In this document: positions 1 to 64,000 of the stretch, in pieces
Layout: the number at the start of each line of letters is the position of its first letter
Numbering within the stretch: the stretch's first letter is position 1
From: Pararhodobacter oceanensis
Lineage (GTDB): Bacteria > Pseudomonadota > Alphaproteobacteria > Rhodobacterales > Rhodobacteraceae
NCBI RefSeq assembly: GCF_003076755.1
Contig: NZ_QDKM01000001.1
Span: 868,001-932,000, forward strand
DNA length: 64,000 nucleotides
Reading direction: 5' to 3'
Program-made: the position numbers and the translations under genes
The notes under the pieces: model-generated
The model's input: the letters and a program-made list of their open reading frames with translations, nothing else
Told to the model about the DNA's origin: nothing
Databases searched by the model: none

Positions 1-649
1 TCATCTCGCCGGTGCCCGGTTCGCACCGGCCGGGATTATCCGCGACCTGCACCTCGCCAATCCACGGCAGACAGGCTTTGGCCCAACGGATCACATCCCC
101 CTCGCCGATCTGCGTGTGATAAAGATCAAGGTTGATCCGCAACTGCGGGCGGTCAACCGCGGACACCAGCGACAGCACATCAGCCGTGCTGTTGAACGGG
201 CAGCCGGGATGTTCGCGCAGATTGAGGTTTTCGAGGGTGAAAATGACCCCCTCTTCCTCGGCCAGATCGCAAATCCGGTGCAGCGTATCCCGCGCCCGCA
301 GCCACATGCCCGGCGCCACATGCGCGATCTGCGGCACAGGGATACCGTGATCGCCAAGTCCGGTGCCATGCAGGTTCAACCGCTGCACCCCCAGCCGTTT
401 GCCGACCTGAACCGTCTCGCGCGCCGAGGCGAGCAGCAGCTCGGCCCCCGCCTCATCGGCAAGACGCCCCTCAAGATAGCCGTTCATGATGGTGAAACTG
501 GCGCCGGTGGCGGCCAGCGCGTCCAGATCCCACGTAGGCCAGTTCCACAGACCGACGCCAAAACCCATCTCGTGCAGCGCCGCCGCCCGCCAATGGATGG
601 GCCGGTCCTGCCAAAGCATTTCGGCACAGGCCGAGAGTTGAAAGCCCAT
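1..649 (-). CDS. hyi: Hydroxypyruvate isomerase-like TIM-barrel protein (3' end cut by window edge)
   Basis: The minus-strand frame reads without a stop from an ATG at 649 to the window edge, giving 216 residues of an unfinished protein. It starts MGFQLSACAEMLW and contains FTLENLNLREHPG, INLDLYHTQIGEGD and GEVQVADNPGRCEPGTGEM. These match the conserved core of the hydroxypyruvate isomerase (Hyi/OtnI) branch of xylose-isomerase-like TIM barrels, with one catalytic Glu visible in LEN; the second would lie past the edge. The family interconverts hydroxypyruvate with tartronate semialdehyde or isomerises related keto-sugar acids in the cytosol. It starts 2 nt after the Rieske gene and is the last visible gene of the operon, so it probably acts late in the same carbohydrate pathway. 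The family is clear; the exact substrate is inferred. Confidence 0.85.
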   Translation of the reverse strand, partial: MGFQLSACAEMLWQDRPIHWRAAALHEMGFGVGLWNWPTWDLDALAATGASFTIMNGYLEGRLADEAGAELLLASARETVQVGKRLGVQRLNLHGTGLGDHGIPVPQIAHVAPGMWLRARDTLHRICDLAEEEGVIFTLENLNLREHPGCPFNSTADVLSLVSAVDRPQLRINLDLYHTQIGEGDVIRWAKACLPWIGEVQVADNPGRCEPGTGEM

Positions 650-651
650 GG

Positions 652-963
652 TCAGATCTCCACGAAAACCCGGCCATTTTCGACCTTGGTTGGATATGTG
701 TGCAGGTTTTCACAGGCAGGCGGTGTCTCGACCTCACCATTGGTGCAGTCAAAGATCGAGGAATGCTTCGGGCATTCGATCGTTGCTTCGACCACCAGAC
801 CGTCGCTCAGATGCACGTCTTCATGGGTGCATAACCCGTCGGTGCAGTAATAGTTGTCTTCATGATCGCGCACGATGATGAAGGTCCGCGCGCCGTGGTC
901 GAAACGGATCACGTCTTCTTCGTCGATATCGGTGGTTGCGCAGGCGTCTACCCAATTGGCCAT
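652..963 (-). CDS. Rieske [2Fe-2S] ferredoxin, MocE-like
   Basis: This 103-residue protein is the size of a free-standing Rieske ferredoxin. The two cluster-binding loops are visible: C45-T-H47 in GLCTHEDVHLSDG and C64-P-K-H67 in IECPKHSSIFD. It has no signal peptide or membrane segment, so it should be a cytosolic electron carrier. Small Rieske ferredoxins of this kind pass electrons from a flavin reductase to an oxygenase; MocE of rhizopine catabolism is a relative. The oxygenase partner could be the di-iron membrane hydroxylase that opens the same operon (9337-10365). No ferredoxin reductase is seen in the window; it may lie beyond the left edge. The gene starts 10 nt downstream of the TIM-barrel gene. 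The fold is certain; the partner is inference. Confidence 0.92.
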   Translation of the reverse strand: MANWVDACATTDIDEEDVIRFDHGARTFIIVRDHEDNYYCTDGLCTHEDVHLSDGLVVEATIECPKHSSIFDCTNGEVETPPACENLHTYPTKVENGRVFVEI

Positions 964-973
964 TCTTGCCTCC

Positions 974-1933
974 TCAAATGTCTTGTGGCTTGTAATCAGC
1001 GGCGGCGGAGGGCATCACGCCCTGCAGAAGCGACACGGATTTCTCCAATCCTTCCAGCGAGTTGAGCAGAACGTCCTCATGCTCGATACTCAGCCATCCG
1101 TCATAGCCGCTCATCTTGAGGCGATAGCAGAACTGCCGCCACCATTCCTCGCCATGGCCGAACCCAAGGGTGATATAGGACCAACTGCGCGCCGGAATAT
1201 CCATCAGACTGCCGGTCTCGAGTAGGCTGGTCACCGCCTGCACGGGGGCATTCAACATCGTGTCCTTGGCGTGGACATGATAGATCGCCTCGCCCAGGGC
1301 TTCGGCGGCCAGCAGCGGATCGGCACCCATCCAGAACAGATGGCTGGGGTCAAGATTCGCCCCGATCACCGGCCCGACCGCCGCGCGCAGTTTCAGCAGC
1401 GACGGCACGTTGTAAACGCATTGATTGCCATGCAGCTCCAGCGCGATTTTCTCGACACCATGCGCTTTGGCAAAGGCGGCAATCTCGGTCCAGAAGGGGA
1501 TCAGTTTCTCGTGCCATTGATAGCGCAGGATCTCCTGCGTCTCCGGCGGCCAGCTGGAAACCACCCAGTTGGGCATCGTATCCTGTGCTGATCCGGCGGG
1601 CAGACCGGACATGCTGCAGACCGTTTTGATCCCCATCTCACCGGCCAGACGAATGGTTTTCTTCAGATCCTCGCCCTGTTTCAGGTCGGTCGGATGCAGC
1701 GGATTGCCATTGGCATTGAGACTGATGATCTCAAGCCCGCGGTCGGTGAATGCCTGCTGAAACGCCGCCTGCGCCGCCGGATTGCCCAGCAGATCGTCGA
1801 TTTTGCAATGCGGCGCGGTCGACCAGCCGCAGGTGTTGACCTCGACCCCCGAAACACCCATGCGGGCGGCGTGATCCAGCATTTCGGTGAATGACATCGC
1901 GCCAAGACTGTCGCTTACGAATCCAAGTTTCAT
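974..1933 (-). CDS. Sugar phosphate isomerase/epimerase-like TIM barrel (IolE/MocC type)
   Basis: This 319-residue cytosolic protein belongs to the AP-endonuclease-2/xylose-isomerase-like TIM-barrel family. Visible landmarks are SLNANGNPLHP near residue 75, LELHGNQCVYN (a metal-ligand Glu and a His), GANLDPSHLFWMG, YHVHAKDT and WLSIEHEDVLL near the C terminus. Together these supply the usual Glu-Asp-His-Glu metal site. Relatives include inosose dehydratase IolE and MocC of rhizopine catabolism. Its ATG overlaps the stop of the upstream Gfo/Idh dehydrogenase by 4 nt (ATGA), so the two are probably translationally coupled. A sensible reading is that the dehydrogenase makes a keto-sugar or inosose that this enzyme isomerises or dehydrates. 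The substrate cannot be fixed from sequence. Confidence 0.9.
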   Translation of the reverse strand: MKLGFVSDSLGAMSFTEMLDHAARMGVSGVEVNTCGWSTAPHCKIDDLLGNPAAQAAFQQAFTDRGLEIISLNANGNPLHPTDLKQGEDLKKTIRLAGEMGIKTVCSMSGLPAGSAQDTMPNWVVSSWPPETQEILRYQWHEKLIPFWTEIAAFAKAHGVEKIALELHGNQCVYNVPSLLKLRAAVGPVIGANLDPSHLFWMGADPLLAAEALGEAIYHVHAKDTMLNAPVQAVTSLLETGSLMDIPARSWSYITLGFGHGEEWWRQFCYRLKMSGYDGWLSIEHEDVLLNSLEGLEKSVSLLQGVMPSAAADYKPQDI

Positions 1934-2934
1934 CGGTAGAACTCCGGCATTGCAATCAGCTCGATCGGCTGTTTCATTCCTGTTTCAAGTGCTTTGACGC
2001 CGGCCTCGGCGGTGACCGCAGCGCAATATCCATCCCAGCAATCCGAGCCGGTTTCGGGGAAGGCGCCGGTCTCAACGAAAGTCAGAAACGCGCGGTTCTG
2101 GCGCACATAGGCCTCGTGATAGCGGCCCCGCCAATCCGCGTCATAGCGGGTGGCCGAGGCGAGCTTTATGTCGGTGCGGGTATAGGCGACATTGTTCATC
2201 GCAATCGCCCCCTGCTCGCCGACCAGCTCGGCGCGCAGGTCATAGCCATAGGCGGCGTTGTTATTGATCTCGATGGTGACCAGCTGGCCATCGGTGGTGT
2301 CCAAAACCATCACCACCGGCGCAACGCGCGCATCCGAACGCCTTGGCTGATGCACCGTGATCGACGCATATTCCGTGCCCAGCACATGGCGCACGACGTC
2401 AAACTCATGCGGCGCCGAGTTGGTAATCGCCATCGCACCGGTGAAATCCGACGCCGGCGTTTCCACGTTGCGGTGGAAATTATGCATCATCAACGCGCGA
2501 CCCAGCGTGCCATCGGTCAAGGCGCTGCGCATTTCCATATAAGAGCGGTCAAACCGGCGCATAAAGCCCAGCATGATGTGGCGCGCGCCCGCGGCCTGCT
2601 CGGCCTGCATGACCTCAAAGCACTCGGATGAGGCTTGCGACAGGGGCTTTTCGCACAGCGCCGGCTTGCGCGCGGCGATCGCGGCCTTGGACAGGGGCGC
2701 ATGGGTGAAATCCGGCGAGGCGATAATCACCGCATCCACATCGGCGCGCGCGATCACCGACTCGGGGTCGCTGGCAACATCGGCCGCCCCATGTGCATCA
2801 GCCACCGATTTCGCGCGCTCTGGGTCCAGATCGCAGACCAGTTGCAGACGGGCGCCGGGCATGTCTTCGGCGACGATCTTGGCGTGATCTGCGCCCATGA
2901 GGCCCGCACCAATGACGGCAATTCTTATAGTCAC
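1930..2934 (-). CDS. Gfo/Idh/MocA family NAD(P)-dependent dehydrogenase (inositol dehydrogenase-like)
   Basis: The 334-residue protein has the family's two domains. An N-terminal Rossmann fold carries GAGLMG at 9-14 and the CEKPLS loop with catalytic Lys96. A C-terminal alpha/beta domain carries PHEFDVVRH, whose Asp179 and His183 sit where inositol dehydrogenase IolG keeps its catalytic Asp and His. Such enzymes oxidise one hydroxyl of a cyclitol or sugar to a ketone in the cytosol. Lying between a sugar ABC importer and an IolE/MocC-like TIM barrel, it is the likely first catabolic enzyme after uptake. MocA of rhizopine catabolism and IolG are plausible functional analogues; substrate choice is inference. 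A terminator-like hairpin (2946-2973) separates it from the transporter genes, which may lower its expression relative to them. Confidence 0.92.
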   Translation of the reverse strand: MTIRIAVIGAGLMGADHAKIVAEDMPGARLQLVCDLDPERAKSVADAHGAADVASDPESVIARADVDAVIIASPDFTHAPLSKAAIAARKPALCEKPLSQASSECFEVMQAEQAAGARHIMLGFMRRFDRSYMEMRSALTDGTLGRALMMHNFHRNVETPASDFTGAMAITNSAPHEFDVVRHVLGTEYASITVHQPRRSDARVAPVVMVLDTTDGQLVTIEINNNAAYGYDLRAELVGEQGAIAMNNVAYTRTDIKLASATRYDADWRGRYHEAYVRQNRAFLTFVETGAFPETGSDCWDGYCAAVTAEAGVKALETGMKQPIELIAMPEFYR

Positions 2935-2945
2935 GGCAGTCTCCG

Positions 2946-2973
2946 AAAAGGCGGACCGGCTTGAAGCCGTCCG
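2946..2973 (-). terminator. Intercistronic hairpin with U tract (attenuator)
   Basis: On the minus strand CGGAC-GGCT pairs with AGCC-G-GTCCG, one base bulged, followed by CCTTTTC. It lies between the ATPase stop and the Gfo/Idh dehydrogenase start. It looks like a leaky intrinsic terminator dividing the transport and enzyme halves of the operon. Confidence 0.5.
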
Positions 2974-3020
2974 TTACCAAGGGGGTTGCAAGGGGGGGCG
3001 AGCAGTTGCCCGACCCAAGA

Positions 3021-3845
3021 TTAGTGTGCAGGTTCAGGTGGTTGCCCGTCATGGGCCTCCATATAGCCTTCGATATTGGCCTCCAGATCGGCCATCGACT
3101 CGCCACCGGCCATCAGGTCGGCGATTTCCTCGCGGCTCTTCTCGCCAGCGCGGAAATCAGCGGCAATGGCGCCGCGGATCAGAACCGCAAAGTGATCGCC
3201 GACGGCCATTGCATGCATCACCTGATGGGTGATGAAAATCACCGCCAGCCCGCGCCGCTTGGCTTCATTCACGATGCGCAACACATGGGCGGCCTGTTTG
3301 ACACCCAGCGCCGCCGTCGGCTCGTCAAGGATCAGGACCCGGGCGCCGAAATGCACCGCGCGGGCGATGGCAAGGGACTGGCGCTCGCCCCCCGACAGGC
3401 CGCCAACAAGCCGGTCCCCATCGGTGATCCGCGTGATGCCAAAGTTCTGCACCGCCTCCACCGCAATCGCATTGGCCTTTTCGCGGTCATAGATCTTGAA
3501 CGGGCCGTAGCCTTTGGTCGGCTCTTGACCCACAAAGAAATTGCGCCCCACCGACATCAGCGGATAGGTGCCGCCGAATTGATGCACCGTGGCAATACCG
3601 GCATTCTGGGCATCGCTTGGTCGGGTGAAATTGACCGGCTTTCCGTCCATATACATCTCGCCGCGGGTCGGCTGGAACACCCCCGAAAGCGTCTTGATCA
3701 GGGTGGATTTCCCCGCGCCATTATCGCCCAGAAGACAGAGAACCTCGCCCTCTTTCACCTTCAGGCTGATGCTATGCAAAACATCGATGGGGCCAAAGCT
3801 CTTGTCGACTTTGCGCATTTCTAGAACAGCTGTATTGTCTGACAT
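3021..3845 (-). CDS. Sugar ABC transporter, single-domain ATP-binding protein
   Basis: This 274-residue cytosolic ATPase has Walker [10 protein letters not shown] (40-48), Q-loop Gln89, signature LSGGE (150-154), Walker B LILDEP (171-176) and switch His207. It belongs to the CUT2/ribose-type group but contains only one nucleotide-binding domain, like FrcA, whereas RbsA/MglA fuse two. It should therefore work as a homodimer under a pair of permeases. It is the only ATPase in an operon with three permeases and two binding proteins, so it probably energises more than one membrane complex. Start is the ATG 9 nt after the upstream permease stop. CUT2 importers carry pentoses, hexoses or cyclitols; which one is carried here is not visible. 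Confidence 0.94.
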
Positions 3846-3854
3846 GATGTGCCT

Positions 3855-4937
3855 TCACTTTTTCTTTGTGGTCGCCGCAGAGGTCGCCAGGTTTCGCAGG
3901 GTGTCATTCATCAGCACTGCAACCAGCAGCAAGGAGCCGATGAAGAGCATGTTCAGGTCTTTGTCGAAGGCGGTGAAGTTGATCCCCTGAAACACGATCC
4001 CGAAGGTCAATGTTCCGAAAACCACGCCGAGGACGGTGCCAAAGCCCCCGGTGAGCAGCACGCCACCGACAACCACGCAGATGATGGTGTTGAAAATCAT
4101 CCCGAATTGCGTGGTGGTGCTGGCCGTATTCGCCAAGACCGCCTCGGTCATGCCGACCAGCGCCGCCGCCATTGCCGACAGGATAAACAGCGCGATCTTC
4201 AGTTTTGCGGTCGGGATACCGGCATTTCGCGCGCTCTCCTGATCGCCGCCCATCGCGAAAATCCAGTTCCCCCAATGCGACACATGCAAGACATAGAAAC
4301 CGGCAATCGCCACGGCGATCCAGATGAAGAACGAGCTTTGCAAACTGCGGAAAACGGTGATCGCAGTCTCGCCCTCGCCGAGGATCAGCGAGTGGTAGTC
4401 ACCGAAGATGAACTCAGAAACCACCCCGGCATCTTGCAGGCTGTGCTGCGTCGTGCCGGCAACCTGTTTGCTGACATAGGCGTTGAGCCCGGCGACGACA
4501 AAAAGCGTCGCCAGCGTCACGATAAACGAGGGCACTTGCGTGCGGGTCACAAGCATACCGTTCACCCAACCGATAGCGGCGGCGAAGCCGAAGCTGATGG
4601 CGACGCCAAGCCAGATATTGAGCCCGAAGGTTTCAACCGACATCGCCAGCACGATGCCACCGGCGGGGATCAGCGCCCCGACCGAGATATCCAGCTCTCC
4701 GGCAATCATCAAAAACCCGATCGGGATGGCGATAATGCCGACTTTCGAGGCGAAATTCAGCCAGGTCGATGCCCCCAGCGCCGTCATAAAGTTCCTGTCG
4801 AGGCCGAAATAGCCAAAGAAAACAAGAATGAGGACAAAGGCCGCCGCCGCTCCTGCTTCTGGCCGTCGCAAGGGTCCAAGAAAGGAAATACTTCGTTTCT
4901 CTTTTGTCGAACTAATGTCGACCGGTGCATCAACCAT
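3855..4937 (-). CDS. Sugar ABC transporter permease (third permease of the operon)
   Basis: This inner-membrane permease of the branched-chain/ribose type (BPD_transp_2) has about 360 residues. Hydrophobic segments run throughout, and it carries the hallmark loops IAGELDISVGALIPAGG and GGDQESARNAGIPTAKL, the second being the ATPase-contact region. I start it at the ATG at 4937 (MVDAPVD), which has AAGGAAG 10 nt upstream, rather than the in-frame TTG at 4955. It is paralogous to the permeases at 6049-7092 and 7104-8123. It sits directly before the ATPase and after the second binding protein, so binding protein 2, this permease and the ATPase could form one complete importer. Confidence 0.93.
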   Translation of the reverse strand: MVDAPVDISSTKEKRSISFLGPLRRPEAGAAAAFVLILVFFGYFGLDRNFMTALGASTWLNFASKVGIIAIPIGFLMIAGELDISVGALIPAGGIVLAMSVETFGLNIWLGVAISFGFAAAIGWVNGMLVTRTQVPSFIVTLATLFVVAGLNAYVSKQVAGTTQHSLQDAGVVSEFIFGDYHSLILGEGETAITVFRSLQSSFFIWIAVAIAGFYVLHVSHWGNWIFAMGGDQESARNAGIPTAKLKIALFILSAMAAALVGMTEAVLANTASTTTQFGMIFNTIICVVVGGVLLTGGFGTVLGVVFGTLTFGIVFQGINFTAFDKDLNMLFIGSLLLVAVLMNDTLRNLATSAATTKKK

Positions 4938-5005
4938 GATCCTATCTTCCTTCAAATGAGCTTGGGTTGCCCGCTTTGCCTATCGATGTGGGGTTCGTTG
5001 CAGCG

Positions 5006-5037
5006 CCGGTTGCGGCCAATGATCAGGCCGCAACCGG
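5006..5037 (-). other. Perfect 12-bp inverted repeat after the second binding-protein gene
   Basis: CCGGTTGCGGCC at 5006-5017 pairs perfectly with GGCCGCAACCGG at 5026-5037 around an 8-nt loop, a few bases after the binding-protein stop. No U tract follows. It is most simply an RNA-stabilising hairpin protecting the 3' end of the abundant binding-protein message. Confidence 0.7.
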
Positions 5038-5044
5038 GGCTGGT

Positions 5045-5998
5045 TTAGCGCGCGCCGAGCGCGGCACCGGCACGAACCGCCTCGACATTCGCGGCATCAA
5101 TGATCACCGGACCGGTCAAAACCGGATCCGTCGCGATCTCGGTGCCGAACCGCAGATGCGCAAACAGCATCGAGGTCGCAAGAAACCCCTGCAAATAGGG
5201 CTGTTGGTCGATGGCCATGGTTTGCGTGCCAGCGGCGATGCGATCCAGCGACGCGGGGCTGATGTCAAAGGCCCCGATCATCAGGTCAACGCCGGTTTGC
5301 TCAACGGCATTCGCCGCTGCCGCCGCGCCAAACTCGGCGCAAGAAATCAGCGCGTCGATAGAGCTGTCGCCGATCAACTCGGCCTTGATGACCTCGGCAG
5401 TGCCGGTCACATCGCCGTCAAGATTGGCCGGGGTGTTAAGGATCGTCACCCGCGCGCCGACCTCGGTCGCCCCGTCGGTGACACCGCGGCAACGCTCTTC
5501 TAGGTTGATCGCGCCCGGGATCTGGATGTGGCAGACAATATGCGTCGCGCCCTGTTCGGCCATATACCGACCGCCGCCATAGCCCGAGTGGTATTCGTCC
5601 GAGCCAAAGTAATTCACCGCGCCGATCTCGGCCTGCACCGGCAGACCGGCGTTATATTGCATGATGACAATCCCCTCGTCGCGGGCCACCTGCAGCGCCG
5701 GGATCTGTGCTTCGGGCACCCAGACCGGGATCGCAATCCCGTCAACGCCCTGAGCAATCGCCTGATTGATCAGCGTGACCAGATCGGGGCCGAAGTTCTC
5801 GTAATTCTGGGTGCGCAGATATTGGACCGTGCCGCCATTGGCCTCGACCATATGGGTCGCGTCATCCACGCCCCTTTTGATCTTATCCATGAATGCGTCT
5901 TCGATCGACCCTGCGATCACTGCGATATCCTGCGCATAGGCACCACTCGCCATAAGCGCTGCCACCGCCGCCGCCGCGATGTGTTTAGTGACGTTCAT
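5045..5998 (-). CDS. Sugar ABC transporter periplasmic substrate-binding protein 2
   Basis: About 317 residues with a Sec signal peptide (MNVTKHIAAAAVAALMASGAYAQ) and a periplasmic sugar-binding fold (Peripla_BP_4, ribose/LacI type). I use the ATG at 5998 because GGGAGGATATCAAG precedes it; a longer open frame to 6103 would bury the signal peptide. Motifs include YENFGPDLVTLINQAIAQG, PVWVPEAQ and AIDQQPYLQGFLAT, the last being a conserved hinge/ligand segment of this family. It is clearly paralogous to the binding protein at 8274-9251 (same NYxNxGPD and WVPEA motifs). Two receptors in one operon suggest two related ligands or two affinity ranges. A strong hairpin follows its stop. Confidence 0.94.
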   Translation of the reverse strand: MNVTKHIAAAAVAALMASGAYAQDIAVIAGSIEDAFMDKIKRGVDDATHMVEANGGTVQYLRTQNYENFGPDLVTLINQAIAQGVDGIAIPVWVPEAQIPALQVARDEGIVIMQYNAGLPVQAEIGAVNYFGSDEYHSGYGGGRYMAEQGATHIVCHIQIPGAINLEERCRGVTDGATEVGARVTILNTPANLDGDVTGTAEVIKAELIGDSSIDALISCAEFGAAAAANAVEQTGVDLMIGAFDISPASLDRIAAGTQTMAIDQQPYLQGFLATSMLFAHLRFGTEIATDPVLTGPVIIDAANVEAVRAGAALGAR

Positions 5999-6048
5999 CT
6001 TGATATCCTCCCTGATTGACCTGCCGGATGTGACGGGCCCACTCCTCG

Positions 6049-7092
6049 TTACGTCTTTGGCTCTTTGGCCGCCGCCTGAGGCGAATTGTCTTTGGATTTC
6101 CATGGTCTTCCGGCGGCTGAACTCAGCGCCAGCTTTTTGAAATTCTCATTCATCGCCACCGCCAGCAGCAGCATCACGCCGATGATCAGATTGGACCAAT
6201 TGCGATCAATCGCGGTGAAATCGATGCCCTTATTGACGATCGCAAAGGTCAGGGTGCCGACAAAAACACCGGGAACCGATCCGAAACCACCGGTCAAAAT
6301 CACGCCGCCCACAACGACGCTGACGATGATGTTGAAAATATCGTTCATCCCGCCCGAGACCTGCGCCGAGTTGAACAATATCGCGTGGCACATGCCGACG
6401 AATGAGGCAGAGGTGGCGGTCAGGATGAACAGCAAGATGGTCATGCGATCCACCGGCACACCCGCATTGCGCGCACTTTCCTTGTCTCCGCCCATGGCGA
6501 AGATCCAGTTTCCGTATTTGCTGTAATGAAGGACGAACCAGAACACGGCGGCGAATATGATCCACCAGATGATCACCACTTGATGGCTGCCGCCGAAAAT
6601 GAACTGGCCAAACATGAACTTGGCCCACTCCGGCGCCGCCAAGGGGACAGAGGCGCTGCCGGTCAACAGCTTGGAACCCGCCAGCACCACACCCTGCATC
6701 GCGACCAGCGTGGCCAGTGTGATGATCAGGGTCGGCACATTCGTGCGCACCGCCAGAATGCCATTGATCGCGCCAATAACCACGCCCAGCGCCAAGGCCC
6801 CGAGGATGCCAAAGACCATCGGAAGCTCGTAATAGCCGGTGATGATGGCGGTCGACATTGCCCCCGCCGGGATCATCGCACCGATGGAAATGTCGATCTC
6901 GCCCGAGATCATCAACAGCCCGACAGGGATGGCGACAATGCCGATCCGCGCCGCATAATTGACCCAGCTGGCCGCCCCGATCAATTGCCCGAAGTCCACG
7001 CCGCCGATGACCACATAGAAAGCCAGAACGCCGATCAGGCTTAACACGGATGCGGATGCGGGCCGCCGAAGCAGTATTGAGACTATTTTCAT
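6049..7092 (-). CDS. Sugar ABC transporter permease (second permease of the operon)
   Basis: About 347 residues, multi-spanning, of the ribose-type permease family. Conserved stretches are ISGEIDISIGAMIPAGA and MGGDKESARNAGVPVDRM. The chosen ATG at 7092 (MKIVSILLRRPAS) has GAAGG upstream and follows the previous permease by 11 nt; the open frame extends upstream as low-complexity Arg-rich sequence that is out of character. It probably pairs with the permease at 7104-8123 as a heterodimer because the two genes are adjacent and tightly spaced. The C-terminal tail (KSKDNSPQAAAKEPKT) is charged and cytosolic. Confidence 0.92.
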   Translation of the reverse strand: MKIVSILLRRPASASVLSLIGVLAFYVVIGGVDFGQLIGAASWVNYAARIGIVAIPVGLLMISGEIDISIGAMIPAGAMSTAIITGYYELPMVFGILGALALGVVIGAINGILAVRTNVPTLIITLATLVAMQGVVLAGSKLLTGSASVPLAAPEWAKFMFGQFIFGGSHQVVIIWWIIFAAVFWFVLHYSKYGNWIFAMGGDKESARNAGVPVDRMTILLFILTATSASFVGMCHAILFNSAQVSGGMNDIFNIIVSVVVGGVILTGGFGSVPGVFVGTLTFAIVNKGIDFTAIDRNWSNLIIGVMLLLAVAMNENFKKLALSSAAGRPWKSKDNSPQAAAKEPKT

Positions 7093-7103
7093 TCCCGTCA
7101 CCT

Positions 7104-8123
7104 TCACGATTTCTTCGCCGCGACACGCATCGCGAGTGCACGGAAGCTGTCGTTGGACAGAACGGCGGCCAGCAGCAGCGCGCCAACAATGATCGAGCCG
7201 ACATTGGGATCGAGCGCGGCGAAAAAGACGCCTTGGTTCACCACCGCAAAGGTCATCGTGCCCAGCAGAATACCGATGATCGACCCGGCGCCGCCGTTCA
7301 GCAAAACGCCCCCGATGACGGCGCACATGATCGAATTGAAGATAAAGGCCTGCCCGCCCGCGACCTGCGCCTGCTGATAGGTCATCACCTGCGCCACGCC
7401 GACAAAAGCCGCACAAAAGCCCGACGCCATAAACAGGCCGATGGTTACTTTCGCGGTCGGGATCCCCGCATTGCGCGCGCTTTCACGGTCGCCGCCAATG
7501 GCCAGAATCCAGTTCCCGACCGGCGAGATATGCAGGATGTAAAAGAACACGGCAGCAAAGCCGATCCACCACAGGATGGCGACATTGAACATACCGTTGA
7601 TAAACTGCCCCAGCAGCGCCTTGGTGGTCGGATCAGGCACATAGGACACGCTGGTCGATCCCTTGATCAACACCGCAGTGCCCAGCGTCAGCCCCATGAC
7701 CGCGAACATGACGCCGATGGTGACGATCAGTGACGGAATACTGGTGCGGGTGACCAGCAGGCCGTTCACAAACCCGATTGCCAGCCCGACACCCAGCCCC
7801 CCAGCGATGCCGATAAAGGCGGGCAAATCATAATGGCCGGACAACATCGCCGCGGTCATGGATGAGGCTGGCACCACCGAGCCGACCGAGAAGTCGAACT
7901 CGCCCGAGATCATCAACAGCCCCACCGGCAAGGCAATAATGCCCACCTCCGCCGCGATATTGAGCCAACTGGACCAGCCCGGAGCGCCGATGAATACCGG
8001 GCCGCCAAGGCTGGCGAAAAAGGCAAAGACGACCACAAAGCCAATCAACGATCCCGTTTCGGGCCGTCTGGCAAACGTAGCAAGCGCCGAGTGTTTTCCC
8101 GAAGTCCGATGAGACGTTGGCAT
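7104..8123 (-). CDS. Sugar ABC transporter permease (first permease of the operon)
   Basis: Inner-membrane permease of about 339 residues. Signature segments are ISGEFDFSVGSVVPASS, IGGDRESARNAGIPTAKVT and GGVLLNGGAGSIIG. I prefer the ATG at 8123 (MPTSHRT) because AAGGA lies 8-9 nt upstream; the ATG at 8132 (MDQMPTSH) is possible but has no well-spaced ribosome-binding site. It follows binding protein 1 after 150 nt that hold a bulged hairpin (8145-8169). Together with the next permease and the shared ATPase it would form the channel served by binding protein 1. Confidence 0.91.
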   Translation of the reverse strand: MPTSHRTSGKHSALATFARRPETGSLIGFVVVFAFFASLGGPVFIGAPGWSSWLNIAAEVGIIALPVGLLMISGEFDFSVGSVVPASSMTAAMLSGHYDLPAFIGIAGGLGVGLAIGFVNGLLVTRTSIPSLIVTIGVMFAVMGLTLGTAVLIKGSTSVSYVPDPTTKALLGQFINGMFNVAILWWIGFAAVFFYILHISPVGNWILAIGGDRESARNAGIPTAKVTIGLFMASGFCAAFVGVAQVMTYQQAQVAGGQAFIFNSIMCAVIGGVLLNGGAGSIIGILLGTMTFAVVNQGVFFAALDPNVGSIIVGALLLAAVLSNDSFRALAMRVAAKKS

Positions 8124-8144
8124 CTGATCCATCCTTTTTGGTCC

Positions 8145-8169
8145 GCCTTGCAGGACATCGTCCCAAGGC
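8145..8169 (-). other. Bulged hairpin between binding protein 1 and permease 1
   Basis: GCCTTG and CAAGGC flank GGAC/GTCC, giving a 10-bp stem with a 2-nt bulge and a 3-nt loop, ending about 20 nt before the permease start. It fits a processing or stability element, or a brake on permease translation. Confidence 0.45.
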
Positions 8170-8273
8170 AACCGAGCACATCGATTGAAGGTTGATTTGC
8201 GGGGCGGTGATCGGGGTGTCCCTGCGCTCGTGACCGACCGGTCTGTCCGGCCACAATCGCAGTGAGCCCCCCC

Positions 8274-9251
8274 TTAGCGCGCGCCGGCCTCGACGCCCGC
8301 GATCACCAGTTCCACGTTGTTTTCATCAATGATACCCGGCCCGGTCAGGATCTCGCGGGTGGCGATTGTCGTGCCATACTGGACATAGTTGATCAGGATG
8401 GAGGTGGCGAAATAGCCCTGTTGATAGCCCTGCTGATCAATCGCACAGGCCTGTGTGCCCGCCTGAATATTGGCCAGAATCGAGTCGTTAAAGTTCATCC
8501 CGCAAACCTCGACCGCGCCCATTCTGCCTGCCTGCTGGACGCCACTGATCGCAGCATTGGTATCTTGGTCACCGATGGCGAACAGCGCGTCGATGTCGGG
8601 ATTTTGCAAGAGATGTGCGCGCACCGCTTGGGCCATGGCGGTGGAATCGCCAAAGGCGGTGGCGGGCAATTGCAAAACCGATCCGCTTCCGCCGGACTCG
8701 ATCATCCCGTCCTGAAAGCCGCTGCAGAAGGCCTCGATATTCGCCGCCCCGGGCAGGGAATTCAGACAGGCGCCGTTGCTTTGCCCGTCATTGGCAAGAT
8801 ATTCGCCCGCCGCATAGCCGGATCTATAGTCAACCGTGCCGACATAGTTCAACGCCCCGAGACGGTCGGCAGCCTCGATACCGCCGGCATTAAAGATCAC
8901 CAGCGGGATGCCCGCGGCAACCACCGCTTCAAAGGCCGGATCCATCGCCTCGGGCACCCAGTTCGGGGCGACAATCGCATCGGCACCCTGATCAATGGCC
9001 TGACGGATCAACTCCGCCGCATCGGGGCCAAGGTTGTCGTAATTCTGCGGGCCAAGCCAGGTCACCGAGCCACCGTGCATTTCTGCCACCAGACCGGCAT
9101 GCTCGGCGCCCAGCTTGACGCGGGACCAGAACGGATCGTCGGGCTTGTCGCCGATGACAAAGATATCCGGGCCATCGTGCTCGTCTGCCACCGCGAATGA
9201 TGCGGTCAGGGCCAGTGCTGTGGTCGTCGCAAGGATTTTAATCAGTTTCAT
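8274..9251 (-). CDS. Sugar ABC transporter periplasmic substrate-binding protein 1
   Basis: A 325-residue exported protein with signal peptide MKLIKILATTTALALTASFAVA and a Peripla_BP_4 sugar-binding domain. The ATG at 9251 is preceded by GGGAGGAGACCCA, a very strong ribosome-binding site, as expected for an abundant receptor. Motifs such as QNYDNLGPDAAELIRQAIDQG, WVPEAMD, FNAGGIEAADRLG and CAIDQQGYQQGYFAT mirror those of binding protein 2, so the pair arose by duplication. Three cysteines (ACLNSLPG, EAFCSGFQ, VEVCGMNF) could form a disulfide in the periplasm. The ligand is probably a cyclitol or aldose, judged only from the downstream enzymes. Confidence 0.94.
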   Translation of the reverse strand: MKLIKILATTTALALTASFAVADEHDGPDIFVIGDKPDDPFWSRVKLGAEHAGLVAEMHGGSVTWLGPQNYDNLGPDAAELIRQAIDQGADAIVAPNWVPEAMDPAFEAVVAAGIPLVIFNAGGIEAADRLGALNYVGTVDYRSGYAAGEYLANDGQSNGACLNSLPGAANIEAFCSGFQDGMIESGGSGSVLQLPATAFGDSTAMAQAVRAHLLQNPDIDALFAIGDQDTNAAISGVQQAGRMGAVEVCGMNFNDSILANIQAGTQACAIDQQGYQQGYFATSILINYVQYGTTIATREILTGPGIIDENNVELVIAGVEAGAR

Positions 9252-9336
9252 TGGGTCTCCTCCCTCGAGTGCTTGGTATCTGGCGACATACTCGCCGCTG
9301 CTATTGGAAATACCTCCTCCGCATTTCCGTGGCAGG

Positions 9337-10365
9337 TTATTCAGCCGGTGTCGTTCGCGCCTGCCTCGCTTTGAGTTTTTCCTTTTTAGCCCTGAACCGC
9401 GCCTTCATTTGCTCCTCTGCCTCTTTCGAGCCATCGTGCCAGTAGCCAAACCATTTATCGAGCGGCACAATTCCATCAGCGCCGTAATTCACTTCAAAAT
9501 ACTTGTGGTGCAAATAATGCGCATAGGCATGGGTATCGAGCGGTGTATCCTCGGTCACTTCCAGCTTGTCAAAACCGATATGCCCGTTCAGCGCGCCAAA
9601 TCCGACGGCATGGCTGTTGAACATCATAACAATCGGATTGGACGGGATAATAAAATGCCAGACGATCTCGCCAAAATAGAGCAGATGCTCGACCGGATGC
9701 ATGGACAGCGATGACCAGGGGCTCGGATTGATCGAATTATGATGCACCGAATGGATCCACTTATAGAGCACCGGCACATGGATCAGGCGGTGAATACAAA
9801 AGAAATGAACCTCATGGATCGCAGGCACCAGAAGCGTCAGCGCAACCAGCCACAGCCAGTTATCCTGCCAGTCGAGCCAGCCAAACACGTGATAGCCATT
9901 GGCAAAGCACCACAGCATAACCACCTCGACCGCCGTCCAGATCGGAATTCCGACAAAGAAACTGCGCATGAAATTGTCAAGGTTCTGGCTTTTGAACCAG
10001 AAAACATCAGACGGGTTTTCAGCCGGGAATTTGCCGTTGAACTTGAACCTGTTCTCTTGTTTGCGCTTGACGTAGAAAAACATCTCGATGGCACCGTAAA
10101 GCACGAAGATGCCAATTGCGTTTGCCGCAAAGAGATAGAGCGCCCAGCCCCAGCCAAAGGTTTTCATCGTCTCGATGTCGGGCAGCACAAACGCCCAATA
10201 CAGCAGCGCCGTCGCCATATGGAACGCATTCCACGGCCAGATCATATCTTTGATAAAATGACCGATCCGGCTCCATTTTCCGATCCAGAACGGCGCAATT
10301 TCCAGTGTCGCGTTGGGCGTCCAATTGCCGCGCTTATCACGTGTGCCAAATTTTAGGTCATCCAT
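9337..10365 (-). CDS. Membrane di-iron fatty acid hydroxylase/sterol desaturase-family oxygenase
   Basis: This 342-residue integral membrane protein starts at the ATG at 10365 behind GGGGGGAGCGATTC. It has several hydrophobic spans (about 45-95 and 135-195) and the three histidine clusters of the family: H192-RLI-H196 (inside HEVHFFCIHRLIH), H205-SV-HH209, and H283-YL-HH287. These bind two irons and use O2 to hydroxylate or desaturate a substrate. The C terminus is charged and cytosolic. As first gene of a sugar-uptake operon that also encodes a Rieske ferredoxin, it is a good candidate for an O2-dependent hydroxylase or demethylase of the imported compound, much as MocD is in rhizopine catabolism. 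Fold and iron ligands are seen; the substrate is inferred. An exact FnrL-type box lies 68 bp upstream. Confidence 0.9.
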   Translation of the reverse strand: MDDLKFGTRDKRGNWTPNATLEIAPFWIGKWSRIGHFIKDMIWPWNAFHMATALLYWAFVLPDIETMKTFGWGWALYLFAANAIGIFVLYGAIEMFFYVKRKQENRFKFNGKFPAENPSDVFWFKSQNLDNFMRSFFVGIPIWTAVEVVMLWCFANGYHVFGWLDWQDNWLWLVALTLLVPAIHEVHFFCIHRLIHVPVLYKWIHSVHHNSINPSPWSSLSMHPVEHLLYFGEIVWHFIIPSNPIVMMFNSHAVGFGALNGHIGFDKLEVTEDTPLDTHAYAHYLHHKYFEVNYGADGIVPLDKWFGYWHDGSKEAEEQMKARFRAKKEKLKARQARTTPAE

Positions 10366-10432
10366 GAATCGCTCCCCCCTCACTGCGATACGGTGTTCTG
10401 CTCAGAACTTTGGTGATGCTTTTACTGGCAGT

Positions 10433-10446
10433 TTGATATAGATCAA
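10433..10446. promoter_or_regulatory. FNR/FnrL-type box TTGATATAGATCAA
   Basis: The sequence matches TTGAT-N4-ATCAA exactly. It lies in the 157-bp divergent region, 68 bp from the hydroxylase start and 77 bp from the lacI-type start. FnrL is the oxygen-responsive regulator of Rhodobacteraceae. The site suggests oxygen control of a unit whose first enzyme consumes oxygen. Binding is inferred. Confidence 0.6.
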
Positions 10447-10467
10447 ATCAAGGGTACATTTGTGATG

Positions 10468-10497
10468 CTTGATATTTCGTCTCATAAAGTATCATGC
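10468..10497. promoter_or_regulatory. Imperfect inverted repeat, candidate LacI-family operator
   Basis: GCTTGATATTT on the left faces AAAGTATCATGC on the right (the reverse complement reads GCATGATACTTT), about 10 of 11 positions matching with one inserted base. It is 26 bp upstream of the regulator's ATG and next to the FnrL-type box, where an autoregulatory operator would sit. TGATGCTT also occurs twice in the region (10414 and 10463). Confidence 0.4.
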
Positions 10498-10522
10498 AGG
10501 ACAATTTTTGAGGTGAAATGAG

Positions 10523-11563
10523 ATGACCCAGACTGTAAAACGCCCAACAATCCCCGATCTGGCCAAATCCGCAGGCGTATCCGTGTCCACTGTGAACCGG
10601 GTGCTCAATCAACCGGAATCGGTCCGCCAGCTTACCCGTGAGCGCGTCATGGCCGCGGCCGAAGAGATCGGTTTTTACGGTCTGGGCACGATCGAACAGG
10701 CCGTTCGCACTGGCCGCAAGACCCATCGGTTGGGAATATTGCTGCAGCAAAAAGGCCGCGCCTTCTATCGCAAGCTGGGCAACGCGATAGAAGCCGAGGC
10801 CAGATCCCGCAGCGGCGATAGCGTGGCGCTCACTTTGGAGTATCTCGACGATCTGTCGCCCGACCGGGTTGCCGCGCGGCTTGTCGCTCTGGCCGAGACC
10901 TGCGAGTCCGTGGCCCTTGTTGCCGCGCAACACCCGCTGGTCGCCGATGCCATTGATACCGTCACCGCCAAGGGCGTGCATGTGACCAGCCTGATCGCCC
11001 CGCTCTCTGCCAGCGGCACGGTCAATTTTGTCGGTCTGGACAATTGGAAGGTCGGCCGCACCGCCGCTTGGGCCTTTGGCAAGATGGTGCATGAGCCCGG
11101 AAAGATCGGCATATTGCTGGGCAATCACCGCTACCGGAACCAAGAGCTGAACGAGAGCGGCTTTCGCTCTTATTTCCGCGAGCATAACCCGCAGTTCACC
11201 CTGCTCGAGCCCATCGCCACTTACGAATCCGCCGCCGCCGCCCGCGAGCTGGTTGAAGCCATGCTGAAGGACCACGCCGATCTCTGCGGCCTGTTCATCT
11301 CGGGCGGCGGTATCACCGGCGCTTTGGCAGCCCTGCGCGAGGCACCAAGGCGCGGGGACTTTGTCACCGTCGGTTACGAGCTGTTCCCCGAAACCCGCGC
11401 CGCGCTGATCGACGGCACGCTCTCGATGGTGATTTCGCACCCGATGGAAGTCTTTGCGCGCGAGACAATCAACACGCTGATCAAGGCCAAACAGGCCGAT
11501 ATCGACGCCGGCGCGCAATATGTGGCTCTGGGCTTCGATATCTACACCCCCGAGAACGTGTAA
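10523..11563 (+). CDS. LacI family transcriptional regulator
   Basis: The 346-residue protein starts with a LacI headpiece: TIPDLAKSAGVSVSTVNRVL (about residues 9-28) is the helix-turn-helix, followed by the hinge region RERVMAAAEEIGFYGLG. The rest is a periplasmic-binding-protein-like sensor domain with FVGLDNWKVGRTAAW and a C-terminal IDGTLSMVISHPMEVFARE segment. Its sensor fold is the same type as the operon's two binding proteins, so it probably senses the transported sugar or a derivative. It is transcribed divergently from the long sugar operon and shares its control region. Repression relieved by ligand is the family's usual mode. GAGGTGAAATGAG lies before the ATG. Confidence 0.93.
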   Translation: MTQTVKRPTIPDLAKSAGVSVSTVNRVLNQPESVRQLTRERVMAAAEEIGFYGLGTIEQAVRTGRKTHRLGILLQQKGRAFYRKLGNAIEAEARSRSGDSVALTLEYLDDLSPDRVAARLVALAETCESVALVAAQHPLVADAIDTVTAKGVHVTSLIAPLSASGTVNFVGLDNWKVGRTAAWAFGKMVHEPGKIGILLGNHRYRNQELNESGFRSYFREHNPQFTLLEPIATYESAAAARELVEAMLKDHADLCGLFISGGGITGALAALREAPRRGDFVTVGYELFPETRAALIDGTLSMVISHPMEVFARETINTLIKAKQADIDAGAQYVALGFDIYTPENV

Positions 11564-11643
11564 CGCGCCTTACCAACCCCCGCGGGCAGCGCTTCCGCCA
11601 ATCCTCCGCCCCCACCGCCACGCGACGCCCCTGCGCCCCCGCA

Positions 11644-11673
11644 TCAAAGCCCCCCCTCGCAAGGCTTGATTTT
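11644..11673 (+). terminator. Weak intrinsic terminator after the LacI-family gene
   Basis: TCAAAGCC pairs with GGCTTGA (one bulge) around a C-rich loop and is followed by TTTT. It lies 80 bp past the regulator stop. The stem is short, so this is tentative. Confidence 0.35.
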
Positions 11674-11762
11674 GCCGATCAGGGGAAAGGTGATACTCTT
11701 GCCGCAGGCAGTTGGGCGATCCTGCCCATCGCTCACCGGGTCAGGAGGCTCGAAAGGTCAGG

Positions 11763-12986
11763 ATGCTCATGCGACGTTTTCTCATGGCGATGGCGACGCC
11801 TCTTGCGCTAATCCCCCTCGCCGCCCCTGCGCAGGATTTGCCCCGCGACGAGGGGCGCGATCTTGTCGAGATGTATTGCACCGCCTGCCACAGCACGCGG
11901 CTGATCCATCGGTCGCTGGGCTATACCGCGGCGGATTGGACGGCGCTGGTCTCGACCATGGTCTATCTCGACGGGCAGCCCGACCTCGCGGTCATCACGG
12001 AATATCTGGCCCGGCATTTCCCCCCCAATGACACCCGCGCGCCGGTGCAGATCAACGGGCCACTTACCCTCAGTATCGAGAGCTGGTCCGGCCCGACCCG
12101 TGGCCAAAGGGCGCGGGATCCGGTCGAGGCGCCGGACGGCGCGATCTGGTGGACCGGACAATGGGCCGACCTGCTGACACGGCTGGACCCCGAGAGCGGC
12201 GAGATGCGCGAATACGACCTGCCCGCCGGAGCCCGCGCCCATACGGTGACCGCGGCGGATGACGGGATGATCTGGTATACCGGCAATGGCAACGCCACCA
12301 TGGGCCGGCTTGATCCGGCATCCGGCGAGATCACCGAATACCCGATGCCCGACCCCGCCGCGACCGATCCGCATTCGGCCATCGTCGGTGCCGACGGGCG
12401 GGTCTATTTCACCGTGCAGCGCGGCAATATGGTCGGTCGGCTGGACCCCGCGACCTCTGCGGTCGATCTGGTCACCATGCCGGTGCCGCGCTCGCGCCCC
12501 TATGGGATCAGACAGGCGCAGGATGGCACGATCTGGGTCGCGGCGAACGGCTCGAACCGTCTCTATCGTATCGACCCCGAGAGCCTCGCGGTCACCGATC
12601 ACGAAATCCCGCATGCCGAGAGCCATATCCGCAGGCTCGATATCGCGCCCGATGGCACGATCTGGTATGTCAACTCGGGCCGCGGGCGCATCGGGCAGTT
12701 TGATCCGGCAAGCGGCGCGCTGCGCGAATGGCCCAGCCCCAGCGGGCCTGCATCGCATCCCTATGCGCTGGTCTGGTTCGACAATGCGGTCTGGTATAAC
12801 GAATCCGGTATGCGCCCCGATATGCTGGTCCGGTTTGACCCCGAGACCGAGAGCTTCCAGAGCTGGCCGATCCCCTCCGGTAGCATTCACGCCGGCATCC
12901 TCAGACATATGCGCGTGACCCGCGACGGCTCTGCCCTCTTGATCCACCAAAGCGCGACCAACACGGTGATGCGCCTGCGCCCCTGA
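11763..12986 (+). CDS. Exported cytochrome c domain fused to a streptogramin-lyase-like beta-propeller
   Basis: About 407 residues. A signal peptide (MLMRRFLMAMATPLALIPLAAPAQ) is followed by one haem c motif, C39-T-A-C-H43, in a short cytochrome-like segment to about residue 90. The remainder is a propeller of repeated blades, each marked by DG-x-IW: PDGAIWWTGQ, DDGMIWYTGN, ADGRVYFTVQ, QDGTIWVAAN, PDGTIWYVNS and FDNAVWYNES, with RLDP or RIDP between blades. This is the virginiamycin B lyase (Vgb)-like fold, but in the periplasm and tied to haem. That points to a redox or sensory role rather than antibiotic cleavage. The ATG at 11769 is an alternative start with a better-spaced AGGA. No neighbour explains its job. 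Confidence 0.82.
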   Translation: MLMRRFLMAMATPLALIPLAAPAQDLPRDEGRDLVEMYCTACHSTRLIHRSLGYTAADWTALVSTMVYLDGQPDLAVITEYLARHFPPNDTRAPVQINGPLTLSIESWSGPTRGQRARDPVEAPDGAIWWTGQWADLLTRLDPESGEMREYDLPAGARAHTVTAADDGMIWYTGNGNATMGRLDPASGEITEYPMPDPAATDPHSAIVGADGRVYFTVQRGNMVGRLDPATSAVDLVTMPVPRSRPYGIRQAQDGTIWVAANGSNRLYRIDPESLAVTDHEIPHAESHIRRLDIAPDGTIWYVNSGRGRIGQFDPASGALREWPSPSGPASHPYALVWFDNAVWYNESGMRPDMLVRFDPETESFQSWPIPSGSIHAGILRHMRVTRDGSALLIHQSATNTVMRLRP

Positions 12987-13305
12987 TCCCGGTGCGGCGA
13001 TGGAGGTTGAGCGTCTCGCGGCCGAGACGGCGGCACCGGCCCTGCCCTTCTGCACCGATGCGCTTCAAACGAGCGCCCTCGCCTGAACAGACATCGCACC
13101 CTCAACACGCACTCCTCCGACCTTGGCCGCATCCCTCGTCACAGGGACTCCCTCTGATCGGTAGGTTCGCTGTGCAATCCGCCCCCAACCACCCGCGCGG
13201 CCCCCACTCAACCCGCGTTTCCCGGGATCGACGTTGTGAAATGGCGAGCGTTCCGGCTATGAGGGCACCACCAAAGCCCCCAGACCCAGAAAGCGCCCGC
13301 ATCCC
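12987..13305. other. Intergenic region, 319 bp
   Basis: No convincing gene is seen. A perfect 7-bp hairpin (CGTCTCG/CGAGACG, 13012-13029) lies 26 bp past the propeller gene stop and may end its transcript, but it has no U tract. The trmL promoter must lie here; no clear -35/-10 pair stands out. Confidence 0.5.
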
Positions 13306-13779
13306 ATGTCCAATCCGCGTATGAAAATGGTGTTGGTGACACCCGAAATCCCGTTCAATACCGGCGCGATCGGACGCACCTGCGTCGCTCTCAACCTCGA
13401 GCTGATCCTGATCAAACCCTATGGATTTTCGCTGGATGAAAAATCGGTGCGGAGGGCGGGAACCGACTATTGGAAACATGTCGAGCTCACCGAATACGAC
13501 AGCTGGGACGGTTTTCTGCACCACCGCACCCCAGCGCGCGAGACCCTGTTTTTCTTTGAGGAACACGGCGCGCAGACCTTCTACGCACCGGAATATCCAG
13601 ACGACGCCTATCTGGTGTTCGGCTGCGAGTCCGCGGGCCTGCCAGCGACAATCCTCAACGGTATGACTGACCGGGTGTTCAATCTGCCGATGCTCGACAC
13701 CCGCGTCAGATCGCTCAACCTAGCAAACGTCGCAACCGCCGTCGTCTACCAAGCAATGCGCAGTCAACTGATGGGGTAA
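13306..13779 (+). CDS. trmL: tRNA (cytidine(34)-2'-O)-methyltransferase TrmL
   Basis: The 157-residue protein matches the small SPOUT methyltransferase TrmL in length and motifs. These are PEIPFNTGAIGRTC near the N terminus, KPYGFSLDEKSVRRAGTDYWKH (read as two blocks), the SAM-knot segment LVFGCESAGLP, and the C-terminal RSLNLANVATAVVYQAMR. TrmL 2'-O-methylates the wobble nucleotide of certain leucine tRNAs as a cytosolic homodimer. It is a housekeeping gene with no functional link to its neighbours. The ribosome-binding site is weak; a second in-frame ATG at 13321 is possible. Confidence 0.95.
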   Translation: MSNPRMKMVLVTPEIPFNTGAIGRTCVALNLELILIKPYGFSLDEKSVRRAGTDYWKHVELTEYDSWDGFLHHRTPARETLFFFEEHGAQTFYAPEYPDDAYLVFGCESAGLPATILNGMTDRVFNLPMLDTRVRSLNLANVATAVVYQAMRSQLMG

Positions 13780-13923
13780 CTCGCTGGAACTCGCCCCCGA
13801 AAGGCGTCACATGCGAAGGGTCCAGTATAGCCCTGCAAACGAGCGTTTTCTCGCACAAGCTGGTCGCGATTTGGGCGGGGATCTAGGTGCCGCCGCTTAC
13901 TGGCCGAAAGCTGACCGTTAAGA

Positions 13924-14655
13924 CTAAAGCCGGTAACTCGGCAGCAGCTGGAAAGCGTCGCGCAGGGCGTTTCCCCAGCCCTTGGTGATTGCCTGATACA
14001 CCGCGTCGTCCGCGTTGATCCGTTTTGTACGGTCGCAGGAGAAGGAATCGTTCTCATAAACCTGAAGATCGAAAGGCAAGCCAACGGACAGGTTCGATTT
14101 CACCGTCGAGTCAAACGAGACAAGCAGCAGCTTTATCGCATCCGCAAAATCCATCTGGCTGTCATAAGCCCGCACAAGGATCGGCTTGCCGTATTTGGTT
14201 TCCCCGATCTGGAAAAACGGCGTGTCGTCGGTGATCTCGATGAAATTTCCCTCGGGGTAGATCATAAAGATCGTGGGTTTGCCGCCCTTGATCTGCCCGC
14301 CCAGGATAATTGATGCGCCGAACTGATCATCCGAAGTTTGCCCCGTCGGTGACGAGCCGGAAATCACTTCGCGCAATGTCGCACCAACCAGCCGCGCGAC
14401 CTGAAACATGGTGGGCTGGCGCAGGATGCTGGGATCCCGATCTTCTTCGGTAACGGATCGTTCCTGCAGCAGGCTAATAAGCGATTGTGTTGTCGCAAGG
14501 TTGCCTGCAGTCATCAATGTGATGGATCTCTCATCCGGCACCTGCCAGCTGAACATCTTCTTGCTGACCGCGAAGTTATCAACCCCCGCGCTGGTGCGTG
14601 TGTCCGACATAAACACCAACCCGTGTTCCAGCCGCATTCCGATGCAATAGGTCAC
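13924..14655 (-). CDS. Anbu proteasome-like protease
   Basis: The 243-residue protein begins MTYCIGMRLEHGLVFMSDTR. It thus has no propeptide and places Thr2 as the N-terminal nucleophile after Met removal, as in Anbu (ancestral beta-subunit), an Ntn-hydrolase related to HslV and the 20S proteasome. The following LMTAGNLATTQS and later GETKYGKPILVRAYDS segments fit the family. It is encoded 34 nt after a transglutaminase gene, itself linked to alpha-E and ATP-grasp genes, the standard Anbu neighbourhood. Anbu assembles into open-ring or helical particles in the cytosol. Its physiological substrate is unknown in general. Confidence 0.93.
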   Translation of the reverse strand: MTYCIGMRLEHGLVFMSDTRTSAGVDNFAVSKKMFSWQVPDERSITLMTAGNLATTQSLISLLQERSVTEEDRDPSILRQPTMFQVARLVGATLREVISGSSPTGQTSDDQFGASIILGGQIKGGKPTIFMIYPEGNFIEITDDTPFFQIGETKYGKPILVRAYDSQMDFADAIKLLLVSFDSTVKSNLSVGLPFDLQVYENDSFSCDRTKRINADDAVYQAITKGWGNALRDAFQLLPSYRL

Positions 14656-14689
14656 TTTTTTCTATCCGCAAAGAAGCCTCTGCATCTGT

Positions 14690-15487
14690 TTACTGCTGTA
14701 CTTGCAAAGATACCATGAGGGATTCATCTGCATCTCCCATGCGCAGCCCTTCCACGGGGGCGGCGTCACGCGCATCCCGACCGATCGCGATGCGCACATA
14801 TTTTTCGTCGGGCGACACCCCGTTCGAGACGTCAAACCCAACCCATCCAAGCCCTTGCAGGAACACCTCGGCCCAAGCGTGGGTGGCTTCCTGCTGCACC
14901 TGTTCGTTGATCCGCAAGTAACCGCTGACATAACGAGCGGGCAGACCCGACAGGCGCGCGGTGGCGACAAAAATCTGCGCGTGGTCCTGACACACGCCGG
15001 TTTCGCCTTTCAGTGCGTCTTCGGCCGGGGTGTCCACCGCAGTGCCTCCCGACATATAGGGGAGCGTTTTCAGGATCATGTCCGAGAGCCTATGCAAATC
15101 GGCAACCTGCGCGCTGACATCCGAGGCGACGCGGGGCAAGGCTTTGATCGCCTCTCCGGGCATGGTCAGGGCGGTGGGCTGCAAGAAGTGCCACAGAGGC
15201 GCGCGGCCCATGACCGACCCCAGCACACCCGTGGAGTTCAGCGTGCGCACCTGCCCGCTGGCGCGAATGGTCAATGCGGATGCACCCGGCTCAATGCTGA
15301 CCAGATCAATATGGTTGCCGTAGTGATCGCGATAGCTGGCTTCGATCTTGCCACCGTCAATCTCAACCTCCCATTGCCCGACCTGCTGCATCACCGAGGA
15401 CAAAGGCCGCAGCCGCAGCTTTTGCAGCGCGTAATCCACCGGCGCAGTATAGGTATATTCGGTTGTGTGGCTGATGCTGAGTTCCAT
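14690..15487 (-). CDS. Transglutaminase-like protein of the Anbu cassette
   Basis: This 265-residue protein has an N-terminal bacterial transglutaminase-like domain (SISHTTEYTYTAPV at 4-17) and a transglutaminase core with a Cys-His-Asp triad. The Cys is in GVCQDHAQIF, the His in THAWAEVF and the Asp in WVGFDVSN. There is no signal peptide. Its ATG shares one base with the stop of the alpha-E gene (TAATG), so translation is coupled. In this gene neighbourhood the protein is thought to work on a peptide or peptide-like product made by the ATP-grasp partner, but the chemistry is undetermined. The family call is firm. Confidence 0.92.
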   Translation of the reverse strand: MELSISHTTEYTYTAPVDYALQKLRLRPLSSVMQQVGQWEVEIDGGKIEASYRDHYGNHIDLVSIEPGASALTIRASGQVRTLNSTGVLGSVMGRAPLWHFLQPTALTMPGEAIKALPRVASDVSAQVADLHRLSDMILKTLPYMSGGTAVDTPAEDALKGETGVCQDHAQIFVATARLSGLPARYVSGYLRINEQVQQEATHAWAEVFLQGLGWVGFDVSNGVSPDEKYVRIAIGRDARDAAPVEGLRMGDADESLMVSLQVQQ

Positions 15488-16428
15488 TATCGCGCAAACC
15501 TGTAGTCAACTTCTATCTGCTGGGCGAGGTTGGCCGTGCTATCAATCACGCCGGTCACAAATTGATGCAGCCCTTCGTCAAAGATTGTATGTATATCCGG
15601 GTTCCCCAATCGCGCCTTCAGCGCGTCAGCCAAGTCATGTGACGCATGTCTGGTCCCGTATTCCTCGGCCATATGCGACAGGCTATTTACGATTTGACCT
15701 GCGCTAAACGCCAATGAGCGCGGCATGCGCTTGTCGAGGATCAGAAACTCGGCGATGGCGGGAGCGGTGAAATCTTCCTCCACAGCCCAGCGGAACGAGC
15801 GATGCGCCGAGACCGAGCGCAAGATGGTTTCCCATTGCACGTTGTCCAGCCGACTGCCCACAAAGGACGGCGATGGCAGCAGCGAATAGTATTTCACATC
15901 AATGATACGCGCAGTGTTGTCCATGCGTTCGACAAAGGTGCCGAGACAGCAGAAATCATAAATGTCATTGCGCAGCATGGTTCCGTGAAGCGCACCGCGC
16001 ACCAGCCCTGACTGCTGGCGGATGGTGGCCAGCACGGCGGGCAATTCCGTCTGCGGAATCTCGTCTTTCAACAGGTCGGTGAACAGCATCCATGTTTCAT
16101 TGACCGCATACCAGACTTCGGTGGTTAACGCGGTTCGGACCAGACGGGCATTGTCGCGGGCGGATTTGATGATCGACAGAACCGAGCTGGGATTCGTCGG
16201 TTCGCGCAGCAAGAAATTCACCACCTGCGCACTGTCATAGCCGTCGCAGATCGCCTCATAGGCGTGCTGTGCGGCGAGCGTGGAAATCACCGACTGCCAT
16301 TCGGCCTCGGCGGTGGTCGAGCGGGTCAACGCGATGCGAAACCCCGCCTCGATCAGACGCGCGGTATTCTCGGCCCGCTCGAGCGAGCGAAACATCCAGT
16401 AAAGACCGCCTGCGGTTTTTCCCAACAT
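15487..16428 (-). CDS. Alpha-E domain protein of the Anbu cassette
   Basis: The 313-residue, largely helical protein opens with MLGKTAGGLYWMFRSLERAENTARLIEAGF (split here for reading at FRSLER), the recognisable start of alpha-E domain proteins. It has no signal peptide or membrane segment. RTALTTEVWYAVNETW and ERMDNTARIIDVKYYSLLPS are further conserved stretches. The function of alpha-E proteins is not established; they almost always occur with a circularly permuted ATP-grasp enzyme. It overlaps the transglutaminase start by one base and follows the ATP-grasp stop by one base, so the three genes form a tight unit. Confidence 0.92.
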   Translation of the reverse strand: MLGKTAGGLYWMFRSLERAENTARLIEAGFRIALTRSTTAEAEWQSVISTLAAQHAYEAICDGYDSAQVVNFLLREPTNPSSVLSIIKSARDNARLVRTALTTEVWYAVNETWMLFTDLLKDEIPQTELPAVLATIRQQSGLVRGALHGTMLRNDIYDFCCLGTFVERMDNTARIIDVKYYSLLPSPSFVGSRLDNVQWETILRSVSAHRSFRWAVEEDFTAPAIAEFLILDKRMPRSLAFSAGQIVNSLSHMAEEYGTRHASHDLADALKARLGNPDIHTIFDEGLHQFVTGVIDSTANLAQQIEVDYRFAR

Positions 16429-16429
16429 A

Positions 16430-17857
16430 TCAGTCTTCCAATACCCAAGTGTCTTTGGTCCCGCCGCCCTGGCTTGAATTCACCACCAGCGATCCTTCTG
16501 TCAGCGCAACGCGGGTCAATCCGCCCGAGGTGATGTTAACCCCGTTCGGTGATACCAGCGCAAAGGGGCGCAGATCGACGTGGCGCGGAGCAAGTCCGCT
16601 GTCGGTGAAAATAGGAACCGTAGACAGCGCCAGCGTCGGTTGCGCGATATAGTTCCCGGGCCGCGCCCGCAGCTTGTCGGCAAAATCTGACAGCTCTTGT
16701 TTAGAGGCGGCAGGTCCAACCAGCATGCCGTAGCCGCCAGAACCATGCACCTCTTTCACCACCAGATCCGCGAGATTATCGAGCACATATTGCAGCGACT
16801 GCGGTTCCGAACATCGGAAGGTCTGGACATTCTTGAGGATCGCGGGTTCGCCCGTGTAAAACTTGATGATCTCGGGGATGTAGCTATAGACGGCCTTGTC
16901 ATCCGCAACGCCTGTGCCGGGCGCATTGGCGATTGTGATGTTGCCCGCGCGGTAAACATCCATGATCCCGGGCACCCCCAGCATAGAACTGGGATTGAAG
17001 GTGAGCGGATCAAGGTATTCATCATCCACCCGGCGGTACAACACATCAATTGTCTTGTAGCCTTTCGTGGTGCGCATGGCGATATGGCCGTCAACGACTC
17101 GCAGATCATGCCCTTCTACCAGCTCAACGCCCATCTGATCGGCCAGAAAGCTATGCTCGTAATAGGCGGAGTTGTGAATCCCAGGTGTCAGTATCGCCAC
17201 ACAGGGACGGCCCTTACACCCAGGCGGCGCAGAGGCCTCAAGCGACCGGCGCAGGTTCTTGGGATAGTCGCTGACCGGTTGAACAGGAATGGTGCTGAAA
17301 AGCTCTGGAAACATCTGCAGCATCGTCTCGCGGTTCTCCAGCATATAGCTGACACCGGAGGGCGTGCGGGCATTGTCTTCGAGCACAAAAAAATCATTCT
17401 CGCCGGTGCGCACGATGTCGGTGCCGACGATATGCGTATAGATGTTCCCCGGCGGGCAAAAATCCATCATCTGGGGCAGAAAGGCGTCATTCTGCGCAAT
17501 CAGTTCGACGGGCACCACGCCCGCGCGCAGGATCTCTTGCCGATTATAGATATCATGCAAAAAAGCGTTGAGGCCACGAATACGTTGTTCAATACCCTTC
17601 GACAGCTTGGTCCATTCGCGTGCCGCGATGATCCGCGGCACCAGATCGAACGGAATAAGCCGTTCTTCGGCGTCCTGCTGCCCATAGACGTTAAAGGTGA
17701 TCCCGGTGCGGCGGAAAAACGCTTTGGCTTCCTGAGATTTCTTGGCGAACCGTTCATTATTCTGCTTGGCGAACCAGGCATCATATCCAATGTAAGGGCT
17801 TCTCGGCTCCCCGTCTGAAGCATGCATTTCGCTGAAGTAGGCGTTCTCTTTTGTCAT
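16430..17857 (-). CDS. Circularly permuted ATP-grasp type 2 protein of the Anbu cassette
   Basis: A 475-residue cytosolic protein with GITFNVYGQQDAEERLIPFD, LNAFLHDIYNRQEIL, FVLEDNARTPSGVSYMLENR (the ATP/metal segment), GVELVEGHDL and KEVHGSGGYGMLVGP. These are all typical of the DUF404/DUF407 circularly permuted ATP-grasp family, which resembles glutathionylspermidine-synthase-type ligases. It would form an amide bond at the expense of ATP, probably making a small peptide handled by the transglutaminase and Anbu partners; that is inference. It is the first gene of the four-gene cassette, with its promoter in the 307-bp divergent region. Confidence 0.93.
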   Translation of the reverse strand: MTKENAYFSEMHASDGEPRSPYIGYDAWFAKQNNERFAKKSQEAKAFFRRTGITFNVYGQQDAEERLIPFDLVPRIIAAREWTKLSKGIEQRIRGLNAFLHDIYNRQEILRAGVVPVELIAQNDAFLPQMMDFCPPGNIYTHIVGTDIVRTGENDFFVLEDNARTPSGVSYMLENRETMLQMFPELFSTIPVQPVSDYPKNLRRSLEASAPPGCKGRPCVAILTPGIHNSAYYEHSFLADQMGVELVEGHDLRVVDGHIAMRTTKGYKTIDVLYRRVDDEYLDPLTFNPSSMLGVPGIMDVYRAGNITIANAPGTGVADDKAVYSYIPEIIKFYTGEPAILKNVQTFRCSEPQSLQYVLDNLADLVVKEVHGSGGYGMLVGPAASKQELSDFADKLRARPGNYIAQPTLALSTVPIFTDSGLAPRHVDLRPFALVSPNGVNITSGGLTRVALTEGSLVVNSSQGGGTKDTWVLED

Positions 17858-18164
17858 ATATTGACGTTAGAAGGTCAGCGGGCCGAAGCAACAAGATGCA
17901 TCTCAACTTGCGCCGCGATGTCGGGCATGGCGAATATTTGGGCAGTCCTGCAGGGCTTATGCACCCTTTTTGAGCAGATAGCCTGAAATATAAGCTGCAC
18001 CGCAGAGCGTCACGCACCGGCCAAGAACCACTCAGGGCCGGTGCCGACAGCCCGACCGCCTTGACAACCCCTCGGCAGTTTTCCAGTAACCATCTCAACG
18101 CCCCTGCACAGCAAGCCCTACGCCAGCACTACACGGGTGTCCTCATCAAATAGAGAGATAAACG
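17858..18164. other. Divergent intergenic region, 307 bp
   Basis: It separates the Anbu cassette from the secreted-protein gene. A consensus -35 hexamer TTGACA lies at 18061-18066 on the plus strand, about 100 bp before the 18165 start, but only a poor -10 follows. AGAGAGATAAACG just before 18165 is the ribosome-binding site. Nothing else is recognised. Confidence 0.5.
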
Positions 18165-18779
18165 ATGAACAAGACCTATTGCCTTGCTGGCGTCCTTTCA
18201 CTGCTTCTTGCAACCTCTGCCTCGGCTCAGGAATTCGGCTGGTCAGCCGAGTTGGGCGCCAATTTGGCCCATTCGGGCGGCACCAGCGAACCCACTGTGA
18301 ACGGTGCCGTGGAACTGACGTTTGGTGGTGCGTTTGTTGGTGCCGAGTTTGAAACGCTCTATCAAGATCCCACCGACAACGCCGAGTTCACCCTGTCGCT
18401 GGGCTACGGCGCAGAACTGGCGCCCGATGTTGCCCTGACCGGTACCTATGCGCGCACCTACCTCGACAATAGCGGGTTCGACTCGCATGAGGTCGGCCTT
18501 GCCCTGGATTTCCCGATCATGGACCGGACAAGCGGCACCTTCGAGGTCGTGCGCGATCTGACGGCGCGGGCCACCGATGTCAGCTTCGGTGCCGAGTTCG
18601 AAGCGAATGATCGCTTCACCTATAGCGCCCTCGTCGGCCATGACGGCGCCGACGTTTATGGCGAAGCGGGTGTATCCTATGCGTTTAACGAGATGACCTC
18701 GGCTAGCCTCCTGATCGAAGTGGCAGAGGGTGCGAAACCGACCATCAATCTGGGCCTGACCATCGCCCTCGGGTCCTGA
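18165..18779 (+). CDS. Exported protein, probably a small outer-membrane beta-barrel
   Basis: The 204-residue protein has a clear signal peptide (MNKTYCLAGVLSLLLATSASAQ). The mature part is made of short amphipathic strands with alternating hydrophobic residues, for example VELTFGGAFVGAEFETLY, FTLSLGYGAELAPDVALTG, SFGAEFEANDRFTYSALVG and PTINLGLTIALGS, which suit an eight-stranded outer-membrane barrel. It is acidic and has no cysteine in the mature chain. I cannot assign a family or function. It is monocistronic, ending in a strong hairpin at 18799-18824. Confidence 0.8.
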   Translation: MNKTYCLAGVLSLLLATSASAQEFGWSAELGANLAHSGGTSEPTVNGAVELTFGGAFVGAEFETLYQDPTDNAEFTLSLGYGAELAPDVALTGTYARTYLDNSGFDSHEVGLALDFPIMDRTSGTFEVVRDLTARATDVSFGAEFEANDRFTYSALVGHDGADVYGEAGVSYAFNEMTSASLLIEVAEGAKPTINLGLTIALGS

Positions 18780-18798
18780 ACCGTTCATCAGCACGCGT

Positions 18799-18824
18799 CT
18801 TCGGGGCCGGCGGCGGCCCCGAAG
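18799..18824 (+). terminator. Perfect 11-bp hairpin after the barrel gene
   Basis: CTTCGGGGCCG and CGGCCCCGAAG pair perfectly around GCGG, 20 bp after the stop. No U tract follows, so it may be a weak terminator or an RNA-stabilising end. Confidence 0.5.
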
Positions 18825-19345
18825 CCAATCACAGGCACCAGCCTGCGAAATCAAGAAACACTTCGGTTCTAGGAGCCTCTTCGGATCGCTGCGCTCAAGC
18901 GGTGAAAGCACTCTCCATTGCCTGACGGCCAGACCGACGCCAATTGGCGACGGGTGCAGAAAATGATGCTTGCACACCCGGAGGTTGGGTGGAGGCAGCA
19001 GGGTCAAGCCGCTTTCGATCAGCTTCGAAATATCTCCGGTCGAGAACCAACAGCAACAGATAGCCAAAACCGTCAGCGTCCGTTTTGCCCACCTTGCTGG
19101 CATTGGATGACACCCCAACCCACGGGCTAAGCGGCGCAAAACTTGGTAAACCTGCCGTTTCGCGACGTTTTCTCGCAATCGCGGCGGCTAGGCTGCGAAC
19201 TAGCCGCCCGTCGTCTGTCATCGCCAATCTTCGCCTGCCCACACAACAACATTTGACAAGCCGCCGGTTCTGTCTCTAACAATAGCTACAGCATAACACC
19301 TGTTATGTCGCCGTTTTGACCCTTTATCTCTGGGAGGAGACCGTC
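18825..19345. other. Intergenic region with TRAP operon promoter, about 520 bp
   Basis: No credible gene is seen; the open frames here lack start signals and family resemblance. The right end holds TTGACA at 19253-19258 and an AT-rich -10-like TAACAA at 19277-19282 (18-bp spacing). The palindrome CATAACA-CC-TGTTATG (19292-19307) follows. Confidence 0.5.
19253..19307 (+). promoter_or_regulatory. Putative promoter and operator of the first TRAP operon
   Basis: A consensus -35 TTGACA is followed 18 bp later by TAACAA. The perfect palindrome CATAACA-N2-TGTTATG covers the expected transcription start and lies 25 bp before the GGGAGGAG ribosome-binding site. The position fits a repressor operator, perhaps GntR-type; no such gene is adjacent. 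Confidence 0.45.
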
Positions 19346-20329
19346 TTGACCACATGGATTTTGAAAGGCGCCGCCGTGTTGGCCCTGCTCGCAAGCCAGG
19401 CTGCCGCGCAAACGACATTGCGGGTGGCCACCGATTCGGGGCCCGAAGGTTCGCCCTCGGGCAATGCCATCGCGCGTTGGGCCGAGATGATCGAAGAGGG
19501 CTCGGATGGCGATCTTGAAGTGCGCGTCTTCTACCAGAACCAGCTTGGCGGGCAGCTTGAGGTGTTTGACCTCTTTGTCGCCGGCGAAGTCGACCTGATG
19601 CTCAGCTGGCCCTCGACCTCCTATGACCGCCGCATCGGCGTGCTCAACGCGCCCTATATGGTCACCTCATGGGAAGAGGCGCTCGCGGCCTATCAGCCCG
19701 GCGGCTGGGTGAATGCCACGCTCAATGACGTGTTTGCCGATCTCGGCATCACCTATTTCGGCGCTTGGCCCGAGGGGTTTGCCGGTGTTGCGACGCGTGA
19801 CCGCTATGCGCTCGATATCGCCAGCGCCGAGGGGCTGAATGTGCGTACGCCGCCGTTCTTCCCGATCCCGCAGACCCTGCAAGCGATGGGCTACCAGACC
19901 GCCGCAATCGACTGGTCCGAGGTCTTCACCTCGATCCAGACCGGCGTCGTTGATGGCGATGCGGGCAACGTAATCTATTGGGATTACGAGTATTTTGGCG
20001 AAATTCTCGACTACTATGTGCGCACCAAGCATATCTTTGTCACCGGCAATCTGGTCGCCAATACTGGCACTATGGAATCGCTCTCGGACGAGCATCAGGC
20101 GCTGATCCGCGACGCGGCGGTGACCATCATGGAGGCGCAATTCGTCGAGGCCCGCGCCGAGGACGAGCGCAATGTGCAAATCGCGATTGAGGGCGGTATG
20201 GAGTATTTTGAGCCCTCGATTGAGGAGCTGCGCCCGATGATCGAAGCGGTGCGCGCCGAGGTCTGGCCGCTGATGGAGGCCGATATCGGTTCGGAAATCG
20301 TCGGTCAGATGCGCGCCAATGCCAACTGA
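19346..20329 (+). CDS. dctP: TRAP transporter substrate-binding protein (DctP family), TTG start
   Basis: About 327 residues with signal peptide (TTG-started M)TTWILKGAAVLALLASQAAAQ and the DctP fold. Residues TLRVATDSGPEGSPSGNAI open the mature protein, and QNQLGGQLEVFDLFVAGEVDL and SAEGLNVRTPP are typical conserved blocks; the Arg in NVRTPP is where the family holds the carboxylate of its ligand. The TTG at 19346 is chosen because GGGAGGAG lies 6 nt upstream and it gives a clean signal peptide; an upstream in-frame TTG at 19316 would place the ribosome-binding site inside the gene. The ligand is probably an organic acid. It leads a dctPQM operon. Confidence 0.9.
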   Translation: MTTWILKGAAVLALLASQAAAQTTLRVATDSGPEGSPSGNAIARWAEMIEEGSDGDLEVRVFYQNQLGGQLEVFDLFVAGEVDLMLSWPSTSYDRRIGVLNAPYMVTSWEEALAAYQPGGWVNATLNDVFADLGITYFGAWPEGFAGVATRDRYALDIASAEGLNVRTPPFFPIPQTLQAMGYQTAAIDWSEVFTSIQTGVVDGDAGNVIYWDYEYFGEILDYYVRTKHIFVTGNLVANTGTMESLSDEHQALIRDAAVTIMEAQFVEARAEDERNVQIAIEGGMEYFEPSIEELRPMIEAVRAEVWPLMEADIGSEIVGQMRANAN

Positions 20330-20345
20330 TCGTCTATGAAAACAA

Positions 20346-20377
20346 GGCGGCATCCTTTGCGGGGTGCCGCCATTTTT
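20346..20377 (+). terminator. Attenuator hairpin between dctP and dctQ
   Basis: GGCGGCATCC pairs with GGGTGCCGCC (one G-T pair) and is followed by ATTTTT. Lying 17 bp after the dctP stop, it should terminate part of the transcripts so that the binding protein is made in excess over the membrane subunits. Confidence 0.75.
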
Positions 20378-20398
20378 ACGCGAGGGAGGGGGGAGCCT

Positions 20399-20905
20399 AT
20401 GCGCGCGGTTTTTGAACAACTCGACCACTGGTTGATGCGGCTGATGTCGCTGGTGATTTTCGCCAGCACCGCCGCGATTGTCTGTCTGATCAGCTTTCTG
20501 ATCCTGTCGCGCTATGTCTTCGGCTGGTCGGTGATCGGGATGCTGGAACTCTCCACCCTCAGCGCGCTCTGGCTCTATATGATCGGCGCCGTCGTCGCCT
20601 CGCGCAACCGCGAGCATATCACCGTCGATTTCACCGCCCAATCGCTGAAATCCCCGCGTTTGACCGCGTTACACGAATCACTTGTCTCGCTTATCATATT
20701 GATATTAGGCGTTTTCTTTTTGTCCCTCGCGTGGGACATGTTGATCTGGGCCCAGCGCCGTCCGCAGGTCACGCCGGGTTTGAATATCCCCCTGCTCGCC
20801 GGTCAATCCGCGCTGATCACCGCCGCCGTTCTCGGCCTCGCCTATACAATCCGCGACCTGATCAAAGCCCTGATCGCGGTGCGCAATTCTTACCGCGAGG
20901 CCTGA
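20399..20905 (+). CDS. dctQ: TRAP transporter small permease (DctQ)
   Basis: About 168 residues with four predicted membrane helices, the DctQ layout. I use the ATG at 20399 (MRAVFEQLDHWLMRLM), which has GGAGGGGGGAG upstream; the frame upstream of it reads through the attenuator hairpin and is unlikely to be translated. SRYVFGWSVIGMLELS and NREHITVDFTAQSL are the conserved DctQ blocks between helices 1-2 and 2-3. It forms the integral membrane complex with DctM. Confidence 0.93.
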   Translation: MRAVFEQLDHWLMRLMSLVIFASTAAIVCLISFLILSRYVFGWSVIGMLELSTLSALWLYMIGAVVASRNREHITVDFTAQSLKSPRLTALHESLVSLIILILGVFFLSLAWDMLIWAQRRPQVTPGLNIPLLAGQSALITAAVLGLAYTIRDLIKALIAVRNSYREA

Positions 20906-20906
20906 T

Positions 20907-22202
20907 ATGGAACCGGTTTTTGCCATCCTCATCCTTATCGCCCTGATGGTCTTCGGCGTCCCTGTTGCCTGGAGTTTCGCGGGCGTTTTGATGTTCCTGA
21001 TCTATGTCTACGATGTCGGCACCTCGACGCTGCTTTTGCAGGGCTTCCGCTCGCTCAACTCGGTGGTCCTGCTGGCCCTGCCGCTGTTCGTGCTGGCCGG
21101 ATACCTGATGCAAAGCGGCGGCGTCGCGCGGCGTTTGATCGGCTTTATGGAGCTGATGGTGCGCGGCCGCAAAGGCGGTCTCGGCGCGGCTTTGGTGCTG
21201 TCTTCGGGGGTCTTCGGCGCGATCTCCGGCACCGCCACCGCCGCCGTCGCCTCGATCGGCACGATCATGGCCGACCCGCTCGCCCAGCGCGGCTATCCGC
21301 GCGGCTATACCTCCGCCCTTCTCGGCCTGTCCTCGCTCTTGGGTATCCTGATCCCGCCCTCGCTGACGATGATCCTCTTCGGCGTCGTCACCCGCCAGTC
21401 GATCACCGCCCTCTTCGCCGCCACCTTGGTGCCCGGTATCCTGCTGTTGGTCGGGCTGATTCTGTTCAACCGTTTCATGGCCAAACGCTTCCTCCCCGAC
21501 GACCTCCCCGCCGCCGACACCATCACCAAACCCGAAAGCGGCGGCCGGATCTTCGGCAAGGCTCTCCCCGCGCTGTCGATGCCGGTGATCATTCTCGGCG
21601 GCATTTATGGCGGGGTCTTTACCCCCACCGAGGCCGCCGCCGTCGCCTGCGTCGTCGCGATCTTCATCGGCTTCTTCATCTACCGCGACCTCAGCCTGCG
21701 CGGGCTCTGGGACAGTTTCGTCGACGCAGGCCAAACCACCGGCACGATTATTTTCATTCTGCTGTTCTCGTTTATGATCGGGCGGGTGATGGTCGCCGAG
21801 GGCGTGCCCCAAGACCTGACCCGCGCGGTTGCAGCACTGACCGAGAACCGCATCCTGATCCTGCTGTTGGTCAACGCCTTCCTGATCTTTGTCGGCATGA
21901 TCATGGACGATCTTTCGGTCACCGTGGTGATCGCACCTCTGTTCATGCCCCTGATGCAGGATGTCGGCGTCGATCCGGTGCATTTCGGCTCGATTGTCGC
22001 CTGTTCGGTGGTGATCGGCGCCAACAGCCCGCCGGTCGCCCCGATCCTCTATATGGCCTGCCGCATCGGCAAGGTCTCGATCCACCACGCGGTCACACCG
22101 GCGCTACAGATGATCTTTTTCGTCGCCCTGCCGATCATGATCGCGGTCACCTTTATCCCCGCCCTGTCGCTGGCCGTGCCACGCTTGCTGGGGGCCCTTT
22201 AA
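20907..22202 (+). CDS. dctM: TRAP transporter large permease (DctM)
   Basis: A 431-residue protein with about twelve hydrophobic segments. The DctM hallmarks GVFGAISGTATAAVASIGTIM, GLSSLLGILIPPSLTMILFG and YGGVFTPTEAAAVACV are split across helices, and the C terminus has NSPPVAPILYMACRIGKV. It is the Na+/H+-coupled transport subunit. It begins 1 nt after the dctQ stop. The helix-hairpin motif GxxxPTEAA is intact, so the protein should be functional. Confidence 0.95.
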   Translation: MEPVFAILILIALMVFGVPVAWSFAGVLMFLIYVYDVGTSTLLLQGFRSLNSVVLLALPLFVLAGYLMQSGGVARRLIGFMELMVRGRKGGLGAALVLSSGVFGAISGTATAAVASIGTIMADPLAQRGYPRGYTSALLGLSSLLGILIPPSLTMILFGVVTRQSITALFAATLVPGILLLVGLILFNRFMAKRFLPDDLPAADTITKPESGGRIFGKALPALSMPVIILGGIYGGVFTPTEAAAVACVVAIFIGFFIYRDLSLRGLWDSFVDAGQTTGTIIFILLFSFMIGRVMVAEGVPQDLTRAVAALTENRILILLLVNAFLIFVGMIMDDLSVTVVIAPLFMPLMQDVGVDPVHFGSIVACSVVIGANSPPVAPILYMACRIGKVSIHHAVTPALQMIFFVALPIMIAVTFIPALSLAVPRLLGAL

Positions 22203-22224
22203 TACCCATCGCGGAGAAAGCGAT

Positions 22225-22935
22225 ATGAGACTTTGCATTCTCGAGGCGGATACCCCCGCCGACGACCTGCTGCCGATTGCCGGCACCTATGCCGATATGT
22301 TCGAGGCCTGGCTGCGCCCGTGGTTGCCCGAGGCCGAATTCGCCCGCGTGGCGGCCTATGCCGGCGAGTTGCCCGCCTCGGTCGATGCCTATGACGGCTA
22401 TCTGATCACCGGCTCGTTGTTCAGCGCCTATGATGATCTGCCGTGGATCCATGCGCTCAAAGCCTTCGTGCGCGAGGCGATGACCTCGGCGATACCGGTC
22501 GGCGGGATCTGTTTCGGGCACCAGTTGATGGCCGAGGCGATGGGCGGGCGCGTGACCCTGTGCAAGGACGGCTGGGCTTTGGGCAAGACCGAATACCGGA
22601 CCAGCACCGAAGGGAGCGACTGGTTCGGCGCCGATCCGATCAATGCGCTCTCGTTCCACCGCGACCAGATCGTGAGCCTGCCGCCGGGCGCCACCGCGCT
22701 GGCCGGAAACGCGCATTGCCCTTGGGCCTCGCTGGCCTACGGCAACCGCGCGCTCTCGGTGCAATTCCACCCCGAGTTCGCCCCCGCCTATATCGCCGCG
22801 CTGATCCACCGGAATCCCGATGGCAGTATCCTGCCGGAACAGGCGGATCAGGCGCTCAAGGGCATGGTGATGGAAAGCAACGACGCGATGTCGCAGGCCT
22901 TCGCCAGATTGTTTCGCGGTGACGCGCCCGCATAG
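22225..22935 (+). CDS. Class I glutamine amidotransferase-like protein
   Basis: The 236-residue cytosolic protein has the complete catalytic set of class I glutamine amidotransferases: nucleophile Cys96 in GGICFGHQL, and His182 and Glu184 in VQFHPEF. DGYLITGSLFSAYDDLPW forms the oxyanion region. It is a stand-alone domain without a synthetase partner, like YfeJ or gamma-glutamyl hydrolase-type members. The gene starts 22 nt after dctM with GGAGAAAGCGAT as ribosome-binding site, so it is probably cotranscribed with the TRAP genes. It could remove or transfer an amide or gamma-glutamyl group on the imported compound; this is inference from position. Confidence 0.88.
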   Translation: MRLCILEADTPADDLLPIAGTYADMFEAWLRPWLPEAEFARVAAYAGELPASVDAYDGYLITGSLFSAYDDLPWIHALKAFVREAMTSAIPVGGICFGHQLMAEAMGGRVTLCKDGWALGKTEYRTSTEGSDWFGADPINALSFHRDQIVSLPPGATALAGNAHCPWASLAYGNRALSVQFHPEFAPAYIAALIHRNPDGSILPEQADQALKGMVMESNDAMSQAFARLFRGDAPA

Positions 22936-22944
22936 ACCCGCGGC

Positions 22945-23856
22945 TTAGCCGGAGAGCGAGGCCGCCAGCAGTCGCTGATGCCAGTCGGCTTGGCTCTCGC
23001 CTGCTTGTGCGCCGCGGCCAGTGGCGGCGGCGAAGGCAAAGAAGCGTTTATGCGGCAGCTTGCGGCGCGAGACCGCGCGGGCGGCGATGAACGGGCGATT
23101 GGCGGCGGCATCCTCATGCATGGTGGTCTCGAGCGCGGCAATGACCTTGCGCCGCGATCCGGGCGCATAAAGCCCCATCGCGCGCGCGATCTGCCCATAG
23201 GTGACGGGCAATTGCGCGGCGGGTTGCGCCTCGAGATGCTCGCGGATGCGGCGCGGCAGGGTGTTTTGCGCCTGTTCGGCAGCCGAGGGCGGGCGCGGCG
23301 GCGGCACTTCGCGCGCGGTGCCATCGGGCAGCACATCCGCCGCCCAAGACCGCAGCGGGCCGCGCACCACCACACGGGTGCGACTGCCCGAGGGTTTGGT
23401 CTCGATAGTCACCACACCGCCCGCCAGCCCGTCTTGCAATTGCTCGGGCGTCAGGCCGAGACAGGGAGCCAGATACTCGGGGTCGATGGCTAGTTGCCCA
23501 TCCTCCCAGCCGATCCGCTCGGCAGGGATCAACCGCGTGAACGAGGGCACCGCGCCGGGGGTGCCGGTATAGAACGGGTTCTCGCCGGTGGCATGGTCGG
23601 TGACATCGACGATATCGCGGATTTCGGGGATATCCTTACGCAGGATTTCCTCAACCCCGTGGCGCAGGGTCATTGCCGCCGAGGCGCAGCCCTGACAACC
23701 GCCCGACATGCGCAGGAACACGATGCCATCTTCGACGCTTTCAGCGTTCACCGCGCCGCGGTGTTTGGCGATCGAGGGGTTGGCCTTGCGGTCGAGCACC
23801 TCGTTGACCCGCGCCAAAAGCGCGGCGTCGCTGTCATCTGGTTGCGCTATGTCCAT
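22945..23856 (-). CDS. NifU C-terminal-domain protein with an additional C-terminal region
   Basis: About 303 residues from the ATG at 23856 (MDIAQPDDSD). Residues about 10-85 form a NifU-like/Nfu domain with the cluster-binding C54-Q-G-C57 in MSGGCQGCASAAMTLRHGVE. The rest (90-303) is not typical of Nfu proteins. It contains FYTGTPGAVPSFTRLIPAERIGW, an Arg/Pro-rich linker around PPPRPPSAAEQ, and a basic region LPVTYGQIARAMGLYAPGSRRKVIAALETTM that resembles a winged-helix or methylguanine-methyltransferase-like DNA-binding element. The protein may carry or sense an Fe-S cluster. It is convergent with the amidotransferase gene (9-bp gap). The Nfu domain is secure; the remainder is unassigned. 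Confidence 0.8.
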   Translation of the reverse strand: MDIAQPDDSDAALLARVNEVLDRKANPSIAKHRGAVNAESVEDGIVFLRMSGGCQGCASAAMTLRHGVEEILRKDIPEIRDIVDVTDHATGENPFYTGTPGAVPSFTRLIPAERIGWEDGQLAIDPEYLAPCLGLTPEQLQDGLAGGVVTIETKPSGSRTRVVVRGPLRSWAADVLPDGTAREVPPPRPPSAAEQAQNTLPRRIREHLEAQPAAQLPVTYGQIARAMGLYAPGSRRKVIAALETTMHEDAAANRPFIAARAVSRRKLPHKRFFAFAAATGRGAQAGESQADWHQRLLAASLSG

Positions 23857-24503
23857 CGTGCCCCCAAGGGTTCGCCGAGAGCGCCGCGCCGGTGATGCCC
23901 CGTCCACGAGTTATGCCGGCCTGTCTTGCCGTGGTGACCTGAGTCGCCCGAGGCCGGAGAAGCGGCGCGCGCCTTGCCCATCCTCGCGCATATGTCGCAA
24001 ACGGGCAATCCGCAACCGCCCGCAATTGTCGCGAATTGACGCAGGTACCTGCCTGATCTCGCGGGCCGCGAGGCGCCGCCACCCCGCGCGGGTATCGGGC
24101 CGAATGCGAAGCGCGACACCTATAATATGGATGCCACAATACACTGGCGCGGTTGCGGATTTTTATGTCAACCCCGAAAATTGCACCACTAATCAAATGC
24201 GAAAGATACTGCATCCAGAGCGCCCGAGTTTCGGCATAAGAAGCACTTTATCGCTTTAAAAGACGGTTTTTTTCACGGATTTCCGCCAGAGTGGTTGTTT
24301 TCTATATAGAAAATGATAGATACCCCGCTCGACAGCAACAGGCTGGGGGCCCGACATCTTCTGTTTTTCAGCGATCATAAATGCAGGCTATGCCTGTGAA
24401 TGCTTCTGTGGAATGATGATCGGGCGGAGCCTGATTCAGCGTCCGGTAGGGGCCCTTCGGGGCCTGCATTCCGATATGAGACTCTAAAACTGGGAGAAGT
24501 CAC
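23857..24503. other. Intergenic region upstream of the betaine transporter, 647 bp
   Basis: No gene is supported. The right half becomes AT-rich and carries the palindrome at 24298-24313. A 5-bp UUCG-loop hairpin (GGCCC-TTCG-GGGCC) near 24450 lies in the likely 5' leader. CTGGGAGAAGTCACTT before 24504 is the ribosome-binding site. Confidence 0.5.
24298..24313. promoter_or_regulatory. Perfect 16-bp palindrome TTTTCTATATAGAAAA
   Basis: The site lies about 190 bp before proX. TTGTTT just before it and TAGATA just after it are spaced about 16 bp apart and could be -35 and -10 elements, so the palindrome would sit in the promoter spacer, a classic repressor position. The cognate regulator is unknown; BetI- or MarR-like proteins are possible. 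Confidence 0.5.
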
Positions 24504-25484
24504 TTGAAACGAATTCTACTATCCTCCGCCATCGCTCTGGCGGTGCCTTTCGCAGCGCCGACGGCAGCTCTGGCCGAGGACTGCGGCGATGTGACCATGG
24601 CCGAAATGAACTGGGCCTCGGCGGGTATCGTTGTCGCGGTGTCGAAGTTCCTGATGGAACAGGGCTATGGCTGTAACGTGCAGGTCGTGCCCTCGGATAC
24701 AACGCCTGCGGTCACCTCGCTGTCGGAAAACGGCGAGCCGGACATCGTGCCGGAACTCTGGCCGAACTCGGCCGGTGAGGTTTACGACCGTCTGCGCGAC
24801 AATGGCAATATCGTCGAACTGACCAGCGTGCTCAATCCGGGCGGTGTCGAAGGCTGGTGGATCCCCACCTATCTGGCCGAAGAGCACCCCGAGTTGACCA
24901 CCATCGAAGGCATCATGGCCAACCCCGAGTTGGTCGGTGGTATGTTCAACAACTGCCCCGATGGCTGGGGCTGCCGCGTGGTCAGCGACAATCTGGTGCG
25001 CGCCTTTGATCTGGAAAGCTCGGGCATCACCGTGTTCAACCACGGATCGGGCGAGACCCTTGCCACCTCGATGGCTGCGGCATTCGAGGCCGAAGAGCCG
25101 TGGTTCGGCTACTATTGGGCCCCGACCACGCCGCTGGGCAAATACGACATGACCAGCGTCGATCTGGGCGAGTATGACGAAGCCGCGCATGTGGCCAACC
25201 AGACCGCCAATGCTGCGAACCCGCTGCCGTCTTCCTTCCCAACCGCGCCGGTTCTGACCATCGTCACCGCCGAGTTCCACGAGTCGCATCCGTCGATTTC
25301 GGAACTGCTGACCAACATCAGCTTCTCGACCAACGAGATGAGCCAGCTCTTGGCTTGGCAGGATGAAAACAACGCGACCAACGAAGAGGCTGCGGTGTAT
25401 TTCCTGACCACCAACCAGGACACCTGGAGCGCGTGGCTCAATGACGACGCGCGGACGCGTCTGTCGGCGCTGCTCGGCCAGTAA
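24504..25484 (+). CDS. proX: Glycine betaine/proline ABC transporter substrate-binding protein
   Basis: A 326-residue exported protein with signal peptide MKRILLSSAIALAVPFAAPTAALA and the OpuAC quaternary-amine-binding domain. Aromatic residues for a cation-pi cage are present in AEMNWASAGIVVAVSKF, VEGWWIPTYLAEEHPEL and PWFGYYWAPTTPL. A pair of cysteines (NNCPDGWGCR) and an N-terminal EDCGD may form disulfides. It delivers betaine, proline or related osmolytes to the ProW/ProV complex. It heads a three-gene operon with a strong hairpin after its stop. The exact substrate could also be another choline-derived compound. Confidence 0.92.
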   Translation: MKRILLSSAIALAVPFAAPTAALAEDCGDVTMAEMNWASAGIVVAVSKFLMEQGYGCNVQVVPSDTTPAVTSLSENGEPDIVPELWPNSAGEVYDRLRDNGNIVELTSVLNPGGVEGWWIPTYLAEEHPELTTIEGIMANPELVGGMFNNCPDGWGCRVVSDNLVRAFDLESSGITVFNHGSGETLATSMAAAFEAEEPWFGYYWAPTTPLGKYDMTSVDLGEYDEAAHVANQTANAANPLPSSFPTAPVLTIVTAEFHESHPSISELLTNISFSTNEMSQLLAWQDENNATNEEAAVYFLTTNQDTWSAWLNDDARTRLSALLGQ

Positions 25485-25497
25485 AAGCAAGTTTGGG

Positions 25498-25524
25498 ACG
25501 GGCACCGGAGATTTCGGTGCCCGT
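25498..25524 (+). terminator. Perfect 10-bp hairpin between proX and proW
   Basis: ACGGGCACCG and CGGTGCCCGT pair perfectly around a 7-nt loop, followed by the short pyrimidine stretch TCTC. It starts 13 bp after the proX stop and probably stabilises proX mRNA or trims readthrough into proW. Confidence 0.65.
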
Positions 25525-25706
25525 TCTCGCTAAAGCGTCTCCGAGCAAGTTCCAGCGGCGGCGTTTTGGATTTTTGACAGGATAAGACCCGCAGACGGGC
25601 GTCCGGCAATTCGGCCGGCGTGTCCCTCGGCCCCGCAGTTTCCAGCGGGCGCTTTTCTTGGGTTCAGATCAACCGGCGGGCGCGAAACGCCCGGAAACGA
25701 GGCCGC

Positions 25707-26741
25707 ATGGCAACCTATGACTTTATATTTGACAGCTTGAACCTGCGCGACTGGTGCGACAGCCACGGCGGCGAAGGCGGCCCGATGACGATGGCGCAAC
25801 TGCTCGGTCAAAGCTCGGGCGAAGAGACCACGGTCTCGGCCTGGGACACGCCCTTTCCTTCGCTCGACGCGCTGCATGACGCCTGCGCCGCGGTCCCGCG
25901 CTCGCGGGATCTGACGACCGGGCTCGAAGAGGGGTTCATGACGATCAAGGACAGCCTGAAAGTGGTTGTCGACCCGCTGACCCAACCGCTGAGCTGGGCC
26001 CTCAACGACGCGCTCTGGCTGATGCAGGCGGTGCCGTGGTGGATCATGATCCCACTGTTGATGCTGATCTCATGGCTGGTGGGCCGTTCGTTCAAGATCG
26101 TCGGCCTATTGGCGCTGACCTTCGGCTTTCTCGCCTTTGTCGATTACTATGATTACACCATGCAGACGCTGGCGATCATCTTTGTCTGCGCCTTCATATG
26201 CGTGCTCTTCGGGGTGCCGATCGGCATTGCGATGTCGCGCAGTGACCGCTTCCAGCGCTTCATGATTCCGGTCTTGGATATGCTCCAGACCCTGCCGCCC
26301 TTCGTCTATCTGATCCCATTGATCTTTTTGTTCAGCGTCACCGAACCCAAGCTCTATGGAATCGCGATCATCCTTTATGCGATGGTTCCCGTGGTGCGTC
26401 TGACCGATCTGGGCATCCGGCTTGTTGATAAGGATGTGATCGAGGCCGCCGACGCCTTTGGCATGACCAACCGTCAAAAGCTGTTCGGCGTGCAGATCCC
26501 GCTGGCGCTGCCCAACATTATGGCCGGTGTGAACCAGACCATTATGATGAGCCTTGCCATGGTGGTGATCGCCTCGCTGGTCTCGGCCCCCGGCTTGGGT
26601 GTGCTGGTGCTGCGCGGGATTCGCAGTCTGGAACTGGGCGTGGGTCTGTTGTCGGGGCTGGGCATTGTTCTGCTGGCCATCGTCTTGGACCGTGTGACCA
26701 AAGCCGCGCTGGCGCGCATCAACGCATCGCAGCCGCGATAG
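25707..26741 (+). CDS. proW: Glycine betaine/proline ABC transporter permease
   Basis: About 344 residues. A hydrophilic N-terminal extension (about 1-100) precedes the transmembrane domain, as in E. coli ProW. The ATPase-contact loop is EAADAFGMTNRQKLFGVQIPLALP, read in two blocks, and helices such as LLMLISWLVG and FVCAFICVLFGVPIGI are evident. The ATG at 25707 (MATYDFIFDSLNL) is preferred; the frame upstream of it is Arg-rich read-through of the leader. It forms the channel of the importer with ProV. Confidence 0.92.
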   Translation: MATYDFIFDSLNLRDWCDSHGGEGGPMTMAQLLGQSSGEETTVSAWDTPFPSLDALHDACAAVPRSRDLTTGLEEGFMTIKDSLKVVVDPLTQPLSWALNDALWLMQAVPWWIMIPLLMLISWLVGRSFKIVGLLALTFGFLAFVDYYDYTMQTLAIIFVCAFICVLFGVPIGIAMSRSDRFQRFMIPVLDMLQTLPPFVYLIPLIFLFSVTEPKLYGIAIILYAMVPVVRLTDLGIRLVDKDVIEAADAFGMTNRQKLFGVQIPLALPNIMAGVNQTIMMSLAMVVIASLVSAPGLGVLVLRGIRSLELGVGLLSGLGIVLLAIVLDRVTKAALARINASQPR

Positions 26742-26753
26742 GAAGATCCGAAC

Positions 26754-27833
26754 ATGATTGATCCAAACGAACCGCAAGAGATCAAAATCTCTATCCGCAA
26801 CCTCTACAAGATCTTTGGCGCCAACCCGAAGATGGCGCTGGAGCATGTCCGTGCGGGCATGGGCAAGACCGAGTTGCTGGCCGAGCATGACCATGTGCTG
26901 GGCCTCAACGACATCAACATCGACATGCCCACCGGTCGCACGACGGTAATCATGGGCCTGTCGGGCTCGGGCAAATCGACCCTGATCCGCCACCTCAACC
27001 GGCTGATCGAGCCGACCTCGGGGCAGGTGCTGGTCGATGGCGATGATATTCTGGGCTATAATCAGCGCGAATTGCGGCAATTGCGCAAGCACCGCATGTC
27101 GATGGTGTTCCAGAAGTTCGCCCTGATGCCGCATCGCACGGTGTTGCAGAATGCCGGCCTGGCCCCTGCCGTCGAAGGCCAGCGCGAGAGCGCCTATGCC
27201 GATGAGGCGCGCAAATGGCTGGACCGTGTCGGGCTGGAAGGCCAAGGCGCGCTCTATCCGCACCAGCTCTCGGGCGGGATGCAGCAACGGGTGGGGATTG
27301 CGCGCGCGCTGACCTCGAACTCGGATGTGATGCTGATGGACGAGGCCTTCTCGGCGCTTGATCCGTTGATCCGCACGGATATGCAGAACCTGCTGATTGA
27401 ATTGCAGGGCGAGCTGCAAAAGACCATCGTGTTCATCACCCATGATCTGGATGAGGCGCTGAAGCTGGCGGATCATCTGGTGATCCTCAAGGACGGGTTC
27501 ACCGTGCAACAGGGCGAGCCGCAGCATATCCTGCTGAACCCCGCCGATCCCTATATCGAGGATTTTGTCAGCGATATTAACCGCGCGCGGGTGTTGCGCA
27601 CGCGGTCGGTGATGAAGCGCGGCGGCGATCCATCGGTTGAAGTGGCCGGTGAGGTGGATCACGATGACAATCTGGAATCGGTGATCGAGATGTCGGGTGG
27701 GGATACCACCAAACTCTACCGTGTGACCAAGAACGGTGAGCATATCGGCTTGCTGCAGATGCGCGATCTGGTGCGGGCGCTGGTGCCGCAGGGCGGCTCG
27801 GATGACCCCGAGGCGGCGCGCCGCGCGGGGTGA
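26754..27833 (+). CDS. proV: Glycine betaine/proline ABC transporter ATP-binding protein
   Basis: The 359-residue ATPase has Walker A GLSGSGKST (68-76), Q-loop in MVFQKFALMPHRTV, signature LSGGM (172-176), Walker B VMLMDE (192-197) and switch His in FITHDLDEAL. The N terminus contains the ProV/OpuAA-specific NLYKIFGANPKMAL segment. The C-terminal part (about 285-350) is shorter than in E. coli ProV and may hold a single reduced CBS-like module, which in this family tunes the pump to ionic strength. AGGAAGATCCGAAC precedes the ATG. A strong terminator follows. Confidence 0.94.
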   Translation: MIDPNEPQEIKISIRNLYKIFGANPKMALEHVRAGMGKTELLAEHDHVLGLNDINIDMPTGRTTVIMGLSGSGKSTLIRHLNRLIEPTSGQVLVDGDDILGYNQRELRQLRKHRMSMVFQKFALMPHRTVLQNAGLAPAVEGQRESAYADEARKWLDRVGLEGQGALYPHQLSGGMQQRVGIARALTSNSDVMLMDEAFSALDPLIRTDMQNLLIELQGELQKTIVFITHDLDEALKLADHLVILKDGFTVQQGEPQHILLNPADPYIEDFVSDINRARVLRTRSVMKRGGDPSVEVAGEVDHDDNLESVIEMSGGDTTKLYRVTKNGEHIGLLQMRDLVRALVPQGGSDDPEAARRAG

Positions 27834-27862
27834 GATCGGCGCTGAGCCGGCTTGGAATGAGG

Positions 27863-27895
27863 AACTCCGGCGCAAGCAATTGTGCCGGAGTTTTT
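27863..27895 (+). terminator. Strong intrinsic terminator of the proXWV operon
   Basis: AACTCCGGCGCAA pairs with TTGTGCCGGAGTT (one G-T pair) around GCAA and is followed by TTTTT-type sequence. It lies 30 bp after the proV stop. Confidence 0.9.
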
Positions 27896-27940
27896 CGTAG
27901 TGCTGGGGTGGTTGAAGCAATTGCGCCGCCGCTGGAGCAT

Positions 27941-28102
27941 AGCGCAAAGGGCTGCGCCCGACCCTAGGTGGGCGCTATTTCCTTTGCCACTAAGCGGCGC
28001 GCTCAAAAGCACGCATGCCGTCCGAGCCACACAAGACATCGCCAAGGCGCCCTCCCGTGGGGAGGGTCGGGCGCGGCCCGGCGGCGCCACCGGGCCTGAC
28101 GG
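27941..28102. repeat. Structured intergenic repeat, copy 1
   Basis: About 160 bp starting AGCGCAAAGGGC and ending GGGCCTGACGG. It holds two hairpins: CCTCCC-GTG-GGGAGG, and GGCCCGG/CCGGGCC around 8 nt. A second copy begins about 181 bp downstream. The most similar 44-bp core (28039-28081) differs at about one position from the second copy. Confidence 0.75.
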
Positions 28103-28121
28103 TTGGTCTGCCTGCGAGTAA

Positions 28122-28283
28122 AGCGCAAGGGGACGCGCCCGTCCTTGGGTGAGCGTAACTACCCCCTCCACAGAGCGGTGCGCTCGAAAGCAGAGATGTC
28201 AGTCGAGCATCTCACGCCATCGCCAAGGCGCCCTCCCATGGGGAGGGTCGGGCGCGGCCCGGGGTGGCCCCGGGCTAGACGGG
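28122..28283. repeat. Structured intergenic repeat, copy 2
   Basis: Direct repeat of 27941-28102. The ends (AGCGCAAGGGGA and GGGCTAGACGG) and the core with GGGGAGGGTCGGGCGCGGCC are shared. The middle is diverged (TAACTACCCCCTCC against TATTTCCTTTGCC). It may belong to a dispersed repeat family of Rhodobacteraceae genomes; a genome search would tell. Confidence 0.75.
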
Positions 28284-28305
28284 TTGAGCAGGTATGCCGA
28301 CGACG

Positions 28306-28338
28306 AAAAAACTCCGGCACCTTTGCATGTGCCGGAGT
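28306..28338 (-). terminator. Intrinsic terminator of the ligase-reductase-SDR operon
   Basis: Read on the minus strand, ACTCCGGCAC pairs perfectly with GTGCCGGAGT and is followed by TTTTTT. It lies about 50 bp past the SDR stop. Its stem and U tract (GTGCCGGAGTTTTTTCGT) repeat those of the terminator at 27863-27895 in inverted orientation. Confidence 0.85.
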
Positions 28339-28387
28339 AAGATTTGCTTCAACTATGGCTGGGCGCCCCCCCCCCTGCCCCTACGCG

Positions 28388-29287
28388 TCAAACCGGCGCG
28401 CGGGGTGCGAATCCGCATTCGACCAGCAGCGTGTCAAACGCATGGTTCGAGTTGGGATGCGCCGCGCGTTCGGCATCAGGCAAGCGCGCGATCATATCGG
28501 CGATCCCCTCCGGCGCATCGAGGCTGACGGTCTCCACCGTCTCGACACTGCGGAACCGCCCGCCACCGGCGACCAATATCGACCCGCTGACATCGCAGGC
28601 ATCAGATGCCAGCCAGAGCACCAAGGGCGACACCCGCGCGGGCACGAAGGCCTCGGCCATCTCGCCGGTGATATGGCTCGCGGTCATCGGCGTATGCGCA
28701 TAGGGCGAAACGCCATTCACCATCACCCCATTCGAGGTGCCCTCGGCAGCCAATGTGCGCACCAGACTGTCGACCGCGCTTTTCGAGGCGCCATAAGCGC
28801 TCATCCCGTGCTGGCCATAGCGTCCGGCGCTGGAACTGGTCATGATGATCCGCCCGTGCCCCTGGTCGCGCAGGATCGGCCAGGCGGCATGCACCAGATG
28901 CAGCGTGCCCAGAAACCCCACATCAAAGACCGCGCGAAATTCATCCACGGTCAGCTTATGAAAGCTGCGCGCCTGCGGGGCGGCGGCATTGGCGATGACG
29001 ATATCGAGCCGCCCAAAGGCCTCGATCGCGCGGTCAACCATCTGCTGGCCGCTGGCGGGATCCTGCACCGCCGACCAATCGGCGACGGCGCGGCCACCGG
29101 CAGCGGTGATCTCGGCAGCGGTGCGCGCCGCCGAGGTCTCCTCATCCGCCTCGCCCGGATGGCGGCGGTTGTTCACCACCACCGCCGCCCCGGCGCGGGC
29201 CAGATCCAGCGCATATTGACGCCCCAAGCCCTTGCCCGCGCCGGTAACGATGGCGACGCGGCCCGAGAGATCCGGCAGCGCGCTCAT
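28388..29287 (-). CDS. Short-chain dehydrogenase/reductase
   Basis: A 299-residue cytosolic SDR with cofactor motif TGAGKGLG (15-22), NAAA in place of the usual NNAG, catalytic Ser near SSSAG (151-155) and Y165-GAS-K169. The C terminus extends about 50 residues beyond classic SDRs (from VAGGGRFRSVETVETVS), as in the hydroxyacyl-CoA dehydrogenase-like members of multi-domain origin. Its ATG overlaps the stop of the DUF1295 gene by one base (TGATG). It is the last gene of a ligase, membrane reductase, SDR operon, so it probably oxidises a hydroxyl on a CoA-activated intermediate. Substrate inferred only from context. Confidence 0.92.
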   Translation of the reverse strand: MSALPDLSGRVAIVTGAGKGLGRQYALDLARAGAAVVVNNRRHPGEADEETSAARTAAEITAAGGRAVADWSAVQDPASGQQMVDRAIEAFGRLDIVIANAAAPQARSFHKLTVDEFRAVFDVGFLGTLHLVHAAWPILRDQGHGRIIMTSSSAGRYGQHGMSAYGASKSAVDSLVRTLAAEGTSNGVMVNGVSPYAHTPMTASHITGEMAEAFVPARVSPLVLWLASDACDVSGSILVAGGGRFRSVETVETVSLDAPEGIADMIARLPDAERAAHPNSNHAFDTLLVECGFAPRAPV

Positions 29288-30237
29288 CAGGAGTTTCCTC
29301 CGTCCCGGCGCAGGAACAGACGCGGGAAGAACAGCGGCACGCGGGCCACATAATCATCCCAGAGCGCGCCACGGGTCTTGCGCATATGGCCCTCGTTGCC
29401 GGGTGCGGCCGAGCCCCAGCCCATGAACCACGTAGTGTAGATCGGCGCGATGATGCTGATCCAGCCCCAAGGATGCGACAGGGCGAACATGAAATAGCCG
29501 AACCAGGTCAGGCATTCGCCAAAGTAGTTGGGATGGCGCGAGCGTGCCCAGAGACCTTTGTCCATGATCCCGCCTTTGTTCGCCGGATTGGCTTTGAACG
29601 CGTTCATCTGCGCGTCGGCGACGATCAGGAACAGGATGCCGACGATCCAGACCGCAACCCCGATCCAGTCAGTGACATGCATGGTGGTTTCCGGCGACAA
29701 CGCGATAAAGGCCCAAGGCAGGCACCAGACCCAGACCAGCGTGCCTTGCAGCATATAGACGGCAAAGAAGCTCCAGACCGGCCAGCGCTTGCCGAACCGC
29801 TTGCGATGCGCGGCATAGGGCTGTTGTTCGACTTCGTAATTGGTGCCGAAAGCATGGCGCACCATGCGCAGCATCCAGAACGCCATCAGACCAAGCGCGA
29901 TATAGATCCGCAGGGTCATCTCGGGCGCCGCCATCAAAGCCACCGACAGCGCGATGCCAAAGCTGATGCAGGGGTAGACCACATCCATGATCGAGTGATT
30001 GCTCAGCGCCTGGCCGATGATCCAGCCGATGGTGCCCAGAACCACCATGGTGATCAGCCCCCAAAGCCAGAACTCCATCGGCCCCGCCAGACCCGCGGGC
30101 GCGAAGGCATAGATGGCCATCGCCACGCCCGGCATCGCCATATGGCTGTAGTTCCAATTCCGCCCACGCGCCTCTTTGGGCATGGCCAAGCGCCAGCAGG
30201 CGATAAACACCAGCCAGATTATCAGTGCGTATGTCAT
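29287..30237 (-). CDS. DUF1295/steroid 5-alpha-reductase-like membrane protein
   Basis: This 316-residue integral membrane protein has about seven hydrophobic helices. The C-terminal signature KGLWARSRHPNYFGECLTWFG marks the DUF1295 branch of the steroid-5-alpha-reductase/ICMT superfamily, which binds NAD(P)H or SAM near that motif. The ATG at 30237 has AAAGGAGGAAATTCA before it and overlaps the ligase stop by 4 nt (ATGA). Being locked between an acyl-CoA ligase and an SDR suggests it reduces a double bond of a hydrophobic substrate; that is inference, as DUF1295 has no settled activity. It could also be a methyltransferase. Confidence 0.88.
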   Translation of the reverse strand: MTYALIIWLVFIACWRLAMPKEARGRNWNYSHMAMPGVAMAIYAFAPAGLAGPMEFWLWGLITMVVLGTIGWIIGQALSNHSIMDVVYPCISFGIALSVALMAAPEMTLRIYIALGLMAFWMLRMVRHAFGTNYEVEQQPYAAHRKRFGKRWPVWSFFAVYMLQGTLVWVWCLPWAFIALSPETTMHVTDWIGVAVWIVGILFLIVADAQMNAFKANPANKGGIMDKGLWARSRHPNYFGECLTWFGYFMFALSHPWGWISIIAPIYTTWFMGWGSAAPGNEGHMRKTRGALWDDYVARVPLFFPRLFLRRDGGNS

Positions 30238-31898
30238 TGAATTTCCTCCTTTGTATTGATCTCAAGATCCAATTCGCGCAACCGGTCACGCTGGATTTTG
30301 AACATGGCGTTGCGTGGCAGAGCGGTCAGCGTCAGCAGATGCTGCGGCAGCTTGTAGATCGCCACTTGTTTGTTTTTGAGCCAGGCGATGATCTCAGCCA
30401 GCGTCACCTCGCGGCCGGCAACAGGGACCACGGCGACGCCGACGATCTCGCCAAGGCGGTCGTCGTCGCAGCCGAAAAAGGCGATCTCGGTCGCGCCGGG
30501 GAAATCGGCGGCCAGTTCATCAAGTTCGGCAGGCGAGATCTTGAGCCCGCCGCGCACGATGATCTCTTTGTTGCGGCCGATGAACCTGTAAAACCGCGCC
30601 ATCTCGCCCTCACCGGCGATCTCGAAAATATCACCGGTGCGATAGCGGCCCTCCTCGTCGAAGGCTTTGGCGGTCAACTCGGGCTCGCCGTAATAGCCGA
30701 TGAAAATCCCCGGACCTTTGAGACGCAACTCGCCCGGACGGCCCGGCTCGAGGATCTCTTCGCCACTCTCGGGGTCGATGAGGAAGGACTCGAAATCCTG
30801 CGTCGGCGGGAAGGAGGGCCAGTCGAATTCATCACGGCCAAAGCGCGGGAAATGGGTGGCGCGCAGGCCGGGATCGGGCAATTCGCGCCCCGTGCTCAGC
30901 AGGCTGGTGCCCTCATTCGAGCCAAAGAAGTTGACGATCTCGATGCCGAATTCGCCCTCGATCTTGTCGGTCGCCCATGGCGGGATCGAGGCCGAGCCGG
31001 TGCCCAGAAGCCGCAGGCTCGACAGATCGGCGCGGGCCCGCAGCGCATCATCCTTGAGCAGCGCAACGAAAAAGGCGGGCGGCATCAAGGTCATCGTTAC
31101 CCGCTCGTCGCGGATTTGCTGCACCACCAGTTCCATATCCAGCGGATGATGCATCACCAGCGTCGAGGCGGTGGCCAGCCAGCCGACGAGATTGCTCATC
31201 GCGGCCATATTCACCAAGGGGCGGGTGTTAAGGATAACGTCGCCTTCGCGCATCGACGCGCCGTGCAGCATATTGCGCGCGGTGATGAACCAGTTGTTGG
31301 AGCTGCGCATCACCCCCTTGGGCCGCCCTTCGGTGCCCGAGGTCCAGCAGATCGTCGCCAGATCATCGGCGTCGCGGGTGCCGCGATCAACCGGCGTGGC
31401 GGGGCCTTCGGTGATCTCGTCGACGCGTGCGGTCATACAGCCCGCCGCGGCACAAAGCGCGGAGGCCTCGGCGGTCAGATCGCGGGTTTTGAAGCGCGCG
31501 CCGATGAACAGGCGGGGCTTGAGTTGCCGGAGCACATAGTCGATTTCATGCCCGTTGAACTGCACCAAGAGCGGGCTTGCCACCATGCCCGCGCGGTTGC
31601 AGGCGAGCAGCAGGATCACCGACTCAACGATATTGGGTAATTGGTAAACGACGATCTCCCCCGGCTGCACGCCAAGCGCGCGGATGCGGGCGGCGGTACG
31701 GGATGCGGCCGCGTCGACCTCGGCGTAGGTCAGTCGCTGCGGCGCGCCGTCGGTGAAATCGCTGCGGTTGGGCGCGTCGATCAAGGCCACGCGCTCCGGC
31801 ACCCGCCGCGCATTCGCCTGAAAACGGTCGTCGAGCGTTTCATCGCCCCAAAGCCCGGCGTTGCGGTATCTGTCGATGTCTGCTTGCGTCGGTCGCAC
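30234..31898 (-). CDS. AMP-dependent acyl-CoA synthetase/ligase 1
   Basis: A 554-residue ANL-superfamily enzyme. The adenylation signature ICWTSGTEGRPKGV is present, with the hinge region FIGRNKEIIVRGGLKISP and a C-terminal catalytic Lys in PRNAMFKIQRDRL. It forms an acyl-adenylate and then a CoA thioester from a free carboxylic acid. The start is GTG at 31898, with GGAGG 6 nt upstream. It leads a three-gene operon (ligase, DUF1295, SDR) and is a paralogue of the ligase at 40444-42132. The related regional motif ACTTAAAGAACA lies about 180 bp upstream. Substrate could be a terpenoid, steroid-like or aromatic acid. Confidence 0.93.
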   Translation of the reverse strand: MRPTQADIDRYRNAGLWGDETLDDRFQANARRVPERVALIDAPNRSDFTDGAPQRLTYAEVDAAASRTAARIRALGVQPGEIVVYQLPNIVESVILLLACNRAGMVASPLLVQFNGHEIDYVLRQLKPRLFIGARFKTRDLTAEASALCAAAGCMTARVDEITEGPATPVDRGTRDADDLATICWTSGTEGRPKGVMRSSNNWFITARNMLHGASMREGDVILNTRPLVNMAAMSNLVGWLATASTLVMHHPLDMELVVQQIRDERVTMTLMPPAFFVALLKDDALRARADLSSLRLLGTGSASIPPWATDKIEGEFGIEIVNFFGSNEGTSLLSTGRELPDPGLRATHFPRFGRDEFDWPSFPPTQDFESFLIDPESGEEILEPGRPGELRLKGPGIFIGYYGEPELTAKAFDEEGRYRTGDIFEIAGEGEMARFYRFIGRNKEIIVRGGLKISPAELDELAADFPGATEIAFFGCDDDRLGEIVGVAVVPVAGREVTLAEIIAWLKNKQVAIYKLPQHLLTLTALPRNAMFKIQRDRLRELDLEINTKEEIQ

Positions 31899-32527
31899 GG
31901 GGCGCCTCCTTAAGTGGGCTGCGTCAGGGAGTTGGATGGTCGGCGCGGGCGCGGGTTTGCGTGCCGGTGTCGCGCTGGATTGGCGCGCAGGCAGCGCGTG
32001 GGCGCCGGGGGAATGCGGGGAGTTCAGAGCGCGGCGTCATAGGGGCTCTCCGGTTGCCTCTGCGTCAATTGCTACACTTAAAGAACACTTTAAAATCGAC
32101 CCGTCAAGCGAAGGGTGCGAAATTATTTGGCGAGCGGTTGCTGCACTTCGCAGATCAATGGACTGAGCAGTGGATAGCCCCAATCGATGCTGACGAAGAA
32201 CGTCGCCCGCGGGATCACTTTAGCCACTATTTTTCAAGGGAATTTCGCGAACATTGCGCTCTGCATGCCGCAGATGAGGTTTACGCGGGGGAGAAAGCTG
32301 CAAAACCCTGCCCATGCAGGCTTTGGTTCGAGATATCTCGCCAGAGCGGTGGAAACGGCCTTTTATTCACGTTCAGCAAGTGTAACATGATGAGCAACCG
32401 CAGCGCTCCCCCTCTTTGACCCTTCGCCACCTACCGTGCGTTGATTCGCTGCGCGCAGGACGGGCCAGACATCACGGGCGCCGACACCTGCAACTGGCAG
32501 ATAAACCGATGACCGAAAGGATGCACA
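31899..32527. other. Divergent intergenic region, 629 bp
   Basis: No gene is supported. It contains the inverted repeat TTAAAG-AACA-CTTTAA (32078-32093), probably part of the control region of the ligase operon. AAAGGATGCACA precedes the SDR at 32528. The left third is GC-rich without recognisable structure. Confidence 0.5.
32078..32093. promoter_or_regulatory. Perfect inverted repeat TTAAAG-N4-CTTTAA
   Basis: Six-base perfect arms around AACA, 180 bp upstream of the ligase start. Its left half reads ACTTAAAGAACA, the version at this site of a motif repeated upstream of other genes in the region. Confidence 0.5.
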
Positions 32528-33283
32528 ATGACGCAATTCGACAAGAAAGTGGTGGCGATCACCGGCGCCGCGCAGGGGATCGGACGCGGGATTGCGCTCG
32601 GCTTTGCGGCAGAGGGCGCGAGGCTCGCGCTCTTTGATATTGACGGCGAGGCGCTGGCACAAACCGCGCGGGACGCAAGCGCATTGGGCAGCGACGTGCA
32701 TATCGTGCAGGGGGACTTCACCCGACTCGAAACGATCACCTCCGCCTTTACCGAGGCCGCGGAGGTGCTCGGACCGGTGGACATCTTGATTAACAACCTC
32801 GGCCAAACGGCGCGCGCAGATATGTCGTCCTTTGCCACGGCGCGCCATGAAACACTCGATTTCGTGCTGGACATCTCGCTGCGCGCGGCAATCCATTGCA
32901 CCCGCGAGGTGCTGCCGTCGATGAAGGCGCGCAAGACCGGACGGGTGATCTCGATTGCCTCGGATACGGCGCTGAACGGCGATCTGGGCTGCGTCGATTA
33001 CGCGGCGGCGAAGGCAGGGATTCTGGGCTTTACCCGCGGGATTGCGCGCGAATTCGGCCGCGCAGGGATCACCGCGAACGCCGTCTGCCCCGGCCCGACG
33101 AACACCCGCGCGGTGCAGCGTATGACCGAGGAAAACCGCGCCAAGGTGCGGGACGAGGCGCCGATGAAAGTGATTTGCGAGCCTGAGGACATCGCCCATG
33201 CGGTGCTGTTTCTCGCCTCGGATAGGGCGCGCTATATCACCGGCCAGACGCTACTGGTCAACGGCGGTCGGGTGTTTCATTAA
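32528..33283 (+). CDS. Short-chain dehydrogenase/reductase
   Basis: A 251-residue classical SDR: ITGAAQGIG (11-19), INNLGQ in the NNAG position, Ser in SIASDTAL, and YAAAK as the catalytic Tyr-Lys pair. The C-terminal ITGQTLLVNGGRVF closes the fold. It is a stand-alone plus-strand gene, convergent with the MFS gene (14-bp gap). It lies between ligase-containing operons, so probably acts on an alcohol or ketone of the regional pathway. Confidence 0.92.
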   Translation: MTQFDKKVVAITGAAQGIGRGIALGFAAEGARLALFDIDGEALAQTARDASALGSDVHIVQGDFTRLETITSAFTEAAEVLGPVDILINNLGQTARADMSSFATARHETLDFVLDISLRAAIHCTREVLPSMKARKTGRVISIASDTALNGDLGCVDYAAAKAGILGFTRGIAREFGRAGITANAVCPGPTNTRAVQRMTEENRAKVRDEAPMKVICEPEDIAHAVLFLASDRARYITGQTLLVNGGRVFH

Positions 33284-33297
33284 CCACTTCCCGAGCG

Positions 33298-34758
33298 CTA
33301 GGCTTTGCGCGCGCGCAGGTCTTTGTAAGCCACCGCCATTCCCAGCAGCACCATCAGCGCGATCAGGCCCAGCCCCGCCGTCACCGCCAGCGCCCAGGAA
33401 CTCACCGCGAGCGTGGCGTAGGTCGCGGCGGTGATCACCGCAAAGCCGACCGCCGTGCCGATCCGCTGGCCGGTCTGCATGATCCCGCCGGAACTGCCGG
33501 CATAATCCAGCGGCACCTGCTCTAGCGTCAGGGTCTGGTTCGGACTGATCACCAACCCCTGCGCCACGCCGACAAAACACATCGCACCGGCGAGCCACCA
33601 GAGACTGACCTGCCCCACCTCATGCAAGAGGATCACCAGCACGCAGAGCACCACACCGATGAGCGTGACGAGCATCCCGCCGATCACCATTTTGCGCCCG
33701 TAGCGCGCCACGCGGCTGCCCGCCCAATGCGCGGCATAGGCGCCGATCAATGACGAGGGCACGCCGATCAAACCGGCATCCAGCGCCGTGCCACCGCCGC
33801 CCTCCTGGACATAAAGCGCGACCAATACCCAGAGGCTGGGCATGCCCATAAAGAAAAAGGCGATCACCAGAATGCCGTTGCGAAAGCTGCTGTGCCTGAA
33901 AATCTGCAGGTCGAACATCGGGTCAAGCCCGAGCCGCTGATAGCGGCGCTCCCACCAGAGCCAGAGCGCGGTTAGCGCGGCGGCGCAGGGGAGCAGGAGC
34001 CAGAGGATCGGCGTGTTGCGCGCTTCGACAAAGGGAATGAGCAGCGCCAGAAGCGCCAAGCCGAGCAGCAGTGCGCCGATGGCGTCGAGGTCGCGCAGCG
34101 CCACGGGAAGGCTGGGAAAGCGGCGGATCAAGGGGCGCGGGAACCACTTGAGCGCCAGCACAATTGCGGCGATGCCGATGGGCACATTGACCAGAAAGGT
34201 CAGCCGCCAACCCAGATTTGGCCCGCCCAATTCGATCAGCAACCCGCCGAGCACCGGCCCAATAGCGACCGAGAGCCCGACCGCGATGCCGAGTTGACCA
34301 AAGGCCCGTCCGCGCTCGGCGCCGCGAAAATACTGCTGGATCATGCCCAACCCCTGCGGGTTCAACAGACCCGAGCCGATCCCCTGGGTGACCCGCGCGA
34401 TATTGAGCCACTCGGCGCTTGGCGCCATGCCTGCCGCGACAGAAGACAGGGTGAATATCGCCACGCCAGCAACGAATATTCCGCCGCGCCCCATGATATC
34501 GCCCGCGCGCCCTGCGGCGATCAGGATCACGCCGAAGGTCAACGCATAGCCGGATAATACCCACTGCAGATCCGCAGGCGTCGCGCCCAATCCGCGCCCG
34601 ATTGAGGGCAGCGCCACATTCACAATGCTGACGTTGATCAGCGTCATGAACATGGTGACGATCAGCACCGCGAGGATGCGCCAGCGGATCGGATCTTCAC
34701 CCTCCGCATGGGTATGGGCGGAGGCGGCGGGCGCGCGCCTCTCGGGGGTTTTAACCAT
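33298..34758 (-). CDS. MFS transporter, DHA2 (EmrB/QacA) type
   Basis: A 486-residue protein with about fourteen transmembrane helices. Conserved motifs are the A-type loop GRAGDIMGRGGIFVAG and the family's helix 1 stretch TLINVSIVNVALPSIGRGLG. DHA2 members export drugs, bile acids or other hydrophobic anions using the proton gradient. Next to a catabolic cluster for a probably hydrophobic acid, it may export toxic intermediates or excess substrate. The ribosome-binding site is weak (AAGAAAG). The nitronate-monooxygenase-like gene lies 60 bp upstream on the same strand. Confidence 0.92.
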   Translation of the reverse strand: MVKTPERRAPAASAHTHAEGEDPIRWRILAVLIVTMFMTLINVSIVNVALPSIGRGLGATPADLQWVLSGYALTFGVILIAAGRAGDIMGRGGIFVAGVAIFTLSSVAAGMAPSAEWLNIARVTQGIGSGLLNPQGLGMIQQYFRGAERGRAFGQLGIAVGLSVAIGPVLGGLLIELGGPNLGWRLTFLVNVPIGIAAIVLALKWFPRPLIRRFPSLPVALRDLDAIGALLLGLALLALLIPFVEARNTPILWLLLPCAAALTALWLWWERRYQRLGLDPMFDLQIFRHSSFRNGILVIAFFFMGMPSLWVLVALYVQEGGGGTALDAGLIGVPSSLIGAYAAHWAGSRVARYGRKMVIGGMLVTLIGVVLCVLVILLHEVGQVSLWWLAGAMCFVGVAQGLVISPNQTLTLEQVPLDYAGSSGGIMQTGQRIGTAVGFAVITAATYATLAVSSWALAVTAGLGLIALMVLLGMAVAYKDLRARKA

Positions 34759-34818
34759 CAGTTTGGCTTTCTTGGGGGGCGCTTTACAAGACCTGCCCCG
34801 ACCTAACGGCCTGTCGCG

Positions 34819-35763
34819 TCAACCGGCGGCTTGGTATCCGGCTTTGAGCTCGGCGACGATCTCTGCGGCGGATTGGCGGTGCTGGCTGGCGCCGACGCCG
34901 TGACCTGCGGACCATAGATCGCGCCAGCGCTTCGCCTTGCCCTCAAGCGCGCTCAGGTCGAAGCCGCCGCCGCCCTGCAGCGTGTCCGGGTCAATTCCGG
35001 CGCGCAACAGGCTGGGACGCAGCTTGTTGGCCAAGGCGCCGGTGATCGCATCGGTGGCGATGATATCGTCATAGCTGCTGTCCACGACCATTGCCTTATA
35101 ATCCTCGACCGCGTTGCTTTCGTCCGCCGCCAGAAACCGCGTGCCGAGATAGGCCAGATCGGCACCGATCAACTGCGTGGCACGGATCGCGCCGCCGCTG
35201 CTGATCCCGCCAGCGACAACAATTGGTCCATCAAAGAAACTGCGCACCTCATCGACAAAGGCAAAGGGCGAGACCAGACCGGTGTGACCGCCCGCGCCAT
35301 TGCAAACAAGGATCAGCCCGTCGACACCCGCCTCGGCGGCTTTGCGGGCAAATTTTGGCGAGTTCACATCGGCGAAGACCAACCCGCCCCAGCCATGCAC
35401 CGCTTCGATTGCGGGCTTCGGACCACCAAGCGCGGTGATGATCAGCGGCACGCGGGCCTCGGCGCAGACCTCGAGATCTGCGGCAAAACGGGCGTTGCTG
35501 CGATGGGTGACAAGGTTAACGGCATAGGCGGCGCGACCGGGCTCTTGCGCCTTGGCGTTGAGCTGTGCCAGCCAACCGCGCAACTCTTCGGGATCGCGAG
35601 CGTTCAGCGAGGGGAAGGCGCCGACCATACCTTGGGCGCAAACCGCCGAGACCAGCTCGACGCCGGAGACGATGAACATCGGCGCGGCGATGGCGGGGAG
35701 CGCGGCGCCCAAGCGCGTGACCAGCTCTGCGCGCAGGTCTTTGGAGCCAAAACGTGGGGACAC
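34819..35763 (-). CDS. Nitronate monooxygenase-like flavoprotein
   Basis: About 314 residues, a TIM-barrel FMN enzyme of the 2-nitropropane dioxygenase/NMO family: AAPMFIVSGVELVSAVCAQG at the N terminus, AVNLVTHRSN, LVCNGAGGHTG (with the active-site His), VVAGGISSGGAIRATQLIGADLAYLGTRFLA as the phosphate-binding block (in parts). I choose the GTG at 35763 (VSPRFGSKD), which has AAAGGA 6 nt upstream; an in-frame ATG further up lacks one. Family members oxidise alkyl nitronates, but others act as enoyl reductases in CoA pathways, which would suit this setting. ATTAAAAGAACA, the regional motif, lies 63 bp upstream. Confidence 0.9.
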   Translation of the reverse strand: MSPRFGSKDLRAELVTRLGAALPAIAAPMFIVSGVELVSAVCAQGMVGAFPSLNARDPEELRGWLAQLNAKAQEPGRAAYAVNLVTHRSNARFAADLEVCAEARVPLIITALGGPKPAIEAVHGWGGLVFADVNSPKFARKAAEAGVDGLILVCNGAGGHTGLVSPFAFVDEVRSFFDGPIVVAGGISSGGAIRATQLIGADLAYLGTRFLAADESNAVEDYKAMVVDSSYDDIIATDAITGALANKLRPSLLRAGIDPDTLQGGGGFDLSALEGKAKRWRDLWSAGHGVGASQHRQSAAEIVAELKAGYQAAG

Positions 35764-35825
35764 ATCAGTTCCTTTCAAGCAGCGCACACCCGATCCGGGA
35801 GCGGTGCACAACGGGATTTCACTTC

Positions 35826-35838
35826 ATTAAAAGAACAT
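35826..35838 (+). promoter_or_regulatory. Regional motif copy ATTAAAAGAACAT
   Basis: It lies 63 bp upstream of the nitronate-monooxygenase-like gene. Similar sites occur at 32076, 39041, 42186, 45435 and weakly at 42381, each in the same orientation relative to the gene it precedes. Confidence 0.45.
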
Positions 35839-35961
35839 ACGAAAAATCGCCTGTCAATTCAGAAGACGCCGGATGCGCGCAGCATCGGCGCGCGTAGAAC
35901 GGCAGAAGACAGCCCGCCGAAGCGCGCATAGCAAAGGCCCAAAGTGAGAGAGTGCAGCGGC

Positions 35962-36918
35962 CTAGGGCTGACCGGTCAGGAATTTGACATCGGCGCGGTG
36001 GATGCGCCCGCCGCATGCGGAGCAACGGAACACCGGCGTGTATTCATGGCCGCAGTCCTTATGGTGAAAGACCAGCGGCACACCACTGGCATCATCGCAC
36101 CATTTATCGCCCCATTTCGCGATCATCGCCACATATGGGAACAAATCCAACCCTTTGCGAGTTAGGTGAAACGCCTCATAACGCTCGCTATCCTCAATAG
36201 TGCGGCGCGAGATAACGCCCATCGCCAAGAGCTCTTTGAGCCGCATCGACAGCACCAAAGGCGGGATGCGCAGATAAGAGACAAGGTCGTTGAACCGCCG
36301 CCCGCCGCGCAAAGCGGTGGCGACAATCGCCGGTGCCCACATGTCGCCAAAGAAGGTCAGCGCCTCGGAGGACCCGAAGGCCTCTTCGCCGTGGCGGATC
36401 GCGGAATTGGCGCGCCTGCGCGAATGCGGCTCGACGCGCGCCTCCAGACCCTCGCCCGGACCCGGTTCAGCAAATGTATTGAAAGGCGTCAAAGGGCCTG
36501 CGCAGGTGTAGCAGCTCAGCACCAAATCGCTATCGGCGCCGCAACCCTCATGATGGAAGTGCAGGCTCTCATGACCCTCCGGCCCATACCATTGCCGCGA
36601 CCAGCGCAGCATGGCGACCAGAGGCTCCCAGAGATCAAGTCCGGCCTCGTCGAGAAAATACTCCATCCGCTTGCCACCGGCCTGCGACGGGCGGCGGGTG
36701 AACACGCGGACCTCAACCAGACGGTCGAGCCGGTTGGCCAGCACCGCTTTGGGAATATCCAACTCGCTTTGCCAATCGGTAAACCGGCTGGTGCCTCGGA
36801 ACGCCGAGAGCACGATCAAAAGCGTCCAAGTGTCCCCCAGCACGGCCAGCGCGCGAACCACGGAATATTTGGCCACCATCGCGGGGCTCGGGGTCAACTC
36901 GGCTTCCTTTTCGGACAT
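35962..36918 (-). CDS. Tandem HxlR-family transcriptional regulator with two CxxC ribbons
   Basis: A 318-residue protein made of two HxlR winged-helix domains (about 15-112 and 182-272). Each is followed by a similar short module: HHEGCG (122-127) plus C136-YT-C139, and HHKDCG (285-290) plus C299-SA-C302. HxlR proteins normally have one domain and bind DNA as dimers, so this reads as a covalent dimer with an added possible zinc ribbon in each half. AAAGGGGCTTTC precedes the ATG at 36918. GTGAAT and ATTCAC form an inverted repeat just upstream (about 36930-36952), a possible own operator. It is the best candidate to control the surrounding ligase, reductase and TRAP genes. Confidence 0.9.
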   Translation of the reverse strand: MSEKEAELTPSPAMVAKYSVVRALAVLGDTWTLLIVLSAFRGTSRFTDWQSELDIPKAVLANRLDRLVEVRVFTRRPSQAGGKRMEYFLDEAGLDLWEPLVAMLRWSRQWYGPEGHESLHFHHEGCGADSDLVLSCYTCAGPLTPFNTFAEPGPGEGLEARVEPHSRRRANSAIRHGEEAFGSSEALTFFGDMWAPAIVATALRGGRRFNDLVSYLRIPPLVLSMRLKELLAMGVISRRTIEDSERYEAFHLTRKGLDLFPYVAMIAKWGDKWCDDASGVPLVFHHKDCGHEYTPVFRCSACGGRIHRADVKFLTGQP

Positions 36919-37010
36919 GAAAGCCCCTTTGTGAATGATGTGACGGGATTCACACCGGTTGGCGCGCGGAAGTCAAGGAGGCGCCCCGAGGGGCGCATCC
37001 CTGCAGGGTG

Positions 37011-38321
37011 TTAGCGCGGAAGGTCCATGATTGTCGGCAGCCACATGATCAGCGCCGGGAACAGGATCACCAATGTCAGGCGGATAAGGTCGGAGACCAG
37101 AAACGGCAAGATCCCCTTGTAGATATCGCTCAACTTACTGCCCGGTAACATCGATTTTATGATCAGCGCGTTGATGCCTATCGGCGGCGTCACCATGCCG
37201 ATCTCGATCACCATCACCATCACGATACCCCACCAGATCGGATCATAGCCCATGTTAAGGATCAGCGGAAAGACGAAGGGCATGGTCAGCACCATCGCCG
37301 AGACGGTGTCAAAGAGCGCGCCGAGGATGATGTAGATCAGCATCAAAACCGCGATGATCACCAAGGGCGCCACATCCAGCGCGCCGACATAATTCACGAT
37401 GTTGGCCGGCAGCCGCGACAGGGTGAGCGCATAGCTGAACACGCTGGCGCCGATCAGGATGACATAGAGCATGGCGCTGGTCGCGGCGGTGCTGTGCAGA
37501 TTGTGCCAGAACACTTTCCAGGTGATCTTGCCGCGCATCACCGCAATCGCCACGGCCATAATGGCGCCAATGGCCGCGGATTCGGTCACCGTGAAGATGC
37601 CCGTGTAGATCCCGCCCGCGACGGTGATCGCCAGCAAGAGCGTGGCCCAGCTTTCGCGCACCGCAGCGGCACGCTCGCACCAGTTCGAACGCTCGCCGCG
37701 CGGGCCTGCATTCGGGTTGAGGACGACAAAGATCCAGATCGAGATCATATAGCCGATCACCGCCAGCAACGCCGGGATCAGCGCGGCGGTGAATAGGGTG
37801 AGGATGAACTGCTCGGCCAGCACCGCATAGAGCACGATGATCACCGAGGGCGGCACGAGGATGCCCAAGGTGCCACCGGCAGCAATCGAACCGGTCGAGA
37901 GCGAGGCCGCATAGCCGCGTTTGACCATCTCGCCGTAAGACACCTGCGTCATCGTCGAGACGGTGGCGATGGACGAGCCGCAGACCGCGCCAAAGCCCGC
38001 GCAGCCGCCGATTGTGGCCATCGCCAAGCCGCCGCGGTAATGCCCGAGAAAGGCGAAGGCGAGCCGATAGATATCTTTGCCCATGCCGCCCGAGGCCGCG
38101 AAACTGCCCATGATCAGGAACAGCGGGATGATCGCCAGTTCGAGGCTGGCAAACACCGTCGAGGCTTCGGTGCCGACAATCGAGAACGCGGCGGAGAAAT
38201 TGCGCAACAGGCCGAAGGTCAGCACCCCCGAGACGCCCATCGCGATGCCAATCGGCACATGCGTCAGGATCATCAGCATCAGCGCGCCGATCCCCATCAG
38301 GCCAATCATTTCAGGGCTCAT
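37011..38321 (-). CDS. dctM: TRAP transporter large permease (DctM)
   Basis: About 436 residues with twelve or so hydrophobic helices and DctM marks GFGAVCGSSIATVSTMTQV, GGTLGILVPPSVIIVLYAV, YTGIFTVTESAAIGAIMA and EIGMVTPPIGINALIIKS. The ATG at 38321 (MSPEMIGLMG) overlaps the dctQ stop by 4 nt (ATGA), which fixes the start; the frame upstream of it is a shadow of dctQ. No dctP lies next to this pair. The orphan binding protein at 45526 is the likely partner. Confidence 0.94.
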   Translation of the reverse strand: MSPEMIGLMGIGALMLMILTHVPIGIAMGVSGVLTFGLLRNFSAAFSIVGTEASTVFASLELAIIPLFLIMGSFAASGGMGKDIYRLAFAFLGHYRGGLAMATIGGCAGFGAVCGSSIATVSTMTQVSYGEMVKRGYAASLSTGSIAAGGTLGILVPPSVIIVLYAVLAEQFILTLFTAALIPALLAVIGYMISIWIFVVLNPNAGPRGERSNWCERAAAVRESWATLLLAITVAGGIYTGIFTVTESAAIGAIMAVAIAVMRGKITWKVFWHNLHSTAATSAMLYVILIGASVFSYALTLSRLPANIVNYVGALDVAPLVIIAVLMLIYIILGALFDTVSAMVLTMPFVFPLILNMGYDPIWWGIVMVMVIEIGMVTPPIGINALIIKSMLPGSKLSDIYKGILPFLVSDLIRLTLVILFPALIMWLPTIMDLPR

Positions 38322-38833
38322 ACGTGATCTCCGTCGGTTTGGCGCGAAAGCGTGCCGGTGATGGCTTGCAGGGTGACGAGAATTTGCATTGGCACCGCGG
38401 CCCAGACGACAATCGCCGCCAGCCACCAGACCGGACCGGTGGGAATGCGCATGACAATGGTGCTGCCGTGGCCTTGGGTTTCCTGAATCGCGAAACCGGT
38501 CAACTGCCAGGCCAGTCCGGCCAGCGCAAGGGTGGTGACCGCCGCGCCGAATGCGGTGAGCCAGCGGTTGGCCCTCTGGCCCAATGCGGCACCGAGAAAC
38601 TCGATCGCGATATGTTTGCGCTGCAATACGCCGGTGGGAAAGCAACTGGCGACCACGATGATGATGATCAGGCTGGCCGCGTCATGCGACCAGACCAGCG
38701 GATGGTTGAACACCGCCCGCGCGACCACCGCCAGAATGGTGATCACGGCAATCAGCATCAGGCCCAGAATCCCGATGACGGCTGTCGGCTTGCCCAAAGC
38801 AACGCAGTAGCGATGTAGTCGCGCCAGTATCAT
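38318..38833 (-). CDS. dctQ: TRAP transporter small permease (DctQ)
   Basis: A 171-residue protein with four hydrophobic helices and the DctQ blocks ARAVFNHPLVWSHDAASL and LQRKHIAIEFLGAALG. It is translationally coupled to dctM through ATGA. It is the first gene of a two-gene operon without a binding protein. The 354-bp upstream region holds the regional motif ATTAATGAACC inside a partial palindrome. Confidence 0.92.
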   Translation of the reverse strand: MILARLHRYCVALGKPTAVIGILGLMLIAVITILAVVARAVFNHPLVWSHDAASLIIIIVVASCFPTGVLQRKHIAIEFLGAALGQRANRWLTAFGAAVTTLALAGLAWQLTGFAIQETQGHGSTIVMRIPTGPVWWLAAIVVWAAVPMQILVTLQAITGTLSRQTDGDHV

Positions 38834-39187
38834 TTGCAGCCTCCCCTATATGTTGGCATTTCCATTTGACCCTTTTCACGGGTTCAGGCGCCTGTTTTTC
38901 GCCACACCAACCACCCCTTGCCCCTGCGCCGCTCTCACCCCTTATGTGGTCTGCCAAAGTGAGGACAGCCTGGGGTTGGCGGATGCGCAAAGGCAGATGG
39001 AGCATGGTTTGGCCCAGTTCCGCCCTTGCAAACAAGTTCAATTAATGAACCATTCTTGTCAATGAAAAATCGCCGGTCATTGCAGGTTTTTTTGAGTGCG
39101 CCCCTTCCCTATATCGCGGCAAGCCGACGGCACGAGGCCAGAGCCTTTGGAACAGCTTATCCCAGCTACTGAAGCGCTTACGGGGGC
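38834..39187. other. Promoter region of the dctQM operon, 354 bp
   Basis: No gene is supported. The near-palindrome GTTCAATTAATGAAC (39036-39050) lies about 205 bp before dctQ. The sequence becomes AT-rich around 39030-39100, as a promoter would. No strong terminator is visible for the thioesterase operon that ends at 39188. Confidence 0.5.
39036..39052. promoter_or_regulatory. Near-palindrome GTTCAATTAATGAAC with regional motif
   Basis: Five-base perfect outer arms GTTCA/TGAAC with a mostly symmetric centre. Read on the plus strand it contains ATTAATGAACC, akin to the sites at 35826 and 45435. Confidence 0.45.
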
Positions 39188-39619
39188 TTAGGGCACCACC
39201 AGCCAGCGGTTCAGCATCTCGATCTGCAACCCCGAGAGCGGCACCGAAGTGCGCGCCCCTTCGTCAATCAGCACCTGCGTGCAGCGGCCGCGCGCGATCA
39301 GCCCGCCCTCCAAGGTGATCTCTTGGATGAAGTCAAAACTGCTGCGCCCGATGCGGCTGATGCCGAGGCCGATATCCACCGTGCCGGGGAAATGCATCTC
39401 GCGGAGGAAATCAATGGTCTGCGTGGCAAGCACGGCGATCTGCCCCTCGGCCTCGCAAAACCCGCCGGGCTCGCTTTGAAAGGCAACGCGGTTTTGCTCA
39501 AAAAGGGTTGCGTAGACCGAGTTGTTCACATGACCCATCGGGTCAACATCGCGGTAGCGCAGCCCCTCTTGCGTATGAAACGGCAGCGCGGCAGTGGGGC
39601 TGCGGCGCATCTCAGGCAT
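39188..39619 (-). CDS. Hotdog-fold acyl-CoA thioesterase (4HBT-like)
   Basis: A 143-residue single hotdog domain. RYRDVDPMGHVNNSVYATLFEQNRV carries the 4HBT-type active-site Asp (DVDPMGHVNN, read as core), the usual nucleophile or general base. FDFIQEITLEGGLIARG forms the central strands. It would hydrolyse an acyl-CoA or acyl-ACP in the cytosol. It overlaps the end of the alpha/beta hydrolase gene by 8 nt and ends a ligase, hydrolase, thioesterase operon. It may release CoA from dead-end intermediates. Confidence 0.9.
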   Translation of the reverse strand: MPEMRRSPTAALPFHTQEGLRYRDVDPMGHVNNSVYATLFEQNRVAFQSEPGGFCEAEGQIAVLATQTIDFLREMHFPGTVDIGLGISRIGRSSFDFIQEITLEGGLIARGRCTQVLIDEGARTSVPLSGLQIEMLNRWLVVP

Positions 39620-40439
39620 TCGCCACCTCTTGCGTCACACGCGCAGCAACAGCAGGGATATTCTGCGTCAGGAAATCGACGATCTCGGCGTTGAATCCTT
39701 TGGGATCTTCGGCCCAGCCGAAATGCCCAACATGATCCATGCAGCGATATTCGCCCTTGGCGATCTTGCTGGCCATTTTCTCCATCACTTTCGGCGGCGC
39801 GGCGGAAAGGTCATGCGCACCGGCGATGCAGAGCGTCGGCACGGTGATTTTTGGCAGCACATCGCGCGCCTCGAATTTGGTGATCGCCGAGATCGCCGCG
39901 CGGAAGGTTTCGGGCTTCATCTGCGAGACCACCTGAATCACCAGATCGGTTGCGGGATGATCCGCGTCCGGTGCAAACATCCGCCGCAGCATCGCAGGCG
40001 CGAATTCCTCAAGCCGCTTGCCCGCATCCAAGGGCGCAACGCGCGCGGCGACGAATTGCTGCTGCCAATCGCCATCGGAATTGCCGAAGGCGGCGCTGGT
40101 CGCCGAGAGGATCAGCCCGTCGATCACCTCGGGCATCATGTCATAGGCGCGGATCGCCACCATGCCACCCATCGAATGGCCGAGCACGAGGTTGGTTTCG
40201 GTCTTTTCGCGGGCAATTAAATGGGTCAGCGCCTCGGCGGCCAGTTCAATCGAAAAGCCCTCGGGCAGCGCGCTGGCCCCATAGCCGGGCGCGTCCCAAG
40301 CCACGATACGCAGGCCCAGATCGCTGAACGCCTGCAACTGGCTCTGCCAATATTCCTTGGCGCCAAAGGCACCGTGCAGCAAGAAAAGCGTGACGGGGCC
40401 GTCGCCGGTAACGCTGTAGTCTGGCATGGTTCTGTCCAT
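39612..40439 (-). CDS. Alpha/beta hydrolase
   Basis: About 275 residues. The oxyanion segment LLHGAFGAKEYW, nucleophile elbow GHSMGG (Ser), acid near CIAGAHDLSAAP (Asp) and catalytic His in MDHVGHFGW make a complete alpha/beta hydrolase triad. I start at the ATG at 40439 (MDRTMPDYS), where AAAGGA is about 9 nt upstream; it begins 4 nt after the ligase stop. The family includes meta-cleavage hydrolases, esterases and lactonases. With a ligase before it and a thioesterase after it, a C-C or ester-cleaving role on the pathway substrate is likely. No signal peptide. Confidence 0.91.
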   Translation of the reverse strand: MDRTMPDYSVTGDGPVTLFLLHGAFGAKEYWQSQLQAFSDLGLRIVAWDAPGYGASALPEGFSIELAAEALTHLIAREKTETNLVLGHSMGGMVAIRAYDMMPEVIDGLILSATSAAFGNSDGDWQQQFVAARVAPLDAGKRLEEFAPAMLRRMFAPDADHPATDLVIQVVSQMKPETFRAAISAITKFEARDVLPKITVPTLCIAGAHDLSAAPPKVMEKMASKIAKGEYRCMDHVGHFGWAEDPKGFNAEIVDFLTQNIPAVAARVTQEVANA

Positions 40440-40443
40440 GATC

Positions 40444-42132
40444 TTAATCCTTTGCATGAGGGGCATTGCCCGGAAAGCGCGCCCGGATCGCCTGAAGATC
40501 GGTTTTGCCGCTCGGCATCACGGGCAAAGCGTCAAGTATTTGGAAATGCTCGGGCAATTTGAAAACCGCCACCTTGCAGTGATCGCGTAGATGGGCGCAG
40601 AGATCGGGCAACGACAGGCCCTCGCCGTTGCGCAGCACCACCGCCAGCCCGACTTTCTCGCCCAGTTTGGCGTCCGGCACTGCCACCGCGACCGCCTCGG
40701 CAACCAAAGGATGGCTGAGCGCGAGCCCCTGCACCTCTTCGGCGGAGATATTGAGCCCGCCGCGCACGATGATGTTTTTCAACCGACCGGCAAATGTCAG
40801 ATACTGCCCCGCGTCGCCGGAAATGGTGAAGAGATCGCCGGTCTTGAACCAACCCTCCGCATCGAAGGACTCTTTGGTCACCGCGGGATCATCCCAATAG
40901 CCCTTGAGGATGCCCACGCCTTTCAGCCGCAACTCGCCGTTCTTGCCGGGCTGGGTAATTTCCACCTCGCTGCCGGGATCGACAATGCGGGTTTGCGTGC
41001 CCGCAACGGTGCGCAGCCGCGATCCGGGGCACCCTTCGGCATGGCGCGGGAAACAATGGCCGCGATCCACCTCGCTGGGGATATCCCTGTCCGAGGCGAT
41101 CAGCATTGCGCCTTCGCTCGAGCCGTAGACATTGACCAGCGAGATGCCAAAGCGTTCGCGGAATTCGCGAAACAACTCGGGCCGGATTTGCGCCGAACCC
41201 GAGGTGATATGATGGAGACCACCGAGATCGACAGTCTCGCCCTCCTCGATACGCTGCAGGATCATATTGAGCATGGCGGGCGGGCAACTGGTGACTTCGG
41301 GGCGTTCCTCGACGATCTGGCGCAGAAAGACATCCAGATCAAAGGGGTGGTGCAGCACCATACGCGCCGCCGAATGCAGCCACGCGGGCAGGCCGTTGGC
41401 CAGCGATCCGATGGTGTTCAGCAGCCGCGGCGAGAGGAAACACCCGCCCATCGGCAGATCGGCGACATCCTCAAGGAAGCTGCGCACATGCAGCGTCGCG
41501 CGGTGGCTGCGCGGCACCGCTTTGGGCCGCGCCGAGGTGCCGGAGGTAAAGATAATGAAGGCGGTATCTTCGGGGGTAAGCGCGGCAGCGGCGCGGGCGA
41601 CATCCAGTTCGGCCTGTTCATCCGGCGTCAGCGCGGCATCATCATTGAGGCTCTGCACACCCTCGGGAAGATCATCGCCAAACGCGAAAACCGTCGGAGC
41701 CAGCGCCCCGCCCTGCCCGCGCCCCTGTGCCAGCGCAGCCAGCATCGCGGCATTGGCGTGCTTGCCCAAGCGCGTGAACCCGATCAGGGCGCGCGGCGAC
41801 AGACGATCGATGATCGCGCCGATCTCGCCCTCGCGATACTGCGCGGCGACCGGCGCGATGATCAGCCCCAACTCCAGACAGGCCATCTGCGCGACCAGCG
41901 TCTCGCTCAGCGTTGGCGCGGCCAGCACCACCACATCGCCGCGGTGCAACCCCGCCCGTGCAAGCGCCAGCGCCACGCGATCCACATGCGCGCCGAACTG
42001 CGCCCAGGTCAACCGCCGCGCCGGCCCATCAGCGATCCGCGCGCGGTCGAGCGGATCAACAAGGCAGGTCCAATCGCCATAGGTGCTGCGATTGCGGGCC
42101 AGAAGGTCCGGAAGAACCCTGATTTCAGGCAT
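40444..42132 (-). CDS. AMP-dependent acyl-CoA synthetase/ligase 2
   Basis: About 562 residues, ANL superfamily. FIIFTSGTSARPKAVPRSHR is the adenylation signature, FAGRLKNIIVRGGLNISAEE the hinge and PSGKTDLQ holds the catalytic Lys. It shares local wording with ligase 1, for example VLHHPFDLDVFLRQIVEE against VMHHPLDMELVVQQIRDE, so the two are paralogues specialised for different acids. I use the ATG at 42132 (MPEIRVLPDLL); an upstream in-frame TTG preceded by GAGAGGG is possible. ATTAAAAAGACC, a copy of the regional motif, lies about 54 bp upstream. Confidence 0.91.
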   Translation of the reverse strand: MPEIRVLPDLLARNRSTYGDWTCLVDPLDRARIADGPARRLTWAQFGAHVDRVALALARAGLHRGDVVVLAAPTLSETLVAQMACLELGLIIAPVAAQYREGEIGAIIDRLSPRALIGFTRLGKHANAAMLAALAQGRGQGGALAPTVFAFGDDLPEGVQSLNDDAALTPDEQAELDVARAAAALTPEDTAFIIFTSGTSARPKAVPRSHRATLHVRSFLEDVADLPMGGCFLSPRLLNTIGSLANGLPAWLHSAARMVLHHPFDLDVFLRQIVEERPEVTSCPPAMLNMILQRIEEGETVDLGGLHHITSGSAQIRPELFREFRERFGISLVNVYGSSEGAMLIASDRDIPSEVDRGHCFPRHAEGCPGSRLRTVAGTQTRIVDPGSEVEITQPGKNGELRLKGVGILKGYWDDPAVTKESFDAEGWFKTGDLFTISGDAGQYLTFAGRLKNIIVRGGLNISAEEVQGLALSHPLVAEAVAVAVPDAKLGEKVGLAVVLRNGEGLSLPDLCAHLRDHCKVAVFKLPEHFQILDALPVMPSGKTDLQAIRARFPGNAPHAKD

Positions 42133-42435
42133 TTTATCCAAGGCGCACCCTCTCACTAGAACTCGATTCCGCACCCTTGTATTACATTAAAAAGACCTAA
42201 TCAATATTTCTTATGCACCTCAAACACAGATTTATCGCCACACAAGCCCACGGGACAAAGCAAGCCGAACACCACCCTATGCCTTATATATATAGCATCA
42301 TGGACCGCACGCCACCAAAGATCGCACCCCTGCCCTCGGCGATTTTTTCGAAACCTCCGCGATTCAATCGCTTGATTATTGGTTCAGGGTATGTATTGTG
42401 ACGCCAGAAACACGGGACTATCCGGGAGAGGACTC
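42133..42435. promoter_or_regulatory. Divergent promoter region between ligase 2 and thiolase, 303 bp
   Basis: AT-rich region with ATTAAAAAGACC at 42186 facing the ligase and GGTTCAGGGTAT at 42381, whose reverse complement ends in TGAACC, facing the thiolase. Both are placed 50-55 bp from the respective start codon. No gene is seen. Confidence 0.45.
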
Positions 42436-43629
42436 ATGGACGCTTTCATCATTGATGCCATTCGCACACCGCGCGGGCGCGGCAAGGCAGGCGCCACCCT
42501 CTCCGAGCTGCGCGCCGTTGACCTGCTGGGCGGGCTGTTCACCGAAATGGCGCAGCGATTCGACGGGTTGGACAGCTATGCCGATGACACCTTGATCGGC
42601 TGCGCCACGCAGGTTGGCGATCAGGGCGCGAATATCGGCAAGGCCGCCTCCTTGATGGCGGGCTGGGCGCATAGCGCTCCGGCGGCGACGCTGAACCGCT
42701 TCTGCGCCTCGGGCCTGTCGGCGACCGCGATGATGGCGGAACGCGCGGCGATCCATGGCGTGGTGACGGTCGCGGGCGGGGTCGAGATGATGTCGCGCAC
42801 ACCGATGCTCTCGGACAAGGGCGCGATGTTCATGGACCCCGAGATCGCGCGCAAACTCGGCGCCATGCATCCCGGCGTTGCGGCGGATCTGGTGGCGACG
42901 CAATTCGGCTTTAGCCGCGAGGACTGCGACGCCTATGCCGCACTGTCGCAAGAGCGTGCGGCCGCGGCGCAGGACGCGGGCCGCTTTCGCTCGATCGTGC
43001 CGGTGCGCAATGCCGCGGGCGAGGTCATTCTTGCGCAGGACGAGACCATCCGCCGCGGCAATACCGCCGAGAAGATGGCCGCGCTTGACCCCGCTTTCGT
43101 CAAAGCTGGCGAGGGCCGCGACGGCGATACGGTGCGCGCGCTTTTCCCCGACCTCGGGCCGCTGAACCACGTGCACCACGCCGGCAACTCCCCCGCGATG
43201 GCGGATGGCGCGGCGCTGGTTGTGCTGGCCTCCGAGGCGGCGGCCAAGCGCCACGGGCTGAAGCCGCGCGCGCGGATTATCTCGACCGCCGAGGCGAATG
43301 TGGCGATCACCCAGATCGGCGCCGTTGAGGCGACACGCAAAGCGCTGGCCCGTGCGAATATGAGCGCCGACGACATGGACCTCTGGGAGGTGCGCGACAG
43401 TTTCGCCGCCGTCACCCTGCATTATATCCAGCAAATGAAGGCGCCGATGGATAAGTTTAATGTCAACGGCAGCTCGATTGCGCTGGGGCATCCGATGGGC
43501 GCGACCGGCGCGGTTCTGGTCGGCAGCCTGCTGGACGAATTGGAATTGCGCGGATTGCGGCGCGGCGTGGTTGCGATCACCGGTGCCGCCGGTGTCGCCA
43601 GCGCTGCGGTTCTGGAACTCGTGGACTGA
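42436..43629 (+). CDS. Thiolase-family acetyl-CoA acyltransferase lacking the C-terminal cysteine
   Basis: The 397-residue protein has the thiolase fold with nucleophile Cys90 (LNRFCASGLS) and the GHP motif (NVNGSSIALGHPMGATG, His352). At the third catalytic site, where thiolases have CxG (Cys378 in Zoogloea), this one reads VVAITGAAG, so the expected Cys position is Ala380. The N-terminal AFIIDAIRTPRGR is standard. GGGAGAGGACTC precedes the ATG. Without the acid/base cysteine it may be slow, use another residue, or do a related C-C cleavage or acyl transfer. It begins an operon with the carotenoid-oxygenase-like gene, 30 nt downstream. Confidence 0.9.
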   Translation: MDAFIIDAIRTPRGRGKAGATLSELRAVDLLGGLFTEMAQRFDGLDSYADDTLIGCATQVGDQGANIGKAASLMAGWAHSAPAATLNRFCASGLSATAMMAERAAIHGVVTVAGGVEMMSRTPMLSDKGAMFMDPEIARKLGAMHPGVAADLVATQFGFSREDCDAYAALSQERAAAAQDAGRFRSIVPVRNAAGEVILAQDETIRRGNTAEKMAALDPAFVKAGEGRDGDTVRALFPDLGPLNHVHHAGNSPAMADGAALVVLASEAAAKRHGLKPRARIISTAEANVAITQIGAVEATRKALARANMSADDMDLWEVRDSFAAVTLHYIQQMKAPMDKFNVNGSSIALGHPMGATGAVLVGSLLDELELRGLRRGVVAITGAAGVASAAVLELVD

Positions 43630-43659
43630 GCCCGTTAACCGATATTGAGGAGGAGACAG

Positions 43660-45156
43660 ATGCTAGATATTTTCGCCCATGGTCACTCGACGATCAGCGC
43701 CGAGAACGACAACCCATATCTGAATGGCCCGCATAAGCCGATTGATCTGGAATACACCGCCCGCGGCCCCGAACTCGAGGTGATCGGCGAGATCCCCAAG
43801 GACCTGCAGGGCATGTATGTGCGCAACGGCCACAATCAGGTGCATGAGCCGATCGGCAAATATCATCCGTTCGACGGCGACGGCATGCTGCATGCGATCT
43901 GGTTCAACGAGGGCAAGGTCGAATATCGCAACCGCTACACCCAGACCACCGGCTTTCTGGCCGAGAAAGGCGCGGGAAAATCGCTCTGGCCGGGGATCAT
44001 GGAACCCCGCCGCAAACAGCGACGCGGCTGGGGCAGCATCAGCGCGATGAAGGATAACACCGGCACCGACGTTGTGGTGCATGCGGGTAAGATCATCGTC
44101 GCGATGTCGCAATGCTCGGAACCCTACCGCATCGACAGCCAGACGCTCGAGACGCTGGGACCCGATGACAATTGGGCGGCGGCACTTGGGGATCGCGGGA
44201 TTTGCTCGCACTTCAAGGTCGATGAGCATACTGGCCATATGATGTTCTTCAACTTCGCCGAAAAACCGCCCTATATGAACTACGGCGTCGTCGATGCCGA
44301 GAACAATCTGGTGCATTACGTGCCGATTGATCTGCCCGGTCCGCGCTGGCCGCATGATATGGGGATGACCGAGAATTACTCGATCCTGCATGATCTGCCG
44401 ATGTTCTTTGATCCCGAGCGGCTCAAGAAGGGCAGCCACAGACTGGGCTTCTGGCGCGATGTTCCGGCGCGCTTCGGGGTGATCCCGCGGTTTGGCTCGA
44501 ATGAGGATGTGCGCTGGTTCGAGGCCGAGCCTTGCTACATCCTGCATCTGTCGAACTGCTATGAAGAGGGCGATTGGGTCGTGCAGGAAGGCTGCATCAT
44601 GCCCAATCCGGTGCCCGATCTGAGCGATCTGCCGAAAGAGGGCTATGAGCGCATGTGCCGGATGCTCGATATGCACACGCAGGGCACCCATATGCACCGT
44701 TGGCGCTTCAATATGAAGACCGGCGAGACCCGTGAAGAAAAGCTCGACGACGAGATCAGCGAATTCCCGATGGTCAACGGCATGTATAACGGGCGCAAGT
44801 CGCGGTTCAGCTATAACGCCCTGCCGGTCAAAGGCGAGTGGCTGCTGGACGGGTTGAAGAAATACGATTTCCAGACCGGCAAGACCGACCGTTTCATCAT
44901 GCCCAAGGGCGAATTCGTCAGCGAGGCCCCCTTCGCACCGCGGATCAACGCCAAGGGTGAGGATGACGGCTATATCGTGACCTTCGTGACCAATATGAAC
45001 AGCGGCAAGGGCGAATGCGTGCTGTTTGACGCGCAGAACATCGACAAAGGCCCAATTTGCCGCGTGATTATGCCGTATCAGGTGCCGACCGGCGCGCATG
45101 CCTTCTGGGCCGGAGCGCATATGCTCTATGAGAACGGCGTTTCGCTGGCGGATTGA
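43660..45156 (+). CDS. Carotenoid oxygenase-family dioxygenase (carotenoid/stilbene cleavage type)
   Basis: A 498-residue seven-bladed-propeller non-haem iron enzyme. The four iron-binding histidines are all identifiable: His184 (SHFKVDEHTGH), His232 (PHDMGMTENY), His296 (LHLSNCYEEGD) and His480 (VPTGAHAFW). KYHPFDGDGMLHAIWF near the N terminus is a further family mark. The ATG at 43660 follows GAGGAGGAGACAG. The family splits C=C bonds of carotenoids, apocarotenoids, lignostilbenes and isoeugenol-type phenylpropenes. No signal peptide. With two acyl-CoA ligases next door, the aldehyde product is likely oxidised and then CoA-activated. Which olefin it cuts is open. Confidence 0.92.
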   Translation: MLDIFAHGHSTISAENDNPYLNGPHKPIDLEYTARGPELEVIGEIPKDLQGMYVRNGHNQVHEPIGKYHPFDGDGMLHAIWFNEGKVEYRNRYTQTTGFLAEKGAGKSLWPGIMEPRRKQRRGWGSISAMKDNTGTDVVVHAGKIIVAMSQCSEPYRIDSQTLETLGPDDNWAAALGDRGICSHFKVDEHTGHMMFFNFAEKPPYMNYGVVDAENNLVHYVPIDLPGPRWPHDMGMTENYSILHDLPMFFDPERLKKGSHRLGFWRDVPARFGVIPRFGSNEDVRWFEAEPCYILHLSNCYEEGDWVVQEGCIMPNPVPDLSDLPKEGYERMCRMLDMHTQGTHMHRWRFNMKTGETREEKLDDEISEFPMVNGMYNGRKSRFSYNALPVKGEWLLDGLKKYDFQTGKTDRFIMPKGEFVSEAPFAPRINAKGEDDGYIVTFVTNMNSGKGECVLFDAQNIDKGPICRVIMPYQVPTGAHAFWAGAHMLYENGVSLAD

Positions 45157-45525
45157 TCCGCGCATAAGACTGGCCCCGAGAAGGGCCACAACCCCGCCCG
45201 CGCGCCCTCCCTCGCGCGGGCGGGGCCTCCCCGCTGCAGGCCATGCGCGCGGATCGGGGAACGCGGGGGCGCCCGCTGGAACACGCAACCTCAATACAGT
45301 TAACAGACCCGAGGCCGCGCAACAGTCACTGCGGGGAATGCCTCAAGTCGTTGAAATTCGCTGCAATAGATGGGCGAACGACCTATCGCGCCAAACTTCT
45401 CGCCATTTACGCGCGAAAATCATTGACACAATAGGTTCATCTAATTGATCATATCCCTACATTAGCTTCAGGCGAATCAACATAACTGGTGACCACAAAA
45501 TCGGCGCCAACGATGGGAGAACTTC
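45157..45525. other. Intergenic region, 369 bp, with hairpin and orphan dctP promoter
   Basis: The left part has a perfect 13-bp GC hairpin (45192-45225). The right part is AT-rich with TTGACA at 45423-45428 and the regional motif (GGTTCATCTAAT, 45435-45446) just downstream of that -35. GGGAGAACTTC precedes the 45526 ATG. No gene is seen. Confidence 0.55.
45192..45225 (+). terminator. 13-bp GC hairpin after the dioxygenase gene
   Basis: CCCCGCCCGCGCG pairs perfectly with CGCGCGGGCGGGG around 8 nt, 35 bp after the stop. It lacks a U tract but is very stable and probably ends the thiolase-dioxygenase transcript. Confidence 0.6.
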
Positions 45526-46527
45526 ATGAACGCATTTAAATCCGTGATCACCGGTGCCGTGCTGGCCAGCGTCGCTGGGCTCGCTCCGCAGGGGGCCGAC
45601 GCCCGCGAAATGTCGCTGGCCTCCTATTTTCCGGCCAACGCATCCTTTGTCACCGAAATGCTCGAACCTTTCGCGGCATGGCTCACCGAGCAGGCCAATG
45701 GCGAGTTCTCGGTGGTGGTCTATTCGGGCGGCACTTTGGGCCGTGACCCGAACCAGCAAGACCGCATTGTCTCGACCGGCATTGCCGATTTCGGCCATAT
45801 CGTTCCCGGCCGCAATCCCGGTGTCTATCCGCATTACGGGCTGTTTGAACTGCCCGGCATGGTGACCAGCGTCGAACAGGGCAGCAATGTCGCTTGGCAG
45901 CTGCACCAAGAGGGTATTCTGGAAACCGGCGACAATCTGAAAATCGTCTCGGTCTGGACCACTGGCCCCTATATCATCCATAACCGCGACCGGATTGACG
46001 ATATTTCGGGGCTGAGCGGCGTGCGTCTGCGCGTGTTGGGCCAGTATCAGACCGAATCCGTGCTGGCGGTTGACGGTGTGCCACAGGCGATCTCGATCAC
46101 CGAAGCGCCCGAGTCGATCAACCGTGGCACGCTGGACGGTGTGCTGTCGGACTGGTCGGTCTACGATTCCTTCCGCATCGCCGAGGTTACCGATTACAGC
46201 TATACGATGCCGCTGGGCTCGCTGGCGATGTCACTGGTGATGAACCCCGACAGCTATGCCGAACTGTCGCCCGAAGGTCAGGCGCTGATCGACTCGGCGG
46301 GGGACCAGTGGAAGACCATGTGGATCGAGTTCTACAACTCCAACCTCGAGCGGATTCTTGCGGATGGTGTCGAGCGCGGTCATGAGGTGGTCGAAGCCAC
46401 CCCCGAGGATATCGCCGCCATGCGCGAGGCCACCTCGCATCTGATGGCGGAAGTGCGCGAAGCTGCCGGTGACGAGGTGATCGACGCTTTCATCGACAGA
46501 ACCGAAGCCTTCATGGCCTCGCAGTAA
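45526..46527 (+). CDS. dctP: Orphan TRAP transporter substrate-binding protein (DctP family)
   Basis: A 333-residue exported protein: signal peptide MNAFKSVITGAVLASVAG followed by APQGADA. Family blocks are YSGGTLGRDPNQQDRIVSTG, LSGVRLRVLGQYQTES (with the conserved ligand-binding Arg), VDGVPQAISITEAPESINRG and DGVLSDWSVYDSFRIAEV. There is no dctQ or dctM beside it; a terminator follows immediately and the IclR gene is convergent. The dctQM pair at 37011-38833 has no dctP, so this protein probably serves it. The shared motif upstream of both units supports that. Ligand probably the acid degraded by this region. Confidence 0.92.
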   Translation: MNAFKSVITGAVLASVAGLAPQGADAREMSLASYFPANASFVTEMLEPFAAWLTEQANGEFSVVVYSGGTLGRDPNQQDRIVSTGIADFGHIVPGRNPGVYPHYGLFELPGMVTSVEQGSNVAWQLHQEGILETGDNLKIVSVWTTGPYIIHNRDRIDDISGLSGVRLRVLGQYQTESVLAVDGVPQAISITEAPESINRGTLDGVLSDWSVYDSFRIAEVTDYSYTMPLGSLAMSLVMNPDSYAELSPEGQALIDSAGDQWKTMWIEFYNSNLERILADGVERGHEVVEATPEDIAAMREATSHLMAEVREAAGDEVIDAFIDRTEAFMASQ

Positions 46528-46561
46528 TCGCCCCCGCCCGCGCGGGATAAGGCAAGAATTG

Positions 46562-46594
46562 AAACCGGCGGTCACATAGGTGGCCGCCGGTTTT
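46562..46594 (+). terminator. Strong intrinsic terminator after the orphan dctP
   Basis: AAACCGGCGGTCAC pairs with GTGGCCGCCGGTTT (one G-T pair) and is followed by TT; the A-rich left arm makes it work in both directions, for dctP and for the convergent IclR operon. Confidence 0.85.
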
Positions 46595-46623
46595 GTCGTG
46601 AATAGCTGTGCAGCATCCGCGGG

Positions 46624-47454
46624 TTACTCAGGCCGATACCCCAGATCCGCCGAAAGTTGGCGGGTGAACTCGAGCGTATCGCGCACCGCTGGCCCGTCCG
46701 CGCTCAGGTCGATCTGGCGGGTCGGGCCGATCAGCGTGACCGCCAGTTTCATCGTGCCGGAATAGTCGAACACCGGCGCCGCGACCGCGCTGATCCCGGG
46801 GATCGGCAGGTCGAGCGTGGTCTCATAGCCCTGCGCGTGGATGCGCGCGATCTCGGCGTGGAACCCTTCGGCGTCAAAATCGAAATCCAGCTCGGAGGTG
46901 GCGCGCTCATCCATCTCGCGCTGGAGTTGCCGCTCGGTGGCGGCGCTTTGCATGAAGGCCAGAAACAGCCGGCCCGTGGCGGTGGTGGTCAGCCCGAAGC
47001 CGCCGCCGACGCGCACGTTGGCATGGATGCGGGCGATGCTTTCGCGGACATGCACGATGGTCACCCCGTGCAGCCCCCAGACCGAGAGCGCGACCATCAG
47101 GCGGGTCTCTTCGGCCAGCGCGGAAATCCGCAGCAGCGCCTCGTGATAGGCATCCTGCGCGCGCAACCGGCTAAGCCCGACCTCCAACGCGAAAGGGCCG
47201 AGCCCGTATTGACCGGTCTCGGTTTGCTCGACCATGCGCATCGCCCGCAGGCTGACCAGATAGGGATGGAGCTGCGCCGGCGCGACCTCGATCGCCTCGG
47301 CCAGATCGCGCAGCTTCATCGGCCCCGAGGCCTCGGCCATCACCCGCAAAATCGCCCCCGCCGTATCCAGCGAGCGAATGCCGCGTTGCGCCTTTCCCGG
47401 CTGCCGAACTGTCTCCGTCACGCGCTGGCCCCTCCCCATTGCAGTCTGCGCCAT
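46624..47454 (-). CDS. IclR family transcriptional regulator
   Basis: A 276-residue protein. An N-terminal winged helix (about 25-90: LDTAGAILRVMAEASGPMKL, LRDLAEAIEVAPAQLHPYL) is joined to an IclR effector domain (GFGLTTTATGRLFLAFM, and the C-terminal IPGISAVAAPVFDYSG). IclR proteins bind small acids and regulate nearby catabolic genes. It is the last gene of the SDR, flavoprotein, EamA, IclR operon and so is probably regulated with it. The paired GCAAAT-N2-ATTTGC sites in the divergent promoter at 50928-50974 are plausible targets. Confidence 0.92.
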   Translation of the reverse strand: MAQTAMGRGQRVTETVRQPGKAQRGIRSLDTAGAILRVMAEASGPMKLRDLAEAIEVAPAQLHPYLVSLRAMRMVEQTETGQYGLGPFALEVGLSRLRAQDAYHEALLRISALAEETRLMVALSVWGLHGVTIVHVRESIARIHANVRVGGGFGLTTTATGRLFLAFMQSAATERQLQREMDERATSELDFDFDAEGFHAEIARIHAQGYETTLDLPIPGISAVAAPVFDYSGTMKLAVTLIGPTRQIDLSADGPAVRDTLEFTRQLSADLGYRPE

Positions 47455-47464
47455 AGCTAGCGCC

Positions 47465-48370
47465 TCATCCCGCGGTGGGCAATCGCGCTGGCCGCGCGCG
47501 GCGCAGATCCATCGACACGATCAACCCCAAAGTGGTGACGATAACGCCGGTCAATTGCCATGCGTTGGGAAACTGGCCGGTGATCGGAATCGCCAGCAGC
47601 ACCGCGCAGGAGGGCACGAGGGCCGAGAACAGCGCCGCCCGCCCTGCCCCGAGGCGCTGGACGGTGGCGGCAAAGATGATGAAGGCCAGACAGCCGCCCA
47701 TCACGCTTTGATAAAAGAACTGCTCGGCCCAGAGTTTGGGCGTCATCGGCGGCAGCCCCCATTGGATCAGGTAGAGCGGCACAAAGAACAGCGACGACAG
47801 CGTAGCAATCGCAGCGGTGGTTTCAATCGGCGGCAGACGCCAGCGGCCCATGATGAACACATAGCAGCCCCAGAGCGAACCGGCGCCCAGAAAACAAAGA
47901 TCGCCGAGCCAGACCGCCCCGCCCGAAGCGCGCGGCGGCGGTGCATCTGCGGCAATGATCAACAGCCCGGCAATCAGGATCGCCATGCCGATATTGCGAT
48001 TCCAACTCATTTTGCTGCGGTCGATCAGCCGCACAAGGATGTTCGCCACCAGCATCGAAGTGCCCGGCCCGATCACCACCGCATGCGAGAGCGGCGCGCG
48101 CTGGAAGCCCTCGTTGAACAAAAGCGCAAAGCCCGGCCCGATGAGCAGCGACAGAATGGCGATCTGGCGCAAGGCAGGCAGGCGATTTCGGGCCAGATAG
48201 AGGAGCGGCAGCATCAACAGTGCCGCGCCGCCGTAGCGCAACATGGTCAGGTCCACCGGACGGAATCCGGTGGCCTGCCCGATCTCTGCGCCGACGTTAT
48301 AGATCCCCCAACTCAGCGCGGCGAGCAGGCCCAGAATCAGACCCTGCCGCAGCTGCACACGCTCAGTCAT
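47465..48370 (-). CDS. EamA/DMT-family transporter
   Basis: About 301 residues with ten hydrophobic helices in two EamA halves. LGLLAALSWGIYNVGAEIGQ starts the first and GAVWLGDLCFLGAGSLWGCY the second. The ATG at 48370 (MTERVQLRQGL) overlaps the stop of the flavoprotein gene by 8 nt, which fixes the start. EamA proteins export or take up metabolites such as amino acids or drugs. Here it may export an intermediate or by-product of the pathway. Direction cannot be judged from sequence. Confidence 0.9.
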   Translation of the reverse strand: MTERVQLRQGLILGLLAALSWGIYNVGAEIGQATGFRPVDLTMLRYGGAALLMLPLLYLARNRLPALRQIAILSLLIGPGFALLFNEGFQRAPLSHAVVIGPGTSMLVANILVRLIDRSKMSWNRNIGMAILIAGLLIIAADAPPPRASGGAVWLGDLCFLGAGSLWGCYVFIMGRWRLPPIETTAAIATLSSLFFVPLYLIQWGLPPMTPKLWAEQFFYQSVMGGCLAFIIFAATVQRLGAGRAALFSALVPSCAVLLAIPITGQFPNAWQLTGVIVTTLGLIVSMDLRRARPARLPTAG

Positions 48371-50090
48371 TGGCGGACGACATATGCCGTGCGGCGATAT
48401 AGCCGAAGGTGATTGCCGGTCCCAAGGTGATGCCACCGCCGGGGTAATTGCCGCCCATGATCGAGGCCGCGTCATTGCCCACCGAGTAGAGCCCGCCAAG
48501 TGGCTTGCCACCCTCATCCAGCACCTGCGCATTGCTGTTGGTTTTCAGCCCCGCGAAGGTGCCCAGATCGCCGACATAGAGGCGCACCGCATAGAACGGC
48601 CCGTCTTTGAGCGGCGCGAGGCAGGGGTTGGGCCCGTGCTCGGGATCGCCGAGCGAGCGGTTGTAGCTGGTCGTGCCCTTGCCAAAGGCGGGATCTTCGC
48701 CGCGCGCGGCGGGGCCGTTGAACTCGGTTACGGTTTGCTGCAGTTGCGCGGGATCAGCGCCGATTTGTGCGGCGAGATCGGCAAGGGTTTTGCCCTGCAA
48801 GAGATAGCCGTTCTTGATCAGCGATTTGAACGGCACCGGCGCGGGTTTGGCAAAGCCGAGCCCGTATTTGCGGAACGCACGGTGGTCGGTGATGAACCAT
48901 GCGGCGGGCTCGGCGCCCTCGCCGTCTTCCTCGCGGCAGCGCGCGACCATCGCCTGACAGAAGTCGTGGTAAGAGTTCGCCTCGTTGACAAAGCGGCGGC
49001 CCGAGCGGGTCACGGCGATCACGCCGGGTTTCGAGCGGTCGACGAAATGCGGAAAGGTTCCGAGCGTGCCATCGGGGCGAACCGGGCGCGAAATCGGCAC
49101 CCATGCGGCGGCATGGGGCAGCGTGGTGTCGACCACCGCGCCCGCCGATTCGCCAAGGCGGAGCCCGTCGCCGGTGTTGCCCGGAGGCGCAGGCGAGACA
49201 TGCTCGTATCCGCTGGGCGCATGCGGCATCAGCTCTTTGCGGCGCAGCGCATCCTGCGGAAAGCCGCCCGCTGCCAGCACCACGCCCTTGCGCGCGATCA
49301 CCTCGACCGGCCCGTCGCGGCGCTCGACCCGGGCGCCAATCACCCGGCCCGAGTCGTCGCGCAGCAGTTTCGAGACCGGCGCATGGGTCCAGATCGGCAC
49401 ATCCTTGTCGAAGGCCGACTTCGCCAGCCGCCCGACCAATGCGTTGCCGTTCATCAACCGCATCGGACGCCCGTAGAACGCCATATCATAGAGGAATTTC
49501 ATGAACAGTTTGCCGACATAGAAGGCCGAGACCGGCGAGCGCATAACATTGAAGAAATGCAGCAATTCCTTGCCCGAGCCGATCATCATGCCGAGAAAAG
49601 TGATCTCTTTAAGCGGCGGGCGCAGCCGGCGGATCTCGCTGCCCAATTCGCGCCCGTCAAAAGGCCGCGCGACGATCGAACGGCCACCATCCATACCGCC
49701 CGGCGCATCGGGGTGGTAATCGGCAAAGAACGGGCCGAGATCGAACTGCAGGTTGGTGTTATCCTCAAAGAAGGACACCGCTTTCGGGCCGGCCTCAAGG
49801 AAGGCATCGACGCGCTCGGCATCGAAATGCTCACCGGCTTCATGCTGCAGATACGTCCGTGCTTTCTCGGCGCTATCCTCAACTCCGGCGCGCATGGCAG
49901 GGCCGTTGCCGGGCACCCACATCCAGCCGCCCGAACGTGCGGTGGTGCCGCCGAAAACCGGCTCTTTTTCCACCACCAGAACATCCAGCCGCCGGTGCGC
50001 GGCGGCCACCGCGGTTGCCAGACCGCCCGCGCCCGAGCCCACCACCAGAACATCTACTTCATGGGTTTTCATCGTCATTTCCTCACTCAT
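48363..50090 (-). CDS. FAD-dependent oxidoreductase, 3-ketosteroid dehydrogenase-like
   Basis: The 575-residue protein begins with an FAD-binding site (VLVVGSGAGGLATAVAA, GSGAGG at 18-23; then VVEKEPVFGGTTARSGG) and ends with NYPGGGITLGPAITFGYIAA. That C-terminal block is close to the Y-P-G-P-G of 3-ketosteroid delta1-dehydrogenases (KstD), in which the Tyr takes part in catalysis. Members desaturate cyclic ketones or reduce enones in the cytosol. The start overlaps the SDR stop by 4 nt (ATGA); the ATG at 50072 (MKTHEVDV) has a better-spaced GAGG and is possible. With an SDR that makes ketones directly upstream, a sequential alcohol-ketone-enone conversion is likely. Substrate unknown. Confidence 0.9.
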   Translation of the reverse strand: MSEEMTMKTHEVDVLVVGSGAGGLATAVAAAHRRLDVLVVEKEPVFGGTTARSGGWMWVPGNGPAMRAGVEDSAEKARTYLQHEAGEHFDAERVDAFLEAGPKAVSFFEDNTNLQFDLGPFFADYHPDAPGGMDGGRSIVARPFDGRELGSEIRRLRPPLKEITFLGMMIGSGKELLHFFNVMRSPVSAFYVGKLFMKFLYDMAFYGRPMRLMNGNALVGRLAKSAFDKDVPIWTHAPVSKLLRDDSGRVIGARVERRDGPVEVIARKGVVLAAGGFPQDALRRKELMPHAPSGYEHVSPAPPGNTGDGLRLGESAGAVVDTTLPHAAAWVPISRPVRPDGTLGTFPHFVDRSKPGVIAVTRSGRRFVNEANSYHDFCQAMVARCREEDGEGAEPAAWFITDHRAFRKYGLGFAKPAPVPFKSLIKNGYLLQGKTLADLAAQIGADPAQLQQTVTEFNGPAARGEDPAFGKGTTSYNRSLGDPEHGPNPCLAPLKDGPFYAVRLYVGDLGTFAGLKTNSNAQVLDEGGKPLGGLYSVGNDAASIMGGNYPGGGITLGPAITFGYIAARHMSSAND

Positions 50091-50839
50091 GCGGTCAGAT
50101 AGCCGCCATCGACCGGCAGCAGCGCGCCGGTCACGTAACTCGAGGCCTCGGAGGCCAGAAACAGAACCGGCCCGACCAGTTCTTCGGGGCGACCCACGCG
50201 GCGCATCGGCGTATGGGCCATGAAGCGGCCAATGGCCTCGGGATCGGCGCGGGTCACTTCGGTCATTGGGGTTTCAATGACGCCGGGGGCAATCGCATTC
50301 ACCCGGATACCGTCGGGCGAGAGGTCATGCGCCAGCGCCTTGGTCAGTTGCAAAACCGCACCTTTGGAGGCGGCATAGGCGCTCAACCCCGGCCCAGCGC
50401 TGACCGACATGATTGAGGCCAGATTGATGATCCGGCCCTTGGTGGCGCGCAGTTGCGGCAGCAAAATGCGCACCATCTGCATGGTGCCGGTCGCGTTCAC
50501 CGCCAGCATCGCGTCCCAATCCTGGGCGAAACTGTCGGAATCGGGGGTGGTGCGGCGGATGATACCGGCGTTGTTCACCAAGATTTCCACCGGCCCCAAG
50601 ACCTCGGCCACCACCCGCGCCGCGGTGGCGCATTCGCCCGGCTGCGTCACATCCAGCCGCACGCCGATGGCCTTGCCACCGCCCGCGACAATCTCGGCAG
50701 CCAGCGCCTGCACCGCCTCGGATTGCAGATCACAACAGGCAACCTGCGCGCCCGCTGCGGCCAATCCCAGCGCGATGGCCCGCCCGTTGCCTTGGGCGGC
50801 GCCGGTCACCACGGCGACTGCGTCTCGAATTCCATCCAT
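50087..50839 (-). CDS. Short-chain dehydrogenase/reductase
   Basis: A 250-residue classical SDR: TGAAQGNG cofactor loop, NNAG, Ser in LASIMS, and YAASK as the active-site Tyr-Lys. The C-terminal VTGALLPVDGGYL is typical. The ATG at 50839 (MDGIRDAV) has GAGGGAAAGAGCC before it. It heads the SDR, KstD-like, EamA, IclR operon and is transcribed divergently from the third TRAP system. It probably oxidises a secondary alcohol to the ketone used by the flavoprotein. Confidence 0.93.
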   Translation of the reverse strand: MDGIRDAVAVVTGAAQGNGRAIALGLAAAGAQVACCDLQSEAVQALAAEIVAGGGKAIGVRLDVTQPGECATAARVVAEVLGPVEILVNNAGIIRRTTPDSDSFAQDWDAMLAVNATGTMQMVRILLPQLRATKGRIINLASIMSVSAGPGLSAYAASKGAVLQLTKALAHDLSPDGIRVNAIAPGVIETPMTEVTRADPEAIGRFMAHTPMRRVGRPEELVGPVLFLASEASSYVTGALLPVDGGYLTA

Positions 50840-50884
50840 GGCTCTTTCCCTCTTCACCGGACGAATCAACTCCGGCTTGCAACT

Positions 50885-50974
50885 GCGACAAGATTTGCAT
50901 CCTGGTTACGCACACAATTAGTCACTTGCAAATACATTTGCCAATAACAAACTTTCGCTTGCAAATAGATTTGG
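50885..50974. promoter_or_regulatory. Two GCAAAT-N2-ATTTG(C) palindromes in a divergent promoter
   Basis: GCAAATACATTTGC (50928-50941) is a perfect palindrome and GCAAATAGATTTGG (50961-50974) matches all but the last base. They are 33 bp apart, three helical turns. A weaker copy with half-site ATTTGC lies at 50885-50898. They sit between the SDR operon and the TRAP operon, so one regulator could control both. Confidence 0.65.
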
Positions 50975-51067
50975 CTGTAACTAATCTTTCGGCAGCGGCG
51001 CATGCATGAGCACCGCATCACAGAGATTTCGGCTCGTCACAGAGCCAAGACTTGAGGGAGGAGAGAC

Positions 51068-52108
51068 ATGACGAAATTTACCACGCTACCCACTCTGGCA
51101 GCGGCGGCGGCGCTTGCTGTTACGGGTGCTGCAAATGCCCAAACCTTTGACCTGCAAAGCGTATTTGGCCTGAACGTGCCCTCGATCGGGCCCAGCCCGA
51201 CGCTGTGGGCCGAGCGGGTCAACGAGATGACCGACGGTGCGGTAACGATCAATGTGCATGGCGCGGGCGATTTTGTGCCCGGCTTTGAAGTCTTCGGCGC
51301 GGTCAGCTCGGGCGCGTTGCAGATGGGCTTTGACTGGATCGGCTATTGGGCCCAGCAAATCCCCGTTGCCAACCTTGTCGGCTCGATGCCCTTTGGCCCG
51401 ACCCCGGATATCGCGCTGGGATGGATGTTCGAGGGCGGCGGTCTGGAGATCATCCAGCGTGCCTATGACCCGTTCAACGTCAAGGTTCTGCCCTGCCATC
51501 TGGTCGGCGCCGAAGCCGGTGGCTGGTTCAACCGCGAGATCAACTCGGTCGAGGATCTGCAGGGTCTGAACATGCGCATTGCCGGTCTCGGCGGCATGGC
51601 AATGGCGCGTCTCGGCGCCAATACCCAGCTGGTTCCGGCAGGCGAAATCTATCTGTCGCTGGAAACCGGACGCATTGACGCGGCGGAATTCTCGGCGCCG
51701 CAGCTTGACGTCGGCTTCGGCTTTCAGCGGGTCACCGATTACTACTATTTCCCCGGTTGGCATCAGCCCTCGAGCTGGGACAGCATCATCATCAATATGG
51801 ATGTCTGGAACGGTCTCGATGAGCGCACGCAGAACGTCATGACCGAAGCCTGTATGGCGAATATCACCTATAACTTGGGCGATCAGGTCAACGAGCAAGC
51901 CGCGGCGATTGCCACCATTCGCGAAGGCGGCACCGATGTGCGCCGCTTCCCCGACGAGGTGCTGATCGCGCTGCGCGACGCCTCGGATGCGGTGCTGGAC
52001 GAACAGGCCGAGCAGGATCCGATATTTGCCGAAGCCCTCGCCTCGCTGCGCGCGTATATGGACAGCGTCGGTGAGTGGAGCACGCTGCAGGCCCTGCCCG
52101 CGCGGTAA
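51068..52108 (+). CDS. dctP: TRAP transporter substrate-binding protein (DctP family)
   Basis: A 346-residue exported protein with signal peptide MTKFTTLPTLAAAAALAVTG plus AANAQ. Mature blocks are TLWAERVNEMTDGAVTINVHG, LQGLNMRIAGLGGMAMARLG (ligand Arg) and LSLETGRIDAAEFSAPQLDVG. These resemble the branch that includes 2-oxo-acid and mannitol/chloroaromatic-type binding proteins (TakP-like). GGGAGGAGAGAC precedes the ATG. It heads a complete dctPQM operon that continues into an MBL-fold hydrolase gene, and its promoter carries the paired palindromes. Ligand probably an oxo-acid or cyclic acid. Confidence 0.93.
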   Translation: MTKFTTLPTLAAAAALAVTGAANAQTFDLQSVFGLNVPSIGPSPTLWAERVNEMTDGAVTINVHGAGDFVPGFEVFGAVSSGALQMGFDWIGYWAQQIPVANLVGSMPFGPTPDIALGWMFEGGGLEIIQRAYDPFNVKVLPCHLVGAEAGGWFNREINSVEDLQGLNMRIAGLGGMAMARLGANTQLVPAGEIYLSLETGRIDAAEFSAPQLDVGFGFQRVTDYYYFPGWHQPSSWDSIIINMDVWNGLDERTQNVMTEACMANITYNLGDQVNEQAAAIATIREGGTDVRRFPDEVLIALRDASDAVLDEQAEQDPIFAEALASLRAYMDSVGEWSTLQALPAR

Positions 52109-52138
52109 CGGCCAACTGCGTTATTGCATTCCGGTTTG

Positions 52139-52168
52139 GCGGGCGGCATAGGTGCCGCCCGCTGTTTT
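52139..52168 (+). terminator. Attenuator hairpin between dctP and dctQ
   Basis: GCGGGCGGCA and TGCCGCCCGC pair perfectly around TAGG and are followed by TGTTTT. It is placed 31 bp after the dctP stop, just before the dctQ ribosome-binding site, in the same position as the hairpin of the first TRAP operon. Confidence 0.8.
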
Positions 52169-52188
52169 CCAGCCAAGCAGGAGCGACG

Positions 52189-52752
52189 ATGCCAGAATTC
52201 CTGAAGCGACTGATTGATGCCATATGCTACCCCGCGAGATGGATCAGTTGGCTGACCCTGCCACTGATCGCGATGATCCTTGTCACCGTGGTGATGGCGC
52301 AATTCGGCAGCAGCACCCTGCTGGACTGGGAGGGACAAATCCCGATCCTTGGCCGCGCACTGACAGTGAACTCGCTGGTTGATCTGCAATGGTATATTTT
52401 CGCGCTTCTGGTGCTGTTTGGCGGCATCTGGGCTCTGCGCGACGACCGCCATGTCTCGGTGGATTTCCTGTCGCTGCAAATGTCGCGGCGCCAGCAACTG
52501 TGGTTCCGCATGCTCGGTGATCTGGTGTTTCTGCTGCCGTTTTGCCTGATTATGGCCTGGTATGGCTGGAGCTTTGCCGAGGTCGCCTGGCGCACCGCCG
52601 AAGCCTCGACCCAAGGCGGGTTGAACAATCGCTGGCTGATCAAATCGGTGCTGCCGATCAGCTTCGGGATGATGGGCCTTCTGGGTCTGGCCCGTGCCAT
52701 TGGCACCGCCATCCAACTTTACCGCGGCAACCTATCCGAGGACATCCGGTGA
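52189..52752 (+). CDS. dctQ: TRAP transporter small permease (DctQ)
   Basis: A 187-residue protein with four hydrophobic helices and a longer first loop (DWEGQIPILGRALTVNSLVD) seen in the larger DctQ branch. WALRDDRHVSVDFLSLQMS is the conserved central block. The ATG at 52189 (MPEFLKRLID) follows CAGGAGCGACG; the frame upstream of it runs through the attenuator hairpin. Confidence 0.92.
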   Translation: MPEFLKRLIDAICYPARWISWLTLPLIAMILVTVVMAQFGSSTLLDWEGQIPILGRALTVNSLVDLQWYIFALLVLFGGIWALRDDRHVSVDFLSLQMSRRQQLWFRMLGDLVFLLPFCLIMAWYGWSFAEVAWRTAEASTQGGLNNRWLIKSVLPISFGMMGLLGLARAIGTAIQLYRGNLSEDIR

Positions 52753-54083
52753 TCGAACATTTCTGGCCCGCAATGATGCTTCTCGCCCTGATCGGCGGGA
52801 TTTTCACCGGCTATCCCGTCGCCTTCGTGCTGGCAGGCGTCGGCATCATCTTTTCCTTTATGAACGGCATTCCGGTGCTGTTCCTGTCGATGGGCGTGCA
52901 GCGGATTTATTCCGGCACGCTGACCAACTGGCTGTTGGTGGCGATCCCGCTGTTTGTGTTCATGGGGCTGATGCTCGAACGATCCGGCATTGCCGAGCGG
53001 TTGATGCGTTCGCTGGCCTCGCTGTTTCGCTCGACACCGGGGGGATACGCGCTGTCGGTGATGATCATCGGGGTGATCATGGCGGCCTCGACCGGCATTA
53101 TCGGCGCTTCGGTGGTGATGATGGGGATGATGGCCCTGCCCGCGATGCGCGAGGCGAAATACGACATGAGCTTTGCCAGCGGGTTGATCGCCTCGTCCGG
53201 CACTTTGGGCATCCTGTTGCCGCCGTCGATCATGTTGATCATTCTGGGCGACCAGTTGCGGATTTCCGTGGGCGATCTGTTCCTTGCTGCGATCGTGCCG
53301 GGTCTGGTGCTCTCGGGGCTGTATTTCCTCTATATCGCGGGGGTGGCGTTTTTCACCCCGCACCGTGTGCCGGCGCCCGAGCGGGTGGCGAAAACCAGTT
53401 TCGGCGTCGCGGTTTGGTCGCTGACCCGCGATCTGGTGGCGCCGCTGTTGCTGATCCTCTCGGTTCTGGGCACGATCATCGCCGGCATTGCGACGCCCAC
53501 CGAATCCGCCGCCATTGGTGCCGCCGGTGCCTTGATCCTTGCGCTACTGTCGCGCCGCCTGAGCCTGCCGACGCTGAGTGATGCGCTTTACGAGACCACC
53601 AAAACCACCGCGATGATTGTCTTTGTGATGATCGGCGCGTCGATTTTCTCGGTGGTGTTCCGGCGTTTGGGCGGCGATGCGATGATCCTCGATATGTTCA
53701 ACATCCGCGAGAATAGCCCCTATGTGGTGTTGTTTTTCATCATGCTGTTGGTGTTCATTCTGGGGTTCTTCCTTGATTGGGTCGAGATCACCGCCGTGGT
53801 CGTGCCGATCATCGCGCCGATTGTCGCGCAGCTTGATTTCGGCCTGCCCGGGGATCAGGTGATGATCTGGTTCGCCATCGCGCTGGCGGTGAACCTGCAG
53901 ACCAGTTTCCTGACCCCGCCGTTTGGCTATGCGCTGTTTTACCTGCGCGGCATTGCCCCCGATATCCCGATCACCACGATCTATCGCGGCGTACTGCCCT
54001 TTGTTGTCATCCAGATCACCGCGCTACTGCTGGTGATCATCTATCCCTCCATTGCGCTCTGGCTGCCGATAGCCGCGCGCTAA
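52749..54083 (+). CDS. dctM: TRAP transporter large permease (DctM), GTG start
   Basis: A 444-residue multi-spanning protein. Marks are MAASTGIIGASVVMMGMMAL, SSGTLGILLPPSIMLIILGD, IAGIATPTESAAIGAAGAL and TSFLTPPFGYALFYLRGI. The start is the GTG at 52749, which overlaps the dctQ stop (GTGA) and has GAGGA 7 nt upstream. The frame extends further upstream but only as a shadow of dctQ. It completes the third TRAP system of the window. Confidence 0.93.
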   Translation: MIEHFWPAMMLLALIGGIFTGYPVAFVLAGVGIIFSFMNGIPVLFLSMGVQRIYSGTLTNWLLVAIPLFVFMGLMLERSGIAERLMRSLASLFRSTPGGYALSVMIIGVIMAASTGIIGASVVMMGMMALPAMREAKYDMSFASGLIASSGTLGILLPPSIMLIILGDQLRISVGDLFLAAIVPGLVLSGLYFLYIAGVAFFTPHRVPAPERVAKTSFGVAVWSLTRDLVAPLLLILSVLGTIIAGIATPTESAAIGAAGALILALLSRRLSLPTLSDALYETTKTTAMIVFVMIGASIFSVVFRRLGGDAMILDMFNIRENSPYVVLFFIMLLVFILGFFLDWVEITAVVVPIIAPIVAQLDFGLPGDQVMIWFAIALAVNLQTSFLTPPFGYALFYLRGIAPDIPITTIYRGVLPFVVIQITALLLVIIYPSIALWLPIAAR

Positions 54084-54106
54084 CCCGTCAAGAAAGTGAG
54101 ACCATC

Positions 54107-55057
54107 ATGAGCAAATCCTTCGCCTCCGCCGGAGATATGGAAGACAAAGAGATCAGCTTCACCGAAATCGGCGAAGGGCTTTACGCCTTCACCGCCGAGG
54201 GCGATCCCAATAGCGGCGTGATCATCGGCGACGAATCGGTGATGGTGATTGAAGCGCAAGCGACGCCCCGTCTGGCGCGCAAAGTGGTGGAATGCATCCG
54301 CTCGGTGACCGACAAGCCGATCAGCCATCTGGTGCTGACCCATTACCACGCGGTCCGCGTGCTTGGCGCCAGCGCCTACGGCGCGCCCGAGATCATCATG
54401 TCCGACGCCGCCCGCGCGATGGTGGTCGAGCGTGGCCAAGAGGATTGGGACAGCGAATTCGGCCGTTTCCCGCGCCTGTTCCAGGGCCATGAGGAAATCC
54501 CCAGCCTGACCTGGCCGACGACGACGTTTAGCGACAAGATGACCGTCTATCTGGGCAAACGCCGCGTCGATATCATGCATCTGGGCCGCGCCCATACCGC
54601 CGGTGATGCGGTGGTCTGGGTGCCCGATGCCGAAGTGATGTTCACCGGTGATATCGTCGAATACCACTCGGCCTGCTACTGCGGTGACGGGCATTTTGCC
54701 GATTGGGGAGACACGCTCTCGGCGATTGCCGACTACAATCCGGTGGCGATTGCCCCCGGTCGCGGCGATGCGCTGGTCGGTGAGGAAATGGTCGAAGCGG
54801 CGCTGACCAATACCTATGATTTCGTTGAAAGCACCTACCGGCCCGCACAGCGGGTTGCGGCACGGGGCGGCACACTGAAAGAGGTATGGGACGCGGTGCG
54901 CGCCGAATGTGACCCGAAGTTCGCCGATTACGCAATCTATGAGCATTGCCTGCCGTTCAACGTCGCCCGCGCCTATGATGAGGCCCGCGGCATCGACACC
55001 CCGCGTATCTGGACCGCCGAGCGCGACCAGCAGATGTGGAGCGATTTGCAGGGCTAA
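54107..55057 (+). CDS. Metallo-beta-lactamase-fold hydrolase with altered metal site
   Basis: A 316-residue cytosolic MBL-fold protein. The HxHxDH motif reads H79-Y-H81-A-V83-R84, so the Asp and His of the second metal site are Val and Arg. His163 (GRAHTAGD) and Asp182 (FTGD) are retained, but the last His of PGHG is Arg219 (APGRGD). One metal site (His79, His81, His163, Asp182) therefore seems intact and the second lost. It is 23 nt downstream of dctM and probably cotranscribed. It may be a mono-metal hydrolase of esters, thioesters or lactones in the pathway; its relatives may share the same substitution. Confidence 0.88.
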   Translation: MSKSFASAGDMEDKEISFTEIGEGLYAFTAEGDPNSGVIIGDESVMVIEAQATPRLARKVVECIRSVTDKPISHLVLTHYHAVRVLGASAYGAPEIIMSDAARAMVVERGQEDWDSEFGRFPRLFQGHEEIPSLTWPTTTFSDKMTVYLGKRRVDIMHLGRAHTAGDAVVWVPDAEVMFTGDIVEYHSACYCGDGHFADWGDTLSAIADYNPVAIAPGRGDALVGEEMVEAALTNTYDFVESTYRPAQRVAARGGTLKEVWDAVRAECDPKFADYAIYEHCLPFNVARAYDEARGIDTPRIWTAERDQQMWSDLQG

Positions 55058-55095
55058 CCCCGTAACGCAGGCCCAGCGCCTCGCGAAAACCCATG

Positions 55096-55123
55096 CGGCG
55101 CCAGCTTCGGTTGGCGCCGTTTT
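55096..55123 (+). terminator. Hairpin with U tract between the MBL and Rid genes
   Basis: CGGCGCCA pairs with TGGCGCCG around 8 nt and is followed by TTTT. It lies 38 bp after the MBL stop and probably ends the TRAP-MBL transcript, with some readthrough into the Rid gene. Confidence 0.75.
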
Positions 55124-55155
55124 CATGTCCACTACAGCAACAACAGGTAGACCCG

Positions 55156-55569
55156 ATGAGCATCTCCACCTTCAGCCCCGATGACACCGAGTTTCGCACC
55201 GCCGCTGGCCCGACGATTTTCGAGGCTTTCGAGTATTCCGCCGCGGTGCAGGCAGGCGGGTTTCTCTATGTGGCGGGGCAGATCGGGCTGCGTGAAGACG
55301 GCACCATCCCCGCAAGCGATGCCGAGCAGATCGAGCACGCCTTCCGCCGTCTGAAACGGGTGATCGAGGGTGCGGGTTATGCGATGGGGGATATCGTGGA
55401 ACTGGTCAGCTATCACGTCGGGATTGCGGGTAATCTGGCGGATTTCACCCGGATCAAATCGGATTACATCGCGGCGCCCTTTCCCGCTTGGACCATTCTG
55501 GAAGTCGCCGGTCTGGCGCGGAAGGAACTGGTGATCGAGATCAAGGCCGTCGCCTACCGCGCGCCCTGA
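55156..55569 (+). CDS. RidA/YjgF-YER057c-UK114 family protein, atypical
   Basis: A 137-residue single-domain Rid protein. It has QAGGFLYVAGQIGLREDG and the trimer core EVAGLARKELVIEIKAVAYR. RidA imine deaminases carry a conserved Arg (R105 in E. coli) in PARxxVEV; here the stretch reads FPAWTILEV, so a Trp stands in that place. It therefore belongs to a Rid subgroup probably without the classic enamine/imine deaminase activity; some such members act as hydrolases in catabolic operons. The ATG at 55156 has a weak AGGTAG upstream. Confidence 0.9.
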   Translation: MSISTFSPDDTEFRTAAGPTIFEAFEYSAAVQAGGFLYVAGQIGLREDGTIPASDAEQIEHAFRRLKRVIEGAGYAMGDIVELVSYHVGIAGNLADFTRIKSDYIAAPFPAWTILEVAGLARKELVIEIKAVAYRAP

Positions 55570-55575
55570 GCGGGG

Positions 55576-56556
55576 TCAGCCCAGAGCCTCGCTGGGTAGC
55601 ATGCCGAACCGCGCCTTGTAATCGCGTGAAAACCGCCCGAGATGCGAGAACCCCGCCTGATAGGCGGCATCGGTGACGCTGGGCGCATCGCGTTTGACCG
55701 ACAGGTAATAATGCGCCGCATCAAGCCGCGCGGTTTTCAGCATCTGCATCGGTGATTTCCCGTAAGCGCGCTGAAAGCCCTTTTGCAGGGTGCGCACATT
55801 GGTTCCGGCGTATCGGGCGATCTCGGCGAGGGTCATCGGCTCGCCGAGATTGCCGTGGATATAGGCCATCGCGCGTTTGATATGGATGGATTGCGCGTGA
55901 TGGTCCGCGGCTTCGATCATATGCGAAATATTGCTCGCCTGATGGCTGACCAGCGTGGTGACCAATTCGGTCTCGGTCCACAGATCCTGCGCCGAACTGC
56001 GCCCCGCGAAAAGCGCACCCTCGCCCGCCATAAGCGCGGCATACTCCAAGGTTTGCCGGATGCGACGCCCCGCCGCCGAGCAGAGATCCACCTGCGGATC
56101 AAAGCGGATCGGCCCCGGCGCCGGACAGCCCAGCAGTGTTTCGGCGACTTGGTGCAGGAACGCGCGGTCGATCTGCAGCAGCAGTTTCTGGCAATCTTGG
56201 CGCCAGCGCATATCGGTCTCGCGGTCCGGGTTCAGCAAGGTGGCGACCTGCGGGCTGGCGCTGATCTCAAAGCCGCGATGCCGGATATAGGCCGCGCCCT
56301 TTAGCGGCACCTGCAGCAGGTAGAACTCGCCCAGCAATCCCGGATCAATGCGCACATCAGCGCCGTAATGCAGGTAATTGATCGACAGATGGCGGCCGGC
56401 GACATGGTTGTGGCAGACCGCCAGCGCCTCGACGCGCGAGGATTTATCCAGCTTGTGATCGCAAAACTTCTCGGTGACGCGGTGGCGCGCCTCGTCCAGA
56501 TCATCGGTCCGCAACAGCGGATAACCGGCAAGATACTCCGTCTGTGTCCCGACCAT
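55576..56556 (-). CDS. AraC family transcriptional regulator
   Basis: About 326 residues. The N-terminal cupin-like ligand domain (AraC-binding-like, with RHRGFEISASPQVATLLNPD) is followed by a C-terminal double helix-turn-helix (about 225-326) with MTLAEIARYAGTNVRTLQKG and AAYQAGFSHLGRFSRDYKAR. The ATG at 56556 follows GGGAGAGGCAT. It is convergent with the Rid gene (6-bp gap) and divergent from the cupin-monooxygenase operon, which it most likely activates. Such regulators often sense aromatic or alicyclic acids. Confidence 0.93.
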   Translation of the reverse strand: MVGTQTEYLAGYPLLRTDDLDEARHRVTEKFCDHKLDKSSRVEALAVCHNHVAGRHLSINYLHYGADVRIDPGLLGEFYLLQVPLKGAAYIRHRGFEISASPQVATLLNPDRETDMRWRQDCQKLLLQIDRAFLHQVAETLLGCPAPGPIRFDPQVDLCSAAGRRIRQTLEYAALMAGEGALFAGRSSAQDLWTETELVTTLVSHQASNISHMIEAADHHAQSIHIKRAMAYIHGNLGEPMTLAEIARYAGTNVRTLQKGFQRAYGKSPMQMLKTARLDAAHYYLSVKRDAPSVTDAAYQAGFSHLGRFSRDYKARFGMLPSEALG

Positions 56557-56688
56557 ATGCCTCTCCCGCCAAAAGAGTTGATCAGAACAAATCATATTTC
56601 AAGTCTGAAGCTTTTTCATTCGTTTTTTGGATAAGGGCTCTGCGCGTCCTGCCGCAAGATACCCCATAATCAACAGGGAGAAGACGTT

Positions 56689-57129
56689 ATGGAAAAGGGA
56701 ATCACCCCCGCGGCTGGCAGCGTTGAGAACAGATCGTGGAATGTCGTCGGCCAGACTTATGTGCCGAAAATGCTCAGCGAGAACGCCTTTGTCTGGCACG
56801 CGACAATCCCCGCCGACACCTTCGTGCCGCCGCATATCCATCCGACGCAGGACGAATGGATCATCATCCTGACCGGCACTCTGGAGATCGAGTTTCTGGG
56901 CGATGTGCATAAGGCCGGCCCCGGCGATCTGGTGCGGATGCCGATGGGCGAGGCGCATGGGATCTTCAACCGCTCGGGCGCAGAGGCAACCTGCGTGTTC
57001 GGCGTCGCGCCGGCGCGCAAATTGTTTGAATTGTTCATCGAACTCGACGGTGTCACCGATCCCGAGGAGCTGGTGCGGCTGTCGGCGATGTATGAAGTCG
57101 ATTTCCTGCCCCCGCCCGCAGACGCATAA
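56689..57129 (+). CDS. Small cupin-domain protein
   Basis: The 146-residue single cupin has motif 1 PPHIHPTQDEW (His49, His51, Glu56) and motif 2 MPMGEAHGIFN (His90), a complete set of metal ligands. It could be a dioxygenase, isomerase or ligand-binding protein. GGGAGAAGACGTT precedes the ATG. It starts a two-gene operon with the monooxygenase, 12 nt downstream, so may process the monooxygenase product. No signal peptide. Confidence 0.9.
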   Translation: MEKGITPAAGSVENRSWNVVGQTYVPKMLSENAFVWHATIPADTFVPPHIHPTQDEWIIILTGTLEIEFLGDVHKAGPGDLVRMPMGEAHGIFNRSGAEATCVFGVAPARKLFELFIELDGVTDPEELVRLSAMYEVDFLPPPADA

Positions 57130-57141
57130 GAGGGTATCATC

Positions 57142-58629
57142 ATGATTAAACGTAAAAAGGTCGCCGTGATTGGCGGAGGCGTGAGCGGCTTGGCTGCTGC
57201 CAAGGCGTTTGACGAAAAGGGCCACCGCGTCTGCGGGTTTGAACGCAGCCATGATTTCGGCGGTGTCTGGGAGTTGTCGCGCTCGTATCCCGATGTGCAG
57301 ACGCAATCGCCCAAGGATCTGTATTGCTACACAGATCACCCGATGCCCGAGGCCTACCCCGAATGGCCCAAGGGTCCGCAGGTGCACGCATATCTGCACT
57401 CCTACGCGCTCAAACATAATCTGTCGCGGCTGTTTAAGCTGAACACTGCAGTGAAAACCATGGAGCGCCGCGCTGACGGGCAACCGGGCTGGACCCTGAC
57501 GCTGGAGGCTGGCAGCCGGATCTGGCAGGAGGATTTTGATTTCGTCTCGGTCTGCACCGGCCAGTTCTCGGAGAAAAACATCATCTCGCATCCGGGTCAG
57601 GATGCGTTTGTCGCGCGCGGCGGTCAGGTGATGCATTCCTCGGAATACACCGATCCCGAGGTCTGCAAGGGCAAGGATGTGGTGGTGCTGGGAGGGTCGA
57701 AATCGGCCACCGATATCGCCGTCAACGCGGTCAAAAGTGGCGCGAAGTCGGTGAAGCTGGTCTATCTGGAAAACGTCTGGCGGGTGCCCTATTTCGTCGG
57801 CGGGATCAATTTCAAACGCATCCTCTATATCCGCGCGCAGGAACAGCAGTTCAACCAATGGGGCAAGAATCCCCTGCAGCGTGGCATTGCGGCGGCGCTG
57901 AAACCGCTGGTCTGGGTCAACTTCCGCGGGCTTGAGACACTGTTGAAAACCCAGTTGAAGCTGAAAAAACATGGGATGGTGCCGAAGACGCCGATCGAGA
58001 AAGAGGTCTCTTGCTCGGTGCCGATTGTCACGCCGGGGTTGATTGAATGTCTCGACAAGGGGCAGATCAAGCCGATCATTGGCACTTTCGACAGCTATAG
58101 CGTGACCGGTCTGAAGCTATCAACCGGCGAGACCGTGCCCTGCGATGTGGCGATCCTTGCGGTCGGCTGGAAGCTGGGCGTGCCCTATCTGCCGCAGGAG
58201 TTTCAGGACAAGCTGATCGAGGATGACGGGCAATACCGCGTTTACCGGCTCTCGGTGAATCCCGATCTGCCGGATATGGGGTTTGTCGGCTTCAACTCGA
58301 GTTTCTGCACCGTGCTCTCTGCCGAGATGATCGCCAACTGGCTGGTGCGCTATGCGGACGGGCAGCTCAAGAACCAGCCCAGCGCCGAAGAGATGAACCG
58401 CAGTATCGAGATGATGCTGAACTGGAAACGCAATGAGCGACCGGCGGCGAGGATCTATGGCGGATTATGCTCGGCGCCGTTCCACTTCAAGCATTTCGAC
58501 GAATTGCTTGCCGATATGGGGGCGCGCAAGGTCAAACGCAGCAACCCGATTGCCGAGCAATTCTCCTATCCGAATGCGGCGGCTTACGGGTCATTTCTGG
58601 CGACAACGCCGCAGTATCAGGCCGGGTAG
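57142..58629 (+). CDS. Flavin-containing (FMO-type) monooxygenase
   Basis: The 495-residue flavoprotein has an FAD Rossmann motif IGGGVSGLAAA (10-20), the FMO-type signature ending GGQVMHSSEY, and a second, NADPH-type Rossmann motif VVLGGSKSATDIA. The order FAD site, FMO signature, NADPH site is that of class B monooxygenases. Members insert oxygen into N, S or ketone (Baeyer-Villiger) substrates in the cytosol. The Baeyer-Villiger fingerprint FxGxxxHTxxWP is not exact: HSSEY stands in its place, closer to classic FMO. It is encoded with a cupin under the divergent AraC. Ring-ketone or heteroatom oxidation is plausible. Confidence 0.91.
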   Translation: MIKRKKVAVIGGGVSGLAAAKAFDEKGHRVCGFERSHDFGGVWELSRSYPDVQTQSPKDLYCYTDHPMPEAYPEWPKGPQVHAYLHSYALKHNLSRLFKLNTAVKTMERRADGQPGWTLTLEAGSRIWQEDFDFVSVCTGQFSEKNIISHPGQDAFVARGGQVMHSSEYTDPEVCKGKDVVVLGGSKSATDIAVNAVKSGAKSVKLVYLENVWRVPYFVGGINFKRILYIRAQEQQFNQWGKNPLQRGIAAALKPLVWVNFRGLETLLKTQLKLKKHGMVPKTPIEKEVSCSVPIVTPGLIECLDKGQIKPIIGTFDSYSVTGLKLSTGETVPCDVAILAVGWKLGVPYLPQEFQDKLIEDDGQYRVYRLSVNPDLPDMGFVGFNSSFCTVLSAEMIANWLVRYADGQLKNQPSAEEMNRSIEMMLNWKRNERPAARIYGGLCSAPFHFKHFDELLADMGARKVKRSNPIAEQFSYPNAAAYGSFLATTPQYQAG

Positions 58630-58792
58630 CCGCGCGCGACAGGCGGGGCGTTTGGGTAGCACCATAGACGGTGGCATTCCGGTGCCGCCGTTCGCCCCGA
58701 GGGTTTTGCGCGGTGCGAATGTGTAGCTGCTACAGACATATGCCCGCGCTGCCCCACCGCCACAGCTGACACCTGCGGTTTGTTTTCGCCCC

Positions 58793-61700
58793 TCAGAACC
58801 TTCGCGCGAAATCAAACCGCAGGGTCGAGCGCCGCGAACTGGCGATATCGTCCACGGTCAACCGCGCGTTGAACTGGCTCAACCCGTCAAGCGAATCATA
58901 GCTAAAGCCGACCTCGGCCCCCGCCCCGCAAAAAACCTCGGCATCGAGCGACTCGCAGAGCACCCGCGGCGCGAGGCTCAGCAGCGCATCCCCGCGCTCG
59001 AACCGTGTCAGCGGGATGCGCATCTCGGGCCGCAGGGTCAGATTGGCCATCGAGACATGGCCTGCGTCCATCGTCAGCCCGTCGTCGCGGATGCCATGCG
59101 CCCAGCCGCTAAAACCCACCGCGCCGATCTGCGTGCGCCCATAGGCAAAGCCGACCTCGGGATGCAGCTCAAACCGCGCAAACTCCATCACGCCGGTCAG
59201 ATTGCCACCGACGACCAGCGAGCCGGTGGTGTAACTGCCGTCCAGAAACAACACGCCATTGTCCATCGCCAGACTGTTGTTGCCATAGCTGAGCGCCAGA
59301 TAGCCGTCGAAAAACAGGTTCTCGCGCAGTTGCGTCACCACATAGGCACCGGCGCTCAACGCATAGCCCTCGCGGGTTCCGGTGAAGCTGGTTTCAATCT
59401 CGGAACGCCCGAGTTGCGCGCCCAGATAGGTGCCCAGAAGCGTGCGCGACGACAGCATCCGCTCCCATGCGACATTGGCATTCAGCGCGGCAGTGGTGGT
59501 GCCCTCGGTGTCATGCTGCACGACGAAATCCCCGAAGATCAGCCGTTGCACCCCGCTCAGGCTGAGCCGCGATTGCTCGAAAAACGTGCCGCTGCTGGCG
59601 AAAACCCCGTTGCGATAGGCGGCCACCCCGTCGATATCAAACGGCACCTCGCCACGGCTCGCGACGCCTGATTGCCGCGCCGTCTGGCGCATTCTGAGCC
59701 GGTCGCGCGCACTGCGCACCAGCAGTTGCCCTTGCTCGATATGACCGCGCAGATCCTGCGCCGCGGCTCCGGTGACGATCTCGCGGACCTCTTGCTCTTG
59801 TGCCGCGAACTCGGTGGCGGGCGAGGCCGCGCGAACCTCGAAAACCGCCGAGGGCAAATTGCTGTTTCCGGCGCTATCCCGTGCCACATTCGCCGGAACC
59901 GAGACCTGCACCACGTGCCCCATCACCGGCGTGATCTCGATGTGATAGGTGGTGATCATGCCCCTGAGCCGTGCAGTCGACCGCGCCAGACCCGCGTCAC
60001 TTCGTGCGCCACCCGACACGATGACCGCCAGCGGCGCGAAACCGGTCACCGGCTCCGAGAAGGCCACGGTGACGGTAAACACGTCGCTGACCGCCTCCGC
60101 CGGACCGATCAGCGTGACCTCGGGCGGGGTGCCGTCATGGAGCGCGCTCACCAGATCCGAGGCCTCGTTGGGGTTGCCGGCGCTGTCGGTGAAACTGCCC
60201 GCCGCCACCGAGAGCGTGATCTCGCCGTCGGCCAAGGGTGTGAGCCGCGCGACATAGCTCTGCCCCGTGCCTTCGAGGGTCGCGCGGGCGTTGGTCACAC
60301 GCAAATCGCTGGCGTCGAAGTCAGTGCTGGGCTCAGAAAGCGTGATCACTGCGCTATAGACGCCGTCTGTGCGCTCCAAGGGCGCGATGTGAAGGGTGGG
60401 CGCTGTGTGATCCGCGACGGTGACGGTGAAGCTGGCGGTGGTGGTGTTGCCGGTGGAATCGGTGGCGGTATAGGTGACGGTGGTTGCGCCTTGTGGGAAG
60501 GCAGAGCCCGAGGCGGGGCCTGCGGTTTGAACTGGGGTGAGCGGACCGTCGGCGTTGTCGATGGCGGTGGGAGGGTCCCAGCTCACCACCGCGGTCGGCA
60601 ATCCCGCGTCCGTTTCAACATCAATATCAGCGGGCATATTCGCCAGAATTGGAGCCTCGGCATCGCCGACTGTGACGGTGATTCTGGCCTCGGCCTTGTT
60701 CCCCTCTGCGTCTTCAGCCGTGTAGGTCACGACCGTGTCCCCGAGCGGGAAGCGGTCGCCGGAACTGTGGGTTGAGGTGAAGCTAGTAACGGCGGTGTTG
60801 TCGCTTGCCGTTGGCTCGGACCATGTCACCACGGCGGTGCTCAGACCAACCTCGGTTGGCATAGAGATGTCGGACGGCATTCCCATGATTACCGGCTGTT
60901 CGCCGTCGCCCACCGTCACTGTGAAGCTGGCGGTGGTGGTGTTGCCGGTGGAATCGGTGGCGGTGTAGGTGACGGTGGTTGCGCCTTGCGGAAAGGCGAA
61001 GCCAGGTGCTGGCCCCTCTGTTTGGGTCGGCGTGAGCGAGCCGTCGGCGTTGTCGCTGGCAGTTGGGGGATCCCAGCTCACCACTGCAGTCGGCAAGCCC
61101 GCGTCTGTTTCAACTGCGATATCGGCGGGCATCCCAATGATCACCGGAGCCTCCGCATCGCCGACTGTGACGGTGAAACTGGCTTCGGTCGTATTCCCCT
61201 CTGCGTCTTCAGCCGTGTAGGTCACGACCGTGTCACCAATCGGGAAGCGATCGCCGGAGGTATGGGTTGAGGTGAAGCTAGCAACGGCGGTGTTGTCGCT
61301 GGCGGTTGGCTCGGTCCAAGTCACCACGGCAGTGCTCAGACCGGCTTCGGTCGGCACGGAGATGTCGGACGGCACTCCAGAAATCACCGGCGCCTCACTG
61401 TCGCCCACGGTCACGGCGAAGCTGGCGGTGGTGGTGTTGCCCGCCCTATCCGTGACGGCATAGCGCACGGTCGTCGCGCCTTGCGGGAAGGCGGAGCCCG
61501 GCGCTGGTCCTGCAGTTTGCACTGGGGTGAGCGGGCCGTCGGCGTTGTCGCTGGCGGTGGGAAGGTCCCATCTCACCACCGCAGTCGGCAAACCCGCGTC
61601 TGTTTCAACAGCGATATCAGCGGGTATCCCAAGAATCACCGGAGCCTCGGCATCACCGACCGAGACGGTGAAACTGGCCTCGGTCTTGTTCCCCTCTGCG

Positions 61701-64000
61701 TCTTCCGCCGTGTAGGTCACGATCGTGTCCCCGAGCGGGAAGCGGTCGCCGGATGTGTGGGTTGAGGTGAGGCTTGTCACGGCGGTGTTGTCGCTGGCTG
61801 TTGGCTCCGCCCATGTCACCACGGCGGTGCTCAGACCGGCTTCGGTTGGCACGGAAATGTCGGACGGCATTCCCGAAATCACCGGCGCTTCTCCGTCGCC
61901 TACCGTCACTGTGAAGCTGGCGGTGGTGGTGTTGCCGGTGGAATCGGTGGCGGTGTAGGTGACGGTGGATGCGCCTTGCGGGAAGGCGGAGCCCGAGGCG
62001 GGGCCTGCGGTTTGCAGCGGGGTGAGCGGGCCGTCGGCGTTGTCGCTGGCGGTCGGGGGATCCCAACTCACTACGGCAGTCGGCAAGCCTTCGTCGGTTT
62101 CAACAGCGATATCGGCGGGCATCCCAATGATCACCGGCGCCTCTGTATCGCCGACCGAGACGGTGAAATTGGCGCTGGTCTTGTTCCCCTCTGCGTCTTC
62201 AGCCGTGTAGGTCACGAAGGTGTCACCAATCGGGAAGCGGTCGCCGGATGTGTGGGTTGAGGTGAGGCTTGTCACGGCGGTGTTGTCGCTTGCCGTTGGC
62301 TCAGTCCAAGTCACCACGGCGGTGCTCAGACCGGCTTCGGTCGGCACGGAGATGTCAGACGGCATTCCCGAAATCAACGGCGCTTCGCCGTCGCCTACCG
62401 TCACTGTGAAGCTGGCGGTGGTGGTGTTGCCGGTGGAATCGGTGGCGGTGTAGGTGACGGTGGATGCGCCTTGCGGGAAGGCGGAGCCCGAGGCGGGGCC
62501 TGCGGTTTGCACTGGGGTGAGCGGGCCGTCGGCGTTGTCGCTGGCGGTGGGCGGATCCCAGATCACCACCGCGGTCGGCAATCCCGCGTCTGTTTCAACA
62601 GCGATATCAGCGGGCAATCCAATGATCACCGGAGCCTCTGTATCACCAACCGAGATGGTGAAGTTGGCGCTGGTCTTGTTGCCCTCTGCGTCTTCAGCCG
62701 TGTAGGTCACGACCGTGTCCCCGAGCGGGAAGCGGTCGCCGGAGATATGGGTTGAAATGAGACCTGTCACGGCGGTGTTGTCGTGAGCCGTTGGCTCGGA
62801 CCAAGTCACTGCGGCGGTGCTTAGACCGGCTTCGGTTGGCACGGAGATGTCAGGCGGCATCCCCGAGATCACCGGCGCTTCGCCGTCGCCCACGGTCACT
62901 GTGAAGCTGGCGGTTGTGGTGTTGCCGGTGGAATCGGTGGCGGTGTATGTGATGGTGGTTTCGCCCTGCGGGAAGGCGGAGCCCGTCGCTGGTCCTGCGG
63001 TTTGCACTGGAATGAGCGGGCCGTCGGCGTTGTCGCTGGCGGTTGGGGGATCCCAACTCACTACGGCAGTCGGCAAGCCCGCGTCTGTTTCAACAGCGAT
63101 ATCGATGGGCATCCCAGAGATCACCGGCGCCTCGGCATCGCCGACCGAGACGGTGAAGCTGGCCTCGGCCTTATTGCCCTCTGCGTCTTCCGCCGTGTAG
63201 GTCACGTCCGTGTCACCAATCGGGAAGCGATCGCCAGACGTATGGCTTGAGGTGAGGCTAATAACGGCTGTGTTGTCGCTTGCCGTTGGCTCGGTCCAAG
63301 TCACCACAGCGGTGCTCAGACCAACCTCGGTCTGCACGGAAATGTCAGACGGCATTCCTGAAATAACCGGCGCTTCGCCGTCGCCCACGGCCACTGTGAA
63401 GCTGGCGGTGGTGGTGTTGCCGGTTGAATCGGTGGCGCTATAGGTGACGATGGTTTCGCCTTGCGGGAAGGCTGAACCCGAGGCGAGGCCTGAGGTTTGC
63501 ACTGGCGTGAGCGGGCCGTCGGCGTTGTCGCTGGCGGTGGGAGGGTCCCAGCTCACCACCGCAGTCGGCATGCCCGCGTCTGTTCCAACAGCGATATCAG
63601 CGGGCAATCCAATGATCACCGGAGCCTCTGTATCACCAACCGAGATGGTGAAACTGGCTTCTGTCTTGTTCCCCATCGCGTCGTCCGCCGCGTAGGTCAC
63701 GACCGTGTCACCAATCGGGAAGCGATCGCCGGAGGTATGGGTTGAGGTGAAGTTAGCAACGGCGGTGTTGTCGTTGGCGGTTGGCTCGGTCCATGTCACT
63801 GCGGCGGTGCTCAAACCGGCTTCGGTTGGCACGGAAATGTCGGACGGCATTCCCGAAATCACCGGCGCCTCACCGTCGCCCACGGTCACTGTAAAACTGG
63901 CGGTGGTGACATTGCCAGCCCTATCCGTGACCGCATAGCTCACGGTGGTTTCGCCATGCGGGAAGGCTGAGCCCGGCGTTGGTCCTGCGGTTTGCACTGG
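58793..64000 (-). CDS. Giant HYR-repeat surface protein with C-terminal autotransporter-like barrel (5' end outside window)
   Basis: The reading frame is open to the right edge (the edge codons read P-V-Q-T-A-G-P inside a repeat), so only the C-terminal 1735 or so residues are seen. In order: part of one HYR domain; seven pairs of HYR domains (81 + 84 residues each); two Ig-like domains marked by GSFTDSAGNPNE and ARDSAGNSNLPS (about 1197-1395); a helical linker AAQEQEVREIVTGAAAQ; then about 300 residues of alternating strands ending in FDFARRF, with the terminal Phe needed for outer-membrane barrel insertion. This fits a type V-secreted adhesin. The HYR domains are immunoglobulin-like adhesion modules. 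It stands alone after the FMO operon, convergent with it. Confidence 0.88.
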   Translation of the reverse strand, partial: PVQTAGPTPGSAFPHGETTVSYAVTDRAGNVTTASFTVTVGDGEAPVISGMPSDISVPTEAGLSTAAVTWTEPTANDNTAVANFTSTHTSGDRFPIGDTVVTYAADDAMGNKTEASFTISVGDTEAPVIIGLPADIAVGTDAGMPTAVVSWDPPTASDNADGPLTPVQTSGLASGSAFPQGETIVTYSATDSTGNTTTASFTVAVGDGEAPVISGMPSDISVQTEVGLSTAVVTWTEPTASDNTAVISLTSSHTSGDRFPIGDTDVTYTAEDAEGNKAEASFTVSVGDAEAPVISGMPIDIAVETDAGLPTAVVSWDPPTASDNADGPLIPVQTAGPATGSAFPQGETTITYTATDSTGNTTTASFTVTVGDGEAPVISGMPPDISVPTEAGLSTAAVTWSEPTAHDNTAVTGLISTHISGDRFPLGDTVVTYTAEDAEGNKTSANFTISVGDTEAPVIIGLPADIAVETDAGLPTAVVIWDPPTASDNADGPLTPVQTAGPASGSAFPQGASTVTYTATDSTGNTTTASFTVTVGDGEAPLISGMPSDISVPTEAGLSTAVVTWTEPTASDNTAVTSLTSTHTSGDRFPIGDTFVTYTAEDAEGNKTSANFTVSVGDTEAPVIIGMPADIAVETDEGLPTAVVSWDPPTASDNADGPLTPLQTAGPASGSAFPQGASTVTYTATDSTGNTTTASFTVTVGDGEAPVISGMPSDISVPTEAGLSTAVVTWAEPTASDNTAVTSLTSTHTSGDRFPLGDTIVTYTAEDAEGNKTEASFTVSVGDAEAPVILGIPADIAVETDAGLPTAVVRWDLPTASDNADGPLTPVQTAGPAPGSAFPQGATTVRYAVTDRAGNTTTASFAVTVGDSEAPVISGVPSDISVPTEAGLSTAVVTWTEPTASDNTAVASFTSTHTSGDRFPIGDTVVTYTAEDAEGNTTEASFTVTVGDAEAPVIIGMPADIAVETDAGLPTAVVSWDPPTASDNADGSLTPTQTEGPAPGFAFPQGATTVTYTATDSTGNTTTASFTVTVGDGEQPVIMGMPSDISMPTEVGLSTAVVTWSEPTASDNTAVTSFTSTHSSGDRFPLGDTVVTYTAEDAEGNKAEARITVTVGDAEAPILANMPADIDVETDAGLPTAVVSWDPPTAIDNADGPLTPVQTAGPASGSAFPQGATTVTYTATDSTGNTTTASFTVTVADHTAPTLHIAPLERTDGVYSAVITLSEPSTDFDASDLRVTNARATLEGTGQSYVARLTPLADGEITLSVAAGSFTDSAGNPNEASDLVSALHDGTPPEVTLIGPAEAVSDVFTVTVAFSEPVTGFAPLAVIVSGGARSDAGLARSTARLRGMITTYHIEITPVMGHVVQVSVPANVARDSAGNSNLPSAVFEVRAASPATEFAAQEQEVREIVTGAAAQDLRGHIEQGQLLVRSARDRLRMRQTARQSGVASRGEVPFDIDGVAAYRNGVFASSGTFFEQSRLSLSGVQRLIFGDFVVQHDTEGTTTAALNANVAWERMLSSRTLLGTYLGAQLGRSEIETSFTGTREGYALSAGAYVVTQLRENLFFDGYLALSYGNNSLAMDNGVLFLDGSYTTGSLVVGGNLTGVMEFARFELHPEVGFAYGRTQIGAVGFSGWAHGIRDDGLTMDAGHVSMANLTLRPEMRIPLTRFERGDALLSLAPRVLCESLDAEVFCGAGAEVGFSYDSLDGLSQFNARLTVDDIASSRRSTLRFDFARRF
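60410..63874 (-). repeat. Seven tandem 495-bp repeats encoding HYR-domain pairs
   Basis: The unit is 165 codons: an A domain (GEAPVISGMPSDISVPTEAG start, SGDRFPIGD middle) and a B domain (AEAPVIIGMPADIAVETDAG start, GSAFPQGATTVTYTATD middle). Copies are highly alike, and at least one more copy is cut by the right edge. The repeats are in frame throughout. Confidence 0.95.

Follow-up and report, generated by a model that had tools for sequence, protein, structure and literature searches.

The window analysed here, a stretch of 64,000 nucleotides of the Pararhodobacter oceanensis genome, carries near its left edge a set of genes reminiscent of rhizopine catabolism, in which a membrane di-iron hydroxylase is paired with a Rieske ferredoxin. 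Which compound is degraded by such a set, through which reaction, and where the products go are the questions raised by this locus. The operon probably serves to catabolise inositols bearing an O-methyl group, or closely related cyclitols, of the kind of pinitol or ononitol, through oxidative O-demethylation by an oxygenase of family PF04116 and delivery of the one-carbon (C1) unit to folate.

Operon extent and gene content

The operon is real, and it is larger than an earlier note on this DNA had it. From 10383 it runs leftward beyond the left edge of the window over about 20 kb, and it comprises 19 genes, all on the minus strand, with intergenic gaps of -4 to 102 nt in the window portion. 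All the genes which the note had named were recovered on the minus strand within 1-10383, as open frames and family matches. Past the edge follow eight further genes on the same strand, encoding a MocF-like ferredoxin reductase, a PanB-like protein, IolG, PurU (formyl-THF deformylase), IolC, IolD, IolE and, as the last, IolB; their gaps range from -65 to 69 nt, with the exception of 329 nt ahead of iolD. The features considered are the following.

L002:11685-12872, just past the left edge, minus strand: MocF-like ferredoxin reductase (Pyr_redox_2 and Reductase_C)
1..649, minus strand: Hyi/epimerase-like TIM barrel, cut by the window edge (PF01261; whole gene G000:C1:867876-868649)
652..963, minus strand: MocE-family Rieske ferredoxin (TIGR02377, 151 bits against a curated cut-off of 136.15)
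974..1933, minus strand: MocC/IolE-like TIM barrel (PF01261, AP_endonuc_2; IolE family TIGR04379 at 33 bits, under the cut-off of 290)
1930..2934, minus strand: MocA/IolG-like inositol dehydrogenase, Gfo/Idh/MocA family (NF052679, 265 bits, under the cut-off of 540)
3021..3845, minus strand: sugar ABC ATPase with a single nucleotide-binding domain (PF00005)
3855..4955, minus strand: ABC permease C (open frame, position, tblastn matches in relatives)
5045..5998, minus strand: periplasmic receptor 2, SBP2 (PF13407, Peripla_BP_4; nearest solved chain 4ru1)
6049..7092, minus strand: ABC permease B (open frame, position, tblastn matches in relatives)
7104..8171, minus strand: ABC permease A (PF02653, BPD_transp_2; the only one of the three permeases covered by the Pfam scan)
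8274..9251, minus strand: periplasmic receptor 1, SBP1, rhizopine/inositol type (PF13407, Peripla_BP_4; nearest solved chain 4ru1)
9337..10383, minus strand: membrane di-iron hydroxylase of the FA_hydroxylase/sterol-desaturase family (PF04116, 58.6 bits; cut-off 31), putative O-demethylating monooxygenase
10432..10447, unstranded: candidate LacI-type operator between regulator and hydroxylase, from the sequence (palindrome TTTGAT-N4-ATCAAA)
10523..11563, plus strand: divergent LacI-family regulator (PF00356 and PF13407)

The inositol pathway is represented by IolG (419.6 against an NCBIfam cut-off of 355), a fused IolC (620.3 against 600), IolD (891.6 against 715) and IolE (369.8 against 290), all over their family cut-offs, and by IolB, named from the sequence; PurU likewise exceeds its cut-off (TIGR00655, 333.1 against 285.95). 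Such a gene content offers outlets for both products that oxidative O-demethylation of a methyl-inositol would give, the inositol pathway for the ring and folate for the one-carbon unit. The reading of the note is largely upheld. Demethylation, one of the two reactions (with hydroxylation) which it had inferred from the window, is better supported now that PurU, the PanB-like gene and the iol set are found next in the same operon, joined in a few relatives by FolD.

The membrane hydroxylase and its proposed redox partners

The hydroxylase belongs to the FA_hydroxylase superfamily by its PF04116 score and by its histidines: H198xxxH202, H211xxH214H215 and H289xxH292H293 do not vary in any of the 41 aligned rows, nor do H229 and H285, and boxes of the form HxxxH, HxxHH and HxxHH are the pattern of this superfamily. 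A PDB fold search with its AlphaFold model (mean pLDDT 86.3) gave nothing significant (eight matches at E up to 10, the best at 6.0), and a sequence search yielded only weak potassium channel matches (best E 0.013); the assignment therefore rests on Pfam, the histidine boxes and the context. Members of PF04116 act mostly on lipids. The claim that this oxygenase comes from another di-iron family than MocD was borne out, the three MocD homologues scanned all being PF00487; the operon thus has a PF04116 enzyme in the place of the MocD-type oxygenase of the rhizopine moc pathway. Four FA_desaturases are encoded in the host genome, all outside the operon, and the one most similar to MocD shares 33-34% identity with it.

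The ferredoxin is the sole match over the MocE cut-off in the host genome. A MocF-like reductase, which the note had suggested looking for past the left edge, is indeed located there, giving the operon the MocF-type ferredoxin reductase of the rhizopine moc pathway. Its domain make-up matches that of the reductase of a Phyllobacterium region, and it scores under the NCBIfam cut-offs for named dioxygenase reductases.

Recurrence of the cassette in relatives

A search with the hydroxylase matched 75 loci, so that the grouping of these genes is not a product of chance, and the same genes are found together in many Rhodobacterales, in some Rhizobiales and on one Comamonadaceae contig. Species with such a locus include Tropicimonas marinistellae and Rhizobium rhizophilum. 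The 57 loci for which 9.9 kb or more of downstream sequence was available were treated as long loci, and genes were counted anywhere in the stretch on either strand. Matches to the receptor (54/57), the ATPase (53/57) and LacI (52/57) were the most frequent, followed by MocE (46/57), the Hyi-like barrel (42/57), the PanB-like gene (40/57) and IolG (30/57), while MocF (11/57), PurU (3/57) and FolD (2/57) were less frequent; MocE was not in the available stretch of 11 of the 57 long loci.

The earlier reading hinged on the hydroxylase being kept in conserved copies of the operon, which holds in part: many related cassettes have MocD in its place. MocD and PF04116 oxygenases replace each other, each being found in cassettes that also contain MocE and the PanB-like gene; the two were found on one strand of one locus in seven of the 75 loci. 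On a Neotabrizicola plasmid, a cassette that was read from both ends of a circular record encodes, on one strand, LacI, a PanB-like protein, a sterol-desaturase protein, receptor, permease, ATPase, MocE, a TIM barrel, reductase, a PanB-like protein, FolD, PurU and IolG. The mutual replacement of the oxygenases had been missed in the earlier note; the gene for the PanB-like partner is not part of the window.

Whether any PF04116 homologue brings such partners can be answered in the negative. In 20 stretches, representing the surroundings of less close hydroxylase homologues (part of 34 matches) and in some cases ending at contig ends, MocE was found in just two (L147 and L150); MocE and PanB-like genes are absent from 18 of the 20, and the hydroxylase family overall is therefore not tied to a demethylase role.

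Receptors, ring enzymes and the nature of the substrate

The best NCBIfam family of both receptors is the rhizopine receptor rhzpin_SBP (NF052284), at 146.4 bits for SBP1 and 128.1 bits for SBP2, far under the equivalog cut-off of 420; a clear fit to a plain hexose or pentose, which by the earlier note would have refuted its reading, was not seen for either receptor. The MocA-like, IolE-like and Hyi-like proteins are also under their equivalog cut-offs. Among solved structures, the MocA-like protein is nearest to 3ec7 and then to 3mz0 (inositol 2-/D-chiro-inositol 3-dehydrogenase), the Hyi-like barrel to an AP endonuclease family 2 protein and to ketose 3-epimerases. The ATPase matches best to sugar ABC ATPases with two domains, of which it covers the N-terminal half.

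A hexose carrying a methyl or other ether group, with the iol genes as mere neighbours or handling a derived cyclitol, is an unlikely substrate. The resemblance of the Hyi-like barrel to ketose epimerases and the sugar type of the importer would suit it, and oxygenase demethylation of methoxy-sugars exists: in marine Flavobacteriia, a cytochrome P450 system removes the methyl group of 6-O-methyl-D-galactose by oxidation, with formaldehyde as a product (PMC10033563). However, four iol genes over cut-off within the operon, the proximity of the MocA-like protein to inositol and D-chiro-inositol dehydrogenases and the recurrence of IolG in the long loci speak against it.

The rhizobial rhizopine genes are named and grouped as mocDEF, mocR, mocBA and mocC (PMC10107442). 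With them the operon shares a MocE-family ferredoxin over its cut-off, an FAD reductase, a MocA-like dehydrogenase, a MocB-like receptor with the rhizopine receptor as the best family, and a MocC/IolE-like barrel of the AP_endonuc_2 family, a candidate MocC orthologue. In the moc-type rhizobial regions examined, PanB-like and PurU genes follow the reductase, the set of MocE, reductase, PanB-like protein and PurU being shared with the operon, and two of them have the order MocD-MocE-reductase-PanB-like-PurU (in one, MocD is unannotated and was picked up as two tblastn fragments). A genuine operon for rhizopine (3-O-methyl-scyllo-inosamine) in which another oxygenase has taken over is nonetheless quite improbable. 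Unlike the moc genes, the operon has a PF04116 rather than a PF00487 oxygenase, and it unites an ABC importer, a second receptor and iol genes; LacI stands at its head, no MocR (GntR/aminotransferase-type) regulator being seen among its frames. Moreover, the receptors reach 146 and 128 bits against 420, and no aminotransferase was seen among the 19 genes (family scans covering all but two permeases and IolB).

As for the candidate operator, the palindrome core TTGAT-N4-ATCAA occurs in four of 64 homologous intergenic regions, against a mean of 0.02 in shuffles. It is therefore not a family-wide site, and an operator common to the whole family was rejected.

The PanB-like protein

The PanB-like protein scores 81.7 against TIGR00222 (PanB), under the cut-off of 207.55, and passes the broader PF02548 (115.7 against 28.7). 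It shares the fold of PanB, with similarity mostly across the C-terminal two thirds, but in the tree the PanB-like proteins form a clade of their own, apart from canonical PanB. Metal and keto-acid roles are held in canonical PanB by D49, D88, K118, E120, H142 and E186 (E. coli numbering). In all 29 selected PanB-like rows, D88 is replaced by G, K118 by Y and E120 by A or S. Across 77 PanB-like genes from two samples combined, none keeps D88 (73 G, one C, three gaps), K118 (76 Y, one N) or E120, whereas H142 is kept in 76 and E186 in 77; D49 aligns poorly (D in 13/77), and nothing was drawn from it. The protein thus lacks three aligned metal and keto-acid residues of canonical PanB, and it is located in catabolic cassettes.

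MocE and a di-iron oxygenase are near 45 of 53 PanB-like genes; in a sample selected without reference to the hydroxylase, they accompany the PanB-like gene in 19 of 24 stretches. No MocE was found around canonical PanB in 25 stretches. That the protein is the ordinary PanB of the cell is contradicted in relatives, since a separate canonical PanB (340-362 bits) is present in 25 of 25 genomes tested, 22 of which have diverged copies too. In the host genome, PanC is present and no PanB homologue was found besides the PanB-like gene, nor any beside PanC. C-hydroxylation of a ring or a lipid, with PurU and the PanB-like protein serving general folate and pantothenate metabolism, is very improbable: the mostly lipid-acting PF04116 members and the PanB content of the host would agree with it, but the linkage to MocE and di-iron oxygenases and the canonical PanB of the relatives stand against it. 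The R. etli relative, moreover, is apparently the gene reported as unable to replace panB (PMC3082293).

Within the demethylation of a methyl-inositol, the PanB-like protein is possibly a vitamin-synthesis enzyme which lost key original active-site residues and was repurposed for C1 handling. We tentatively propose that it is a new C1-capture enzyme, placing a hydroxymethyl group (from formaldehyde or directly from the hemiacetal) on tetrahydrofolate to give 5,10-methylene-THF, and that MocE-type demethylases have in it a regular third partner. With similar caution, it might be regarded as an enzyme devoted to formaldehyde-THF condensation or to hydroxymethyl transfer, acting on the hydroxymethyl-ether hemiacetal from MocD- or PF04116-type oxygenases. 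Some alphaproteobacterial annotations as "3-methyl-2-oxobutanoate hydroxymethyltransferase" are probably wrong.

Proposed pathway and comparison with known systems

In the proposed route, the substrate would be taken up by the two MocB-like receptors and the three-permease ABC importer, and its O-methyl carbon would be hydroxylated by the PF04116 membrane di-iron enzyme, to which the MocF-like reductase and then the MocE ferredoxin would carry electrons taken from NAD(P)H. The resulting hemiacetal would yield inositol in free form together with a C1 unit at the oxidation level of formaldehyde. Stereochemistry or oxidation state may be adjusted by the MocA-like, IolE-like and Hyi-like proteins, and the ring would be broken down by IolG, IolC, IolD, IolE and IolB. 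The PanB-like protein would put the C1 unit on tetrahydrofolate, where FolD would oxidise it and PurU free it as formate.

Since 1998, rhizopine catabolism has reportedly been viewed as the work of a ferredoxin oxygenase complex together with the inositol pathway. No account of the fate of the rhizopine C1 unit was found in the open-access literature searched, and nothing on point for bacterial demethylation of pinitol, ononitol or methyl-inositol was present among the open-access matches listed. The cassette suggests where the rhizopine C1 unit goes, which would also be accounted for if the PanB-like protein is a C1-capture enzyme.

Other systems share parts of this scheme. The purU-mabO-folD operon of plasmid pAO1, which handles the C1 unit from nicotine side-chain demethylation (PMC3891541), likewise encodes a demethylating enzyme beside folate genes, both FolD and PurU in that case; its enzyme is an amine oxidase acting on an N-methyl group, and the operon as described there has no PanB-like partner. 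The Flavobacteriia P450 resembles the proposed system in the oxidative demethylation of a methoxy carbohydrate with redox partners, but is a haem enzyme. AGMO (TMEM195), which cleaves ethers through hydroxylation to a hemiacetal, has essential histidines and belongs, like the operon hydroxylase, to the fatty-acid-hydroxylase motif family (PMC3617469); it relies on tetrahydrobiopterin and acts on lipid ethers, whereas the operon has a Rieske ferredoxin with a reductase and probably a water-soluble cyclitol. In the cassettes described here, two Pfam families of membrane di-iron enzymes share one redox and C1 setting.

Extent of the operon and families of its proteins

All genes named in the earlier note were found on the minus strand of the window, which spans 868001-932000 of contig C1 in a 4.08 Mb genome, and the minus-strand run, read leftward, extends past the window's left edge down to IolB, after which the next likely genes sit on the opposite strand. 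The MocF-like reductase that had been suggested as worth seeking beyond this edge is present as an FAD ferredoxin reductase. Gene starts are those of the mechanical frames, with the exception of permease B and receptor 2.

Genes at and beyond the left edge of the window (contig C1, NZ_QDKM01000001.1)
C1:867876-868649, minus, Hyi-like barrel, whole gene (remainder beyond the window edge)
C1:866685-867872, minus, FAD ferredoxin reductase, domain pair as in the Phyllobacterium mocF homologue
C1:865848-866666, minus, PanB-like protein
C1:864783-865778, minus, IolG, passes family cut-off
C1:863845-864759, minus, PurU, passes family cut-off
C1:862299-863909, minus, fused IolC, passes family cut-off
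C1:860092-861969, minus, IolD, passes family cut-off
C1:859187-860092, minus, IolE, passes family cut-off
C1:858372-859220, minus, IolB, named by reading of the sequence

Intergenic gaps range from -65 to 102 nt, the single exception being 329 nt before iolD, on account of which iolD-E-B may have their own promoter. A second near-palindrome, GTTCTGCTCAGAAC, lies at window 10395-10408, between the regulator and the hydroxylase.

The hydroxylase belongs to PF04116, with all three histidine boxes unchanged across 41/41 alignment rows, made up of the window protein plus 40 taken from 59 usable rows; 16 further rows with a stop were left out. The MocE ferredoxin scored above its curated family cut-off, while among the NCBIfam families listed no equivalog cut-off was passed by the MocA-like, IolE-like and Hyi-like proteins, the reductase or either receptor. 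For both receptors the best NCBIfam family was the rhizopine receptor, below its cut-off, and the nearest solved chain was 4ru1, which we take to be a myo-inositol complex. The system works in like manner to that of rhizopine moc, but differs from it in oxygenase family, regulator and receptor equivalog. As three tests that define moc gave negative results, the operon is classed not as a moc operon but as a variant of the moc kind. No published account of the cassette or of the PanB-like link appeared among the matches listed, mainly from open-access literature.

Conservation of the hydroxylase locus

The hydroxylase search returned 75 loci, 57 of which have at least 9.9 kb downstream. Partners in these 57, counted wherever in the stored stretch a best-hit tblastn match exceeded 55 bits, were receptor (54), ATPase (53), LacI (52), permease (51), MocE (46, absent from the other 11), Hyi-like (42), PanB-like (40), IolG (30), MocA-like (25), IolE-like (23), MocF (11), MocD (9), PurU (3) and FolD (2), figures which distant partners may escape and which, for ATPase, permease and receptor, unrelated transporters may inflate. 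Many operons are truncated by the 10 kb limit, beyond which PurU and iolC-B fall in the window's own operon. Since the stored stretches of most loci show no PurU, FolD or MocF, these may lie farther off or be supplied from elsewhere.

With the own genome counted, the hydroxylase occurs in 13/149 genomes of the window's family at E 1e-120 and a homologue in 27/385 genomes of its class at E 1e-20, mostly below 375 bits. MocE and PanB-like neighbours are both missing from 18/20 stretches around less close homologues (several end at contig ends), and the partnership is thus a trait of one hydroxylase subfamily.

Two oxygenase families in one cassette

The PF04116 hydroxylase and MocD replace each other in the cassette, as seen from the plasmid regions around MocE, the loci with both oxygenases and one gene row in the genome G186. 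MocE matches were found in 488 plasmid records, and 6 surrounding regions were examined: a gene annotated as 3-methyl-2-oxobutanoate hydroxymethyltransferase lies beside or near MocE in 6/6, an FAD reductase is present in 4/6 and PurU in 3/6, with a MocD homologue in 4/6 and a PF04116 enzyme in the other 2. PF00487 was detected in 3/3 MocD homologues scanned, the fourth being unannotated and split into two tblastn pieces. Hydroxylase and MocD occur together on one strand in 7/75 loci, and G186 (1.6 Mb, L150) consecutively encodes MocD, MocF, MocE, PanB-like, a second MocD and a hydroxylase homologue.

This small genome, from the window's class, thus carries two MocD-like and one PF04116-type enzymes clustered with one MocE, one reductase and one PanB-like gene. 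The Neotabrizicola plasmid NZ_CP069371 (L276, L082), typed as mobilizable, harbours a demethylase cassette that includes FolD, PurU and a pair of PanB-like genes.

Genomic linkage of the PanB-like gene

The first sample comprised the 25 genomes, mostly isolates, to which named hydroxylase loci belong, accounting for 25 of the 75. Canonical PanB was found at 340-362 bits in 25/25, and diverged copies also in 22/25, amounting to 53 genes of at most 185 bits each, all covered by 51 fetched stretches. A same-strand MocE is encoded no more than 3 kb from the PanB-like gene in 48/53 cases, an oxygenase (MocD up to 4 kb or the hydroxylase up to 8 kb away) also in 48/53, and the two together in 45/53. 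The 8 misses are L167 (an in-frame stop interrupts this match, which has the top score among the 53), L169, L170, L174, L190 (an 8.3 kb contig), L181 and L201 (overlapping loci with a tblastn hydroxylase match) and L214 (hydroxylase present on extended reading). In the 25 canonical PanB control stretches no query protein matched except PanB; because these average only 3.7 kb, the fair comparison is that of MocE within 1.5 kb, namely 44/53 PanB-like versus 0/25 canonical genes.

As the first genomes had been picked via the hydroxylase, a second sample was drawn by a PanB-like profile search of 398 genomes of the phylum (E 1e-40), which matched in 19, own genome included. Outside the own genome, MocE and an oxygenase, on any strand, accompany the gene in 16/24 stretches, rising to 19/24 after extension of 3 of the 8 misses, whereby L269 and L270 gain the hydroxylase and L272 gains MocE and hydroxylase about 7 kb or more off. 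The others were left at original length (L248, L266, L267, L260 with MocD without MocE, and L263 with hydroxylase without MocE). All positives belong to the window's class.

Divergence of the PanB-like protein

When 25 canonical PanBs were aligned with 29 selected PanB-like rows, consisting of the window operon's protein and 28 of 54 pieces, D88 was replaced by G, K118 by Y and E120 by A or S in 29/29, and H142 and E186 were kept in 29/29. Across all 77 genes of both samples, D88 is kept in none (73 G, 1 C, 3 gaps), nor K118 (76 Y, 1 N), nor E120, while H142 is kept in 76 and E186 in 77. These positions presumably correspond in E. coli PanB to D84 (metal) for D88, K112 and E114 (substrate) for K118 and E120, and E181 for E186; the alignment is poor around D49 (E. 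coli D45). PanB-like (30 rows) and canonical (25 rows) proteins split in the tree with 100/100 support, and the predicted PanB-like model (pLDDT 86.8, residues 128-136 poorly predicted) shows fold matches to PanB crystal structures at E down to 9.4e-17.

In the 35 of 505 kb read of plasmid p42e of R. etli CFN42, LacI, a fatty acid desaturase sharing 93% identity with one of the scanned MocDs, MocE, an FAD reductase and RHE_RS26335 were found, the last being the single 271-aa PanB-like CDS there and bearing the same D88, K118 and E120 changes as the window's protein. Judging by replicon, product and length, it is apparently the same gene as RHE_PE00443, the second panB of p42e, which a 2011 paper describes as a 270-aa protein keeping 5/12 invariant active-site residues, lacking the metal-binding domain by CD-search and not complementing a panB mutant (data not shown; PMC3082293).

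Canonical PanB was not found in the window's own genome, whose assembly is rated 99.9% complete, while 25/25 relatives have one; PanC is present (contig C6). Either panB is absent from the assembly, or ketopantoate is obtained by another route, or the PanB-like protein still serves pantothenate.

Proposed mechanism and fate of the C1 unit

Gene context suggests an O-methyl-inositol as substrate. The methoxy-inositol would be demethylated, yielding formaldehyde along with inositol, on which the iol genes would act; ether cleavage via a hemiacetal by the PF04116 motif family has a precedent in AGMO (PMC3617469). FolD, encoded by the Neotabrizicola cassette as well as by loci L052 (Rhizobium) and L064 (Comamonadaceae), converts methylene-tetrahydrofolate (THF) to 10-formyl-THF, from which PurU releases formate. 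The step without a known enzyme in the cassette is that from formaldehyde to methylene-THF, a gap which the PanB-like protein would fill, and for which it appears suited since the PanB fold is kept while some residues at the keto-acid end are lost. In He et al., the spontaneous formaldehyde-THF rate was judged too slow for growth and PanB was suggested as a possible promiscuous catalyst; double deletion of panB and ltaE in E. coli changed nothing (PMC7073904).

Other genes in the window

A virginiamycin B lyase family protein (PF24684; window 11712-12986, plus) has an N-terminal CxxCH motif by eye and is perhaps a beta-propeller fused to a cytochrome-like part. A proteasome-subunit-like protein (PF00227) is encoded at window 13924-14655 (minus), in an apparent proteobacterium.
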